The position numbers and the translations under genes were made by a program. The notes under the pieces are model-generated. The model worked only from the letters and a program-made list of their open reading frames with translations. It did not search any database and was not told the DNA's origin. Shown here piece by piece: positions 1-43,552 of a stretch of DNA of 43,552 nucleotides. The number at the start of each line of letters is the position of its first letter. Position 1 is the first letter of the stretch. The stretch covers positions 1 through 43,552 of IMG/VR virus record IMGVR_UViG_3300032093_000257; one strand, 5' to 3'. Source of the stretch: a virus.

Positions 1-1
1 G

Positions 2-94
2 TTGGATCAGCGGTGGGTGAGCATCGGCGCCACCGACTTGCAGACCGGCCTGATGGCGCTGACGCGCGCCGTGGCCAAGCCAACCTCGTTCTGA
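2..94 (+). CDS. Partial CDS, C-terminus of Acb2/Tad1-like protein
   Basis: The window opens inside a reading frame that ends in TGA at 92-94; only its last 30 residues are visible. They include the stretches [14 protein letters not shown] and [13 protein letters not shown]. From memory of the family, an RW-x-x-I-x-x-TD-x-QTG-x-MAL-x-RA-A-P pattern is typical of the C-terminal helix of Acb2/Tad1 hairpin proteins. These are phage sponges that bind the cyclic nucleotide or cADPR-like messengers of CBASS and Thoeris and so stop effector activation in the infected cell. The next gene starts 3 bases after this stop, so translation is probably coupled. A Tad2-type gene 500 bases downstream supports an anti-defence role. 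The N-terminal part lies outside the window, so the assignment rests on a short segment and on context. Confidence 0.6.
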
Positions 95-96
95 CC

Positions 97-339
97 ATGA
101 GCACCGAGGCGATGCGCAAAGCGCTGGAGCACATCTGCGGTTCGCGGTTGTGCTCGGTGAACTCGATGAGCAGCCGGCGCGAAGCAGACCGTCTGTTGGA
201 CGAAGCGGTCGAGGTGCTGCGCGAGGCGATCACGCAGGCCACGATTCGTGAGCGAGACAGGCGGGTCTACTGCCCCGAGTGCGACAGCACAGAACACATC
301 TACGCCTGCGAAAGGTGCGGTGCCCTATGGAATCCTTGA
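97..339 (+). CDS. Small zinc-ribbon protein, unknown function
   Basis: This is an 80-residue protein. Residues about 1-50 are charged and probably helical (DRLLDEAVEVLREAITQAT). The C-terminus carries two cysteine pairs, CPEC and CERC, separated by 8 residues, which is a typical four-cysteine zinc ribbon. The ATG at 97 is chosen because it follows the upstream stop by two bases; a longer reading from position 13 would overlap the upstream gene heavily. No good Shine-Dalgarno precedes it, so translational coupling is likely. It sits between an Acb2/Tad1-like and a Tad2-like gene. The ribbon could bind nucleic acid or protein, but I do not recognise a function. Confidence 0.65.
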   Translation: MSTEAMRKALEHICGSRLCSVNSMSSRREADRLLDEAVEVLREAITQATIRERDRRVYCPECDSTEHIYACERCGALWNP

Positions 340-596
340 CCTACCTCCACTACTTCCATGACCTGCCGCCGAACGACAAGGACATGGGCTACGTGCATGG
401 CACGGCCGAGGTGAGTGGTCCGAGGGTCGAAGACATCCGCTTGCTGAAGGTCGGCGACTACAAGTACGCAGGCGGCGACATCATGCACACCCTCAGCGAG
501 GAGCAACTCCAAGCTGTCAGGGAAATCGTCCGCAAGGACATCGACAACCCCGGTCTTTACGACAACGAAGAAGACCGCTGTTTCTACGGCTGCTGA
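327..596 (+). CDS. Hypothetical 89-aa protein in anti-defence block
   Basis: This is an acidic soluble protein of 89 residues (MESLTYLHYFHDL...) ending in CFYGC. It begins with an aromatic-rich segment, has a mixed middle part (VEDIRLLKVGDYKYAGGD) and then a helix (LSEEQLQAVREIVRKDI). The start at 327 is preceded by GAAAGGTG at good spacing and overlaps the previous gene by 13 bases, so the two are co-transcribed. There is no signal peptide or membrane segment. I do not recognise the family. Its place between two probable defence inhibitors makes it a candidate accessory or anti-defence gene; this is inference from position only. Confidence 0.65.
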   Translation: MESLTYLHYFHDLPPNDKDMGYVHGTAEVSGPRVEDIRLLKVGDYKYAGGDIMHTLSEEQLQAVREIVRKDIDNPGLYDNEEDRCFYGC

Positions 597-607
597 AAGG
601 AGCAATC

Positions 608-856
608 ATGGAACCCTTGATGACTTTTGGTGATGCGCTTGAGGCGCTGAAGATGGGGCTGCATGTGCAGCGGGCGGGGTGGAACGGCAACGGCCTGTTC
701 CTTACCTTGCAGGTGCCTGATAAGCACAGCAAGATGACGCTGCCCTACATCTACCTGTCCTACCCCAACGACTCGCGCACAACGCCGGGGGCGAGGGTGC
801 CCTGGCTGGCCAGTCAGACGGACATGCTGACGGACGACTGGCGCATCGTCAGTTGA
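608..856 (+). CDS. tad2: Tad2-like (DUF2829) anti-Thoeris protein
   Basis: This 82-residue protein matches the DUF2829 layout: an opening MTFGDALEALKMG helix (residues 5-17), the GWNG motif (24-27), a variable beta-rich middle, and the diagnostic end PWLASQTDMLTDDW (65-78) followed by RIV. Tad2 is a DUF2829 protein known to sequester the signalling nucleotide of Thoeris, and some relatives also bind CBASS cyclic dinucleotides. It would act in the host cytoplasm early in infection. AAAGGAG stands 6 bases before the ATG. It is the last gene of the plus-strand block and directly precedes a promoter and terminator pair. The family assignment is secure by motif; which messenger it binds cannot be read from sequence. 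Confidence 0.8.
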   Translation: MEPLMTFGDALEALKMGLHVQRAGWNGNGLFLTLQVPDKHSKMTLPYIYLSYPNDSRTTPGARVPWLASQTDMLTDDWRIVS

Positions 857-881
857 CACGGCCGCTCAGCGGTCGTAGAGT
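853..881 (+). promoter_or_regulatory. Sigma70-type promoter with palindromic spacer
   Basis: The -35 box TTGACA (853-858) is a perfect consensus. A 17-base spacer (859-875) and the -10 box TAGAGT (876-881, 4 of 6) follow. The -35 overlaps the last codons of the Tad2-like gene. The spacer itself is a 17-base near-perfect palindrome (15 of 17 positions, the centre being unpaired), which looks like a repressor operator. Transcription would start near 888 and point away from the Tad2-like gene into a stretch without a plausible ORF. Confidence 0.6.
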
Positions 882-887
882 CGGGAT

Positions 888-973
888 GTCCAGCCCTGCT
901 GGATTGTTCTCCCTGAAGGAAGTACCAAAGAGGTTTGATCCCCGGTGCGTAACAGCATCGGGGATTATTTTTT
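888..973 (+). ncRNA. Candidate small RNA between promoter and terminator
   Basis: The 86-base stretch lies between a consensus-like promoter and an intrinsic terminator and has no credible reading frame. Its predicted RNA starts with a short hairpin CCAGC-CCT-GCTGG (890-902). An unpaired, purine-rich middle follows (about 903-937, including CTGAAGGAAGTACC), and it closes with the terminator stem. This promoter, seed and terminator plan is that of a bacterial or phage regulatory RNA. The alternative is that the element is only the 3' end of the plus-strand messenger with a fortuitous promoter. Its 3' end is antisense to the stop codon of the small minus-strand gene at 965-1138. Confidence 0.4.
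938..973 (+). terminator. Intrinsic terminator, plus strand
   Basis: ATCCCCGGTGC (938-948) pairs with GCATCGGGGAT (955-965), with one G-T pair, across the loop GTAACA, and is followed by TATTTTTT (966-973). Read on the minus strand the stem lacks a T-tract, so it mainly ends plus-strand transcripts. It lies at the meeting point of the convergent transcription units. Confidence 0.75.
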
Positions 974-1138
974 GGTGCGTCCCGCTTTCGAGTAGGCGAT
1001 GGCTGCGGCCTGGGCCCGAGCGGCCTTCATGGACTTCGGCTTGGACGTGCCGATCTTGCCGGTGTCCTTGTACTTGCGCACCATCTCACCGATGTTGGAC
1101 GAGACGGTCTTGTCTGACTTGCCTTTCTTCAGGGGCAT
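965..1138 (-). CDS. Small basic phage protein, 57 aa
   Basis: This lysine-rich protein of 57 residues begins MPLKKGKSDKTVSSNIGEMV and ends AAAIAYSKAGRTKK. The pattern is that of a small protein common in phage genomes (PLKKGKS at the start, A-x-AA-x-A-x-SKAG-x-x-KK at the end), whose role I do not know. AAGGAG stands 8 bases before the ATG at 1138. It starts 15 bases after the stop of the giant protein and is the last gene of the late region. Its stop codon lies inside the plus-strand terminator stem. The high charge suggests binding to nucleic acid or to another virion protein, but this is not shown. Confidence 0.7.
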   Translation of the reverse strand: MPLKKGKSDKTVSSNIGEMVRKYKDTGKIGTSKPKSMKAARAQAAAIAYSKAGRTKK

Positions 1139-1153
1139 GATGGACTCCTTGGG

Positions 1154-4100
1154 TTAACGATTCAGTTCGTTGAAGCGCCGGATGATGTCGGCTTGGGCTT
1201 GACTGCGTTCCGTGCGAAGCTCGGTGCGCTCCTCGGTGACGCCCTTCTCGACGCCGGCCTTGGTCAGCGCAGCGCCGCGCTTGCGGAAGCCCTTCTCCAC
1301 CTCGACCCATTCGTCGTAGAGGTCAGCGATCTCTTGCTGCTCGGGCGTGAGTTCGGTCCCGGCGTTGGCTTCGCGCTTGGCTTCAAGCCCCGCTTGCTCG
1401 AACTTGCCGAACTCGCGGATGATGGCGTTGCTTGTCCCGGCGATGAGGCTGCTGACCACGGGCGCTGCAACCTCACGGCCTTGGCGCTCCTTGTTCGGGT
1501 TGTCGATCATCACCTGTTGGGCGACGCGGAATGGTCCGAGCGCGAAGGTGCCAAGCATTTCCTTCATCTGCTCAGGCGCCATGTCCCAGCCTGTCATCTG
1601 GCGCAGTTCCCGCGCCATCCATTTGTACTCTTCGGCGGTCAGCGGTGCGCCCTGCTCCGACTTGAACTGAGCCTTGTCGAGGAACTGCTCACGCACCAGT
1701 TCCTGCCCCAAGCCGCCCCGATTGATGGCCACATTCAACGGCGACTTCAAGATGGTGGGCGCAAACATCTGTGCCGCTGCCTTGAAGTTGTCGTCTTTGA
1801 TCTTGGGCGCTTCGATAGGTGCTGCGAACTGTTTGAGCGCATCAAACGCCAGTGAGTTCGCCGCCTCCAAACCCGTCTTCTCACCGTTGAAGTATTCACG
1901 GCTGCGCAGTGCCAAAAGATTTGCAACGCTAGGCAGGCCGAAACCGAGCGGCAGCTTCAGGAACTCGCCGTTGGGTAGCGGCAGCGGCAGCGACCTCTCC
2001 TTGGCGTAGTCGTCGAGCAAGTCAAACTTGTTCTTGCCGAGCTCCTCATCTTCGCCGGCCAACGAGGCCAACAGCGCGTGCAGCGCCATCAGCCCGGCGG
2101 TGTACACGAGCGCTCTGTTACGCCCAACCGGGGTCTTCAAAGTCTTCAGCAAGTTCACGCCGCCTGTGACTGTCGGCTGTGCGAAGGCGTAGAGCGCCCG
2201 AACGATCGGCATGGCTGTACCGGTCTTGCGGAAGTTCATCAGATCGAGCGCACCCGCAGCGGCGTCTTCCTTGCTCATGCCCTGGTTGCGCAGAGCGGCG
2301 TATGCCGACAGCGGTGCCACCGAATCGAAGGCGTCGTTCCACATACCAACGTAACCTGCAAGCGCGCGACCGGATTTGAAGATCCTGTTTTCGCCGACTT
2401 TCTTAACCTCATCAACGAAGTCTCTGCGGTCGCGGGCCAGGAACGTGCCGTACTTGCTGCCGCCACCGCCGAACTCCTCGAACTCGCGCAACAGCAGCGC
2501 GTACTTCGAGTTGGGCAGCGGTCTACCCATCGCCTTGTTGAAGTAGAGCGATGCGATCTCCTTGGCCAAACCAGACTTGAGCGCCGTACGGAGCATGTCG
2601 TTTGCCGCCTTACCGGAGTCCACAGGACGGCCAGACGCGGTGCGGTAGTTGCGGGCGCGCATGTTCTCGCTACGCTCCCATATATCGCGCGCCATGTTGA
2701 TAGGGCCGAACGGTAGATTCCAGCGCGTGACCAGCGTTGAGAACAGACGTGTGGGGGTTTGGATCGCTTGTCCCAGCGCGCTGCTGGTTTCGAGGTTCTC
2801 TTTGCGTAGCGCACCGAGTTCCGCGCCGTCGCGGATCGAGTACCCCACGGCCGAGCCGTCGGGCTGGTTGACGATGATGAGGTTGTCGGACAGGCGGTCG
2901 AGTGCGGTGATGGGCACGCGGCGGATGCCAGCGGCTTGGCGCTGGGCGTCCGTCATCTGGTTGTAGGCCGTCTCGATCAGGTTCGTGAAGGGCCTCCAGC
3001 CGGCCGCAGAGGCAGAGCGCTGCATGCCGCCCAGCGTGGCCGTGATGCCGTCGTTGGCGAGGCTTCCTGTGCGACCCATGAGCCGCCGTTCGCGGGCCAC
3101 GTTCGGCGCTCTGAAGCCAGAGCCCAGAACGTCCTGCTCGAACCCCTGCTCGGGGTCGCCTGTGGTGGGCACGTACTGCGAGTTGCGGCTGAGCTTGTCG
3201 ATGAAGTCGTTGCGTGCAGCCTCGATCTGCGCTTGCGTGGAGCCTGGAGTTGCCGAGAGTTGCTGCAGCCGCGCCATCTCGGGCGCCAGGGCTGCAAGCT
3301 CCGGCGAGAACAGCACCGCGTTGGCGGGGTCGATGCGGCCGCTCTCGATGTCGGTGGCCATGCGGAAGGCATTGAGCCGGTAGACCTGCTGGGCAACGCG
3401 CTCCAGCCCCTGGCGGCCGAACAGTTGCTCGGCACGCTGCATGAAGGCGTTGGCCTGGGCGTTGTTCATGCCGCCGGCAAGCCCCACGGCGCGCCCCGAG
3501 GATCCGACGTGGTTGTCCACGCCTTCGCTTTGGTTCAGCGCGAACTCGCGGTCTGCTTCGGTTGCGCGGGCATCGTTGTAGGCGGTCTGGGCGGTGGTGA
3601 TCTCATCGCGCAGCGCGTCCAGTTGATCTTGAGGTGCGTTGTTGCGTTGAGCAGTGGTCAGCCGCTGCTGAGCGTTGGTCAGGTCTTGCAGGGCATCGGC
3701 CGTGGCTTGGCGGTCGGAGGCCAGCATGCGCGCATTCTTGATGAGCGCATAGCGGGCCGTGACCCAGTAGCCAGCATCGCGGATCACATCCTCGACTGTG
3801 GCACCCCGGTCATTTCGCCGCCGCGCCTGGAACAGGGCATCGAGCTCCGTGTTCAGTTGGTCGCCGCCGTAGCGGGCGCGGGCCTCGGCCAGGATGTTGT
3901 CGCGCACGTTGGGCGCGGTGTACATGGCGCCGACGATCCGGTCGCGCAACCCTGTCGGGATAGCCAGCGACTCGACCCACCGCACAACAGGGATGAGCGA
4001 GTCTGCGAAACTTTCTGTCAACACATTGCCGGCACGCTGCGCGAGTTCACGCAGTCTTTGCGCCCGAACTTGCCGTGAGAGAACCCGGCTAAACAGTACT

Positions 4101-7100
4101 TGCCTGAATTGGCTCCGCAGAGTTCCAGCCAGTGGCGCTTGCGCACCGGCACGAACGCCGGCCAGCGTTGCGCCGGGAGCGCGGGGGCTCACCGGCTGAG
4201 CAGGCGGTTGTGCAGGCGGTTGTGCAGGCGGTTGTGCAGGCGGTTGTGCAGGCGGCTGTGCAGGCGGCTGTGCAGGCGGCTGTGCAGGCGGAGCGGGCGG
4301 CTGCCCCTGCATGAACACCGCATCGTCTTCCGGCTCATCATCCAGGATGCTGCGCTGCCCACCTTCTGGCGTGTCGCGCATGAACAGGCGGTTGGTTCCT
4401 TGCTCAGTCAGTGAATCCGCCAACTGCTGCGCCTGAGCATCGTCCGTCGTGGCCATCAACTCGCGCAAGATGCCTACAAGCCGCAGGCCGTCAACAGTCG
4501 GTCGATTGATGAAGTCTTCGTTTTGTCCGGAGATCCGTGCAGACTGGGTCTGCAGCCAGTCGTAGACATCAGGGATGGGGGTGCGGTTTGGACCCACCAC
4601 CAGTTGACCTGTAGCGAAATCAAACCCTACCGGCCTAGCAGCCGGGGTTATGCCGCTCAGGAACGTCTGCTCTGTGCGTTGGAACAACCCCTCAAGATTA
4701 AAGCTCGTTCCGAACGAAGGATCAGGGTTATCTACGTGGCGCGTCGGTAGCTTGAGCAAGCGCTCAGCACGTTGCAGGTCGTTGAATTTGTGCCCCCATC
4801 GCAGGATGGCGCGCAGGCGATTCAGCGGCATGCGGCGCTTGTTCGCATCGAGCAACCCGGTGACGGTTATCCCCAATCCAGACTGCACGGCGGCACCGTA
4901 CACCGCGTCGTAGAACGGTGTACCAACACCGCTATTAGCCGTAAAGCCTGCGGCATAAAAATGTGCATCGTTACCGTTGTTATAGCTGAAATCAAATGTA
5001 GCTCTTTGACTAGATGTACCGCCGTACGCATCAGTAAAGTCAAAATATATACTTTCGCCAACAACTCTCATTCCGCTGAAATAACTTCCACTCGGTGAGT
5101 TGATACCGAATAATTCTTTACCTACTTCTTGCTTTTCCGCTAATGTGTTTGCGTTGGCGAGATCAGCTTGCAGCTTTGTAGTTGCTGCAGTTGCGTATGC
5201 CTCAACGAATCGTCGGAACGCGGCTTGCTTCTCCGATGTACTGGCGGTCAGTGGTACTAGATCCGTCGGCAGCGACCCGGGCGGTAGGTAGCGGTCAGAC
5301 CTGAAGCCTTCGTTCTGTGCCACCCGCCCGGCAAGCATACGCATCAGGTTGAGTAGACGTTGGCGGGTGACGCCCAGCGGCCTCACAGGCTCGATGCGCC
5401 GTTGGGTGCGGTCGAGCGGGTCGTATGGTGTGCGCGGATCTGTCGGGCGTGTGATGCCCGCCGCAGGGGCCGGGGCAGGCGCTTGTGTGGGAGCTCGGGC
5501 CGCATCGGTTGCAGCAACGATGGGGCGCGAGGCTGGTACGGGGAACGACAGCGGCTGAACTGGCACGCCGACGCGGCCTCTGCTCCAGGTTCTTGAGGAT
5601 AGCCCGTTGATGACACGGCGCACCGCACGTCCGTGGTCGCGCACTTGGCTGACGGTCCAGCCGGTCTGGTCGCGCACCCACTGCACGTAGTCGCTGTCGC
5701 GCGATGAGCGCGTTGTGCCTGCCGCGATGTACGCCGCGCGGTCGATGTCGCTGCTGAACCCCACAGGGTGGGAGCGGTAGTACGGCGCAGCACCGCGCAG
5801 ATCCTGCGGCAGTTGCGGCAGGGCTGGTGCGGCAGGTGCCGGCGCTGGGGCAGGTGCCGGCGCTGGTGCGGGAGCGGGAGCGGCTACGGCATCTACGGTG
5901 ACGATGTTGGCATCGATCAGGTCGGCCATCGCCTGGGCGTTGAAGGTGCGGAATGTGCCCGGCGCCTGCGTAGCTTCCACGCGCACCGTGTTGGTGGCGG
6001 GGTCGATCGCTCGGACCACGTAGGTGTAGCCGCTGCCCGGACCGTTACTCCCGAACGGCCGATCTTGTTGCGAGTTAAGCCTGAATCGGTTTTCTACACG
6101 CCACGCCTGATCGGCCGAGGTGTGCGGCCGTGTCGCAGCGCCCGGAACGCGAGTCAGCGTTGCCGTGTCGGGCAGTGCGTCGAAGATGTCGCGCGCGGTG
6201 AACGACCGCTCCGAGCCGGCCAGTGTGCCGTCGGGGCGGTAGCCCACCAAGCGCACCGTGTTGCCGTCATCAGAGACGCTGGTGACGTTGTAGTAGCTGC
6301 CGTTGTTCTGGATCAGCCGGTCGCCAGCGCGCAGCCCTCGGAGCACGTCGCGCATCGTCTCACCCTCAATGACGCGCCGGTCGAGCTCATCCACCGTGAC
6401 GATGGTGGACTCGGTGGTCACGGGTGTGGGCGCAGGCTCGGGTGCGGGTGCGGGCGCAGGTTCGGGTGCGGGTGAGGGCGCGGGTTCGGGTGCGGGTGCG
6501 GGCGCGGGTGCAACGGCTGCCGCAGCGTTTGCCTCAGCCTCTTCTTGGGTGTTGCCGTAGAAGAGATCGCGCCCGTTCACGGATTGAGGTAACTGAACCG
6601 CCCACGCCACCTCCGTCCATTGGTTGCCGGGCGGGTACGTCAGCGTACCGGCGGGCAGCGATGGGTTGTTCGGCGCAGTTCCAGCCGCAGGCGCGGGTGC
6701 AGGTGCGGGTGCGGCAGTTGAAAGGTTCAACCCGAGGTCGAAGTACATCCGCACAATCGCGTTCGCAGTCGCGGTGATGTACTGCTCCGGGATATTGCGT
6801 CCTTGAGTTAAACGCCGCGCTAGATCCAACGCCTCTTGCGCCACGGACGGAAGGTTGTTGTTACCCGGTGTCAGTTGCCGCGCCAAGGCTTCGTCATCGA
6901 GCGGTCCCGTCGGCAAGGGCGCAGGTGCGGGTGCGGGTGCGGGTGCGGGTGCGGGTGCGGCCGGGGGCTGCGCAACGGGCGCAGGAGGCGTTGGAGCCGG
7001 TGGGGTGGGGGCTACCCCTTGGGTGGTCGTGTCGAGCCCACCTGGGGTCCGTTGGACGCCCATCGCGGTCTGTGTTTCCGCCATCGCTTCGGCGGCTGCG

Positions 7101-10100
7101 CGGGTCAGCAGGGTGCTCAACGCGCCGGGTGCGACTTGCAGGTTGGGGTTGACCAGACGCAGGATGGCCTCGACGGCGCGAGACATCAACGTCAGCAGCG
7201 ATCCGCGCTGCGGAGCGTTGAGCAACCGCTCAGCCGTCGCCCGCACAGCGGGAGGCATAGCGTTGAGGTCGTACTGCTGTTGGGCTAAGAACACCAACGC
7301 CTGCGGTCGGAACATCTCAGCCAACACCTCTGCGTTACTGCTGGCAGCGTATACGGCCGGGTTGAGGTTTGGAATCTGGGCGCGGATGTAGTTCAGCAGC
7401 AAGCCGATTTCACGGCCTTGCGGCGTCCCCGCGATAGCGTTGAGCCCGCGCACTGTCAGCGCGTGCAGGTACTCATGTGGAACTGTAGATGCAGTAGTGC
7501 TAGGGTTGAAGCCTACTGCGTGGTTAGCTCTGGTGTAAACGCCTCTGTAGCTGGGCGCAGTTTGAGAATACGAAACTGTAGGCAGCGGTATGCCAGTCTG
7601 CGTAAACAGTGAAAGCACAGTAGCCGCTGCTTGTCTGTTGGCAGATCCAGCGTTCTGATCGGTTGCCACCGACTGGAGAGGGTTGGTAGACGTGCGCACC
7701 GCTTCTGCCCAACCAGAAGTAGCGTTACGCACTTCGAGCACCAGCCCCATGTCGTCGCGCATCCGGCGTAGGTTTTCAGGAAGCTGATCGCTCGGCAGAT
7801 TGGTATACGCATCGCGCTGCTCAGGCGTCATCCTTCGGATGAGCGTGTCGGCTTGAGTCAAGGCCGTGATGCCGCCCTGCGCATCGCCGGGCTGAATACC
7901 GGCCAGAACGGTCTGCGCTTGCGTCTCGATCTGCGACAGGTCTGCAGGTGCGGGTGCTGCTGGCGTGGGTGCAGGCGCTGCGGGCGCAGGCAACGTAGGT
8001 GCAGGTGCGGGTGCGGGTGCGGGTGCGGGTGCGGGTGCGGGTGCGCCTGTGAGCGCCTGCATAGCTTGCTGTTGACGCTCGATTCGCCGTTGCTCGAAGT
8101 CCGCAGCCGTCGGGGCTGCGGGCGGTTCAGGCAGTGCCGGCGCAGGCGTACCGCTCATCGGCTCATAGTTACGAGTGCGCTGCGCGAACTGAGTTACGGG
8201 AGCGCGCAGTGTGGCAATAATATCGTTTGCTTCTGTGAGCGTAGTTCTAGCAAGGGGTGTAAGTTGTGCGGGGTCAGCTAAAGTTACACCACCGTCACCT
8301 GCAGATACAATGTTTATAAACGTACCGTCGCGCAGCTTTAAGCGCTGACCTAAACCTTCACCATTAACACCAAGAAGTAAACTGTTAAGCCCGTGCGCTG
8401 CAGCTAAACCTGCTTCTATTGTTTTACCAGAAGTAGCCGCGAGAGACGAGATGATGCCTGTATTCAACTGCATCGCAGTGTGCATAGCTTGAGGATCTAC
8501 CTCAGCTTCAGCATCTCGAATACGAGCCAAACCTGTCTCACGGTTAAGCACCAAGTTAGATTGCTCGGCGGCTTTACCGCTACGAGCAGCCGTGAGCTTC
8601 CCGTTGGCATCGCGGATAGCGACAACATCGCCTTGCTCTTCAACCGCACCGAACAACTTGCGCCCGCCAACGGTGGCACCCTTCACCCCGCCGGCCGTAG
8701 CGGCGCCCGTCAGAGCGCCCATAGTGCCGGCTTCGACGGCGCCCTCGAACAGGCCCTGCTCCAGTTGCCCTTCGCGCAGCGCGACGTTCTGAACGACCTG
8801 CGCACCACCTTCCTCGACGAACTCCTGTGCAGCTTCACCGAGTAGCGGCTTAACCACTCCTGCTGCTGCGCGCACATAACTACGCTCTGCCGTCTCGCTG
8901 GCCAGCTTTTGGCTGAACTCACGCAGCGGCGTGCCGGGCACCATCGCGGTCAAGCCGTAGCGTGAGAAGGCTTGGTTGATGGCAGTGCGCACCGGCCCAG
9001 ACAGAGCGCCGGCCTGCGTTGCAGCCCGCGCAGCCAAGCGCCCGGCACCGATCAGCGGTTCAACAGATCCAGCCGCAGCGCCAATGCCTCGCGCCATCAA
9101 TTCTGAATCTTCGACCAAGCGAGACGTGAAGGCCGTCTTGGCTCTGGCGCGATCACCGTTGAACTGCTGCACGAGCTCCCGGAACTGCTGGCTCTTGTCC
9201 AGTTCCGCATCCGGCATATTGGCGATCTGCTCGGCGATCCCGCCGGCAATCTCGGCCGAGGTGAGCTCTTGCCCGGCCGCCATACCGCCAGTGATACCAC
9301 CGACAAGGCCGCCCACGGCTGCGCCTTTTGGCCCTGCTATGGCACCACCCGCCGCCCCGCCAGCAGCGCCACCGCCGACCGACACGCCCATCGCGGCAAG
9401 CGTTGACGGCAGATTGCCGAGGACGTTGCGAACCGGGTCTGTCCAGAACCCCTTAGCGCCAAGCTCCGCTTCTTGCGCAACCGTAAGCTCTGCACTTCCG
9501 GTCTTGCGCATGTTCTCTTCTTGCATCTTTGCGCGCAAGAATTCGATACGCTTCTGCTCGTTCTTGGTGAAGTCGCTGAGGTTTGACTCGAACTGAGCTT
9601 TATCTTTAGCGCGCTGAGCTATAGCTGCAGCACGCTCTTCATCCGTCTTAGCATCACGAATCTGACGGCCGGTCCACCAGTTCTTTACGGTGAATGCTGC
9701 GGTGTCGTAGATGTCATTGTCGATCCACGAACTCTTCGGCTGCGCTCCTAGCGAAGCGCGAGTCTGAGCGTCGATGGTCTTGCGGGCAGCGGCGATGTCG
9801 GCCGGCTTCATGGGCCGGCCGGTGGTTTGCTGCACCCGAGCGACCGCCTCGTTCACCTGGGCATCGACCCAGAGTTTGCGCTGGTTGGCTTGCTCCTCGA
9901 AGGGCAGCGCCTTCCACTGATCTGACTCGCGAACCTCGGCCCAGGTCTTGCTCGGATCCACGTAGAGTTTGGGCGCTTCCTTGCCCGGCACTGCAGCGGC
10001 AGCGGCCGGGTTGACGGGCTCACCGAGCCTCGCGTTGACGGCGTCCTGGAGGGTGAGCGGCGCAGCCTGCTGCGCGGCCCGGTCTTCGCGTCGTTGCGCA

Positions 10101-10384
10101 GCGTCTTCCTTGCGTTGCGCGGCCTCGGCGCGGCGCGTGAGCGCATCGGCTGCACGCATCGCGGTGAGGTCGATGAGGCCGTCTGCACCGCGCTGGGGTG
10201 CGGGTGCGGCGGTGATAGCGGAGAAGGGGTCTACCGGGGCTGCAGCGCGGCCACGCGGGGCTGCAGCGGGTTCGCCGAAGGCGAGGTCAGGCGTGGTGAG
10301 ATCGATGAGCCCTGAGCCTTGTTCGGCGCCTTTTTGACGGAGTGCGCGGAAGATGGCGTTGGGGTCGAAGAGATCGGTTGCCAT
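1154..10384 (-). CDS. Giant polyvalent/ejection virion protein, 3076 aa
   Basis: The gene takes up about a fifth of the window. Order of visible parts: N-terminal low-complexity region; charged helices; a glycine-zipper hydrophobic stretch (about 330-372, GGAAGGAAGGAIAG); an HEYLH zincin motif (970-974) with acidic residues 45-50 further on (E1019, E1023) that could be the third metal ligand; several Ala-Pro linkers; two beta-rich repeats around 1320-1500; a PPAQ linker (about 2030-2062); long helical regions; and a conserved C-terminal region (TRWNLPFGPINMARDIWE, then a hydrophobic segment near 2760-2783) like that of phage polyvalent proteins (LPD38 type) and large internal virion proteins. 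Such proteins are packaged and injected with DNA, where they aid passage and counter host defence. A promoter lies just upstream. The domain names come from memory and would need profile searches. Confidence 0.8.
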   Translation of the reverse strand: MATDLFDPNAIFRALRQKGAEQGSGLIDLTTPDLAFGEPAAAPRGRAAAPVDPFSAITAAPAPQRGADGLIDLTAMRAADALTRRAEAAQRKEDAAQRREDRAAQQAAPLTLQDAVNARLGEPVNPAAAAAVPGKEAPKLYVDPSKTWAEVRESDQWKALPFEEQANQRKLWVDAQVNEAVARVQQTTGRPMKPADIAAARKTIDAQTRASLGAQPKSSWIDNDIYDTAAFTVKNWWTGRQIRDAKTDEERAAAIAQRAKDKAQFESNLSDFTKNEQKRIEFLRAKMQEENMRKTGSAELTVAQEAELGAKGFWTDPVRNVLGNLPSTLAAMGVSVGGGAAGGAAGGAIAGPKGAAVGGLVGGITGGMAAGQELTSAEIAGGIAEQIANMPDAELDKSQQFRELVQQFNGDRARAKTAFTSRLVEDSELMARGIGAAAGSVEPLIGAGRLAARAATQAGALSGPVRTAINQAFSRYGLTAMVPGTPLREFSQKLASETAERSYVRAAAGVVKPLLGEAAQEFVEEGGAQVVQNVALREGQLEQGLFEGAVEAGTMGALTGAATAGGVKGATVGGRKLFGAVEEQGDVVAIRDANGKLTAARSGKAAEQSNLVLNRETGLARIRDAEAEVDPQAMHTAMQLNTGIISSLAATSGKTIEAGLAAAHGLNSLLLGVNGEGLGQRLKLRDGTFINIVSAGDGGVTLADPAQLTPLARTTLTEANDIIATLRAPVTQFAQRTRNYEPMSGTPAPALPEPPAAPTAADFEQRRIERQQQAMQALTGAPAPAPAPAPAPAPAPTLPAPAAPAPTPAAPAPADLSQIETQAQTVLAGIQPGDAQGGITALTQADTLIRRMTPEQRDAYTNLPSDQLPENLRRMRDDMGLVLEVRNATSGWAEAVRTSTNPLQSVATDQNAGSANRQAAATVLSLFTQTGIPLPTVSYSQTAPSYRGVYTRANHAVGFNPSTTASTVPHEYLHALTVRGLNAIAGTPQGREIGLLLNYIRAQIPNLNPAVYAASSNAEVLAEMFRPQALVFLAQQQYDLNAMPPAVRATAERLLNAPQRGSLLTLMSRAVEAILRLVNPNLQVAPGALSTLLTRAAAEAMAETQTAMGVQRTPGGLDTTTQGVAPTPPAPTPPAPVAQPPAAPAPAPAPAPAPAPLPTGPLDDEALARQLTPGNNNLPSVAQEALDLARRLTQGRNIPEQYITATANAIVRMYFDLGLNLSTAAPAPAPAPAAGTAPNNPSLPAGTLTYPPGNQWTEVAWAVQLPQSVNGRDLFYGNTQEEAEANAAAAVAPAPAPAPEPAPSPAPEPAPAPAPEPAPTPVTTESTIVTVDELDRRVIEGETMRDVLRGLRAGDRLIQNNGSYYNVTSVSDDGNTVRLVGYRPDGTLAGSERSFTARDIFDALPDTATLTRVPGAATRPHTSADQAWRVENRFRLNSQQDRPFGSNGPGSGYTYVVRAIDPATNTVRVEATQAPGTFRTFNAQAMADLIDANIVTVDAVAAPAPAPAPAPAPAPAPAAPALPQLPQDLRGAAPYYRSHPVGFSSDIDRAAYIAAGTTRSSRDSDYVQWVRDQTGWTVSQVRDHGRAVRRVINGLSSRTWSRGRVGVPVQPLSFPVPASRPIVAATDAARAPTQAPAPAPAAGITRPTDPRTPYDPLDRTQRRIEPVRPLGVTRQRLLNLMRMLAGRVAQNEGFRSDRYLPPGSLPTDLVPLTASTSEKQAAFRRFVEAYATAATTKLQADLANANTLAEKQEVGKELFGINSPSGSYFSGMRVVGESIYFDFTDAYGGTSSQRATFDFSYNNGNDAHFYAAGFTANSGVGTPFYDAVYGAAVQSGLGITVTGLLDANKRRMPLNRLRAILRWGHKFNDLQRAERLLKLPTRHVDNPDPSFGTSFNLEGLFQRTEQTFLSGITPAARPVGFDFATGQLVVGPNRTPIPDVYDWLQTQSARISGQNEDFINRPTVDGLRLVGILRELMATTDDAQAQQLADSLTEQGTNRLFMRDTPEGGQRSILDDEPEDDAVFMQGQPPAPPAQPPAQPPAQPPAQPPAQPPAQPPAQPPAQPVSPRAPGATLAGVRAGAQAPLAGTLRSQFRQVLFSRVLSRQVRAQRLRELAQRAGNVLTESFADSLIPVVRWVESLAIPTGLRDRIVGAMYTAPNVRDNILAEARARYGGDQLNTELDALFQARRRNDRGATVEDVIRDAGYWVTARYALIKNARMLASDRQATADALQDLTNAQQRLTTAQRNNAPQDQLDALRDEITTAQTAYNDARATEADREFALNQSEGVDNHVGSSGRAVGLAGGMNNAQANAFMQRAEQLFGRQGLERVAQQVYRLNAFRMATDIESGRIDPANAVLFSPELAALAPEMARLQQLSATPGSTQAQIEAARNDFIDKLSRNSQYVPTTGDPEQGFEQDVLGSGFRAPNVARERRLMGRTGSLANDGITATLGGMQRSASAAGWRPFTNLIETAYNQMTDAQRQAAGIRRVPITALDRLSDNLIIVNQPDGSAVGYSIRDGAELGALRKENLETSSALGQAIQTPTRLFSTLVTRWNLPFGPINMARDIWERSENMRARNYRTASGRPVDSGKAANDMLRTALKSGLAKEIASLYFNKAMGRPLPNSKYALLLREFEEFGGGGSKYGTFLARDRRDFVDEVKKVGENRIFKSGRALAGYVGMWNDAFDSVAPLSAYAALRNQGMSKEDAAAGALDLMNFRKTGTAMPIVRALYAFAQPTVTGGVNLLKTLKTPVGRNRALVYTAGLMALHALLASLAGEDEELGKNKFDLLDDYAKERSLPLPLPNGEFLKLPLGFGLPSVANLLALRSREYFNGEKTGLEAANSLAFDALKQFAAPIEAPKIKDDNFKAAAQMFAPTILKSPLNVAINRGGLGQELVREQFLDKAQFKSEQGAPLTAEEYKWMARELRQMTGWDMAPEQMKEMLGTFALGPFRVAQQVMIDNPNKERQGREVAAPVVSSLIAGTSNAIIREFGKFEQAGLEAKREANAGTELTPEQQEIADLYDEWVEVEKGFRKRGAALTKAGVEKGVTEERTELRTERSQAQADIIRRFNELNR
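4201..4296 (-). repeat. 12-base tandem repeat encoding PPAQ linker
   Basis: Eight consecutive 12-base units of CAGGCGGTTGTG type (plus-strand reading) occur; the first four are identical, the next three share a T to C change and the last is degenerate. They encode a (PPAQ)n spacer in the giant virion protein, probably an extended, flexible linker. The two sequence blocks suggest growth by slippage or unequal crossing-over. Confidence 0.9.
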
Positions 10385-10411
10385 AGGTACGTCCGAGGTG
10401 GGGTCACCTCG

Positions 10412-10440
10412 ATTCTAGGGGTCCGATCCCTGTAGATCAA
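10412..10440 (-). promoter_or_regulatory. Promoter for giant virion gene
   Basis: On the minus strand TTGATC (10435-10440, 4 of 6 to TTGACA), a 17-base spacer and TAGAAT (10412-10417, 5 of 6 to TATAAT) stand just upstream of the ATG at 10384. The spacer contains the inverted repeat AGGG-GTCCGAT-CCCT (plus strand). The -10 box lies in the decamer CTAGAATCGA, which also occurs in the other intergenic gap at 18901-18910. Confidence 0.5.
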
Positions 10441-11274
10441 TCACGCAGCAAGGGTACGCTCCAGGTATCTATCGACGGCCGGTGGAAGGTTCGATGTGTC
10501 GTTGCCTTGTTCGTCTGGATTCATGTCGGCGAACATGCGCGCCATCAGACGTTCTTGGTCTGCAGCGGCTTTATCTCTGATGGCATCGAGGTTAGCCCAC
10601 TCATCGTCCATACCGCGCGCCGCGAGGCGGGTGGGGGCGCTGGGTGTTCCCATTGATTCGAGCGCCTTGAGCCAGGAGGGTGTGGCTTCGGGCATCGCTT
10701 GTGGCGCTGCTTGGGCCAGCATCGAACCGGCTGGTAGGCCGTCGTTCATTTCCTGGAAGGCGGTGGCCAAAAGCTGTTGGTCGTTTGCGGCGGCCATCGC
10801 ACGCCCGCCCGGAGCGCCTGCTGCGCCTGCGGGCGCAGGGGCTGCGCGCGGGGCGTCGGTCTGGGAGGGCGCGCTCTTGCCTGCGAGGGCCGCGATGCGG
10901 GTGTTGTACTCGATGGTTTCCTTGGGCATGGCGCGCTTCTTCCCGTCGATGAACGCCTGAAGATTCGTCTCACCCCAGTTGTAGGCTTGGCGTGCCAGTT
11001 CCTCGGTGCCGAAGCGCTGCTTCAGTTGGGCCATGTACTTGGCCGCACCGTCGAGGCTGCTGTAGGGGTCTTTGGTATCGACGCCCAGCGCGCGTGCGGT
11101 GCGCGGCATGAACTGCGCGATGCCTTGTGCACCGGACTTCGACGGGCGTGTGTTGGGGTTGAAGCCCGACTCTTGCTGGATCTGGGCCACGAACATCTCG
11201 GGGTCCAGGCCGTTCTTCTGTGCGACCTGTCGGGCGTAGGCGCGCAGTTCGTCGCGGGAGGGTAGGGTAGCCAT
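10441..11274 (-). CDS. Virion lytic transglycosylase (SLT family)
   Basis: This 277-residue protein has a goose-lysozyme/SLT domain in its first 110 residues: the catalytic glutamate E35 in QQESGFNPN, the GIAQFMP motif (51-57) and the AYNWG motif (97-101). The enzyme cleaves the glycosidic bonds of peptidoglycan with formation of 1,6-anhydro muramic ends. The rest (about 130-277) is Ala/Pro-rich and probably a virion anchor. It has no signal peptide. Its place among the internal virion proteins, next to the giant protein, shows it is the particle-borne enzyme that opens the wall during DNA entry, not the lysis enzyme. The start overlaps the previous stop (TGATG), with AAGGA before the ATG. 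Confidence 0.85.
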   Translation of the reverse strand: MATLPSRDELRAYARQVAQKNGLDPEMFVAQIQQESGFNPNTRPSKSGAQGIAQFMPRTARALGVDTKDPYSSLDGAAKYMAQLKQRFGTEELARQAYNWGETNLQAFIDGKKRAMPKETIEYNTRIAALAGKSAPSQTDAPRAAPAPAGAAGAPGGRAMAAANDQQLLATAFQEMNDGLPAGSMLAQAAPQAMPEATPSWLKALESMGTPSAPTRLAARGMDDEWANLDAIRDKAAADQERLMARMFADMNPDEQGNDTSNLPPAVDRYLERTLAA

Positions 11275-12272
11275 CAGCGCTGTCCTTGCGTGAGCCAGGG
11301 CGTGGATTGAACGGGCAGCGGGGTCCAGGGCGGCGTGGCTGCAGGTGCGCGGGGCATCGCTGGCGCAGGCATCACGGGCGCTGCCATCGGTGCGGCCGCA
11401 GGAATGCCAGCCAACCCGGCCAACGCGGTCTGCGCAGCGGTAGGCGGCGCCATCGTCATACCGGCCGCTGGGTTGGGCACTCCAACTGCTGCAGGCGCAG
11501 CCGGTGCGGCGGCAGCCGGCAGCGGCGTGACTTGCCCCGTGATGGGGTTGATCGCGACCTGGAAGCCCGCGTTGCGGTATGCCTGTGCAACCTGTTCGGC
11601 CATCGCCAGCATCTGCTGTTGCTGCCCCAGGTTCTGCAGGCCGGGCAGGACGTTGGCGTTCTGTGCGCGTTGTTGCTGCATCTGCGCGAACTGGGCGGGC
11701 GTCATCTTGTAGCCCATGAACTCCACGTTCCCGTCGGGCAGCATCTTGCCTCCAGCGCCCGCGATGTTCTGAGGATTCAGCGCGGTGGCCGGATTAGACC
11801 AACGGTCTATTTCAACGAGCTTCTGCCCTACATTCGCACCGGGCATCGCGCCCAGGATCTTCTGTGCGCTGGCGGTGTCGCCCGCTTTGGCGTAGTCCGA
11901 TGCCAGCCGGGTGAGGTAGGTCTGGATGCCTTGTGCTTCCTGGGCTGCGCCCGGGCGTGTGCCGTCCAGGTTCTGCAGACGGTTCATCGCGCTTTGCACC
12001 ACGAAGTCCGCCTGCTGCTCACGCGGCATCTTGGCAAGCTCGGTGAAGACGGAGGTCTGGAAGTCGGCGGCGCGGCGGTTGCCCTCGATGGCTTCCATCG
12101 CGGTGCGCGAGTTCTCCTGCGCGAGTGGCAGACCGAGGTTGTACGTGGTCTGCGACTGGCGCAGCGCTTCTTCGGTGCGCCGCACATCCAGGTCGTTCAT
12201 CACGTCCTGCCAGTTGGCTTTGTTGGCCATCTCTGCGCCGCGCGCATAGGCCATCAGATCGATGAAAGCCAT
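11274..12272 (-). CDS. Internal virion protein, Gln/Ala-rich
   Basis: This 332-residue protein is rich in Ala, Gln and Met. Residues 1-150 are helical (MAFIDLMAYARGAEMANK..., DLDVRRTEEALRQSQ). The middle (about 190-235) is Gln-rich (MQQQRAQNANVLPG), and the C-terminal 90 residues form an Ala-Pro tail without predicted fold. AAGGAAACAAC precedes the ATG. It lies between a probable internal protein and the virion transglycosylase, overlapping the latter by one base. The composition and position are those of podovirus internal core (ejection) proteins, which build a channel for DNA across the envelope. No specific family is recognised. Confidence 0.6.
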   Translation of the reverse strand: MAFIDLMAYARGAEMANKANWQDVMNDLDVRRTEEALRQSQTTYNLGLPLAQENSRTAMEAIEGNRRAADFQTSVFTELAKMPREQQADFVVQSAMNRLQNLDGTRPGAAQEAQGIQTYLTRLASDYAKAGDTASAQKILGAMPGANVGQKLVEIDRWSNPATALNPQNIAGAGGKMLPDGNVEFMGYKMTPAQFAQMQQQRAQNANVLPGLQNLGQQQQMLAMAEQVAQAYRNAGFQVAINPITGQVTPLPAAAAPAAPAAVGVPNPAAGMTMAPPTAAQTALAGLAGIPAAAPMAAPVMPAPAMPRAPAATPPWTPLPVQSTPWLTQGQR

Positions 12273-12281
12273 GTTGTTTCC

Positions 12282-13253
12282 TTACTTACCGTCACCGATG
12301 TTCATGCCGCCGGTTCCATCGCCAGCGTTGTAGCCGTTGATGGACCCAAAGTCGCTACCGAAGAACGCCCCGTTGTTCGTGATGTCGTTTTGCGAACTCA
12401 ACTCCGAGGGGTTGGTGAACGATGTCTGATTGAGATCCTGATAAGCATACGCCTCAGCCCCCATCTGCTCAAGCGCTTGGGGCACCGCGACATCGCCGGG
12501 CTGCCCCATGACATCGCGGACCTCGATGGGCGCTTGGTACATAGGGGATGTGGCTTGGCCGCTACCACCACGCCGGCCGGCTGCAGTGCCGTCGCGGTTG
12601 CCGTAGTAGCCGAACGCCTGGAGCGCTTGGCTGGCGCCTTGCGCAGCCTCAGCGCCGGCTGCAGCCAAGCCCTGGGCGGCCGACTGCATGAGCGCAGCGG
12701 CTTGGCCGACGAGCCCTTGGCGTAGTGCTATGGCCGCCTTGCGCCGCTCGAAGTCCGTGTCGCGGACTTGCTGGATCTCGTAGAAGGCGATACGGTCGCA
12801 GATGGCTTCGACGTTGGCTTTGGTGGTGGCGCGTGCCACGAGCAACTCTTGGATCGCCCGCATGTAGGCGCTGCCGCAGTAGCGGTTCTTGCTGCACTCC
12901 CACTCTTTGAGCTTCTTGGCGTACATCGATGCGATGGGTGCCCACATCCGCCCCGCGTACCGTCGAGCCAGAACCGACTGATCTTCCCACGGCGTGGGTT
13001 GCGTGAACTCGTTGAGGAACTGAGTCTCGCGCGGCCAGTAGACGTTCTTGAGGTGGTTGTGCTGCTGCTCTTCGATGCTGAGCGCACGGCTGGAAATGCT
13101 GGCCAGCTTGTTGTAGTTCTTGATCGCGTCTGAAGAGTTCAGCGCGAACGCAGCGATGGACGCTGTCGAGCGGATGACGGCAGCAGACGTGACGCCGAGG
13201 AATCTCGCGCCCTCAGCGGCAACGTAGCCGAAATCAGTTACGCAGGTTCCCAT
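12282..13253 (-). CDS. Putative internal virion protein, 323 aa
   Basis: This is a mainly helical protein. After a short start (MGTCVTDFGYVAAEG) come helices to about residue 215, including IEEQQHNHLKNVYWPRETQF and an Ala-rich segment (VGQAAALMQSAAQGLAAAG). The last 110 residues are Gly/Asn/Gln-rich and probably disordered. The N-terminal third resembles the preceding gene product (shared CV-x-D-x-GYV and W-x-(K/R)E-x-x-F-x-NE patterns), which suggests an old tandem duplication. It starts 7 bases after the preceding stop, with GTAGGTG as the binding site. The position fits an ejection or internal core protein; the function is inferred. Confidence 0.55.
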   Translation of the reverse strand: MGTCVTDFGYVAAEGARFLGVTSAAVIRSTASIAAFALNSSDAIKNYNKLASISSRALSIEEQQHNHLKNVYWPRETQFLNEFTQPTPWEDQSVLARRYAGRMWAPIASMYAKKLKEWECSKNRYCGSAYMRAIQELLVARATTKANVEAICDRIAFYEIQQVRDTDFERRKAAIALRQGLVGQAAALMQSAAQGLAAAGAEAAQGASQALQAFGYYGNRDGTAAGRRGGSGQATSPMYQAPIEVRDVMGQPGDVAVPQALEQMGAEAYAYQDLNQTSFTNPSELSSQNDITNNGAFFGSDFGSINGYNAGDGTGGMNIGDGK

Positions 13254-13260
13254 GCTTCAC

Positions 13261-14112
13261 CTACTCTTGCGTGGCCACTGACTGGATGAACTCCTCGTAG
13301 GAATCCGTGGTCTGCTGGGTCAAGGTCACTGCTGTAGTTGGCTCGGTGTTGATGCGGATCTCACGCGCTTCCACAGGGGCCATCTGTGCGACGGGCGTGG
13401 AGTTGCGCTCCCAGCCGACCGGGCGTCTCCAGCGGCTGTCTTCGTAGCCCCACATCGAGAGTCCGGAGTTGATGGTGTTGACCAGCATGTCGCGAACAGC
13501 GGTGCGGCCGGTCTGGCCGAGCGCGCCCATTGACATGGCAGTGGTGAGCTTGCCGCGTCCCAGGCCGAGCACGGCAAGCTGACGGCTTGCACGGCGGTCG
13601 TTGAGGTGGATGGCGCGGGCTTCGGCCGAGCGCATCGTGTTAGCCATGAGGTCGGCCTTGGCCAGCGCCATGCCCCACGCGGTGCGGTTGTCTTCGCACT
13701 GCCCGACGGACAGGCCGACCTTGTTGGACAGCCGATCGAACTCAGCGTCGGTGGATTCCCACACCTTTTCCACAGCGTTGGCCACAGCGTAGACGGGGCT
13801 GTAAAGCGGGGTGGCCTTGGCCGTGTCCATCGTCTCGTTGACGAACGCCCGCTCCTTGTCCCATGTGAGTTGCGCATGCACCAACGCTTCTTCAGCCAGG
13901 GTGACCCGCCGGGCGGCGAGCTCTGCGCGGATGTCGGCGATCTTGCTGTTGGTGCGGCGCTGCCAGAGCATCATCGCGCTGTAGATCGCCGCCCACTGAG
14001 CAGCCTCTGCAACCACAGCGGCCGATTGGGCGGCGGCTCCGGTCACGTACCCTACGTCATCGACGCAGATACCTTGCCCGGATAGGAAGCCGACGATGGA
14101 ACCGAGGATCAT
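13261..14112 (-). CDS. Putative internal virion protein, 283 aa
   Basis: This 283-residue protein begins with a hydrophobic, glycine-containing stretch (MILGSIVGFLSGQGICVDDVGYV). Long helices follow (WAAIYSAMMLWQRR, IADIRAELAARRVTLAEEAL), and it ends in a polar tail with many Thr and Gln. It has no enzyme motif. It lies directly after a gp13-like gene: its ATG at 14112 is one base past the upstream stop codon at 14114-14116. The order nozzle, gp13-like, helical proteins, transglycosylase recalls the T7-type internal-core genes, so I take it as an ejection protein. The binding site is weak, and coupling to the upstream gene is likely. Confidence 0.55.
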   Translation of the reverse strand: MILGSIVGFLSGQGICVDDVGYVTGAAAQSAAVVAEAAQWAAIYSAMMLWQRRTNSKIADIRAELAARRVTLAEEALVHAQLTWDKERAFVNETMDTAKATPLYSPVYAVANAVEKVWESTDAEFDRLSNKVGLSVGQCEDNRTAWGMALAKADLMANTMRSAEARAIHLNDRRASRQLAVLGLGRGKLTTAMSMGALGQTGRTAVRDMLVNTINSGLSMWGYEDSRWRRPVGWERNSTPVAQMAPVEAREIRINTEPTTAVTLTQQTTDSYEEFIQSVATQE

Positions 14113-14113
14113 G

Positions 14114-14503
14114 TCAGATCTCTAGGAAGCGCAGCGAGGTGGGTTCACCGCCGAGAACGTCATCGGCGGTGGCTTCGTAGTAGAACATCTTGGCGCCCAG
14201 GACACGAGCGGCATCGAGCATGAACTTCAGCATGTCGTCGCGCGCTTCGCCTTCAGCTACCAGCACAGACGCGGACTGCTCGGCGTCGTAGTAGCGGCGG
14301 CCGAACGCCATGATGGAGAAGCCGGTGGTCTTGCCGTTCTCGGTGGCCACGAACACGCGGGTGTGGTCAGAGGTCCAGGCCATTGCGAAGGCTTGCGGTT
14401 CAAGCGACAGGCCAACGGCGGTGGCTGCTTCGAGCAGCCGCACGATGTCTTCGCGGATGTCCTCCTTCTTCTTGGAGGGCATGATGAGTTCGATCTTGGG
14501 CAT
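14114..14503 (-). CDS. gp13-like / GNAT-like virion-associated protein
   Basis: This 129-residue alpha/beta protein has an alternating pattern (TRVFVATENGKTTGFSIMAF, SASVLVAEGEARDDMLKFML, AKMFYYEATADDVLGG) that suggests an acetyltransferase-like fold. T7-like phages carry such a protein (gp13 type) between the nozzle and the internal core proteins, where it is needed for assembly rather than as a known enzyme. The start at 14503 overlaps the preceding stop (TGATG), with AAGGAACTCTG as the binding site; a longer frame from 14593 would run back into the nozzle gene. No acetyl-CoA loop is clear, so enzymatic activity is doubtful. Confidence 0.5.
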   Translation of the reverse strand: MPKIELIMPSKKKEDIREDIVRLLEAATAVGLSLEPQAFAMAWTSDHTRVFVATENGKTTGFSIMAFGRRYYDAEQSASVLVAEGEARDDMLKFMLDAARVLGAKMFYYEATADDVLGGEPTSLRFLEI

Positions 14504-16125
14504 CAGAGTTCCTTGGTGGATGGGGCAAGGCTGACCATCTTCACCTTGGCGGTGCCGGAAAGAACCCACTTGAAACTCTGCCCTGTGGCCCACAGGGGCA
14601 GCGCAAAGTGATCGCTCTGAAACAGGCTTTCGTCCAAGGCTGGGAAGTCATCGCAATATAGCTGAATTCGTTCAGACCCGGGAGCCATCAAGACCTGGAG
14701 CGCACCAAAATTAAACGGCACGCCGATAAGCGATTCACTGGACTCGTAGGTGTGGGGCAGCAGCGTGTTGCCGCGATCCCACTCCTCGACGCTGGCGCCG
14801 AAGCGCAGCAGCAAACGACCGGTGCGCGTGACGAAGATCTCGTCTGGGCGCAGCGACAACTCGGTGTGGTGTTCGAGCTCCGCGTTGGTGCCTGCGCCGT
14901 CCTTGATGGCCATGCAGAAGGCGCCCATGCGGAAGAAGCAGAACAGGCGGCCGAGGTGGTAGCCGATCTTGGCGGTGTCGGGGTGCAGGGCTTGCCAATC
15001 GTCGGGCGCGTAGTGCGAGGACGTGATGATGATCGGCGCGTTCCTGCCGCCCATGTAGACGAGGCCGTGGTGCGTGGGATAGACGGCACCTGACGGAACG
15101 GCCGTCATGCTGCGGAAGCCCGCCCCGACGATTGGCAGGGCCTCGGGCATGCGGATCGCGCGCCGGCACCCAGCGTCCTTGCAGTCAACGGCGCCGGGCA
15201 CCACGTAGGGCGCACCGTCGGTGGCCACGTAGATGATGTCGTTGCTCTCGACGATGGCGCGGACGGTGTCGTCAAGCTGGATCTTGTGGACCCAGTTGTG
15301 GTAGTTGTTGTTCTGGCTGAAGTACAGATACCGACCGTCGAACCCGGCAAGGCAGTTCATGGACTGGATCCACGTCATGCCTTTGAGCGTTGCGGGCGGT
15401 GGTTCGACGAAGTCTTCGCCGAGCGACTCGGTGAGATCGAAGTCGATCTTAGTATCGACGTAGGACAACTGCGTGGCGGGGATGGTGTCCACCAGCATCC
15501 AGGCCGCGTCCACGGTGTTCTCGCTCTCTTTGAGCGGAGACTCGTAGCCCGTGACCGTGCGGTAGATGCGGATCTCTTGAACGTCCCACCCACCGGCCGG
15601 GATGGTCCAGCCTGACACCTGTACGGATGAGCCGTCTTCGACGATGACCTCTTCGCTGGGCTCGGAGAGCGCGGAGAAGTTGCCGAACGAGTCCACGTAC
15701 TGGTAGGCGTACTGCCGGGGCACAGCGCCCTTGGAGAAGGACTCCACGCCCATCGCGGCCGGGCGTCCCTCGGGGCAGGGCAGCCCCAGGCGGTAGACGG
15801 TCGGGTCGCACAGCGCATCGAAGGTGATGCGCACGGGGTATGGGTAGTCGTTGTAGTTGGTGGCGAAGACGTGCTGTTGCTCGGTGGAGCCTTCGGCCCA
15901 GCTTGCGCACTTGGACGACTCCATCCAGCAGCAGTTGAACGCCTGATAGATCGACTTCGCGTTGCTGGCGACCTCATGCACCTTGCGCGTGGAGCGCCAC
16001 GACTCCAGCGTTCCGTGCCACAGCTTGCAGTCCACCGCCCGGGTGGCCGCGCCGTTGCGGACGAGGTGGTCCGCTTGGCGCGGTGTGCTGCCGCTGAAGA
16101 CGTTGGTGACGATGTTGCGGGCCAT
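14503..16125 (-). CDS. Tail nozzle / tail tubular B-like protein
   Basis: This 540-residue beta-rich protein has repeated blade-like segments such as GRYLYFSQNNNYHNW, DIIYVATDGAPYVV, GLVYMGGRNAPIII and EIFVTRTGRLLLRF. The layout is that of the beta-propeller nozzle proteins of short-tailed phages (T7 gp12 type), which form the distal tail tube and carry the adhesins. The N-terminus (VTNVFSGSTPRQADHLV) and a fibronectin-like region (about 135-250, YAYQYVDSFGNFSALSEPSE) fit this. It precedes the gp13-like and internal virion genes, as in T7-like order. No Shine-Dalgarno is evident, so coupling from the gene 6 bases upstream is likely. Several cysteines (CC at 65-66, CKDAGC near 315) are unusual for the family. 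Confidence 0.6.
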   Translation of the reverse strand: MARNIVTNVFSGSTPRQADHLVRNGAATRAVDCKLWHGTLESWRSTRKVHEVASNAKSIYQAFNCCWMESSKCASWAEGSTEQQHVFATNYNDYPYPVRITFDALCDPTVYRLGLPCPEGRPAAMGVESFSKGAVPRQYAYQYVDSFGNFSALSEPSEEVIVEDGSSVQVSGWTIPAGGWDVQEIRIYRTVTGYESPLKESENTVDAAWMLVDTIPATQLSYVDTKIDFDLTESLGEDFVEPPPATLKGMTWIQSMNCLAGFDGRYLYFSQNNNYHNWVHKIQLDDTVRAIVESNDIIYVATDGAPYVVPGAVDCKDAGCRRAIRMPEALPIVGAGFRSMTAVPSGAVYPTHHGLVYMGGRNAPIIITSSHYAPDDWQALHPDTAKIGYHLGRLFCFFRMGAFCMAIKDGAGTNAELEHHTELSLRPDEIFVTRTGRLLLRFGASVEEWDRGNTLLPHTYESSESLIGVPFNFGALQVLMAPGSERIQLYCDDFPALDESLFQSDHFALPLWATGQSFKWVLSGTAKVKMVSLAPSTKEL

Positions 16126-16131
16126 GAGCTA

Positions 16132-17049
16132 TCAGGGCGGCGACGGTGATGTGTTGTCCACGTAGGCGCCGAGCAGGTCGGTGCCGGAGTACACGAAGTA
16201 CGTGTTTCCACCCGTGGTTGGCAGTGCGATGCTCCCGCCAGCGGGCACAGTCAATGTCTCGATGACGTTGCCGGCGCTGTCTTGCACCGTGATAGTTCGG
16301 GCGGACGTGCTGGAGTTGTAGGCCAGATTGCCGTTGATGCCCACACCGTAGGCGTTAGAGTCGATCTTCTGCTGGAGCTCAACGATCTCGCTGTCAACGT
16401 ACTGCTTGAGGGCTGAGTAGAAGGCGTCGAGGTTGAGGGTCAGTGTGACGCCGCACGGATCCGTGATCGTGCCGTTCTCGGCTGCACCGAACACGATTTC
16501 GTTCGCATGTGTACCTGTGGTGGTCGTCTCGATGCTCGTGACGATCGACGGCGGCATCTGCTTGACGAGGCCGTCTTCAACCTTGAACTGGCAGACGGTG
16601 CCGGTGAAGCCGCTGGGGCAGCAGTCATCGCCGTTGCCCGTAGGCGCGGTGAAGCGGAAGATGGCAGCCGAGGAGGTGCCGATGTTCTCGACGCTCCAGC
16701 TTGTGCCGGTGCCCTCGATGATGATCGGATCGACCGTGACGGTGGAGCCCGGCCCGGGGTCGCCCTTCGGGCCTCGCGCGCCCGTGCCGCCGCTGCCGCT
16801 GCTCGTGCCGCCGCAGCAGTCATCCGGCGTGTAGACGGGCGTCTCGCCAGCGTAGATGCTGGAGATGCAGCCGTCGAGGTTGACGACGATGGTGGCGTTC
16901 GCAAACGTGCCCGGGGTGAGCGAGACGTTCTGGCACTTGGGCAGGGGCAGCCCGCTGTCGTCAGCGCAGCCGCAATCGCTGCACCCGCTGCTGTTGCTGC
17001 CGCAGGGCGATGCGCTCGTGCAGTCTCCGGTGGGCTTGTCGCATGCCAT
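16132..17049 (-). CDS. Cys-rich structural protein with short collagen-like stretch
   Basis: This 305-residue protein has a strikingly cysteine-rich start: ten cysteines within the first 80 residues, among them CSDCGC and CC. A short collagen-like run (GARGPKGDPGPG, about 91-102) follows, and then a beta-rich body with helix KQYVDSEIVELQQKID near 215-230. Collagen-like and Gly-rich connectors with beta-structured ends are common in phage tail fibres and head fibres. The start overlaps the upstream stop (TAATG). It lies between connector genes and the nozzle gene, so a tail or head-fibre role is likely. I do not recognise the family. Confidence 0.6.
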   Translation of the reverse strand: MACDKPTGDCTSASPCGSNSSGCSDCGCADDSGLPLPKCQNVSLTPGTFANATIVVNLDGCISSIYAGETPVYTPDDCCGGTSSGSGGTGARGPKGDPGPGSTVTVDPIIIEGTGTSWSVENIGTSSAAIFRFTAPTGNGDDCCPSGFTGTVCQFKVEDGLVKQMPPSIVTSIETTTTGTHANEIVFGAAENGTITDPCGVTLTLNLDAFYSALKQYVDSEIVELQQKIDSNAYGVGINGNLAYNSSTSARTITVQDSAGNVIETLTVPAGGSIALPTTGGNTYFVYSGTDLLGAYVDNTSPSPP

Positions 17050-17738
17050 TACTCTTCCTCCTGCGCCTTCTCGTACTTGATCTGAATTCCGAGGTAGGTC
17101 AGTGCGTTCTTGAACTCGTTCTGGGATTCAACCGCTGCACCCACCGCGTGGCGGTCGCCTTGCAAGGCGCGGTACAGGATGTAGCTGCGGATGGCCGGCA
17201 AGAACTTGCAGTCGCCTGTGGTGGCGCCGCCCAGGATGTCGGCCTCGCTGGCTGAGGGTGCGCCGTGGACGCACTTGAGTTTGACCCACACATCCACGCC
17301 TGGAGGGATCGGCGGGTCCACCGTGAACACGCCGTTCATCCCGACTTCGACGGTGATGCTGTTGATCAGTTGCGTGGTCGAGGTGGTGCCGTCGCTGTTG
17401 GTCACGCTCTTGCACACCGGCCGATACCACTTCGAGATGTCGCTGGTGGATGAGCCGGTGGACGATAGGTCTTTGAGCGTGTTGCCGTCAGCGTCGATCT
17501 GGGCCACCACGCCCGTGACGTTGGTGCAGCCGCAGCACCGCGCGTCCTGGTGGGCGCCTGTGGCCAGCTTCATCACGATGAAGTCGGTGAACAGATCCGG
17601 GCGGTGGCTGGACACGAAGCACATGGCCTCGCTGTAGAACGCAGCCAGCATGCTCAGCGGGTAGCGGCGAAACGGCGCGCCTGGGCGGTCGTCGCCGAGT
17701 TGCGCGGCGATGGTGCGCAGGAACTCGTGGATCAGCAT
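17049..17738 (-). CDS. Putative head-tail connector protein, 229 aa
   Basis: The first 70 residues are helical (MLIHEFLRTIAAQLGDD, RYPLSMLAAFYSEAMCFV), a beta-rich centre with the motif CCGC (about 68-71) and CVHG follows, and a C-terminal helical part (ILYRALQGDRHAVGAAVESQNEF) closes it. The ATG at 17738 is preferred because it overlaps the upstream stop (TGATG) and has GGGAGGG before it. It lies two genes after the capsid genes and next to the likely adaptor, so a connector or tail-completion role is inferred from position. No family is recognised. Confidence 0.5.
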   Translation of the reverse strand: MLIHEFLRTIAAQLGDDRPGAPFRRYPLSMLAAFYSEAMCFVSSHRPDLFTDFIVMKLATGAHQDARCCGCTNVTGVVAQIDADGNTLKDLSSTGSSTSDISKWYRPVCKSVTNSDGTTSTTQLINSITVEVGMNGVFTVDPPIPPGVDVWVKLKCVHGAPSASEADILGGATTGDCKFLPAIRSYILYRALQGDRHAVGAAVESQNEFKNALTYLGIQIKYEKAQEEE

Positions 17739-18625
17739 CACGCCCTCCCGATGGCGCAGCAACCGGTTGCAAACGGAGAGCCGGGCTGATGCGTGTCAAG
17801 GGCGTTCTGCGTGGCCGCTTCGACCCTGGCCTTGCGCATGGCCCGCTCGAACTCTTGGCGCATCTTGTCGGCGCGGCTGAACATCAGCGAGTCGCCTCTG
17901 AAGTTGGCGTAGCCTCGGGCGGTGCGGTAGCGACCGACAGCGTAGACATCCTCGATCATCGCCGCCCGCGCGCCCATAGCGATCTCGCGCCGGTACTGGG
18001 TGTAGAGGTAGACATCGTGCTTGCACGACTCTTCCGTCGGGGCTGACCACACGGTCACCAGAATCTTGTCGGGGCCTGAGCGTTGGGTGTGGCAGCCGCA
18101 GCTTCCGGCGTGGGGGCGGATGTGCAGTTCCTGCCGGGCGATGTTGACGCTGACCTCACCGAGGTCCACGCCACCGCTGTGGCATTCGCAGTTGCACGCA
18201 CCGCTGGCGCTGTCGATGGCCATGACGCCCTGGACAGACTCATCCTCGAAGGGGAACAGCGGGTAGGTGTGGATGCCGGGCTGCAGCCGAACCGTGACCC
18301 TGCGCTGCAGCACCCGCGCCTTCTGGGCGAACTCAATGGCTGCGCGCCGGGCGTAGGTGGCGGCGAGGTCTTCGGAGGCATCGTCGATGCCCGCGATGAT
18401 TTCGGGCACCCACCGATACCAGTCGTAGGTGTCAACCGGCTCGACGATCTCGTTCTCGCCACACGGGCAGTCGGGATCGGGATCCGGGGCGGGGCTGGGC
18501 TCTTCGCACTTCGGCGTCGGCATGCAGCACATGCTGAACGGCTCGTTGCCGATGCCCCAGTCAACGATGATGCCGTTGACCGGAGAGTAGCGAAGGGTGG
18601 GCTTCCAGCCCCGTTGGTTGCTCAC
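17738..18625 (-). CDS. Putative tail adaptor / connector protein
   Basis: This 295-residue protein has a Cys/Pro-rich N-terminal insert (CCMPTPKCEEPSPAPDPDPD, then CPCG) and a second cluster CNCECHSG with CGCH in the middle. A helical region (about 78-105, ASEDLAATYARRAAIEFAQK) is followed by a beta-rich part and a C-terminal helical part (ADKMRQEFERAMRKARVEA). The helix, beta sandwich and helix arrangement is reminiscent of T7 gp11-type adaptors that dock to the portal. The GTG start at 18625 overlaps the previous stop (GTGA). The cysteine clusters suggest metal binding or disulfides and are not typical of adaptors. Role inferred from gene order. Confidence 0.5.
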   Translation of the reverse strand: MSNQRGWKPTLRYSPVNGIIVDWGIGNEPFSMCCMPTPKCEEPSPAPDPDPDCPCGENEIVEPVDTYDWYRWVPEIIAGIDDASEDLAATYARRAAIEFAQKARVLQRRVTVRLQPGIHTYPLFPFEDESVQGVMAIDSASGACNCECHSGGVDLGEVSVNIARQELHIRPHAGSCGCHTQRSGPDKILVTVWSAPTEESCKHDVYLYTQYRREIAMGARAAMIEDVYAVGRYRTARGYANFRGDSLMFSRADKMRQEFERAMRKARVEAATQNALDTHQPGSPFATGCCAIGRA

Positions 18626-18840
18626 AGCACGGCTTCCTTGCTCGGAGCCTCAGTGCCCGGCTCAGGGGTAGCGGGGCTGGTCAGCATCGAGTCAGTGTCC
18701 TTGACGTAGCTGTCGGTGCTTACGTGTGAGATCACCAGCTTGTTCTCCTGGTTGTTGAACCTGTGGAGGATGCCGCCCTGGTGGGGCAATAGTGGGATTT
18801 TGAGTCCGTTGACTCGACTCACGATGTGGGGAGTAGACAT
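18622..18840 (-). CDS. Hypothetical 72-aa protein
   Basis: This is a short protein (MSTPHIVSRVNGLKIPLLPH...) with a basic beta-rich first half and an acidic, Pro/Thr-rich end (ATPEPGTEAPSKEAVL). The ATG at 18840 has AAAGGAACGAC before it, which decides against the longer frame from 18867. It is the first gene after the terminator that follows the capsid block, and its stop overlaps the start of the next gene. Function not recognised; it is probably a minor structural or assembly factor. Confidence 0.55.
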   Translation of the reverse strand: MSTPHIVSRVNGLKIPLLPHQGGILHRFNNQENKLVISHVSTDSYVKDTDSMLTSPATPEPGTEAPSKEAVL

Positions 18841-18900
18841 GTCGTTCCTTTGCGGTTGAGAAGTCATGCCACAGCAGCGCCATCGGCGGTGCCGGGCGAG

Positions 18901-18910
18901 TCGATTCTAG
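18901..18910 (-). promoter_or_regulatory. Candidate promoter element after capsid terminator
   Basis: In the 132-base gap between the 72-aa gene and the head-protein gene, just past the terminator, the minus strand reads CTAGAATCGA. It contains TAGAAT, a good -10 box, but only a weak -35 (TTTCTT, 17 bases upstream). The same decamer forms the -10 region of the promoter before the giant gene. Confidence 0.35.
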
Positions 18911-18920
18911 CGATGCTACG

Positions 18921-18951
18921 CCCAAAAAGAAACGGGGGCCGCAGCCCCCGT
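18921..18951 (-). terminator. Intrinsic terminator after head genes, minus strand
   Basis: On the minus strand ACGGGGGC pairs perfectly with GCCCCCGT across a four-base loop (stem 32-39 with 44-51 of the 189xx block), followed by TTTCTTTTT. It closes the scaffold, capsid and head-protein unit and should lower expression of the tail genes relative to capsid. Confidence 0.85.
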
Positions 18952-18972
18952 CCGTCTAGACCCTACGCGGGT

Positions 18973-19644
18973 TTAGATCAGCGCTTCCGAGCGGCCCGGG
19001 GCCACGTAGGTGGCGTCCAGTTGGATGTCGAAGAAGCCCTTCAACCCACCGGCCGGCAGGCCCGTGACTTCCAGGATGACGACATCGCTGTCCAGCACGA
19101 AGTTGCCGCCGTCACCGGCCGCGCCGTAGGTGTAGACGCGGGTGGCGCCAGACAGCGCACCCAGACCCGTCCAAGCACCAGCAGCTTGCACCCGGCCCAC
19201 AGACGAGCAGCCGTCGGCTGAGTCCGTCTCGCTGACCTCGATCAACTGGGTGTCGGGCAGCACGGTTCCGTTGCGGGTCTTGATGTCGAAGGTAAAGCCA
19301 GCCTCTTCGGCCAGCACCTTCAACGTCAGGTGCGTCAGGAACGTGTGAGCGGGCAGCACCACCAGTTCGAGCTGGGCGCCAACACCTTGGGTGTTGATCC
19401 ACTCGACGATGCGCTTGCGTTCGCTGTCGGCCTCCTCGCTGAAGCGCCAGTTGTCACGGTTGCCGTAGGGCGACGTGTGAATGTTGGCGTTCTCGGGGTT
19501 GATCGTCCGGTTCAGACGGTCGTAGTCGATGGTCACGCCGGGTTCGCAGCACGCACCCGACAGGTGCTGAGCCCACACGCTCAGCTTGTTCAGACCACCC
19601 CGGAAGAGTTGATACGCTTTCGCGTTCTTTGCGGTCCATGCCAT
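18973..19644 (-). CDS. Head-associated (decoration-like) protein, 223 aa
   Basis: This 223-residue protein directly follows the major capsid gene and is itself followed by the strong terminator, which places it in the high-expression head unit. The first 100 residues are mixed helical (AWTAKNAKAYQLFRGGLNKL, EEADSERKRIVEWINTQG) and the rest is beta-rich (VYTYGAAGDGGNFVLDSDVV). A CC pair stands at 32-33. GAGGTAACTCAA precedes the ATG. A head decoration, minor capsid or tail-attachment role is likely from position; I do not recognise a family. Confidence 0.55.
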   Translation of the reverse strand: MAWTAKNAKAYQLFRGGLNKLSVWAQHLSGACCEPGVTIDYDRLNRTINPENANIHTSPYGNRDNWRFSEEADSERKRIVEWINTQGVGAQLELVVLPAHTFLTHLTLKVLAEEAGFTFDIKTRNGTVLPDTQLIEVSETDSADGCSSVGRVQAAGAWTGLGALSGATRVYTYGAAGDGGNFVLDSDVVILEVTGLPAGGLKGFFDIQLDATYVAPGRSEALI

Positions 19645-19688
19645 TTGAGTTACCTCGTTTCAGAAAGATGTTGAACTAGGCCGTCGGC

Positions 19689-20669
19689 TTAGACCTTGGA
19701 GAAGGCAACTGCGACAGCTTCCGGGCGGATGACGTGCGTGTCCCACACGAACTCACCAACCAGCGACCACTCGAACGGGTGCTCGTACCACTTCGAGTCT
19801 ATAACCTCGAAAGCGTGGAGCACTTGGCTCGGGTCCAGCATCAACACCGGGGCAATGTTGCCGGCAGCACCGTAGTTGCTGGCGAACAGTTGCATCGACG
19901 TGAACACCTCGAAGCCGAGGATACGGCCGATGTAGCCGGTCACAAATGCGTTCTTCTCAGAGCAGCACTTGTTGTACTCAGACATCATCTTCAGCGCCCA
20001 ACGCTCAAGCTGGATCGGCAGAATGATGATGGGGTTGCCACCGGGGCCAGGGCCTTCCTGATCCAAGTTGCCGCACATCATGCCGGCCTCTTGGGCGATC
20101 TGGCGGAAGTTGTAGAACAAATCTTCCAGGCCAGCCACAGAGTTGGCGTTCAGGGCGGTGGTGTCTTGCCAGCCCAGGTCGATGCCGTGGCTCATCTTGC
20201 CAGCGCTGTTGCCGACGTTGTCAGCAGAGGCGGAGGCCATGATCTTCGGGATCGAGTAGGCGTCGATCAGTTGGCGGATGCCGTTGTCCAGGCGCCGCTT
20301 GACTGACTCTTCCCACATGTCGAAGTTCTGGCACATGATGCGCCGGTCGTAGTTCGAGAGCTTCCACTCGAACTTGCGGCCTTGGCAGATGGTCATCGAG
20401 TTGGTGTCGATGCCAGGACCATCGAACACATCGGGGTGCTCGTTGTTCTGCCGGTCAGTGCCGAACAGGTTCAGAGTCTGTTCGATGCCGTAGATGACCT
20501 TGCCACCACACATCAGTTCTTCGGTGGACATGAAGTCCGACTTGGCAATCGCCGGCAGCAAGCTGCACTGGTGGTATGCCTGAACGATCTTTGCGGAGAT
20601 GCGGTCCGGTGCAAAGATGGAGCCTTTGATGTCGCCACCGTAGCCGCCACTGTTGACGTTGTTGCCCAT
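19689..20669 (-). CDS. Major capsid protein
   Basis: This 326-residue protein directly follows the scaffold gene and has the length and mixed alpha/beta layout of an HK97-fold capsid protein. It starts with a Gly/Asn-rich arm (MGNNVNSGGYGGDIKGSIF), has a helix-rich middle (WEESVKRRLDNGIRQLIDAY) and ends in a compact beta region (PFEWSLVGEFVWDTHVI). Nine or so cysteines (MCGG, CQGRK, MCQNF, MMCGN, KCCSEK) are unusual and could allow disulfide or metal cross-links. GAGGAAACTCAAA lies before the ATG. Assignment rests on gene order and size, since no short signature is diagnostic. It should be the most abundant virion protein. Confidence 0.75.
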   Translation of the reverse strand: MGNNVNSGGYGGDIKGSIFAPDRISAKIVQAYHQCSLLPAIAKSDFMSTEELMCGGKVIYGIEQTLNLFGTDRQNNEHPDVFDGPGIDTNSMTICQGRKFEWKLSNYDRRIMCQNFDMWEESVKRRLDNGIRQLIDAYSIPKIMASASADNVGNSAGKMSHGIDLGWQDTTALNANSVAGLEDLFYNFRQIAQEAGMMCGNLDQEGPGPGGNPIIILPIQLERWALKMMSEYNKCCSEKNAFVTGYIGRILGFEVFTSMQLFASNYGAAGNIAPVLMLDPSQVLHAFEVIDSKWYEHPFEWSLVGEFVWDTHVIRPEAVAVAFSKV

Positions 20670-20687
20670 TTTGAGTTTCCTCGTGAA

Positions 20688-21656
20688 TCAAGCGGTAAGT
20701 TGAGAAAGAAGTTTCTCGGCCTCTTTGAACTGGCGTGCTCGGGTTAACCGAGTCGCTTCGTTGCGGATAGCACGAGCCTCTTCTGGGGTAAGTACTCTCT
20801 TCCCGCCATTTGACGACCTATTCGAGTCGCGGTCAAGATGGGCCGACAAACGGGTAGTCGGGTCAGGAGTACGGTTGGGTTGGTTTGTATCCCTCTCATA
20901 CCGTTTGAGCATCTGCCGTAGCTTCGGCTCAAGCGACTTCGCGGTATCGAGGTCTGAAGCGTGGACGAACTGGTTCAGCAAAATGGCGGCCGAGTCGTCC
21001 CCTTCCAACCACTTCGTGAACTGTGCGTCAGCGCCTAGCTTGACAAGACCCAGAGATTCGGCCGTAGAGCGAACGTATACGTCCCTCGTACGGGCGTCTC
21101 GTTTGGCCAAGACTTCGTTGATGAGAGCTTCCGGGTCTTTGACTGCAGACGCTGCCTTGGAGTAGGCGTTGCGTGCAGCTTTGCGGATGAGCTCTGCAGC
21201 GGCCGGATCGAGCATCTCGATCTCGTCCTTGCTCATGCCCTCAAAGGGGTCGAAGTTCTCAGCCGCCTGCTTGGCCTTGGCTGTGGCCTGGGCGGCTTGG
21301 TGTTCTGCGAGTTGGTGCTGATACTCGGTGATCTGGCGTTGCTGCGCCTCGAAGGCGACGCGCATCTCATCGAGTTGTCGTTGCAGCGGGGCTACACGAC
21401 CAAGGGCCGAAGCCAGTTGGTTGTGCAGTTCATCGTTGCCGGGTGCGGCAGGAGCGGGCGCAGGTGCAGGCGGGTTGCCATCGGCTTGCCCGAGGTTCAT
21501 GTCGGGTGCGGGCAGGCCGTCAAGTGGGTTCCTGGCCATCCGGGGTGCGTCTGGACCACGGTCTGGGTCAGCGGCCACGGGGTTGGCGGGAAGGGGCTTG
21601 CCGGTGCGCTTTGCGCGCCATGCTGCGAGTTCTGCGTCGGAGAGAGTCGTGCTCAT
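20688..21656 (-). CDS. Capsid scaffolding protein
   Basis: This is a highly charged, mainly helical protein of 322 residues. A Pro/Ala-rich start (to about 75) is followed by a coiled coil (about 76-134, LQRQLDEMRVAFEAQQRQIT), further helices, and a basic C-terminal segment (EEARAIRNEATRLTRARQFK) suited to contact the capsid. This is the usual plan of an assembly scaffold, which directs capsid polymerisation and then leaves or is cleaved. It lies directly upstream of the capsid gene, and its ATG overlaps the preceding stop (ATGA), with CAGGAGCACCTAG before it. It has no cysteine, in contrast to the structural proteins around it, as expected if it is not in the mature particle. Confidence 0.8.
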   Translation of the reverse strand: MSTTLSDAELAAWRAKRTGKPLPANPVAADPDRGPDAPRMARNPLDGLPAPDMNLGQADGNPPAPAPAPAAPGNDELHNQLASALGRVAPLQRQLDEMRVAFEAQQRQITEYQHQLAEHQAAQATAKAKQAAENFDPFEGMSKDEIEMLDPAAAELIRKAARNAYSKAASAVKDPEALINEVLAKRDARTRDVYVRSTAESLGLVKLGADAQFTKWLEGDDSAAILLNQFVHASDLDTAKSLEPKLRQMLKRYERDTNQPNRTPDPTTRLSAHLDRDSNRSSNGGKRVLTPEEARAIRNEATRLTRARQFKEAEKLLSQLTA

Positions 21657-21913
21657 CTAGGTGCTCCTGCGGCAACTGGGACACCCCGGCCTTGCTGGGC
21701 GGGATCCTGTGTTGGCGTGATGCGGTTGAGGATGGAGTTGATCCCTTGTCCTCGGCCGCAGATGACGGCCGTGGCGTAGGGATCATTGGTGCGTGCGGAC
21801 TGCCGATAGTTCTGCAGTTCCGCGTCTTCGAGAAGCACGGTCAGCGCTTTGCCCAGGGGTGACTCAGAGGCCACCTCCTGGCGCAAGAGCTTCTCGGCTT
21901 CCAAAGGGGTCAT
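21653..21913 (-). CDS. Hypothetical 86-aa protein upstream of scaffold
   Basis: This is an acidic, mostly helical protein (TPLEAEKLLRQEVASE, GKALTVLLEDAELQNYRQSA) with a Pro/Gly-rich end. It overlaps the scaffold gene by four bases (ATGA), so the two are translated together. Small helical proteins at this place are common in podoviruses and may help head assembly. The binding site before the ATG at 21913 is weak, and coupling from the gene 3 bases upstream is likely. No family recognised. Confidence 0.6.
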   Translation of the reverse strand: MTPLEAEKLLRQEVASESPLGKALTVLLEDAELQNYRQSARTNDPYATAVICGRGQGINSILNRITPTQDPAQQGRGVPVAAGAPR

Positions 21914-21916
21914 GGC

Positions 21917-22075
21917 TCAGCGCTTGCGTGCGGACCCGGGGCACACCTTGCAGGTGTGGTCCTTGGGCACGTTGAACCGAGGGGTGGGTTGAGCCGGCGG
22001 CATACGCACAGAGCCTTGCCCCATCGAGGAGGGTTTGCTGTGCATGACGCTTTTGCCAGAGCCTGGAGCTTTCAT
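21917..22075 (-). CDS. Small basic CxxC protein, 52 aa
   Basis: This 52-residue basic protein (MKAPGSGKSVMHSKPSSMGQ...) has HTCKVCPGS near its end, giving one CxxC pair. GAAAGGTCACCC stands before the ATG, and its stop is 3 bases before the next gene, so it is a well-placed member of the operon. It could be a small structural or nucleic-acid-associated protein; two cysteines alone would not make a zinc site unless it dimerises. Function unknown. Confidence 0.6.
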   Translation of the reverse strand: MKAPGSGKSVMHSKPSSMGQGSVRMPPAQPTPRFNVPKDHTCKVCPGSARKR

Positions 22076-22113
22076 GGGTGACCTTTCGAGTCAGGGTTGT
22101 GAAGATACCACGC

Positions 22114-22842
22114 CTACTGGCAGGCGCAGTTCGAGCAGTTGGCGGCGTAGCCGATGACTGTGCCGTCGCACTCCACCACTTTGATCGTGTGACCTTCACC
22201 AGCGGTGGGGTAGATCCAGATGCTGTCGGTGGATGTGTCGCCAGGGCACGGTGCCATCTCAACAGTAGCGGCCGGGTCTTTCGGGTCCATCTCATGGAAA
22301 CCGTATCCGGCTTGACCGTCGCACGACAGCGGCAGGCTGGGGCAGTAGCACGTCTTGGTCGTGGGGTTCCAGCGTAGGGTGCCGCAGTTGGACCGCTGCT
22401 CACGCTCGATGACCCAGTTCTCGCAACGCACTTGCCCGGTGTCGGTCCAGACTTCGTCGTAGCACCGGCAGGTGCAGGCCATGCAGCCGTCGCTCTCAGT
22501 TTCCTGGAGCTCGACGGTGACTTGGGCGCTGGGGTCCGCGTCCACGCGCACGCGCAGGGGCACGTTCTGCGGGGTGTCCAGCACGAAGAACGGGTACTCG
22601 GCCGTCATTACCGCTTCGTTGCGGTCAGAGCACTTCAGGACGGTCGTGCCCAGAATCTGGATGTTCGGCGGCAGGGCATCGCAGCAGACGTTCCCGACGA
22701 AGTCGGGGGCGCGTGAGAGATGCAGCAGTTCGATGTAGACCTTGTCATCGCCCGTGAGCCCGGTGGCATACAGGGTCACCTGCTTGCCGGGCTGGATGAT
22801 GAAATAGCTTGACGTTGATTTGTACGGGCTTACGAGGTCCAC
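22114..22842 (-). CDS. Cys-rich structural protein, paralogue of next gene upstream
   Basis: This 242-residue protein has a first half that matches the product of 22860-23240 (shared KQVTLYATGLTG-DKV-IE pattern, then CC, and a VLD-PQ-x-x-LR-RV strand). The second half is cysteine-rich, with CMACTCRCYDE, CYCPSLPLSC and the terminal CSNCACQ. No membrane segment or signal peptide is seen. The GTG start at 22842 has GAAAGGCC before it. The beta-rich N-terminal domain and the cysteines suggest an extracellular, particle-bound role, perhaps decoration. Function not recognised. Confidence 0.55.
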   Translation of the reverse strand: MDLVSPYKSTSSYFIIQPGKQVTLYATGLTGDDKVYIELLHLSRAPDFVGNVCCDALPPNIQILGTTVLKCSDRNEAVMTAEYPFFVLDTPQNVPLRVRVDADPSAQVTVELQETESDGCMACTCRCYDEVWTDTGQVRCENWVIEREQRSNCGTLRWNPTTKTCYCPSLPLSCDGQAGYGFHEMDPKDPAATVEMAPCPGDTSTDSIWIYPTAGEGHTIKVVECDGTVIGYAANCSNCACQ

Positions 22843-22859
22843 GGCTTTGGCCTTTCAGA

Positions 22860-23240
22860 TCAGGAACCGAACATCGTGCTGTTGGTGTCTTGCTTGAAGA
22901 CCTCAACGACAGACATGGTATCGGCTACAACGCGGGCCCGCAGCCAGAACTCTTGAGGTGCATCGAGCACAGCCCAAGGGTCAGTAGCCGTCAGTTCAAC
23001 GGCCTGGGATGCGTCACAGCCACACTTGCGAGTGAGGGGTGCAGTCCATCCGACATCGGGCAGCGACACAGGGCCGGGGCAGCACAGATCTCCGGAGGGG
23101 CCGCCGGGCGAAGTCAACGCCACGATCTCGATGACCACCTTGTCCGTCCCAGCAAGGCCGGTTGCCAGCAATGTGATTTGCTTGCCGATGTCGATCTTGA
23201 ACAGGTCTGACTCAACCTGCTCGCTGGAGACGATTCGCAT
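22860..23240 (-). CDS. Small beta-rich structural protein, 126 aa
   Basis: This is a 126-residue single-domain beta-rich protein. It contains GKQITLLATGLAGTDKVVIE (19-38), a CC pair followed by CGC, and PWAVLDAPQEFWLRARVVAD near the end. It is the single-domain paralogue of the following gene. The ATG at 23240 has GAGGAA before it and overlaps the end of the endolysin gene by 29 bases, so both share a transcript. It could be a decoration or fibre-associated protein; the function is not known. Confidence 0.55.
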   Translation of the reverse strand: MRIVSSEQVESDLFKIDIGKQITLLATGLAGTDKVVIEIVALTSPGGPSGDLCCPGPVSLPDVGWTAPLTRKCGCDASQAVELTATDPWAVLDAPQEFWLRARVVADTMSVVEVFKQDTNSTMFGS

Positions 23241-23949
23241 ACGCGTTCCTCACGGTGTTCGCGGGATTGTAGGAGGTAGGTGTGCTGGCCGGCAAGACTT
23301 CAGGCGTGGGGTCTACCAACGTCACTTCAGGTGTAGGTTCCGGTGCAAGCGCCAGACACTTCTCGTACCGAGACTTGCGATCCGCAAGCCCGATGAGCCC
23401 GCCGTTGATGCGCTTGGTCAGCTTCTCGAACTCGCCTGAATCGGCAAGCTCAGCGCAGTTGTTGGACGCCCAGAACCAACCGGCCGATCGGGCTGCGTGC
23501 AGCGGCTGCAGCAGGAGATCCGGGTTGTTCACGAGGTCGATGCCGAGCGCCTGTCCGCACTTCGTGTAGTTGTACTTGCCGGTCAACTGCTTGAGCCCCC
23601 GGCCACGGTACTTCCACCCATCGCCCGCGACTTCGCTGCCGTTGCCCATCCGATTGGAGTAGACGCTGTTGGCGATCTTCTCGGGGTTGCGGTGGTACTT
23701 CTGGGCGAACTCCAGGTTCGGGAAGCGCTTGGGCCAGATGCGCATCAGCGCCTCGGCGCTGTAGTTCACGTTCTCCACCAGCCGCGTGAAGCCGCCACTC
23801 TCGTGCGCGCATTGCGCCAGGAAAGCCGCGATGCGCTTGTGAGTGTTGATCTCGAACTCGGTGCAGGTGGCGATCATGCCGGGCAGCCAAGTGTCAGCGT
23901 CGGCCGGCTTGACGCCGACCGCGATGAGATGCTCCTTGGTGGGGCTCAC
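23212..23949 (-). CDS. Endolysin, glycoside hydrolase family 19 type
   Basis: This 245-residue protein is of the chitinase-like GH19 class that many Gram-negative phages use as endolysin. The catalytic glutamate is E50 in AQCAHESGGF; the conserved YRGRGLKQLTGKYNY stretch (114-128) shapes the active cleft. The enzyme hydrolyses the glycan strands of peptidoglycan at the end of infection. It has no signal peptide, so export depends on a holin. Residues about 205-245 are a Pro/Thr-rich tail not typical of the family. The GTG start at 23949 overlaps the stop of the preceding membrane protein (GTGA), which supports a lysis unit with the two membrane genes upstream. Confidence 0.85.
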   Translation of the reverse strand: MSPTKEHLIAVGVKPADADTWLPGMIATCTEFEINTHKRIAAFLAQCAHESGGFTRLVENVNYSAEALMRIWPKRFPNLEFAQKYHRNPEKIANSVYSNRMGNGSEVAGDGWKYRGRGLKQLTGKYNYTKCGQALGIDLVNNPDLLLQPLHAARSAGWFWASNNCAELADSGEFEKLTKRINGGLIGLADRKSRYEKCLALAPEPTPEVTLVDPTPEVLPASTPTSYNPANTVRNAYANRLQRAG

Positions 23950-24440
23950 TTGTCCTCAGCCTTTTTCTTTTCATCCTTGGCACGGCTGCCAGCGGATGAG
24001 CCGTAGAAGAAGCTGATCATCGTTGCGACGATGGTGCCCAGCAGGAAGCCCAGGATCGTGTCCGCGAAGCGCATGTTCTCAGCCGGGATCTGGCCGAATG
24101 TGATGAGCGCGATGTAGCTGGCCGCGAACAAGCTCCAGAAGATCGCGAACAGGTAGATGAACCTGCGCACCAACCAGTCTTCCGACTTCATGGCCTCGCG
24201 CTGCATGTCCCGGGCGTTGGCCCGGTCCTTCGCGTCGAGCTCGGCCATGAACTCTTCGTGCTGCATCGCCCGCTCTTGCAGGAGCTTGGCGTCGTCCTTG
24301 GTCATCTCCTCTTCGGGCTTGAGCTTGACGCCGAGTTCTTTCTCGACGTAGTCAACCCCCTTCTCCAGAACGGCGTCTGCCACCTTGGGCAGGCCGTTGG
24401 AGATCAGGCCGGAGACGATAGATGCAACGATGGGGAGCAT
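23946..24440 (-). CDS. Membrane protein, holin-like candidate, 164 aa
   Basis: A weakly hydrophobic N-terminal helix (MLPIVASIVSGLISNGLPKV) is followed by a charged coiled coil (about 40-88) and then two membrane segments (about 91-115 and 124-146) with the motif ENMRFADTILGFLLGTIVAT, and a lysine-rich tail. This pattern is frequent in phage lysis regions and recalls the GTA-type three-segment holins. It is immediately upstream of, and overlaps, the endolysin gene. A holin role is therefore plausible: it would form the membrane lesion that lets the endolysin out. It could also be an inner-membrane accessory protein. No spanin lipobox was found. Confidence 0.6.
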   Translation of the reverse strand: MLPIVASIVSGLISNGLPKVADAVLEKGVDYVEKELGVKLKPEEEMTKDDAKLLQERAMQHEEFMAELDAKDRANARDMQREAMKSEDWLVRRFIYLFAIFWSLFAASYIALITFGQIPAENMRFADTILGFLLGTIVATMISFFYGSSAGSRAKDEKKKAEDK

Positions 24441-24443
24441 AGC

Positions 24444-24863
24444 TTACCTACCGCTGGTGATGGTGTCATCACCTTTGGTCACGGTAACCTTGTCACCTTC
24501 GACCGTCACGGACATCGGGTCTTTGGCGTTGCTGATGCGGTCGAGCTTCTCGATCAGGTTCTTGATGACCTCGAACTCAGGCTTCTCCTGCTTCGCAGCA
24601 GTGCCGGCCACGCCGTTGAGCATCTGGATCAAGGCCATCAGGGCGGCCGACAGCAGGCCCATGACCGCCGCGATCTTCCCTTCCTCAAGCAGCAAGCTGG
24701 CCCCGATGCCCATCGCCATGATGATGGTGATGTAGAGCAGGCCGTTCTTGCCGATCGCACGCCCGGCGACCTCACGGGCCGGGCTTGAAGATTCCAGCTT
24801 GTCGAGCTCGATCTTGGCCTGCATTTGCAGCAGGCTGATCTCGCGTTTGATGTCGGGATCCAT
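24444..24863 (-). CDS. Two-segment membrane protein, lysis region, 139 aa
   Basis: A charged helix (MDPDIKREISLLQMQAKIEL) is followed by two membrane segments (about 41-59 and 64-86) and a polar C-terminal domain with IEKLDRISNAKDP and a beta hairpin. The ATG at 24863 has AAGGAA before it; the longer frame from 24893 overlaps the previous gene and has no site. It lies next to the other membrane protein and the endolysin, so it may be a holin or an antiholin. Two candidates in tandem are consistent with a timed pair, but sequence does not tell which is which. Confidence 0.55.
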   Translation of the reverse strand: MDPDIKREISLLQMQAKIELDKLESSSPAREVAGRAIGKNGLLYITIIMAMGIGASLLLEEGKIAAVMGLLSAALMALIQMLNGVAGTAAKQEKPEFEVIKNLIEKLDRISNAKDPMSVTVEGDKVTVTKGDDTITSGR

Positions 24864-24873
24864 GTGGGTTCCT

Positions 24874-26352
24874 TTATGGTCCGCCACCGCCACCAGAGGT
24901 ATCGGTCAAGTCGAGCGTGCCGCCGTTCTGGCCTGTTACCGACGATGTGGTTCCAGTGCCGCAGACGTTGGTTGCATTCACGAGTATGGTGACCGTCTCC
25001 ACCGTGCAGGGGCTGCCTGTTAGGGTGATGATGTAGTCGCTGCCGCTCTGAGCGCCCGACTGCGAGAAGCAACTCGGGACGTTCGTGATCTCAGCGAACG
25101 TGGCATTCAATACCGTCAGAGTTCCGGTGTAGGAACTGTACCTGTCGGCTGAATTGGGGCTCAGCGTACCAACGACCGAGGCCGGGCATGTGGTAGCTGG
25201 AGATACGACGACGGCGCCTGCCGCAAGACCGGATGCCGTCGATGTGGTCAGACCGCCACCGCAGGCATTCGTGGCGCTGACCTGCAGCGCGGTGGTGCCT
25301 GCCGAGCTCGGCGTTCCGGTCACGGTGATGACGTAGCCGGTGCCGCTCTGCGAACCCGACTGGGTCAGGCCGGCGGGCAGGTTCGTCACAGACGCCGAGG
25401 TGGCGTGGGCCACCGTGATGGTGCCGTTGTAGACCGAGCCTACCGTGGCCGTGGCGGGGCTGATGTCGCCTGTCACAGGCGTCGGGCAGAAGACCGGTGC
25501 GCTGACCACCAAGGCGCCGATAGAGGCCCCTGTGATGGACGATGAGGTAAGCCCGCCGCCGCAAGCGTTGGTGGCATCCACCAACAGCGATGTGGTGGTC
25601 GCTGCAGTGGGTGTCCCGGTCACGGTGATGACGTAGTTGCTGCCGCTGGCTGCCCCGGATTGGGTCAGGCCGGCTGGCAGGTTCGTGATCGTCGCCGTGG
25701 TGGCGTTGGTGATCGTGACGGTTCCGGTGTAGCTCTCGCCCGAGATGCCCGTCAGCGGGCTCAGCGTGCCCGCAGAAGGCGTCGTGCAGGACTGGCTGAC
25801 CACCAAGGTGCCGCCCGGCTGCCCGGTCACGGAGGAGGTCGTGCTGCCGCTGCCACAGGCGTTGTTGGCGTCCACCAGCAGCGCCGTGGATGCAGCGGTC
25901 GTGGGGGTGCCGGTGACGGTGATGACGTAGTTCGCGCCGCTGGCCGCGCCGGATTGGCTCAAGCCCGCCGGCAGATTCGTGATCATCGCGGCAGTCGCGT
26001 TGCCTACGACCAGCGTGCCCGAGTAGCTTGCTCCGGTTGATCCGATCAGCGGGGTCAGCGTCCCTACTGAAGGCGTCGTGCAGGTCGGCGCGCCCACCGT
26101 GCCAGAACCGGCACCGCCGGTTTTGGTTGTGGTGGTCAGACCGCCCCCGCACGCATTGGTGGCGCTGACTTGAATGTTGTAGGACTCACCTTGCACGGTT
26201 GGCGTGCCTTGCAAAGTGATGATCAAGTCATTGCCACTAACCGTTGTTGACGCCACCGTCACACCAGTCGGTAACCCAGTTACCGTAGCATACGTTGCGT
26301 TTGTTACGGTAATGGTACCTGTTACTGGTACGTTGACGGTGAAGTCAGACAT
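24874..26352 (-). CDS. Ig-like repeat virion protein (adhesin), 492 aa
   Basis: The protein consists of five tandem beta-sandwich repeats of about 90 residues, each with a core such as NLPAGLTQSGAASGSNYVIT followed by VTGTP and a NACGGGL turn. The last repeat is degenerate (VPSCFSQSG, NVCGTGT). The repeats resemble putative-Ig/cadherin-like domains found on phage surfaces, where they bind glycans or the host envelope. Its first repeat is close to the first repeat of the neighbour upstream (MPTFTAGTPYTGT against MSDFTVNVPVTGT), so the two genes arose by duplication. GAGGTAACCG precedes the ATG. It has no signal peptide, as expected for a virion protein. Confidence 0.7.
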   Translation of the reverse strand: MSDFTVNVPVTGTITVTNATYATVTGLPTGVTVASTTVSGNDLIITLQGTPTVQGESYNIQVSATNACGGGLTTTTKTGGAGSGTVGAPTCTTPSVGTLTPLIGSTGASYSGTLVVGNATAAMITNLPAGLSQSGAASGANYVITVTGTPTTAASTALLVDANNACGSGSTTSSVTGQPGGTLVVSQSCTTPSAGTLSPLTGISGESYTGTVTITNATTATITNLPAGLTQSGAASGSNYVITVTGTPTAATTTSLLVDATNACGGGLTSSSITGASIGALVVSAPVFCPTPVTGDISPATATVGSVYNGTITVAHATSASVTNLPAGLTQSGSQSGTGYVITVTGTPSSAGTTALQVSATNACGGGLTTSTASGLAAGAVVVSPATTCPASVVGTLSPNSADRYSSYTGTLTVLNATFAEITNVPSCFSQSGAQSGSDYIITLTGSPCTVETVTILVNATNVCGTGTTSSVTGQNGGTLDLTDTSGGGGGP

Positions 26353-26371
26353 CGGTTACCTCAGTTACTGA

Positions 26372-28720
26372 TTATGGGCACTCGGTGCTCACGAGCGGGT
26401 CGTACTCATACTCGTAGATCTCGGTCATCGCTGCATTGGTGATAGCAATAGTGTTGTTATTGCAGGTATCACTGATTGCAGACACACCGAACGCAGTACG
26501 AATCTGCTTCGCTGCATTCGGGTTGTTAGATACGCGAGCCATACCGAACGCAGTGCCGATAGTCGTGGTATCCCCCGGCGTATACGGCAGGGTTTCAGTT
26601 ACCGGCGTGCCGCAGCAATCCAGGCCGTCCCAAGGGATGCCAGCCGAAGCGGGAGCGATCACGAGGTTGCCAGCACCTTGACCGGTCGCCGAGGTAGGCG
26701 TGCCGGTAGCGCAGGCGTTCGTGGCGTCCACCAGCAGAGCCGTGGTCCCGGCCGAGGTCGGGGTGCCGCTGATGGTGATCACGTAGTTGCTGCCGCTCAC
26801 CGCGCCCGATTGGGTCAGGCCAGCAGGCAGGTTCGTGATCGTCGCGGTGGTCGCGTCGGTGACCGTCACGGTAGCGCCAAACGCGGTGCCAACGGTGCCG
26901 CTGTTGAAGCTGATCGTTCCGGTAGACGGTGTCGGGCAAGCGCCAGGGGCGGCTGCGTCGATCACGAGTGAACCGCCGCTTTGGCCCGTCACGGACGTGG
27001 TGTTCAGGCCGCCGCCGCAAGCGTTGGTGGCATCGACCAGCAGAGCCGTGGTGCCTTGAGCGGTGGGGGTGCCGGTCACCGTGATGATGTAGGCGCCGCC
27101 GCTCGGAGCACCGGACTGGCTCAGGCCAGCCGGCAGGTTCGTGATGGTCGCAGTCGTCGCGTTCAGGACGGTCAGGGTGCCGCTGTAGGCGGAACCGACC
27201 GTGCCGGTCAGCGTGGTCAGCGTGCCAACCGACGGGGTCGGGCACTCGGTCGAAGCGCCGGAGACAACCAGCGTGCCGCCGTTGGCGCCCGTGACGAACG
27301 CCGCAGTGCCAGTGCCGCAGGTGTTATCTGCGTTGACCAGCAGCGCGGTGCTGCTGTTGGCTACCGGGGTGCCCGTGACGGTGATGACCCAGTTGGCGCC
27401 GCTTGCAGCACCAGACTGGTTCAACCCGGCCGGCAGGTTGGTGATCGTCCCGCCCGTAGCGTTGGTGATCGTCAGCGTGCCGTTGTAGGGCGTGTTGGCC
27501 GTGGCGGTCAACGGGCTCAACTGACCGACGGAAGGCGTGGCGCAAGCCGGGGTTGCAGTGAACACCAGCGGGCCGCCGCTTTGGCCGGTGACCGACGAAG
27601 TCGCCAGACCGCCACCGCAAGCGTTCGTGGCGTCCACCAGCAGCGTGGTGCTGCTGTCGGCAGCCACGGTGCCCGTCACGGTGATGACGTAGTTCGCACC
27701 ACTCGCCGCACCAGACTGGGTCAGACCAGCCGGCAGGTTCGTGATGGTCGCCGTGGTGGCGTTGGTGATCGTCAGCGTACCGGTGTAGGCCGAGCCCGTG
27801 GTACCCGTTGCGGGGGTGATAGTGCTCACTGAAGGTACCGGGCAAGTACCGGCAGCGGCCACTGTGACCGTACCTGCACTAGCGCCGCTGACCGTCGAAG
27901 TAGCGAGACCACCACCGCAGGCGTTTTCAGCGCTGACAGTGATCGGGTAAGACCCCGCCGTTGTAGTCGTTCCGGACAAGTTGATGGTGACCGGGTTGCT
28001 GCCGCTGGTAGTGAAGGTAACACCAGGAGGCAAACCGTTCACTGCAGACACGGAAGTCGCGTTGCTCACAACGATGGTCGCCGAGTAGGCCGCACCTTCG
28101 CTGTTGGAGGTAACACTGACCGTTCCAACCGACGGTGCAGGGCAAGTACCGGCTGCGGCCACCGTAACCGTGCCGGCGCTGGCGCCGCTGACCGTAGAGG
28201 TCGTCAAGCCACCGCCGCAGGCGTTTTCAGCGCTGACCGTGATGGGGTAAGAACCCGCCGCCGAGGTGGTGCCCGACAGGTTGATGGTGACCGGGTTGCT
28301 GCCGCTGGTCGTGTAGGTCACGCCCGTCGGCAGTCCGCTGACCGCAGTCACGGAAGTGGCGTTGCTCACCACGATGGTCGCGGAGTAAGCCGCGCCTTCA
28401 GCATTCGATGTCAAGCTCACCGTGCCAACCGAAGGAGACGTGCATGTGCCTGCGCCCCCGCCGACTGTTCCGGTCCCTGCGTTCCCAGTGTTGCTGGAAG
28501 TGGTCAAGCCACCACCGCATGCGTTGGTTGCAGCGACCTGAATGTTGAACGCCTCACCCGCGATAGTCGGTGTGCCGCCCAGATTGATGATCAGGTCGGT
28601 GCCGCTGGGCGTAGTGGAGGTGACCGTAACGCCCGTAGGCAGTCCGGTCACCGTCGCAGACGTTGCGTTGTTGACAGTGATGGTCCCCGTGTACGGGGTA
28701 CCAGCGGTGAAAGTTGGCAT
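26372..28720 (-). CDS. Ig-like repeat virion protein (adhesin), 782 aa
   Basis: Seven tandem beta-sandwich repeats of about 90 residues cover residues 1 to about 690. The first three carry the (L)P-x-GVT(V/Y/F) core, the others the NLPAGL-x-QSGA core, each with a conserved NACGGGL turn. The C-terminal 90 residues are different (GIPWDGLDCCGTPVTET, AFGMARVSNNPNA) and may be the attachment domain. AAGGAG stands 6 bases before the ATG. The repeats are also similar at DNA level, which favours copy-number change by recombination. Role: surface display on head or tail, probably reversible binding to host or mucus glycans; this is knowledge of Ig-like phage proteins, not shown here. Confidence 0.7.
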   Translation of the reverse strand: MPTFTAGTPYTGTITVNNATSATVTGLPTGVTVTSTTPSGTDLIINLGGTPTIAGEAFNIQVAATNACGGGLTTSSNTGNAGTGTVGGGAGTCTSPSVGTVSLTSNAEGAAYSATIVVSNATSVTAVSGLPTGVTYTTSGSNPVTINLSGTTSAAGSYPITVSAENACGGGLTTSTVSGASAGTVTVAAAGTCPAPSVGTVSVTSNSEGAAYSATIVVSNATSVSAVNGLPPGVTFTTSGSNPVTINLSGTTTTAGSYPITVSAENACGGGLATSTVSGASAGTVTVAAAGTCPVPSVSTITPATGTTGSAYTGTLTITNATTATITNLPAGLTQSGAASGANYVITVTGTVAADSSTTLLVDATNACGGGLATSSVTGQSGGPLVFTATPACATPSVGQLSPLTATANTPYNGTLTITNATGGTITNLPAGLNQSGAASGANWVITVTGTPVANSSTALLVNADNTCGTGTAAFVTGANGGTLVVSGASTECPTPSVGTLTTLTGTVGSAYSGTLTVLNATTATITNLPAGLSQSGAPSGGAYIITVTGTPTAQGTTALLVDATNACGGGLNTTSVTGQSGGSLVIDAAAPGACPTPSTGTISFNSGTVGTAFGATVTVTDATTATITNLPAGLTQSGAVSGSNYVITISGTPTSAGTTALLVDATNACATGTPTSATGQGAGNLVIAPASAGIPWDGLDCCGTPVTETLPYTPGDTTTIGTAFGMARVSNNPNAAKQIRTAFGVSAISDTCNNNTIAITNAAMTEIYEYEYDPLVSTECP

Positions 28721-28738
28721 CGTGTGCTCCTTGAGCGA

Positions 28739-28993
28739 TCAGGGTGTAGCCGGGTTGACGGCAGGCGTCGGACAGGGACTTGCAGCCCCATCAACCGCTT
28801 GGTTGATGACGGGCGTTGGGCAAGGGTTGGATGGGCCGGGCTTGCAGTACAAGTTGGCCATTGAGATGCAGCCGGATGCGACTCCAGCCAGCCCTCGAAC
28901 CGACGCTGCGCCGAGGCTCAGGCACGCCGTAGAGACGCCGAGCTCGGTCGCAACGTCCGTCAGGGAAATGCACCCTGAGCATGGAGTCGTCAT
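28739..28993 (-). CDS. Small Cys/Pro-rich structural protein, 84 aa
   Basis: Residues 1-50 (CISLTDVATELGVSTACLSL, then GLAGVASGCISMANLYCK) match a short module that recurs in phage structural proteins, usually ISL-x-D-(I/V)-x-x-E-x-G followed by SG-x-ISM-x-(D/N)LY. The last 30 residues hold two CPTP motifs in a Pro-rich tail. AAGGAGAGACGCAAC precedes the ATG and overlaps the stop of the preceding gene. It lies between adhesin genes and may link or anchor a fibre. The cysteines, five in the module itself, are not part of the usual module. Confidence 0.55.
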   Translation of the reverse strand: MTTPCSGCISLTDVATELGVSTACLSLGAASVRGLAGVASGCISMANLYCKPGPSNPCPTPVINQAVDGAASPCPTPAVNPATP

Positions 28994-29006
28994 GTTGCGT
29001 CTCTCC

Positions 29007-29594
29007 TTAGACCGTGCAGAAAGCGGAGATGTCGTTCGCCGAGGTGATGTGGCCGTTAGGCTCGATCTTAGCTACCCGGGTGCCTGCGTTCAAGAACACG
29101 AGGTTACCAGCAGCGTCGCAAGCGATCTCCCAGTTGCCGCATTTGAGCATAGGTGCAGAGACGACCCCCAGAGGATCAGCCGCTGTGCCGGTGCCTTGCA
29201 GCGTGTCATCGGTGACGACCGGGTCTTCCCAAGCGGTGGAGCCGTCGGGCTGCAGCGTCAGTTGCTGGCCCGGAGTTCCAGCCGCTGCAGGGCAGCGCAG
29301 AACGCAGTCACCACCTTCAATCGGGGCGCCAGTGGAATCCACCGGAGCAGCGCCCTTGATGGCGGCATCGACATAGGCCGGCGTGGCTGCATCGACATCG
29401 TTGGTGGGGTTCGGGTAATCGGCGGCAGTAGCCAAAGCAACCGCACCCTTCACAGACGTGTCGGCGGTGGGCACGTTGATCACGTAGGGGGTAGCTTCAC
29501 TCCCATCGCCCGTGATGGTGACGTTGGTCCCTGGGGTCACGTTCCCTACATCAGCCAGCTTGGCGTCAAGGGTTGCGCAGCTTACATATGCCAT
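29007..29594 (-). CDS. Structural protein with GTxxTVTGDGT module, 195 aa
   Basis: This 195-residue protein starts with CATLDAKLADVGNVTPGTNV and TITGDGSEATPYVINV, a beta module that recurs in three neighbouring proteins. The centre has the fibre-like pattern SVKGAVALATAADYPNPTND, and the end is beta-rich with cysteines (CVLRCPAAAG, CGNWEIACD). The pattern AVALAT-A-DYPNPTN-D-DA-TPAYV is frequent in tail-fibre and collar proteins. AAGGAATCGAC precedes the ATG. A minor tail fibre or a fibre-assembly partner is likely; there is no known catalytic motif. Confidence 0.6.
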   Translation of the reverse strand: MAYVSCATLDAKLADVGNVTPGTNVTITGDGSEATPYVINVPTADTSVKGAVALATAADYPNPTNDVDAATPAYVDAAIKGAAPVDSTGAPIEGGDCVLRCPAAAGTPGQQLTLQPDGSTAWEDPVVTDDTLQGTGTAADPLGVVSAPMLKCGNWEIACDAAGNLVFLNAGTRVAKIEPNGHITSANDISAFCTV

Positions 29595-29619
29595 GTCGAT
29601 TCCTTACAGTTGCACGTTG

Positions 29620-29643
29620 AAAACGCACAGCCTCACGGCTGCA
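29620..29643 (-). terminator. Weak intrinsic terminator candidate
   Basis: In the gap after the holin-like gene the minus strand forms CAGCC-GTGA-GGCTG (29628-29641), followed by TGCGTTTT. The stem is short and the T-tract has only four bases, so termination would be partial at best. Confidence 0.3.
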
Positions 29644-29647
29644 CAAC

Positions 29648-29893
29648 TTACTCTCGATTCTGTTCGATTTCCGGTTGGAAAGGAAGCGCCACCATCCGGG
29701 CTTCGTGTTCGCGCTGAGCCCTACGGTCGTCGCGGGCGCGGAAGTACAGGTTGGCGGCGAAGGTGGCGAGTGCGATCACCAAGCCTGCGATGGCTACCCA
29801 CTCAGACAACGTCATGCCGGCCACGAAGGTGGCTAGGCTGCTGGCGTAGCTGGCTTTGCCGGCCACCGCTGCGGATGCGCTGGGTTCGCTCAT
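29648..29893 (-). CDS. Putative holin, class II/III type, 81 aa
   Basis: This 81-residue protein has a small N-terminal hydrophobic stretch (about 18-28) and a clear membrane segment (about 32-51, WVAIAGLVIALATFAANLYF), followed at once by the charged cluster RARDDRRAQREHEARM. The sequence TLSEWVAIAGLVIALATF-x-x-N-x-YF resembles small holins of the HP1/lambda-S-like groups. Holins form lesions in the inner membrane that let the endolysin reach the wall. The ATG overlaps the preceding stop (TAATG). It lies 6 kb from the endolysin, inside the adhesin block, which is unusual. A structural membrane protein remains possible. Confidence 0.65.
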   Translation of the reverse strand: MSEPSASAAVAGKASYASSLATFVAGMTLSEWVAIAGLVIALATFAANLYFRARDDRRAQREHEARMVALPFQPEIEQNRE

Positions 29894-31029
29894 TACTTGA
29901 CCTGCATGATGAACAGTTCGTTGACGCGGGGGTCGGATGCGGTCGTAGCACTTTGCCCGGATTCAAGCGCAATGCTCAATGTGTCACCGATGACGCATTG
30001 CACAAACGCTTCACCGCACAACGGCACGGTCACATTGCCGCCTGTGGAACGGGTCTGTGAGATGTCGAACAACGCGCCGTTCTTCAGGAAGTTGAGCTGA
30101 ACATACTGGTTTGCGCTCCAGTTTGCAGACGCCAGCAACAGCGCCGATATGCGATACCAGCCAGCCACGGGGACAGTGAATCGGCCTGTGGTCAGATTGA
30201 ACGCCCCGGGCACTGACTGAGCCAGAATCGAGTGGTAGTTGGTTACCTCTGTTGGCGTGGAGTTGAAGGTCTTCGAGGCGTACTTGGCGTGCAACAAGAC
30301 CGGCGAATCATACCCGCTTACGCACACGACAACGGCGCTGGTTCCGGCCGCCGCGATGAGTGCTTGAAGCTGCGCGATGCGGGTCGGATTGGTGACCAGA
30401 GCATCGTCTTCGTAGTAGGCGGTCTGTCCGTTGAGCACCACTTCACGAACGATGAACGGAGCGCCGGTAGAACCGATGTCCACGAAAGCAGGGCCGAAAA
30501 TAAACGCCTGCGAGCCGGTGCCGCCAATCGCCAGCGAGTTGCTGGAGTAATCAACGGTAGGGTCGGCGCTATTGTAGAAATCAACAAACAGCGTGTTGCT
30601 GCCGTCGATGCGGACCTCTACTGAATTGAGCTGCGGCCACTGCGTCTGAAACAGCGGCAACACCTTGGACACCAACTCGGCCTGCAGCGTAGCCGGGGCA
30701 ACCCAATTTGTGCCGTTATGCACAGTGATGGGCGCAAAAGTCCCGACCACGCCCGGAGGACTGGAGTTGATGACATTCAGGAACTGTCCGTTGTTGAACT
30801 GTCCCTGCACCCAAGCGTACTGCAGTGAATCGTACCGGGTAATTGTGCTGTCAGTGAACTGATAGCAGACATCCGATTTCAGCCGGTCGGCATTGACTTC
30901 CACAGAATACGGAGACGATGCGGTGCCATCGCCAGAAACTGTGGTGGTGGCTCCATCAACGAGTTGCGCGTTGAGCTCTTCGTCGCCAAACCGATTGGTC
31001 GAAAGAAACGGACTTTGGTTTGTCGCCAC
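29893..31029 (-). CDS. Adhesin with C1q-like C-terminus, 378 aa
   Basis: This 378-residue protein has three parts. The start (about 22-48) has the VDGATTTVSGDGTASSPYSV module. The middle carries the module shared with the 33068-34807 gene (SKVLPLFQTQWPQLNSVEVR, then VLNGQTAYYEDDALV and TRIAQLQALIAAAG). The last 130 residues form a jelly-roll like C1q/TNF domains (GRFTVPVAGWYRISALLLAS, ...VNELFIMQV). Such ends trimerise and are typical for receptor-binding fibres. The GTG start at 31029 follows GAGGAGCTGTAATC. The intact Q codon (CAA) in TRIAQLQALI is the one that is TAA in the related gene. Confidence 0.65.
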   Translation of the reverse strand: MATNQSPFLSTNRFGDEELNAQLVDGATTTVSGDGTASSPYSVEVNADRLKSDVCYQFTDSTITRYDSLQYAWVQGQFNNGQFLNVINSSPPGVVGTFAPITVHNGTNWVAPATLQAELVSKVLPLFQTQWPQLNSVEVRIDGSNTLFVDFYNSADPTVDYSSNSLAIGGTGSQAFIFGPAFVDIGSTGAPFIVREVVLNGQTAYYEDDALVTNPTRIAQLQALIAAAGTSAVVVCVSGYDSPVLLHAKYASKTFNSTPTEVTNYHSILAQSVPGAFNLTTGRFTVPVAGWYRISALLLASANWSANQYVQLNFLKNGALFDISQTRSTGGNVTVPLCGEAFVQCVIGDTLSIALESGQSATTASDPRVNELFIMQVK

Positions 31030-31065
31030 GATTACAGCTCCTCGACGCTAAACATGTTGTGTCTC

Positions 31066-31725
31066 TTACATCAAAGAGATTGTGAATTCGTTAAAAAATA
31101 CATTAGTGCTGACAGGGTTAGCTTTAGCACTCTGTATTTGGAATTTGATTTTAGCTCCTGCAGCTAGATAAACTTCCGTATATCCAGCCACGCGAATGTT
31201 TGTGGAGACGTTACCTTCTACGCGCTCTGCTGATGCATAGTTCAAAGCGCCGTTAACCATAAACATCAACTGCAAATAATCTCCTGCGGCCCAGGTACCG
31301 CCGAGAATCATTTGCGCGCTAATCTGATAGTAACCAGCGATAGGAACTGTGAACTCACCTGTTGCAGCATTCCACGCAGTCGGATGCGTGTTATGAATTG
31401 CTGTAGCCCAGTTGATTACATCTGTCGCTACGTTAGCCGCAGGGGTAAAACCACCGTTTGATCGAGCGCGCCACCTAACCGTAGTCGGGACATACGTGGT
31501 GTACAACCCCGTAGAGGTATTGTACACCCACAACGATCCATCGGTGCCGACGTAGATGTTGTCGTCACTTTGTCTGAGCGTAGGATCGTTTGTTGCCGGA
31601 GGATTGTTCAGATCAAAGATTGTAGCCGTAGCGGGATTGGTCGTATTGATATAGACCGTCTCCCCGCTAGGCGGCGGGCCAATCTCATCACCGTATCGGG
31701 TGATCGAAACGGTTGGGATCGGCAC
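31066..31725 (-). CDS. Adhesin with C1q-like C-terminus, 219 aa
   Basis: This 219-residue protein has an N-terminal module (ETVYINTTNPATATIFDLNN..., SLWVYNTSTGLYTTY, about 22-78) that is paralogous to the centre of the preceding gene product. It ends in a jelly-roll domain with TGEFTVPIAGYYQISAQMIL and a C-terminal NVFFNEFTISL strand. It looks like a short receptor-binding or fibre-tip protein. The GTG start at 31725 lies one base after the upstream stop, with AGGAG 7 bases before it. The AT-richer composition and different codon use compared with the head genes suggest exchange of adhesin modules between phages. Confidence 0.65.
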   Translation of the reverse strand: MPIPTVSITRYGDEIGPPPSGETVYINTTNPATATIFDLNNPPATNDPTLRQSDDNIYVGTDGSLWVYNTSTGLYTTYVPTTVRWRARSNGGFTPAANVATDVINWATAIHNTHPTAWNAATGEFTVPIAGYYQISAQMILGGTWAAGDYLQLMFMVNGALNYASAERVEGNVSTNIRVAGYTEVYLAAGAKIKFQIQSAKANPVSTNVFFNEFTISLM

Positions 31726-31726
31726 C

Positions 31727-33067
31727 TCAGAGCTCCTGGAATTGCATCATGTTGATGCTGGTGTTACCACTCAACGGATTTCCCGTAGCCGTCGTAGTTC
31801 CAGCAAACAGTGTGAATTGTTCGCCGGCCGTTAGGTACGCAATGTACGAGTTAGACGGCACCATCAACTGACCTGTGTAGGCAGTCGGGATTCGCACGTT
31901 ACTGGACATCACCGTTGTACCGCCCTTCCGAATTTGGAAGTAGGCGTTGGTGTTTGCTGCCCAGACGCTGGTCGCGCCATACTGAACAGAAGCACTGATA
32001 CGGTAGTATCCAGACTTGTTGACCGTGTAGGTACCGGTAGTGCCGTTCCAAGCACCGCCTGTAGTATCCAAGTCAGTTGACCAGCCAGTTACGGTGGCGC
32101 CACCGCCAGCAGGGATGACCTGTGTTGAAGCTGTTCTTACGTTAAGCAGCTTCTTGACAGACGATGGGTATGCGTAGGTGGTGTAGGTGTTCGTTGACGA
32201 ATTCCAAACCCACGATGTCCCGTCGCTGGCAATATACAGATTGCTGTCGTTTTGCTTCAGCGTGTTGTCGTTTGTCGTCGGCGGATTGTTCAGATCGAAG
32301 ATCGTAGCAGTCGTCGGTGACGTTGAGTTCACGTATACGATGTTGCTGAACGACGGATCTGGCTCTTCGCTGATGACGTAGGGATCACCAACCGTACCAG
32401 AACCCGTGACATCGATGCCCGTGCCGGCGATGATCTTCGTCTCACTGCCGTCAATCGTGGTCACTGCAGCCGGGTCGGTGCAGACGTTGTAGATGTAGGT
32501 GATGTCGATGCGATCACCGGCCAACAACGCAGTGTTGTTGTTCGCCGTGGGGACGTAGGTCGCCGTGGTGCCCGCCACCGTGGCAGCAGCATCGTTGAGC
32601 GATGCGCCGTTGCGGCTGAAGCGGATATCACCGCTGGGGGCACGCGACAAGGTGAAGCTCGTCTGGCCTGCCGTCGCCGTGAACGTCTCGGTGTCCATGA
32701 ACGCTTGGCAGGTGACACTCGACCCGCCAGCCTTGATGGCATCGCCGTTGGAGTCAACGATCCAGGTGTCCCCAGCGGCGTCCTTGAACGTGCTGTTCAG
32801 GTTCGTGGTGTTCCCGGTAGCCGTCGGGGTGGGTTGCACCGTCGTCAGCACATCCAGCGAGTCAGCCGCGCTGCCCGCCAGGATGGCATCACCGTTCGAG
32901 TCAACGATCCAGGTATCGCCGTTGGCGTCCTTGAAGGTGCTGTTCAGGTTGGTCGTGTTGCCGGTGGCTGTTGGGGTGGGCTGCACCGTCGTCAGCACGT
33001 TCAGCGGCTCGGCGGCGCAGTCAGGGCAGCAGACCACGTTGGAGGCCGTGGCGGCCGCGATCAGGGC
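31727..33067 (-). pseudogene. Downstream part of split adhesin gene after in-frame TAA
   Basis: This segment continues, in the same frame, the gene that ends at the TAA at 33068-33070. The codons straight after the stop read ALIAAATASNVVCC, which match IQALIAAATAADVSCC of the earlier repeat. The first initiation codon is GTG at 33037, giving 436 residues, but no Shine-Dalgarno stands before it. The visible parts are: two tandem 49-residue repeats (LNVLTTVQPTPTATG...), a T-rich beta region, the GTGIDVTGSGTVGDPYVIS module, a module shared with the next gene (VYVNSTSPTTATIFDLNN), and a C-terminal jelly-roll (TYTVNKSGYYRISASVQYG). It would be the receptor-binding part of a 1026-residue fibre if the TAA is an error or is read through. 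Confidence 0.7.
32725..33004 (-). repeat. Tandem 147-base repeat in adhesin
   Basis: Two direct copies of a 49-codon unit (starting LNVLTTVQPTPTATG and LDVLTTVQPTPTATG) lie end to end. The protein copies differ at only a few places up to the GDAI-x-AG end. The DNA is also nearly the same, so the duplication is recent. Confidence 0.85.
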
Positions 33068-34807
33068 TTAGATCTCCGCGATGCGGGTTGCGCTGGTTAC
33101 AGCCGTGCCGTTTTCGTAGTAGGTCGTGGTGCCGTTGACCGTGACAGCCTTGATGCTGGTGGTCGTGCCTGTGCCGCCTCCAGTACTGCAAGCGGGGTCA
33201 GGAATTTGAATACCTGTCCGTAATACTGGATCTCCAATGTTACCGCCACCAGTAACCCCATTTGTAGCAATTTTTACATAGGGCTCGCAAGGAGGCGTAT
33301 CACATAGACCGGTGTAATCTTTGTTAAGATCAGCCGATGCATACAGGAAGAAACTTAGAGTTAAACGTCCCTGCGAATTTACTTGTTCAAACGCAATTAC
33401 ACTATCCAACCAAGGTTGCTGCGTTTGATACCTAGACAGAACTTTCGATTTGAATTCTGCAGCTAACGACTCTAACGAAGCTGCCAATGTAGGCGCACTG
33501 TTAGATATGAGTATCGGCGGAGTGACGGGCGTCTCTACACCACTGTCCAACTCAGTGGTAGCTAATGTAAGCGTCGCACCCGGAACGTCATCGATTCTAA
33601 AAGTTATTTGAAAACCAGATACGTCAGCCGTAATGGTTGGGCAATCGCCACCACCACCACCACCGGTAAACTCGTAACAGATGTCAGTGTTCGGAGGCAC
33701 CGTAGCTTCAACGCAGTCGATAACGTCAGCGTACGTCGCTGCATTGACTGCAGTCTCAGCGGCTGTGATGTCGGCAGCCACAGTCAAAAGGACATCGTTC
33801 TTGTAGTAAGTCGATGTACCGTTGACCGTGATTACAGTGTACTTGTCGGCACCAATCTGGAAGCAGACTTTGGAGTCAACAGGCTCAACTGTTTCAGGAA
33901 TGCACTCACTGCAGCAGGACACGTCAGCGGCTGTTGCAGCCGCGATGAGCGCCTGGATCTCCGCGATGCGGGTGGTGTTCGTTACCTCGACACCCTCTTC
34001 GTAATAGGTCGTTACGCCGTTGACAGTGACGACCTTGATGTTGACGGTCGTGCCTGTGCCGCCACCGCCGCTGCAGCTTGGGTCGGCGATAGTTAACTGT
34101 TCGTCTTCATAACCACCTCCGTAGTTAGCCCCACCTTCAACACCATTGGTAGTCAAAATCAGGCCGATGCCGCATTCAGTTCCATCTGCGCATGTCCCGA
34201 CATAACTTCTAGTAGGATTCGTAGAATCATACATCCAGAAGTAAACTACCTTGCTGTCAGGACCAAAGTTTCCAAATGTTACCGTTACTTCATTCAGTTG
34301 CGGAACTTTAGCCGCATAAAAAGGCAGTACCTTTGCTTTGAACTCGGCCGCAAAGTACGCTTCATCTCCTGCAAGGGTAGGAGAGTTACTAGATATGAGA
34401 ATGGGTGAAGGGAGCGTATTGCGCACGCCATCCACTTCAACAACCGCAAGTTCTATCCTAGCACCTATCTGGCTAGGAAGCGCATAATCAACGCCATTAT
34501 ATGCACCGTTAACACCGGTCGTAATAGGAGGGCAACCGCCACCAGCGAACTGGTAGCAGATACTGGTATTCGTAGGTGAAGCGCATTCACTGCCGCAAGC
34601 ACCAATGGTGAACCCTGTAGGTTCAGTTGTAGTGAGCTCACCTGTTTCCAGGTTGATGTACTTCGTTACATCCGAAGGGCAAGCGCAATCGGACAGCGGA
34701 AGAAACTTCTTGTAAGGAACGCAGTTGACGCAGCCGTCGATCTCATAGTACGGCGTATTGCTGCAGTTAGCGCCAGCATTGCCGATGAGAGTAAGGTCGT
34801 TTGCCAT
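33068..34807 (-). CDS. Upstream part of split adhesin gene, 579 aa
   Basis: The protein consists of an N-terminal Cys-rich region (CSNTPYYEIDGCVNCVPYKKF) and two tandem copies of a long module (about 85-295 and 360-579), separated by a smaller unit. Each copy holds CYEF/CYQF-GGG, PILIS-NS-PTLA, an AAEFK-KVL-x-x helix and the closing VNG-TTYYE-G...TRIAEI. The second copy stops at TAA exactly where the first has CAG (Q) in RIAEIQALIAAA. Downstream codons continue the match in frame, so this is probably one gene interrupted by a nonsense codon. The binding site before the ATG at 34807 is poor. A fibre or adhesin shaft on the virion is likely; no enzyme motif is seen. Confidence 0.65.
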   Translation of the reverse strand: MANDLTLIGNAGANCSNTPYYEIDGCVNCVPYKKFLPLSDCACPSDVTKYINLETGELTTTEPTGFTIGACGSECASPTNTSICYQFAGGGCPPITTGVNGAYNGVDYALPSQIGARIELAVVEVDGVRNTLPSPILISSNSPTLAGDEAYFAAEFKAKVLPFYAAKVPQLNEVTVTFGNFGPDSKVVYFWMYDSTNPTRSYVGTCADGTECGIGLILTTNGVEGGANYGGGYEDEQLTIADPSCSGGGGTGTTVNIKVVTVNGVTTYYEEGVEVTNTTRIAEIQALIAAATAADVSCCSECIPETVEPVDSKVCFQIGADKYTVITVNGTSTYYKNDVLLTVAADITAAETAVNAATYADVIDCVEATVPPNTDICYEFTGGGGGGDCPTITADVSGFQITFRIDDVPGATLTLATTELDSGVETPVTPPILISNSAPTLAASLESLAAEFKSKVLSRYQTQQPWLDSVIAFEQVNSQGRLTLSFFLYASADLNKDYTGLCDTPPCEPYVKIATNGVTGGGNIGDPVLRTGIQIPDPACSTGGGTGTTTSIKAVTVNGTTTYYENGTAVTSATRIAEI

Positions 34808-34825
34808 GTTTGTTTTCTTACAAAA

Positions 34826-34855
34826 AGTTTACCACTGTCCGATTGAGGGTCAGTG
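34826..34855 (-). promoter_or_regulatory. AT-rich gap with weak promoter and hairpin
   Basis: The 49-base gap after the 148-aa gene holds a hairpin CACTG...CAGTG (33-37 with 51-55 of the 348xx block, extended by two GC pairs past a mismatch) with a T5 run 7 bases after it. Overlapping this is a weak promoter CTGACC, 16 bases, TAAACT. Either could matter; neither is strong. Confidence 0.25.
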
Positions 34856-34856
34856 C

Positions 34857-35303
34857 TTACGGCACCAACACGCAGCCAGCGCAATCGGGGGCATAGGCCG
34901 AGTACCAAGACACGGTCTGCTCAGTGGTGTTGGCCACTTGGTTGCCATCGCTGTCCACGGTCGCGACCTGCATCCAGTAGATCAGGCCAGGGGGCAGCGG
35001 GAATGCGCTGTTGGCCGGAACGGTGAGGGTCACGTTCTCAGCCGTCACGGTATCGACCGTGCAGTTGTCGCAGTCGGCGCCGGTCAGGTACTCGATGGAC
35101 AGCAGGATGTCGTAGCAGCCCTTGTTGACGATCTGCCCGGCGTCAGCCGCGCACTCGCCAGCGGCCAAAGGTGCCAACAGGTCTTCACGGTTGAGGCCAG
35201 CCCCGACCGCAATAGTCATCTTCTCCTGGTAGACGACAGGTTTGACTGCGCGGGTCGTAGAACAACTAGAGCCCGAGCTGGAGAAGTAAGAGATCATTTG
35301 CAT
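34857..35303 (-). CDS. Beta-rich structural protein, 148 aa
   Basis: This 148-residue protein starts with a Ser/Cys-rich stretch (YFSSSGSSCSTTRAVK). A beta-sandwich-like body follows with the strand pairs VYQEKMTIAVGAG and CYDILLSIEYLTG, and it ends IYWMQVATVDSDGNQVANTT and DCAGCVLVP. The two C-x-x-C pairs (CDNC, CAGC) fit the cysteine-rich style of the block. AAGGAACTGCATC precedes the ATG. A fibre-associated or decoration protein is likely; the family is not recognised. Confidence 0.55.
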   Translation of the reverse strand: MQMISYFSSSGSSCSTTRAVKPVVYQEKMTIAVGAGLNREDLLAPLAAGECAADAGQIVNKGCYDILLSIEYLTGADCDNCTVDTVTAENVTLTVPANSAFPLPPGLIYWMQVATVDSDGNQVANTTEQTVSWYSAYAPDCAGCVLVP

Positions 35304-35342
35304 GATGCAGTTCCTTTTCGCTACGGGTTGAGATTGATGGCA

Positions 35343-35368
35343 GCTTTACGCCGTAAGCACCGTAAAGC
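35343..35368 (-). promoter_or_regulatory. Perfect 8-bp inverted repeat in intergenic gap
   Basis: GCTTTACG (35343-35350) and CGTAAAGC (35361-35368) are exact inverted copies separated by 10 bases, in the 76-base gap between two structural genes. No T-tract follows on the minus strand. It may be an RNA hairpin for processing or stability, or a protein-binding site. Confidence 0.45.
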
Positions 35369-35379
35369 CACCAAGTTCA

Positions 35380-36387
35380 TCAGAGCTTCTTGATGACCTC
35401 AACGGTCATCTGGTTCATAAACGGGAACTGCCACGTAGATGCGGTAGTACCATCCTGGTTACGAACCGTGAAGTCAGTCACTGCAGTAGCGTCAAACACA
35501 TAGTCTACGCAGTGCGAGCTTTGCGTTCCAGATCCACCAAACGTGTTGGTGAAGTAGAAGTTATGGACGGGAGTTGCATTAGCCATGAGCAGCCACGCAG
35601 TCCACGCATTACCAGTGCCGGTGCCGGCTTGCAAGCATACACTAACCTTGTACCGATAGCCGGGCTGGACCTGAACGCCGTTGGCGCTTTGAGAAATTTG
35701 AGCGCCAACAGTAGCGTCAAAGACGTGGGAATTCTTGGTATTGAAGTCCAACGTCTGGAACGCACGGCCGCCCATATTCTGGTTGCTTCCAAGCGTTGCG
35801 ACGTAGATCTCACCTGCAGCAGTCGGAGTGGTTACCGGATCAACATACCAGCCGCCGCGTGCAGCGTCGTACTTCAGCTGGTTGGTGCCACCAGAAGGAA
35901 CGCTCGTGGCCAACGGCAGGTCGGCCTTGATGGTGTAGTTGATGGTCCCGTCAGGCAGCGTGATGGGCGTGAGGCCAAGCGTCACCGTGCCAGTGGTATC
36001 ACCCGTCAGAAGCTGAGCGTCAGTGTTGGTGAACGTCGGGTTGACAGTCACCGTCTTGGTCTGCGTGACGCCATTCTCATCCGTGTAAGGGATGCTCAAC
36101 AGTCCGGTCGTGCTGTTCCAGGTCGGGGTTCCGAGGCTGGTGACCGTCTCATTGATGGGGTAGGAGACGCCGTTGACTACAACATCAGCGATCTTGTGGC
36201 CGGCAACCGTGTTGGTGACAGTGACATCCGTTACCGTTCCGCCACCAGTCGAGTTGATCACATACGGATCGGCCTGAGTACCGGTGCCAGTTACCGTAGT
36301 GTTGGTTCCAGCAGTGACCTTCGTCTCACTGCCATCGCAGTTGCAAGGAAGGTTATTGAGATCGTCGCAGGTTACAAAGGCAGTCAT
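35380..36387 (-). CDS. Adhesin with C-terminal jelly-roll, 335 aa
   Basis: This 335-residue protein starts with FVTCDDLNNLPCNCDGSETK and the module VTAGTNTTVTGTGTQADPYV (about 24-43), which is common to four proteins here. The middle is a Thr-rich beta shaft. From about 195 on, a jelly-roll-like domain follows (GRAFQTLDFNTKNSHVFDAT, YRYKVSVCLQAGTG, NQMTVEVIKKL). This is the shape of a trimeric tail fibre with receptor-binding tip. AAAGGAATCCAA precedes the ATG. No autoproteolytic or enzymatic motif is visible. Confidence 0.6.
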   Translation of the reverse strand: MTAFVTCDDLNNLPCNCDGSETKVTAGTNTTVTGTGTQADPYVINSTGGGTVTDVTVTNTVAGHKIADVVVNGVSYPINETVTSLGTPTWNSTTGLLSIPYTDENGVTQTKTVTVNPTFTNTDAQLLTGDTTGTVTLGLTPITLPDGTINYTIKADLPLATSVPSGGTNQLKYDAARGGWYVDPVTTPTAAGEIYVATLGSNQNMGGRAFQTLDFNTKNSHVFDATVGAQISQSANGVQVQPGYRYKVSVCLQAGTGTGNAWTAWLLMANATPVHNFYFTNTFGGSGTQSSHCVDYVFDATAVTDFTVRNQDGTTASTWQFPFMNQMTVEVIKKL

Positions 36388-36398
36388 TTGGATTCCTT

Positions 36399-37721
36399 TC
36401 AGAACTTCAGGCTCTTCTGGGTAGTTACGATAACGTCGCTCAACGTGCAGCTACCCTTCAGTATCTCAACATCGGTCACAGTTACTTCGCACTTGAAGTC
36501 GCTGGTGGAGTATCCAGATACCTTAGAAGCTACGATGAAGCTGCCTACGTTTGTGTTGACCTTGATCATGCAGCAGTCAGGTTTCTGGATGCTGATGCTA
36601 GTTCCAGGCAGCAACTCCGTCAAGTCATCGGCGAACGCGCTTGAGATAGTCGAATCACACTCAGGAACTTCGCATGCCCCGAGGTGAACGTCTCCCTCAT
36701 CGATGACCGTGTAGGTCGTACCATCGAGCTTGGTGTCGTACTTGTACTGGAACTCACCGTCCTGGTACACGAAGTGGCGCAAGAAACTGTTACCGTTCTC
36801 GCACATCTCGACGACTTCGGTATCCTTGCAGCACTTAACGCAGCCGGTAGCGGCGGCGTAACCAACGATAGTTGGCGTGGTGCAACCTTGCTCAATAGCG
36901 ACCGTGTGCTTTTCGTCACGCGCCGCCATGATGTAGCCGTACACATTTCCGTCGCAATCAGTCAACGGAACGGTAGCGCCTACAATCGAAGCGAAGGATT
37001 CAGAATACGCATAGCCGATGGTCTTGCCAGAGCAACTCTGGATAGGAACATCAGCGCAAGGAACCGGGCACTCACCACGGGTGAGCGTTGCGCCGGTAGG
37101 AACCGTGTAGGCTTGACCTTCTAGGTCGGTATCCCAGTACGCGCCAGTCGGCTGGCCCTGGGCATCGACGACATACCAACGGATGAACGTGTTGGTGCCA
37201 TCGCAGTAAACCTCTTGCTCAACCTCGGCCGTGCCGCACTTGACGAGATCGTCGAAGCTGCCGGTATATGGCGTATTGGTGGAGAGATTGGTTGCGGCAA
37301 GAACTGTAGGCGGAACGGTAGTGACGTCATATTGAATCAAGACCTCTTCCCCAGTAACGGGGTCGCACATCTTGACCAGTTCGCGGTCAGTCGTCTCGCA
37401 AATCTTGACCTTCATTACCGCATCGGGATGCGGTACGACTTGTACTAGGTCACATGTAGTGCCTACTGCAGTGCCCGTGGTTCCATCGCACTTCTCGTAT
37501 GGGATCGACAGCGGGTTGCATACCGGCTCAACGGGGATCGGGTCGGTCGATCCACAGATGGTGACGGGCTGAGCGTCTGCGCACGGATCCGGCGGTGTAA
37601 CCGGGATCGGCTTGGGGTGCATGGACTGCCCGGGAGGCGGGCAGCAGATGCCACTCGGTGACGTGGTGGTGGTTGTGCCCGTCACCGGAGGGCAGCAGAG
37701 CGCAGGCAGCCGCGTTGCCAT
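36399..37721 (-). CDS. Cys-rich structural protein, 440 aa
   Basis: This 440-residue protein has more than 30 cysteines, including the CC pairs CCPP (twice near the N-terminus), VKCCKD and PDCCM. It contains two copies of a module (about 165-215 and 305-355) with the pattern (E/Q)-V-x-CDGTNTFIRWYVVDAQG and VEMCENGNSFLRHFVYQDG, then Y-x-TDL-G-AYTV and GEC/GAC. The repeats look like small disulfide- or metal-stabilised beta domains. The ATG at 37721 is preferred to the TTG two codons upstream because of AGGTG spacing. It is the second gene after the portal, so it may be a head-tail or fibre-base protein. Family not recognised. Confidence 0.55.
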   Translation of the reverse strand: MATRLPALCCPPVTGTTTTTSPSGICCPPPGQSMHPKPIPVTPPDPCADAQPVTICGSTDPIPVEPVCNPLSIPYEKCDGTTGTAVGTTCDLVQVVPHPDAVMKVKICETTDRELVKMCDPVTGEEVLIQYDVTTVPPTVLAATNLSTNTPYTGSFDDLVKCGTAEVEQEVYCDGTNTFIRWYVVDAQGQPTGAYWDTDLEGQAYTVPTGATLTRGECPVPCADVPIQSCSGKTIGYAYSESFASIVGATVPLTDCDGNVYGYIMAARDEKHTVAIEQGCTTPTIVGYAAATGCVKCCKDTEVVEMCENGNSFLRHFVYQDGEFQYKYDTKLDGTTYTVIDEGDVHLGACEVPECDSTISSAFADDLTELLPGTSISIQKPDCCMIKVNTNVGSFIVASKVSGYSTSDFKCEVTVTDVEILKGSCTLSDVIVTTQKSLKF

Positions 37722-37723
37722 GA

Positions 37724-38008
37724 TCAAAGCACCTGAACGAAGGTGTTCACAAGGGTCTGGATCTTCTGGACTTTCTCGACGCTGTCCTTGGGTAGATCCA
37801 GTTCAAGCGGCAGATGCCAGTAGACATCGCGCACCCCTGCGACCAAGCCACCTTCGGTGACAGTGTAGTCGCGAGAAATGCCGCCGCGTGAAACTTGGAG
37901 GACTACTGCGTAGTCCAGCAATTTCGTCACCGTTCCTGGTCCGCCAGCCCTGCGGCTGAACAGGGTATCCCCGAGTTTGACCGGGCTTCCGGCGATCTTA
38001 ATCGTCAT
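37724..38008 (-). CDS. Small head-tail region protein, 94 aa
   Basis: This 94-residue protein is beta-rich to about 70 (KIAGSPVKLGDTLFSRRAGG, KLLDYAVVLQVSRGG) and ends with a helix (DSVEKVQKIQTLVNTFVQVL). It resembles an SH3-like barrel with a C-terminal helix, a fold often used in connectors, but the match is only by layout. GGAG stands 8 bases before the ATG. It follows the portal gene after a 70-base gap with a possible promoter. No cysteines, unlike the genes that follow. Confidence 0.55.
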   Translation of the reverse strand: MTIKIAGSPVKLGDTLFSRRAGGPGTVTKLLDYAVVLQVSRGGISRDYTVTEGGLVAGVRDVYWHLPLELDLPKDSVEKVQKIQTLVNTFVQVL

Positions 38009-38042
38009 AGCGTTCGCTCCGCAGGCGGGTTGACTCGCCGCG

Positions 38043-38072
38043 ACTGTAACGCATGCACGAAGCTAGGGTCAA
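38043..38072 (-). promoter_or_regulatory. Possible promoter after portal gene
   Basis: On the minus strand TTGACC (38067-38072, 5 of 6), an 18-base spacer and TACAGT (38043-38048, 4 of 6) stand in the 70-base gap after the portal gene and before the 94-aa gene. It could start the transcript of the adhesin block. Confidence 0.4.
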
Positions 38073-38078
38073 GCAGAC

Positions 38079-40190
38079 CTACACCGCCGCTGGAACTGCC
38101 GCACTACCTCCATTTGGCTGCGCGATGGCCGTTGGAATGGCGCTGATCGCTCCACTTCGACCATCGAGTTGCGGCACTTGCTGCATGCCTGAGCCCTGAG
38201 TCACGGGCCCCTGCGATGTGGCAATCGCAATCGCGTTCTCGGTGATGGGGTCGGACATCCCCAGCGCCTCCGTCGGTGTGCCCATGTCCTTGAGCAGATC
38301 GGTGTAGGCCCACTTGCCCAGCTCGGGCGGTGCCATTCCAGACTGCACTGCCTGCATGCTCAGACCCAGGCGTTCGGTCTTGGCCTTGCGCTCTTGCTCT
38401 TGCGCCAACAGTCCGACCACGCCGACATAGTTCATGTCCAGGTCTGCGTTTTCGACCAGCGCGGGGTTCTCGTCGAGCACGTACTCGAACAGCACATGCC
38501 AGATACCCTTGAGGCTGGTGTCCTCTGTGAACGCAGCGTTGCGCACCCGGCGCACAGCCTGCGACACACGCGCACTCAACTCACCCAGGCTACCCCGGCC
38601 GAAGGTGCTCATGTCTGCCAGATCGGGCACGCCCACCTCGCCGTCAGCCTGACGGATCAGGTTCTGGATGATGGGGAACAGGATCTGGTACTGCGCCGTC
38701 GGGCCACGGATCGTGCGGATGGGGTCAGGGCTGACGCCAGGGCCGATCAGGTCGGACACCTCGTACTTGCCGCCCGGGCGGATAGAGCGGGCTTCCTGCG
38801 GGTTCTTCAGGGCCTCGGGGTTGGTCTGCAGCGGGGGCCGCATTGACCAGTCGATGTTGTTTTCCCAGATGTACCACAGGGTGTTGATGCGCTGCTGGGT
38901 GTCGTGCAGGATGGCCGGCACGCCCACACCGTTCCAGATCCCAGCGCCCATGTCGTCGAACTTCGTTGTGGCGTAGGAGCGCGGCAACTCGGCGCGCGGA
39001 TCCTTGACCTCCACGCGGATGGTGCGGCCGCAGCAGATCTCGGCGCACACGTTGTAGACCTCGGTGTCGTCGTAGCCGGTCAGGCCGTGGTTGTAGAGGT
39101 CACGGCCCGTCACGAAGCCCTCGTGGTGGATCACAGCCACCAGTTCCTCCGGGCCCCAGTAGGTGCTCTTCTCACCGTTCTCGGACACGGTCTGGGAGCT
39201 CTCCGGGAACATCCAGGTGCGCGACTTCATCGAGTAGTCGTCGAGGATGTCGAGGATCGCTTCGCGGTCGTAGCGCTTGTCGGAGGCCATACCCACCAGG
39301 GTGGTCTTGTTGATCTCGCGATACTCCATGCAGGCCGTCGTGTCGAGCACGTTGCGCCCGTCGGCGGTAGGGAAGAAGTTCCACGGGTTCACGTCCTGGA
39401 ACGTGGGGATGGTCTTCCACACGCGCTGGGGCCGGCCTTTGCCGTCCTGGGAATCGCTGAGCACCACGCGCCGCTGCCAGTAGGGGAAGCGCATGATGGC
39501 CACGCCGTACTTGATCTGGTTCAGGCTGAACGCGGCGTAGGCTTCGCGGAACCCTCCCTCGATCACGGTGTCGTGCAGCTTGACCTGGATCTCGTTGGCG
39601 GCCGAGGATGCAGCCTCGACGATCTTGGCGCGCTCGATCGATCGCAGCGCGATGGCCTTGTCGTCCAGGAAGCGCTTGACGCTCTCATGCAGGCGCCCGT
39701 TGCTCACGTTCATCAGCATGCGGGGGTCAGCCAAGCCGTTGCTCAGCATGCGCTCCACGAGCTCGTTCTTGACCTTCTCCTTGATGCGCTCGATCGACGA
39801 GCGAGGCAGGCGCGGAGAGGGCGTGGGGATGATCTTGACCAGGGCCCCGGGGTCGCCGGCCACCAGTTCACTCTTCCAGTTGGAGATGGCCACGGTCTTG
39901 GCCGCGCTCAGCCCGTAGTAGCGAGTCGGGCAGAACCCGAAAGCGTCCGTCAAGCCGTTGATTTCCTCCGGCGTGAACCGCTTCTCCATCGCATAGTCGG
40001 CCTCACGCAGCAGAGTAACCGTGCTTTTACCCTGATATACATTGTTGTTCTGCTTGAATTGCCTAGCATCGCGGAAGCGTTGCATCACAATCTTAGCAAT
40101 AGTGTCGCCCATCTCATCAGGTTGAACCATGTCTTCCTGATAAAAACTCAATGTATTGGGTGCGTATCCAGCACCAACTGCTGCGTACAT
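38079..40190 (-). CDS. Portal protein
   Basis: This 703-residue protein follows the large terminase, the standard place of the portal. Size and layout fit the large podovirus portals (P22 and Bcep22-like type): an N-terminal region with long helices (SSIERIKEKVKNELVERMLS), a stem and wing region with a beta-rich part (WKTIPTFQDVNPWNFFPTAD) and a C-terminal helical domain (ADGEVGVPDLADMSTFGRGS, then RVSQAVRRVRNAAF). Twelve copies would form the DNA gate at the unique vertex and dock the terminase. The ATG at 40190 has GAAAGGTCAACC before it, in preference to 40235, which would overlap the terminase gene. The C-terminal tail is Gln/Ala/Pro-rich. Confidence 0.85.
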   Translation of the reverse strand: MYAAVGAGYAPNTLSFYQEDMVQPDEMGDTIAKIVMQRFRDARQFKQNNNVYQGKSTVTLLREADYAMEKRFTPEEINGLTDAFGFCPTRYYGLSAAKTVAISNWKSELVAGDPGALVKIIPTPSPRLPRSSIERIKEKVKNELVERMLSNGLADPRMLMNVSNGRLHESVKRFLDDKAIALRSIERAKIVEAASSAANEIQVKLHDTVIEGGFREAYAAFSLNQIKYGVAIMRFPYWQRRVVLSDSQDGKGRPQRVWKTIPTFQDVNPWNFFPTADGRNVLDTTACMEYREINKTTLVGMASDKRYDREAILDILDDYSMKSRTWMFPESSQTVSENGEKSTYWGPEELVAVIHHEGFVTGRDLYNHGLTGYDDTEVYNVCAEICCGRTIRVEVKDPRAELPRSYATTKFDDMGAGIWNGVGVPAILHDTQQRINTLWYIWENNIDWSMRPPLQTNPEALKNPQEARSIRPGGKYEVSDLIGPGVSPDPIRTIRGPTAQYQILFPIIQNLIRQADGEVGVPDLADMSTFGRGSLGELSARVSQAVRRVRNAAFTEDTSLKGIWHVLFEYVLDENPALVENADLDMNYVGVVGLLAQEQERKAKTERLGLSMQAVQSGMAPPELGKWAYTDLLKDMGTPTEALGMSDPITENAIAIATSQGPVTQGSGMQQVPQLDGRSGAISAIPTAIAQPNGGSAAVPAAV

Positions 40191-40200
40191 GGTTGACCTT

Positions 40201-41661
40201 TCAGCCGAAGGCGCCTTGCCGCGGATTAGATACACCGCTTGCTATGCCGCCACCTCGGAATGCTCCGCGTGTGTCATACACACGAGGATCAAATTTGCCA
40301 GCTCCACCTAGCGCATCGCCATGTAGGTCTGGGTCCATATCTCCGAGATTAACGCCTAGCTTGGACGCGTGGTGCAAGCTATAGGTCATCAATGCGGAAC
40401 TTGCGTGTGAATGTTCGTCGTGTACGGGCGTTGTCACGAACTCGCCCGTCGTCTTGTTGACCGGGTAGTGGTACGCCTTCCAGTGCTCGAAGGCGGCCAC
40501 AGCATCGGGGTTTGATTCGTTGACCTCGACGTTGCGCAGCATCTGCGCTCCCACCGAGATCTGGGTCTTGATGCGGGTCTGGGGCATGCGCGTGAAGTGC
40601 AGGCCCATGCGCTTGGCCTCGTCCATCCGGGACACACCTCGCAACCACTCCCGGTTCTGGATGTCGTGGGGCCCGATGTGCTGGCTGTAGACGTAGCCCT
40701 TCTCGGCCTTCTTGTTCTTCAGCACCTCGATGTAGGTGTCCAGGCCCAGGCCCGTGCCCTCGAAGGCGTCGATCAAGCGGTGGCGGGTGTTGACCTCTTG
40801 CCAGAACAGGATCACGGTGGAGTCGCCCACGCCCAAGTCCCAGGAGGTGGACACGCCGAAGCGCCGGTCGTGGTGCATCGGGCGCAGCCGCCCTTCGAGT
40901 TCGAGCTCGGAGATTTCGTCGCCCCACACCGCGCCGATGAGCGCGGCCTGGAACGAGCACTTGTACTCCTGCTCGAAGATGGCCTCGCCGATCTTCTTGC
41001 CGTGCTCACGGATAAGATCGAGGCGAATGCGATTGAGTTGCGCAGGGGGAAACACGCTCGTGTCTTCGGCCGTGAGCTTGGCCGCCAGCACGGTCTTGTC
41101 CCCTGAATCCATGTCCTCTTTGGCCGCGAGGTAGTTGCGGTAGAAGTGGTTCTTGCCGCGCGGCGTGGAGATCTGAAGCTCGAAGCCGCCAGATTCCTCC
41201 AGGATTGGTCGGAAGAACTGCATGGCGCGCGGATCCGACAGCGCGGCCTCCGACAGCACGATGCCCACTTGGCCGCCGCCCACGAGGCTATCGACTTGGT
41301 CCGAGCCGATGAGTTGGATGGTGCTGCCCGACTCCAGCCACAGCATCATGGACTGGTTGTCGCGCTTGACAACGATCTCGGGCGGGAACGCATCATCGAC
41401 GCGGGCGCGCTTGGTGCGCCAGTTCACCATCTCCCAGATCGTCTTGCGCGCCTGGGCGTACTGGGGCAAACAGTACCAGTACGAACCCGGGCGTTGCATG
41501 GCCTTCACGGCCATCATCTGCAGAGCCAACTCGTCCTTGCCGAAACGCCGATGCGCCACGATGGTTCCGCGACGGAAGTCGTCGCTCATCATGGTGCGCC
41601 AGATGGGCATCTGGTCTTTGCGCGGGCGCCAGTCGTAGGCTGGCAGGGCGAAGTCGGTCAT
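40201..41661 (-). CDS. terL: Terminase large subunit
   Basis: This 486-residue packaging motor has all the classical elements. The Walker A-type loop is AHRRFGKDE (36-44), a deviant of the GKT/S form that is usual in terminases. The Walker B strand is VGIVLSEAA with catalytic E138. The coupling motif is STPRGKN (165-171). The RNase H-like nuclease has D275 in SWDLGVGDST, D333 in HIGPHDIQ, and the acidic end HDEHSHASSAL (414-424). It cuts concatemers and drives DNA into the prohead with ATP. The ATG overlaps the preceding stop (ATGA); there is no Shine-Dalgarno, so coupling is required. The portal ORF starts 10 bases downstream. Confidence 0.92.
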   Translation of the reverse strand: MTDFALPAYDWRPRKDQMPIWRTMMSDDFRRGTIVAHRRFGKDELALQMMAVKAMQRPGSYWYCLPQYAQARKTIWEMVNWRTKRARVDDAFPPEIVVKRDNQSMMLWLESGSTIQLIGSDQVDSLVGGGQVGIVLSEAALSDPRAMQFFRPILEESGGFELQISTPRGKNHFYRNYLAAKEDMDSGDKTVLAAKLTAEDTSVFPPAQLNRIRLDLIREHGKKIGEAIFEQEYKCSFQAALIGAVWGDEISELELEGRLRPMHHDRRFGVSTSWDLGVGDSTVILFWQEVNTRHRLIDAFEGTGLGLDTYIEVLKNKKAEKGYVYSQHIGPHDIQNREWLRGVSRMDEAKRMGLHFTRMPQTRIKTQISVGAQMLRNVEVNESNPDAVAAFEHWKAYHYPVNKTTGEFVTTPVHDEHSHASSALMTYSLHHASKLGVNLGDMDPDLHGDALGGAGKFDPRVYDTRGAFRGGGIASGVSNPRQGAFG

Positions 41662-42086
41662 GCGACGTAGGCACCAATCCCGGGGTCAGGACACAGCACA
41701 GCGCCCTTGATGAACGCGCCGATCACGGGGTCGGGGCAGAAGTCGCCCAACACGAAGCAGCCGATCTCGGGGTATGGGCAGCGGGTGTTGTCGCACGACG
41801 GGATCGGGTCGGGCGATCCGCCGTCGCCGTCGTAGTTGCCGTCACCTGCCGTGACCTTGCAAGGCGGGCTGTAGACCAGCATCGAGTGGCAGCCGCAGTC
41901 GCTCACGAGCTTCAGGCGCCACACGCCGGGCGGGATGGTGGCGGTGGTTCTGAGCGTGGCCGTAGCGCCGTCATTGTTGGTCACCGTCAGGTCGTAGGTG
42001 ACCTCGGTGCCGCACGGATTGCCTACGAGGTAGGCTTTGGTCACGCCAGTGGCGTTGACGATGAACGGGCTTGCGAACTGCTTCAT
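41658..42086 (-). CDS. Cys-rich protein with CPDPxIG repeats, 142 aa
   Basis: The first 75 residues form a beta-rich domain (VNATGVTKAYLVGNPCGTEV, PPGVWRLKLVSDCGCHSML), and the rest holds three repeats of a C-P-(Y/D)-P-x-IG-x-(F/Y) unit (CPYPEIGCFVLG, CPDPVIGAFIKG, CPDPGIGAYV). These look like short turns tied by cysteines or metal. It overlaps the large terminase by 4 bases. A beta-sandwich with a repeat tail just before terL is unusual; it may be a decoration protein. Function unknown. Confidence 0.6.
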   Translation of the reverse strand: MKQFASPFIVNATGVTKAYLVGNPCGTEVTYDLTVTNNDGATATLRTTATIPPGVWRLKLVSDCGCHSMLVYSPPCKVTAGDGNYDGDGGSPDPIPSCDNTRCPYPEIGCFVLGDFCPDPVIGAFIKGAVLCPDPGIGAYVA

Positions 42087-42096
42087 CGGGATGCTC

Positions 42097-42396
42097 TCAG
42101 TCTGTCAGGCCGGGATTGTCTTCGGCTTCGTCGTACCTCGGTCCGGCGGCGATCTCGTAGACGAACGCGATGAAAAACAGCCCCAGCAGCACCCACAACG
42201 CGATGGGTAGCACGTAGACCAGCACAGCGGCCGCTAGGACGCGCGTGCCGCCGCAGCACGGGCACTGGCTGCCGAAGTACTGCAGCGCCCGGCCCAGCGG
42301 CTGCAGGGGTATCGCAGCGTCTCTGTCGCAGGGGTTGGCCTTGAACAGGTTCTTGGCTTCGTAGAAGCGAAGCCATGCGTCGAGTAGGCGCTTCAC
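42097..42396 (-). CDS. Small membrane protein with CPCC motif, 99 aa
   Basis: A helical start (RLLDAWLRFYEAKNLFK) is followed by a cysteine motif (CPCC, 45-48), a long hydrophobic segment (about 53-82, ending in FFIAFVYEIA) and an acidic tail. The GTG start at 42396 overlaps the preceding stop (GTGA), with GAGG before it. It could have one or two membrane passes. Its position next to the terminase genes does not suggest a role. A holin-like or membrane-anchored accessory protein is possible, but unproven. Confidence 0.55.
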   Translation of the reverse strand: MKRLLDAWLRFYEAKNLFKANPCDRDAAIPLQPLGRALQYFGSQCPCCGGTRVLAAAVLVYVLPIALWVLLGLFFIAFVYEIAAGPRYDEAEDNPGLTD

Positions 42397-42581
42397 GTCA
42401 CGGTCCTCGGCGGCGTGCTGCCCGGTGCGTGGGCGTGTTCGTACTTGTCGCGGTTCGCGCCGATGTGGCGCAGGGTTTTGTGTGCAGGCTGTTTTCCACA
42501 GTTGCAAGCGAAGAAAACTTCGCCCGTTTCCTTGTTGCGGTAGTGGCCTGTGCGCAGGACTTCGTCGAGGGGGATGCTCAT
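42393..42581 (-). CDS. Small CNCG-motif protein, 62 aa
   Basis: This 62-residue protein reads MSIPLDEVLRTGHYRNKETG, then VFFACNCGKQPAHKTLRHIG and a His/Pro-rich tail. The CNC pair, with several histidines, could bind a metal, but a full four-ligand site is not clear. The start at 42581 has no good binding site; translation could be coupled. It lies in a row of small genes between the terminase subunits. Unknown family. Confidence 0.5.
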   Translation of the reverse strand: MSIPLDEVLRTGHYRNKETGEVFFACNCGKQPAHKTLRHIGANRDKYEHAHAPGSTPPRTVT

Positions 42582-42618
42582 GGTGGGGATGAGTGGTTGG
42601 TGGTTGATGAAACGAGGC

Positions 42619-42813
42619 TTAGTCAGCCTCAACGACAACGGTGGCCCGGATGCCGGCCGCGCGAAGCTCGGCGACCTTCTCCTTGACCTCAGCGATCTCG
42701 TACATCTTGGCAGCCTGGGCGGGCCACATCGCGGGGCTGGCAACGGCCGGTCCGATCGTGGGCCGGGGCGAGTTGCGCATTGCTCGGTTGAGCGCTTCAG
42801 AGACGGTAGGCAT
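42619..42813 (-). CDS. Hypothetical 64-aa protein
   Basis: This is a helical protein of 64 residues (MPTVSEALNRAMRNSPRPTI..., AAKMYEIAEVKEKVAELRAA) ending in a strand (RATVVVEAD). AAGGA stands 8 bases before the ATG, and the start lies 1 base after the stop of the preceding gene, so it is clearly a member of the packaging operon. No cysteine, no membrane part. It may assist packaging or head assembly; not recognised. Confidence 0.6.
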   Translation of the reverse strand: MPTVSEALNRAMRNSPRPTIGPAVASPAMWPAQAAKMYEIAEVKEKVAELRAAGIRATVVVEAD

Positions 42814-42814
42814 A

Positions 42815-43216
42815 TCAGAGTCCTTCGTGCAGTGTGAGCTTCAGGGGTGTGGCGGGGGCGGGGTCGGTGGGCTGACCTTCGTCGTCGAACGTGCGAAGCG
42901 TCAGCCGGGTGGGCTTGTCTTTCTTGGCGTCGTAGACGGTGGTCTTGAAGGTCTGCGGCACAAACGCCTCGGCCGCCAGTTTGAGCATGGCGTCTGACTT
43001 GCCCTCGGTCGCGCGCTCCAGCACGGTCAGCCGGATCGCGTCTTGGAAGAGCTCCAGCGCGTCATCGACCTCGGCCTTGAGATCGCCGTCTCGTTCGAGC
43101 AGACGCTTGAGGTGCGAGGGCGCAACCCCAGCGTTGGCCGCCGCAAGCGACAGCGTGCCGTACGCCTTGACGGTCTGAACGATCACATCGATCTGTTGAC
43201 GTGTGAGGTTGAGCAT
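42815..43216 (-). CDS. Terminase small subunit candidate
   Basis: This 133-residue protein has an N-terminal helix-turn-helix (about 18-40, TLSLAAANAGVAPSHLKRLL) of the type found in small terminases, then helices (DDALELFQDAIRLTVLERA, SDAMLKLAAEAFVPQTF) for oligomerisation, and a flexible Thr/Pro end. The small subunit recognises the packaging site and loads the large subunit. The ATG at 43216 is chosen although the frame is open further upstream, because the extension is low-complexity Arg/Pro/His. It is the first gene of the late region, and four short genes separate it from the large subunit, which is less usual. Shine-Dalgarno weak. Confidence 0.7.
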   Translation of the reverse strand: MLNLTRQQIDVIVQTVKAYGTLSLAAANAGVAPSHLKRLLERDGDLKAEVDDALELFQDAIRLTVLERATEGKSDAMLKLAAEAFVPQTFKTTVYDAKKDKPTRLTLRTFDDEGQPTDPAPATPLKLTLHEGL

Positions 43217-43552
43217 GCGCGGATCGTAACGGGCGTGGGGGAGAAGTGCAAGTGGGGGAATGCGCGGTTTATTTCGCGTAACTCGTAGCGCGGGGCGCTG
43301 ATTTTTATAGCGGGGTGCGCGTATAGGAATGGGGTAGGTGGGTGGAACGCGTGGCGCTGGTGCGCGGTGCGCGGTGCGCGGTGCGCGGTGCGCGGTGTGC
43401 GGTGTGCGTGGCTCGATGCGCGGTGCAGGAAAAAGCAGGGGGTGGGTTGTCACACACCGCGCCCCCGCTCCAGCGCGTAGGGGGGCGCGCATAGGCGCGC
43501 ACGCAACGCGCACCCGCTACGCGCAACGCACGCACGATGCGCACGCACGCGA
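43217..43552. other. Non-coding GC-rich leader region
   Basis: These 336 bases hold no credible gene. Contents: a heptamer tandem repeat (43361-43409), a TATAAA box on the minus strand (43304-43309) without a good -35, an A5 run (43430-43434), and a very GC-rich end with many CGCGC and ACGCAACG words (43480-43552). The long reading frames here have Arg/Pro/His-only composition and are accidental. It may contain a packaging site, an operator or a genome end. Confidence 0.5.
43361..43409. repeat. Heptamer tandem repeat upstream of small terminase
   Basis: Five exact copies of TGCGCGG stand end to end (43361-43395), followed by two altered ones (TGTGCGG, TGTGCGT), and another exact copy after a 7-base break (43117+306 to 43123+306, that is 43117 is not meant; the copy lies at 43417-43423). 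The spacing of 7 bases is strict. Iterated sites next to a small terminase can be recognition sites for packaging or for a repressor; here this is only position-based. Confidence 0.85.

Follow-up and report, generated by a model that had tools for sequence, protein, structure and literature searches.

Small RNAs (sRNAs) that arise from a promoter of their own at the 3′ end of an mRNA, and sRNAs encoded by phages, are both kinds that are already known, as described in the cited sections of two reports (PMC9438474, PMC12197685). In the first of these sections, MicX of Vibrio cholerae is an sRNA whose promoter lies within a coding gene or at the end of it and which uses the terminator of the mRNA (PMC9438474). 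VpdS of phage VP882 and PreS of phage lambda are phage sRNAs whose action depends on Hfq, according to the cited part of PMC12197685. RNA anti-CRISPRs (Racrs) are described in the section used here as solitary repeat units that are often located directly downstream of a predicted promoter (PMC10651486). No paper on an RNA encoded behind a Tad2 gene was found among the matches listed in the literature searched, which includes few subscription journals.

Here we describe a stretch behind a Tad2-like phage gene that is a plausible candidate for a phage sRNA, predicted from sequence. With the MicX type, as far as it is presented in the cited section, this unit has in common, by prediction, a promoter where a coding gene ends, the short RNA and a terminator used together with the mRNA; it differs in that the gene belongs to a phage, in that the unit is known here from sequence alone and in that no conservation was found. 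With VpdS and PreS it shares the character of a short phage-encoded RNA, but for these the source describes transcripts and either targets or binding to Hfq, whereas the RNA considered here is a prediction, likened to them by description only.

The analysed window is the whole virus record IMGVR_UViG_3300032093_000257, which has a length of 43,552 bases and is classified as linear. Reading the ORF lists by eye, genes of the plus strand are located at 1–856 and the main genes are on the minus strand, from 965 to 43,513. The final gene of the plus-strand group is the Tad2-like gene at 608–856 (PF11195, E 6.1e-22). Convergent with it is a minus-strand gene for a small basic protein at 965–1138 (phrog_2423), followed by a minus-strand gene at 1154–10384 that likewise faces the Tad2-like gene and encodes a 3076-aa protein with an LPD38 domain. 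The translation of this protein contains long proline-rich repeats with PPAQ and PAPA runs (window 4200–4300). Further genes encode an SLT transglycosylase, an internal virion protein, a portal-like protein, TerL and TerS. The closest phage records are remote; among the matches listed, identity in TerL does not exceed 38%. Short repeats are present upstream of TerS at the contig end, in the window (43513–43552), in the first ~120 bases of a near-identical contig (L162) and, with another repeat unit, in those of a further contig (L163); assemblies seem to break at these repeats.

A sigma-70-type promoter is predicted on the plus strand at 853–881, with the −35 element TTGACA at 853–858, the −10 element TAGAGT at 876–881 and a spacing of 17. 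Hexamers and spacing were found as claimed in the original prediction, and so was the position at the very end of the Tad2-like gene, the stop codon of which the promoter overlaps. The spacer contains an 8-bp inverted repeat. Scanning both strands, this is the sole site in the window that matches at least 10 of the 12 sigma-70 consensus positions; since 0.95 such sites are expected by chance (20 shuffles of the window, both strands), the one found is unremarkable by itself. Support for the promoter comes from two further intergenic sites in the phage genome that match its pattern, both on the minus strand, one before the gene of the 3076-aa protein (10412–10440) and the other before gene 37724–38008 (38043–38072). 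These promoter-like sites have TTGA, a spacer of 17–18 and TANARTCG in common with 853–881. The pattern TTGA-N18-20-TANARTCG occurs four times in the window compared to 0.03 expected, a number reached by none of 100 shuffles, and three of the four matches, 853–881 included, lie within the 871 intergenic bases of the gene list. The shorter TANARTCG is found eight times, four of them intergenic, against 4.0 expected. These statistics are too kind because the pattern was drawn up after the sites had been seen, and it is absent from the collinear relative described below (L167). In sum, the reading of this 10/12 site as the RNA's own promoter remains a prediction that gains support. The fourth match, at 16334–16363 on the plus strand, lies antisense inside a minus-strand gene and is either a chance occurrence or an antisense promoter.

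Downstream, an intrinsic terminator ending at 973 was identified as originally claimed, consisting of a 13-bp stem (936–967) and a tract of six U (968–973) on the plus strand. The hairpin, at −22.9 kcal/mol and with a z-score of −6.21, ranked top in our own two-strand scan of the window. A Rho-independent terminator, as expected of an sRNA gene at the 3′ end of an mRNA, is present here by prediction. It probably also ends the transcripts of the Tad2 operon. Moreover, read on the other strand, the U tract encodes the two final Lys residues (AAA AAA) of gene 965–1138 and therefore has a second reason to exist, while the stop codon TAA of the same gene makes up the end of the terminator stem. Among relatives of this gene, tested at 77 of 80 loci, four end in Lys-Lys, and none of the 77 combines an A-rich end with a hairpin next to it. 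The second-strongest terminator of the window (18902–18953) is directly followed by the promoter-like TAGAATCGA, and at the matching place in the collinear relative (L167, 7180–7260) a hairpin resembling a terminator and a stretch resembling a promoter can be recognized by eye.

Promoter and terminator have the same strand and direction. The promoter fits a transcription unit because the only site with at least 10 of 12 matches and the strongest terminator are located on one strand, 55 nt apart. By our own arithmetic, such a site would occur by chance in the 150 nt preceding the top terminator, on its strand, with a probability of ~0.002 (0.95 × 150/87,104), and it rises to ~0.015 if any of the eight terminators of −12 kcal/mol or stronger is allowed at a distance of 40–200 nt. 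As a class, promoter–terminator pairs are not enriched, since the fetched loci and the window together (175 promoters, 156 terminators, 1.89 million strand-bases) contain three pairs at 40–200 nt compared to ~2.3 expected, again by our own arithmetic.

The predicted RNA of ~86 nt extends from a putative start at 888, 7 nt past the −10 element, to 973 on the plus strand. In agreement with the original prediction, there is no credible gene in these 86 bases. The region is spanned by a formal ORF (853–1140, ATG at 885), which is not credible because its ATG precedes the predicted RNA start and it continues into the next gene in antisense orientation. Folding of 888–973 yields a z-score of −4.27, an excess that comes entirely from the terminator, since 888–935 alone reaches only −0.45 (equalled by 26.6% of 500 shuffles) and 936–967 the value given above. 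For a longer piece, 840–973, the z-score is −4.85; its fold contains a stem of 8 bp within the promoter spacer. The proposed 5′ hairpin exists at 888–904 (7 bp, 3-nt loop), yet it is no stronger than chance. The linker at 905–935, a possible pairing region, is ~59% unpaired on average and has a purine-rich part, but it is mixed in composition, with a CU run coming first, and not the purine-rich stretch that had been described. Target prediction with this linker, which had been suggested as a check, against 43 start regions of the phage gave a best value of −24.0 kcal/mol that 37% of 300 shuffled linkers matched, and the mean pairing over these regions was weaker than for 90% of the shuffled linkers. 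A tRNA search rejected a tRNA identity, and no known Rfam family reached its gathering score in the window. The anti-hemB RNA of Burkholderia (RF02837) shows a weak likeness over 897–972, in the 5′ stem, the CUCCCUG motif and the terminator, but identity with it was ruled out at 19 bits compared to a cut-off of 49.5.

We slightly favor the account that a discrete RNA originates from the promoter at 853–881, and from the sequence signals it is fairly probable that a short RNA is made from this stretch at all. Host RNA polymerase with the main sigma factor would start near 888 and stop at 973, and the product would consist of the 5′ hairpin, a linker with little structure and the strong hairpin of the terminator with its U tail, with the terminator at 936–973 serving both the small RNA and the transcripts of the Tad2 operon. 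A small regulatory RNA is possible because signals for beginning and ending transcription are predicted for the stretch itself and no protein is encoded by it. If active, the RNA would most likely be of this kind, its linker pairing with host mRNAs and its U-tailed terminator providing a possible Hfq site; nevertheless, a regulatory role must be regarded as doubtful, and regulation by pairing, a suggestion from sequence, is similarly tentative. The argument that a promoter at this place is hard to explain unless the RNA itself matters holds insofar as an orphan promoter–terminator unit is the best reading, but the importance of the RNA is conjectural: no conservation was found in the collections searched, phage-internal targets and structure outside the terminator are at chance level, and the terminator has a routine role at the end of the Tad2 operon.

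This routine role is the core of the strongest competing explanation, to which we assign a sizeable though minor probability: a plain operon terminator stops the Tad2 operon before transcription enters the convergent virion genes in antisense, and the promoter is a chance match or the relic of a lost gene, without a functional RNA. The genes converge here, and at such a border a terminator is expected; accordingly placed terminators, within 200 nt, follow the Tad2 gene at 12 of 78 loci scanned (of 80; L006 and L011 were dropped as too short). The chance-level fold of 888–935 and the expectation of about one site of this promoter quality per window fit as well. What this explanation leaves unaccounted for is that the promoter lies just where a transcription unit needs it, which has the chance of ~0.002 estimated above, and that its pattern recurs at other intergenic sites.

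The same 78 loci do not support the idea that related phages carry such a unit behind Tad2, because in that scan none has a terminator together with a promoter of at least 10/12, and only one, L010, has such a promoter. Tad2 genes are hence not generally followed by the RNA unit. Behind 79 Tad2 genes, the window included, two sites with at least 10/12 matches were seen compared to 0.73 expected, which is not significant; for perfect 12/12 sites, one was seen against 0.015 expected. A rough rule called a convergent gene behind Tad2 in 17 of 77 loci (of 80; L006, L011 and L056 left out), but eight of these calls are unreliable as they are based on frames overlapping the stop, and the rule missed L005, where by eye a convergent gene abuts Tad2 without a gap. 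An Rfam scan of 20 Tad2 loci also returned an RT-15 RNA (161.5 bits, L003 5160–5351) and a DUF2815 RNA (53.9 bits, L017 5629–5688), each near a Tad2 gene.

The Tad2 protein of L010 is 73% identical to the Tad2-like protein of the window. A perfect TTGACA-17-TATAAT begins 17 nt past its stop codon and is followed by a stretch of 132 nt (z-score −3.74), at the end of which are a hairpin of 11 bp and a weak U tract; a convergent gene for 929 aa comes next. A formal GTG frame of 70 aa crosses the RNA stretch. The two RNAs have no sequence in common, that of L010 had no match in the phage or plasmid records searched, and its best Rfam likeness is weak (FsrA, 23.5 bits, cut-off 80). By its predicted signals, L010 3257–3417 is a second orphan promoter–RNA unit, unrelated in sequence, and we counted this comparable unit behind Tad2 in favor of the orphan unit in the window. 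That some phages carry sRNA genes as anti-defence cargo, with an orphan promoter–RNA unit immediately after Tad2, where the convergent virion genes meet it, the window and L010 as independent cases and the RNA acting together with Tad2 against host immunity, is a more far-reaching idea that we consider improbable.

Relatives of the RNA were not found. Exact searches with a 20-nt piece of the linker among viral contigs (IMG/VR) and with a 24-nt piece among GTDB genome contigs gave no match, and the RNA remained unmatched when the region was compared by blastn to 50,697 phage records and 72,556 plasmid records; copies that have diverged escape an exact search, and the search tools may leave out close kin of the window. 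Searches through the C-terminus of the 3076-aa protein and through the plus-strand gene 336–593 found no relatives. TerL led to two short contigs, none containing the RNA region, and to no genome contig; alignment of TerL returned the same two and three distant ones, again without this region. The internal virion protein led to one collinear contig (L167 in G001), which matches the order of the window from the capsid region to the gene of the 3076-aa protein and in which the counterpart of protein 19689–20669 is 74% identical. At the end of this contig (L169), an open frame in convergent orientation directly adjoins the stop codon of the giant gene and leaves no gap for an RNA unit; we counted this lack of room at the matching place against the orphan unit. 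The contig, which may be a fragment, ends some 108 nt beyond the convergent junction, and Tad2 was not found in it. Judging from this one contig, the convergent layout may be old and the Tad2–RNA segment variable. The leader of the giant gene is capable of forming a hairpin in both phages, at 10385–10411 in the window (7 bp, z-score −2.77) and at 15400–15470 in L167, where a 13-bp stem includes the start codon and an alternative 8-bp stem upstream, recognized by eye, overlaps it; a translational switch is possible.

Another explanation takes the RNA as a cis-antisense element that is fully complementary to the 3′ end of the virion transcript and affects its decay or limits read-through. There is no evident minus-strand terminator after 965, the only minus-strand U-tailed hairpin between 560 and 965 being a weak one of 5 bp at 590–574, so virion transcripts would run through the stretch, and the promoter before the giant gene matches the pattern of 853–881. 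However, the reach of the minus-strand transcripts is presumed, a Rho-dependent end being equally possible, and the overlap with the coding part is just 9 nt. We consider this explanation unlikely. That the RNA is a Racr, mimicking the host's CRISPR repeat and working beside Tad2, is very improbable despite the similar minimal layout of a promoter and a short hairpin RNA in a phage next to an anti-defence gene, as described in the cited part of PMC10651486, because, judged against the Rfam models, the transcribed plus strand is unmatched by any CRISPR repeat model up to E = 10, the single weak hit (16.5 bits compared to a cut-off of 37, E 4.4) being located on the minus strand.

If the predicted RNA is made from the orphan unit, it would be a further phage sRNA, in a group of phages for which the searched collections contain hardly any relatives, and its gene would sit beside a counter-defence gene. 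Phage annotation that centres on proteins easily overlooks RNA genes. If the stretch is a terminator only, it would illustrate how little a promoter–terminator pair proves by itself.

Follow-up and report, generated by a model that had tools for sequence, protein, structure and literature searches.

A modular phage adhesin gene interrupted by a single in-frame TAA, probably a recent nonsense mutation or a consensus error

Results

An interrupted adhesin gene in a tailed phage

The stretch of DNA analysed here (hereafter, the window) is a linear IMG/VR virus record of 43,552 bases. It carries genes of a tailed phage, including those for a terminase, for an internal virion protein with podovirus relatives and for a head-tail connector or portal protein (38079-40235). 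One gene of 3076 codons (1154-10384, minus strand) takes up a fifth of the record, and its matches to known families are very weak. The adhesin cluster, all features of which are given below on the minus strand, is directly followed by a holin-like gene (29648-29893, minus strand; PHROG holin families, E 1.7e-15).

The adhesin gene under study extends from 34807 to 31727, where it ends with TGA, and comprises about 1026 codons if the internal TAA at 33068-33070 is counted. That TAA is the single internal stop of an otherwise open frame, as reported in an earlier note on this DNA, whose coordinates, peptide strings and codons proved right. The 5' part (33068-34807) has its own ATG and encodes 579 amino acids, with two repeat units of which the second is shortened by the TAA. 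The 3' part (31727-33067) consists of 446 open codons devoid of a credible start of their own and encodes linker modules followed by a C1q/TNF-like head.

Two paralogues lie directly downstream. The first (31066-31725) corresponds to the 3' end only, to which it is 40% identical. It has its own GTG and GGAG, and it is the model of what a genuine separate head gene looks like at this locus. The second (29893-31029) is intact and encodes, in a single frame, a C1q-like head preceded by the unit and motif found in the interrupted gene.

A repeat that continues through the stop

The TAA is found inside a direct repeat of 183 nt, ungapped and 75% identical between 33017-33199 and 33902-34084. Each copy encodes a hairpin-helix motif. 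The first copy (33902-34084) is intact and has CAG (33953-33955) at the position of the stop; the second (33017-33199) spans the TAA. The intact paralogue has CAA at the same position (30364-30366), and thus the two sense codons that the earlier note had attributed to homologous intact copies are indeed in place. Nucleotide identity to the first copy is 0.756 before the stop and 0.729 after it, with dN values of 0.22 and 0.23, respectively. As one ungapped 183-nt repeat includes the TAA, we judge that the homology across the stop is not due to chance. Assembly collapse between the two copies was also considered and appears unlikely at 75% identity.

The intact unit was modelled with AlphaFold at only moderate quality overall (mean pLDDT of 58.8), with the hairpin and helix motif at about 63-85. 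In this model, the residue homologous to the stop position is located within a predicted helix and not at a domain end. If the prediction holds, a natural chain end inside the motif helix would be odd. As for composition, the GC3 values of the unit bodies (34100-34576 and 33194-33697, minus strand) are 0.40 and 0.37, and those of the motif ends and following modules range from 0.72 to 0.89. Judging from these values, the adhesin seems to be mosaic, with segments of differing composition.

Linker modules and head downstream of the stop

The first LNVLTTVQPTPTATGNTTNLNSTFKDANGDTW module after the stop (32873-33018) is followed by a second copy (32726-32871), relative to which its dN/dS is about 0.08. 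The two LNVLTTVQPTPTATGNTTNLNSTF module copies of the 3' part have a dN of 0.05 and a dS of 0.66, which indicates strong constraint at the protein level. The 44-residue module (LNVLTTVQPTPTATGNTTNLNSTFKDANGDTWIVDSNGDAI; 32726-33018, minus strand) is 91% identical in amino acid sequence to a segment of another contig, G003 (L015, 4153-4284), in a gene that is otherwise different. The LNVLTTVQ module is rare, with matches in one viral contig and, distantly, in a Saprospiraceae genome. From its distribution, the 44-residue module may be a mobile building block of adhesins, uncommon in the collections.

The C-terminal head (31730-32060) is the part that would be lost if translation ended at the TAA. 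Its profile matches C1q-family chains (E 3e-7), and a Foldseek search with a moderate model retrieved TNF/C1q structures (E 1.5e-7). By comparison with other phage fibres, the head presumably forms the receptor-binding tip. In having a C-terminal domain of this type, identified by both profile and structure searches, the adhesin resembles the trimeric-head proteins of phage fibres, bacteria and animals. It differs from them in having no known close relative over the whole protein and no match in the phage collection.

Relatives of the locus

No relative of the adhesin over its whole length was retrieved when the annotated phage collection, Pfam and PHROGs were searched with protein, profile and blastn queries. 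A sister phage, G001 (IMGVR_UViG_3300044846_002275), was identified whose terminase and internal virion protein are 67 and 65% identical, respectively, to those of the window. It is the only relative that covers the adhesin locus, and its gene is 34-42% identical to that of the window, in short shared parts. The gene order is the same, and a single open frame (L013, 6113-7861) encodes the motif and then the VYxNxxxPxxxxxFDxxxPP domain that the window has beyond its stop. The G001 motif aligns across the stop, with GAT at the homologous codon. The comparison with a related genome at this codon, which the earlier note had proposed, thus gives one continuous frame with a sense codon.

Terminase and portal scans revealed further relatives (L017, L021 and L022), all of which are fragments ending before the adhesin. 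The only near-identical contig, L004 (IMGVR_UViG_3300031787_009306), matches the window over 37001-43548 with two mismatches. These are at the extreme end of the contig and look like contig-end noise. L004 ends short of the TAA and was not retained as a measure of polymorphism. A DNA pattern in which the stop codon was left free retrieved no other contig over the site across IMG/VR.

Potential start signals after the stop

The first GTG is located 30 nt past the stop (33037), with an anti-Shine-Dalgarno pairing of -1.7 kcal/mol, compared with a median of -6.0 kcal/mol for the gene starts of the window. The first ATG comes 369 nt past the stop and lacks a Shine-Dalgarno sequence. The earlier note had claimed that the 3' part has no ribosome-binding site of its own. 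This stands for the GTG and the ATG, which are poor candidates, but a GGAG (33074-33077) had been overlooked nine nt upstream of an in-frame CTG (33062-33064), itself 3 nt past the TAA, which makes that CTG a weak candidate for restart. The predicted anti-Shine-Dalgarno pairing of this GGAG is -6.6 kcal/mol, on a par with the genome median. A GGAG followed by an NTG within ten codons occurs at about 1.2% of random internal points in the genes of the window. The arrangement is somewhat unusual, therefore, though it was singled out post hoc. The intact first copy already has this GGAG within its coding sequence, where GCGGAGATC is identical.

As a control, we searched for other single stops between long same-frame stretches. 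Three such stops were found on the coding strand, in the ordinary gene pairs at 12282 and 20688 and at site 17049, and two more on the opposite strand. At 17049, the true next gene is in another frame. In the pairs at 12282 and 20688, the next ATG is 9 or 18 nt past the stop, with Shine-Dalgarno pairing of about -6 kcal/mol. One stop between two long same-frame stretches is by itself not rare in the window.

Discussion

Judged on sequence, the TAA interrupts one gene. This conclusion is drawn from the repeat that extends across the TAA, the intact paralogue at 29893-31029, the single frame of G001 and the placement of the residue within a helix. The earlier note had listed a nonsense change in a former single gene among its options, and the first three of these observations back it. 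We consider it probable, at roughly 0.86, that this modular phage adhesin has recently suffered a point nonsense mutation or else that the stop is a consensus error, a figure that covers both. The ancestral product would have been one chain, made of hairpin-helix repeat units, linker modules and a C1q/TNF-like trimeric head. Translation from 34807 would now end at 33068 and yield a 579-residue protein devoid of the head, and the 446 codons downstream would be untranslated or translated only in traces. The TAA might be a real nonsense variant of the phage, or the consensus might contain an error or a minor allele at this codon. We infer that the truncated form is present in virions.

The absence of any further stop or frameshift in the downstream frame suggests that the interruption is recent, or that it is not real. 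A stop would arise from 112 of the 4014 single changes that are possible in the 3' part, and a frame of 446 codons that is still open implies that neutral changes since selection was lost number fewer than about 0.08 per site. The route from CAA by a C to T change, put forward in the earlier note, could have been taken, but it is not demonstrated: CAG, CAA and, in G001, GAT stand at this position in the other copies, a variety that leaves the ancestral codon unfixed. As two other head-bearing genes (31066-31725 and 29893-31029) lie directly downstream, losing a single head would not necessarily kill the phage.

A comparable situation has been described in the kayvirus 812K1/420, in which the tail fibre gene (orf119) is split by a premature stop and the RNase H gene is split in frame by a nonsense mutation (PMC6445280). 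In both cases, an adhesin gene is divided into two ORFs, in 812K1/420 in a viable phage, and the RNase H gene of the latter illustrates a split by an in-frame nonsense mutation. The two cases differ in that the tail fibre stop of 812K1/420 results from a 77-bp deletion in an isolated and resequenced mutant, whereas the change described here is apparently a point change, seen in one metagenomic record without reads.

Might the 3' part nevertheless be translated on its own? Ribosomes that terminate at the TAA could restart at the CTG by means of the GGAG at 33074-33077, so that a separate head chain would join the truncated stalk. Besides the strength of the predicted pairing and the low frequency of such arrangements by chance, a GGAG also lies near the stop and start at the two junctions that follow in the operon (31727 and 31066). 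However, those junctions use GTG, and CUG is a very poor start codon, accounting for 0.024% of bacterial starts and being 0.86% as efficient as AUG (PMC11497404). Moreover, the GGAG appears to be inherited coding sequence, the split would fall inside a predicted helix, and G001 has one frame. We thus regard a restart at this CTG as improbable. Its elaborate form, a two-subunit adhesin in which termination and immediate CTG restart would supply stalk and head separately at a fixed low ratio, is very improbable.

It is just as improbable that the two parts are an ancient pair of separate genes that share a frame by chance. Same-frame neighbours do occur in the window, the head-only gene at 31066-31725 is a case of a head encoded separately, and the G003 gene has its own ATG, starting shortly before the LNVLTTVQ module. 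Nevertheless, the repeat and the motif continue over the stop, and in the true same-frame pairs of the window an ATG with a good Shine-Dalgarno sequence follows the stop after 9-18 nt, which is not so at 33068.

Programmed read-through of the TAA, by which a little full-length adhesin would be made beside the short form, appears highly improbable. The downstream frame is open and has evolved under protein-level constraint, and a stem starts about 9 nt past the stop. However, that stem is unexceptional (z -1.7, with 10 of 200 shuffles folding equally well; z -0.9 around the stop), ordinary genes of the window also terminate at a TAA with a G after it, and G001 lacks the stop. No Rfam element was matched around the stop. 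The coat protein of the RNA phage Q-beta is a known case of read-through, at a leaky UGA that is conserved among relatives. The adhesin resembles it in that a structural gene is followed by a long in-frame open extension, but its TAA is not conserved and has an undistinctive context.

Last, suppression or an altered code, with the TAA read as an amino acid in the phage, is extremely improbable: although the frame stays open past the stop and glutamine is encoded at this position by the other copies of the window, TAA terminates about a dozen other genes of the window, and the phage recodings described in Crassvirales and Lak phages concern TAG or TGA (PMC11210395). Those phages likewise have in-frame stops where relatives have sense codons, but their reassigned stop recurs across many genes, unlike the one TAA of the adhesin gene, in a record in which TAA is otherwise a normal terminator. 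No tRNA gene was found in the 43.5-kb record, which may be a fragment. With TAA a normal terminator and neither a tRNA nor an RNA element detected in the window, the read-through and suppression options of the earlier note find no support.

The split adhesin is thus most likely ordinary and does not reveal a new way of making two proteins. If the stop is an error, the locus is a caution against annotating two genes for one. If it is real, one host-binding protein of this phage population has been stripped of its head, which would be ordinary receptor-binding variation. Neither outcome raises a new question.
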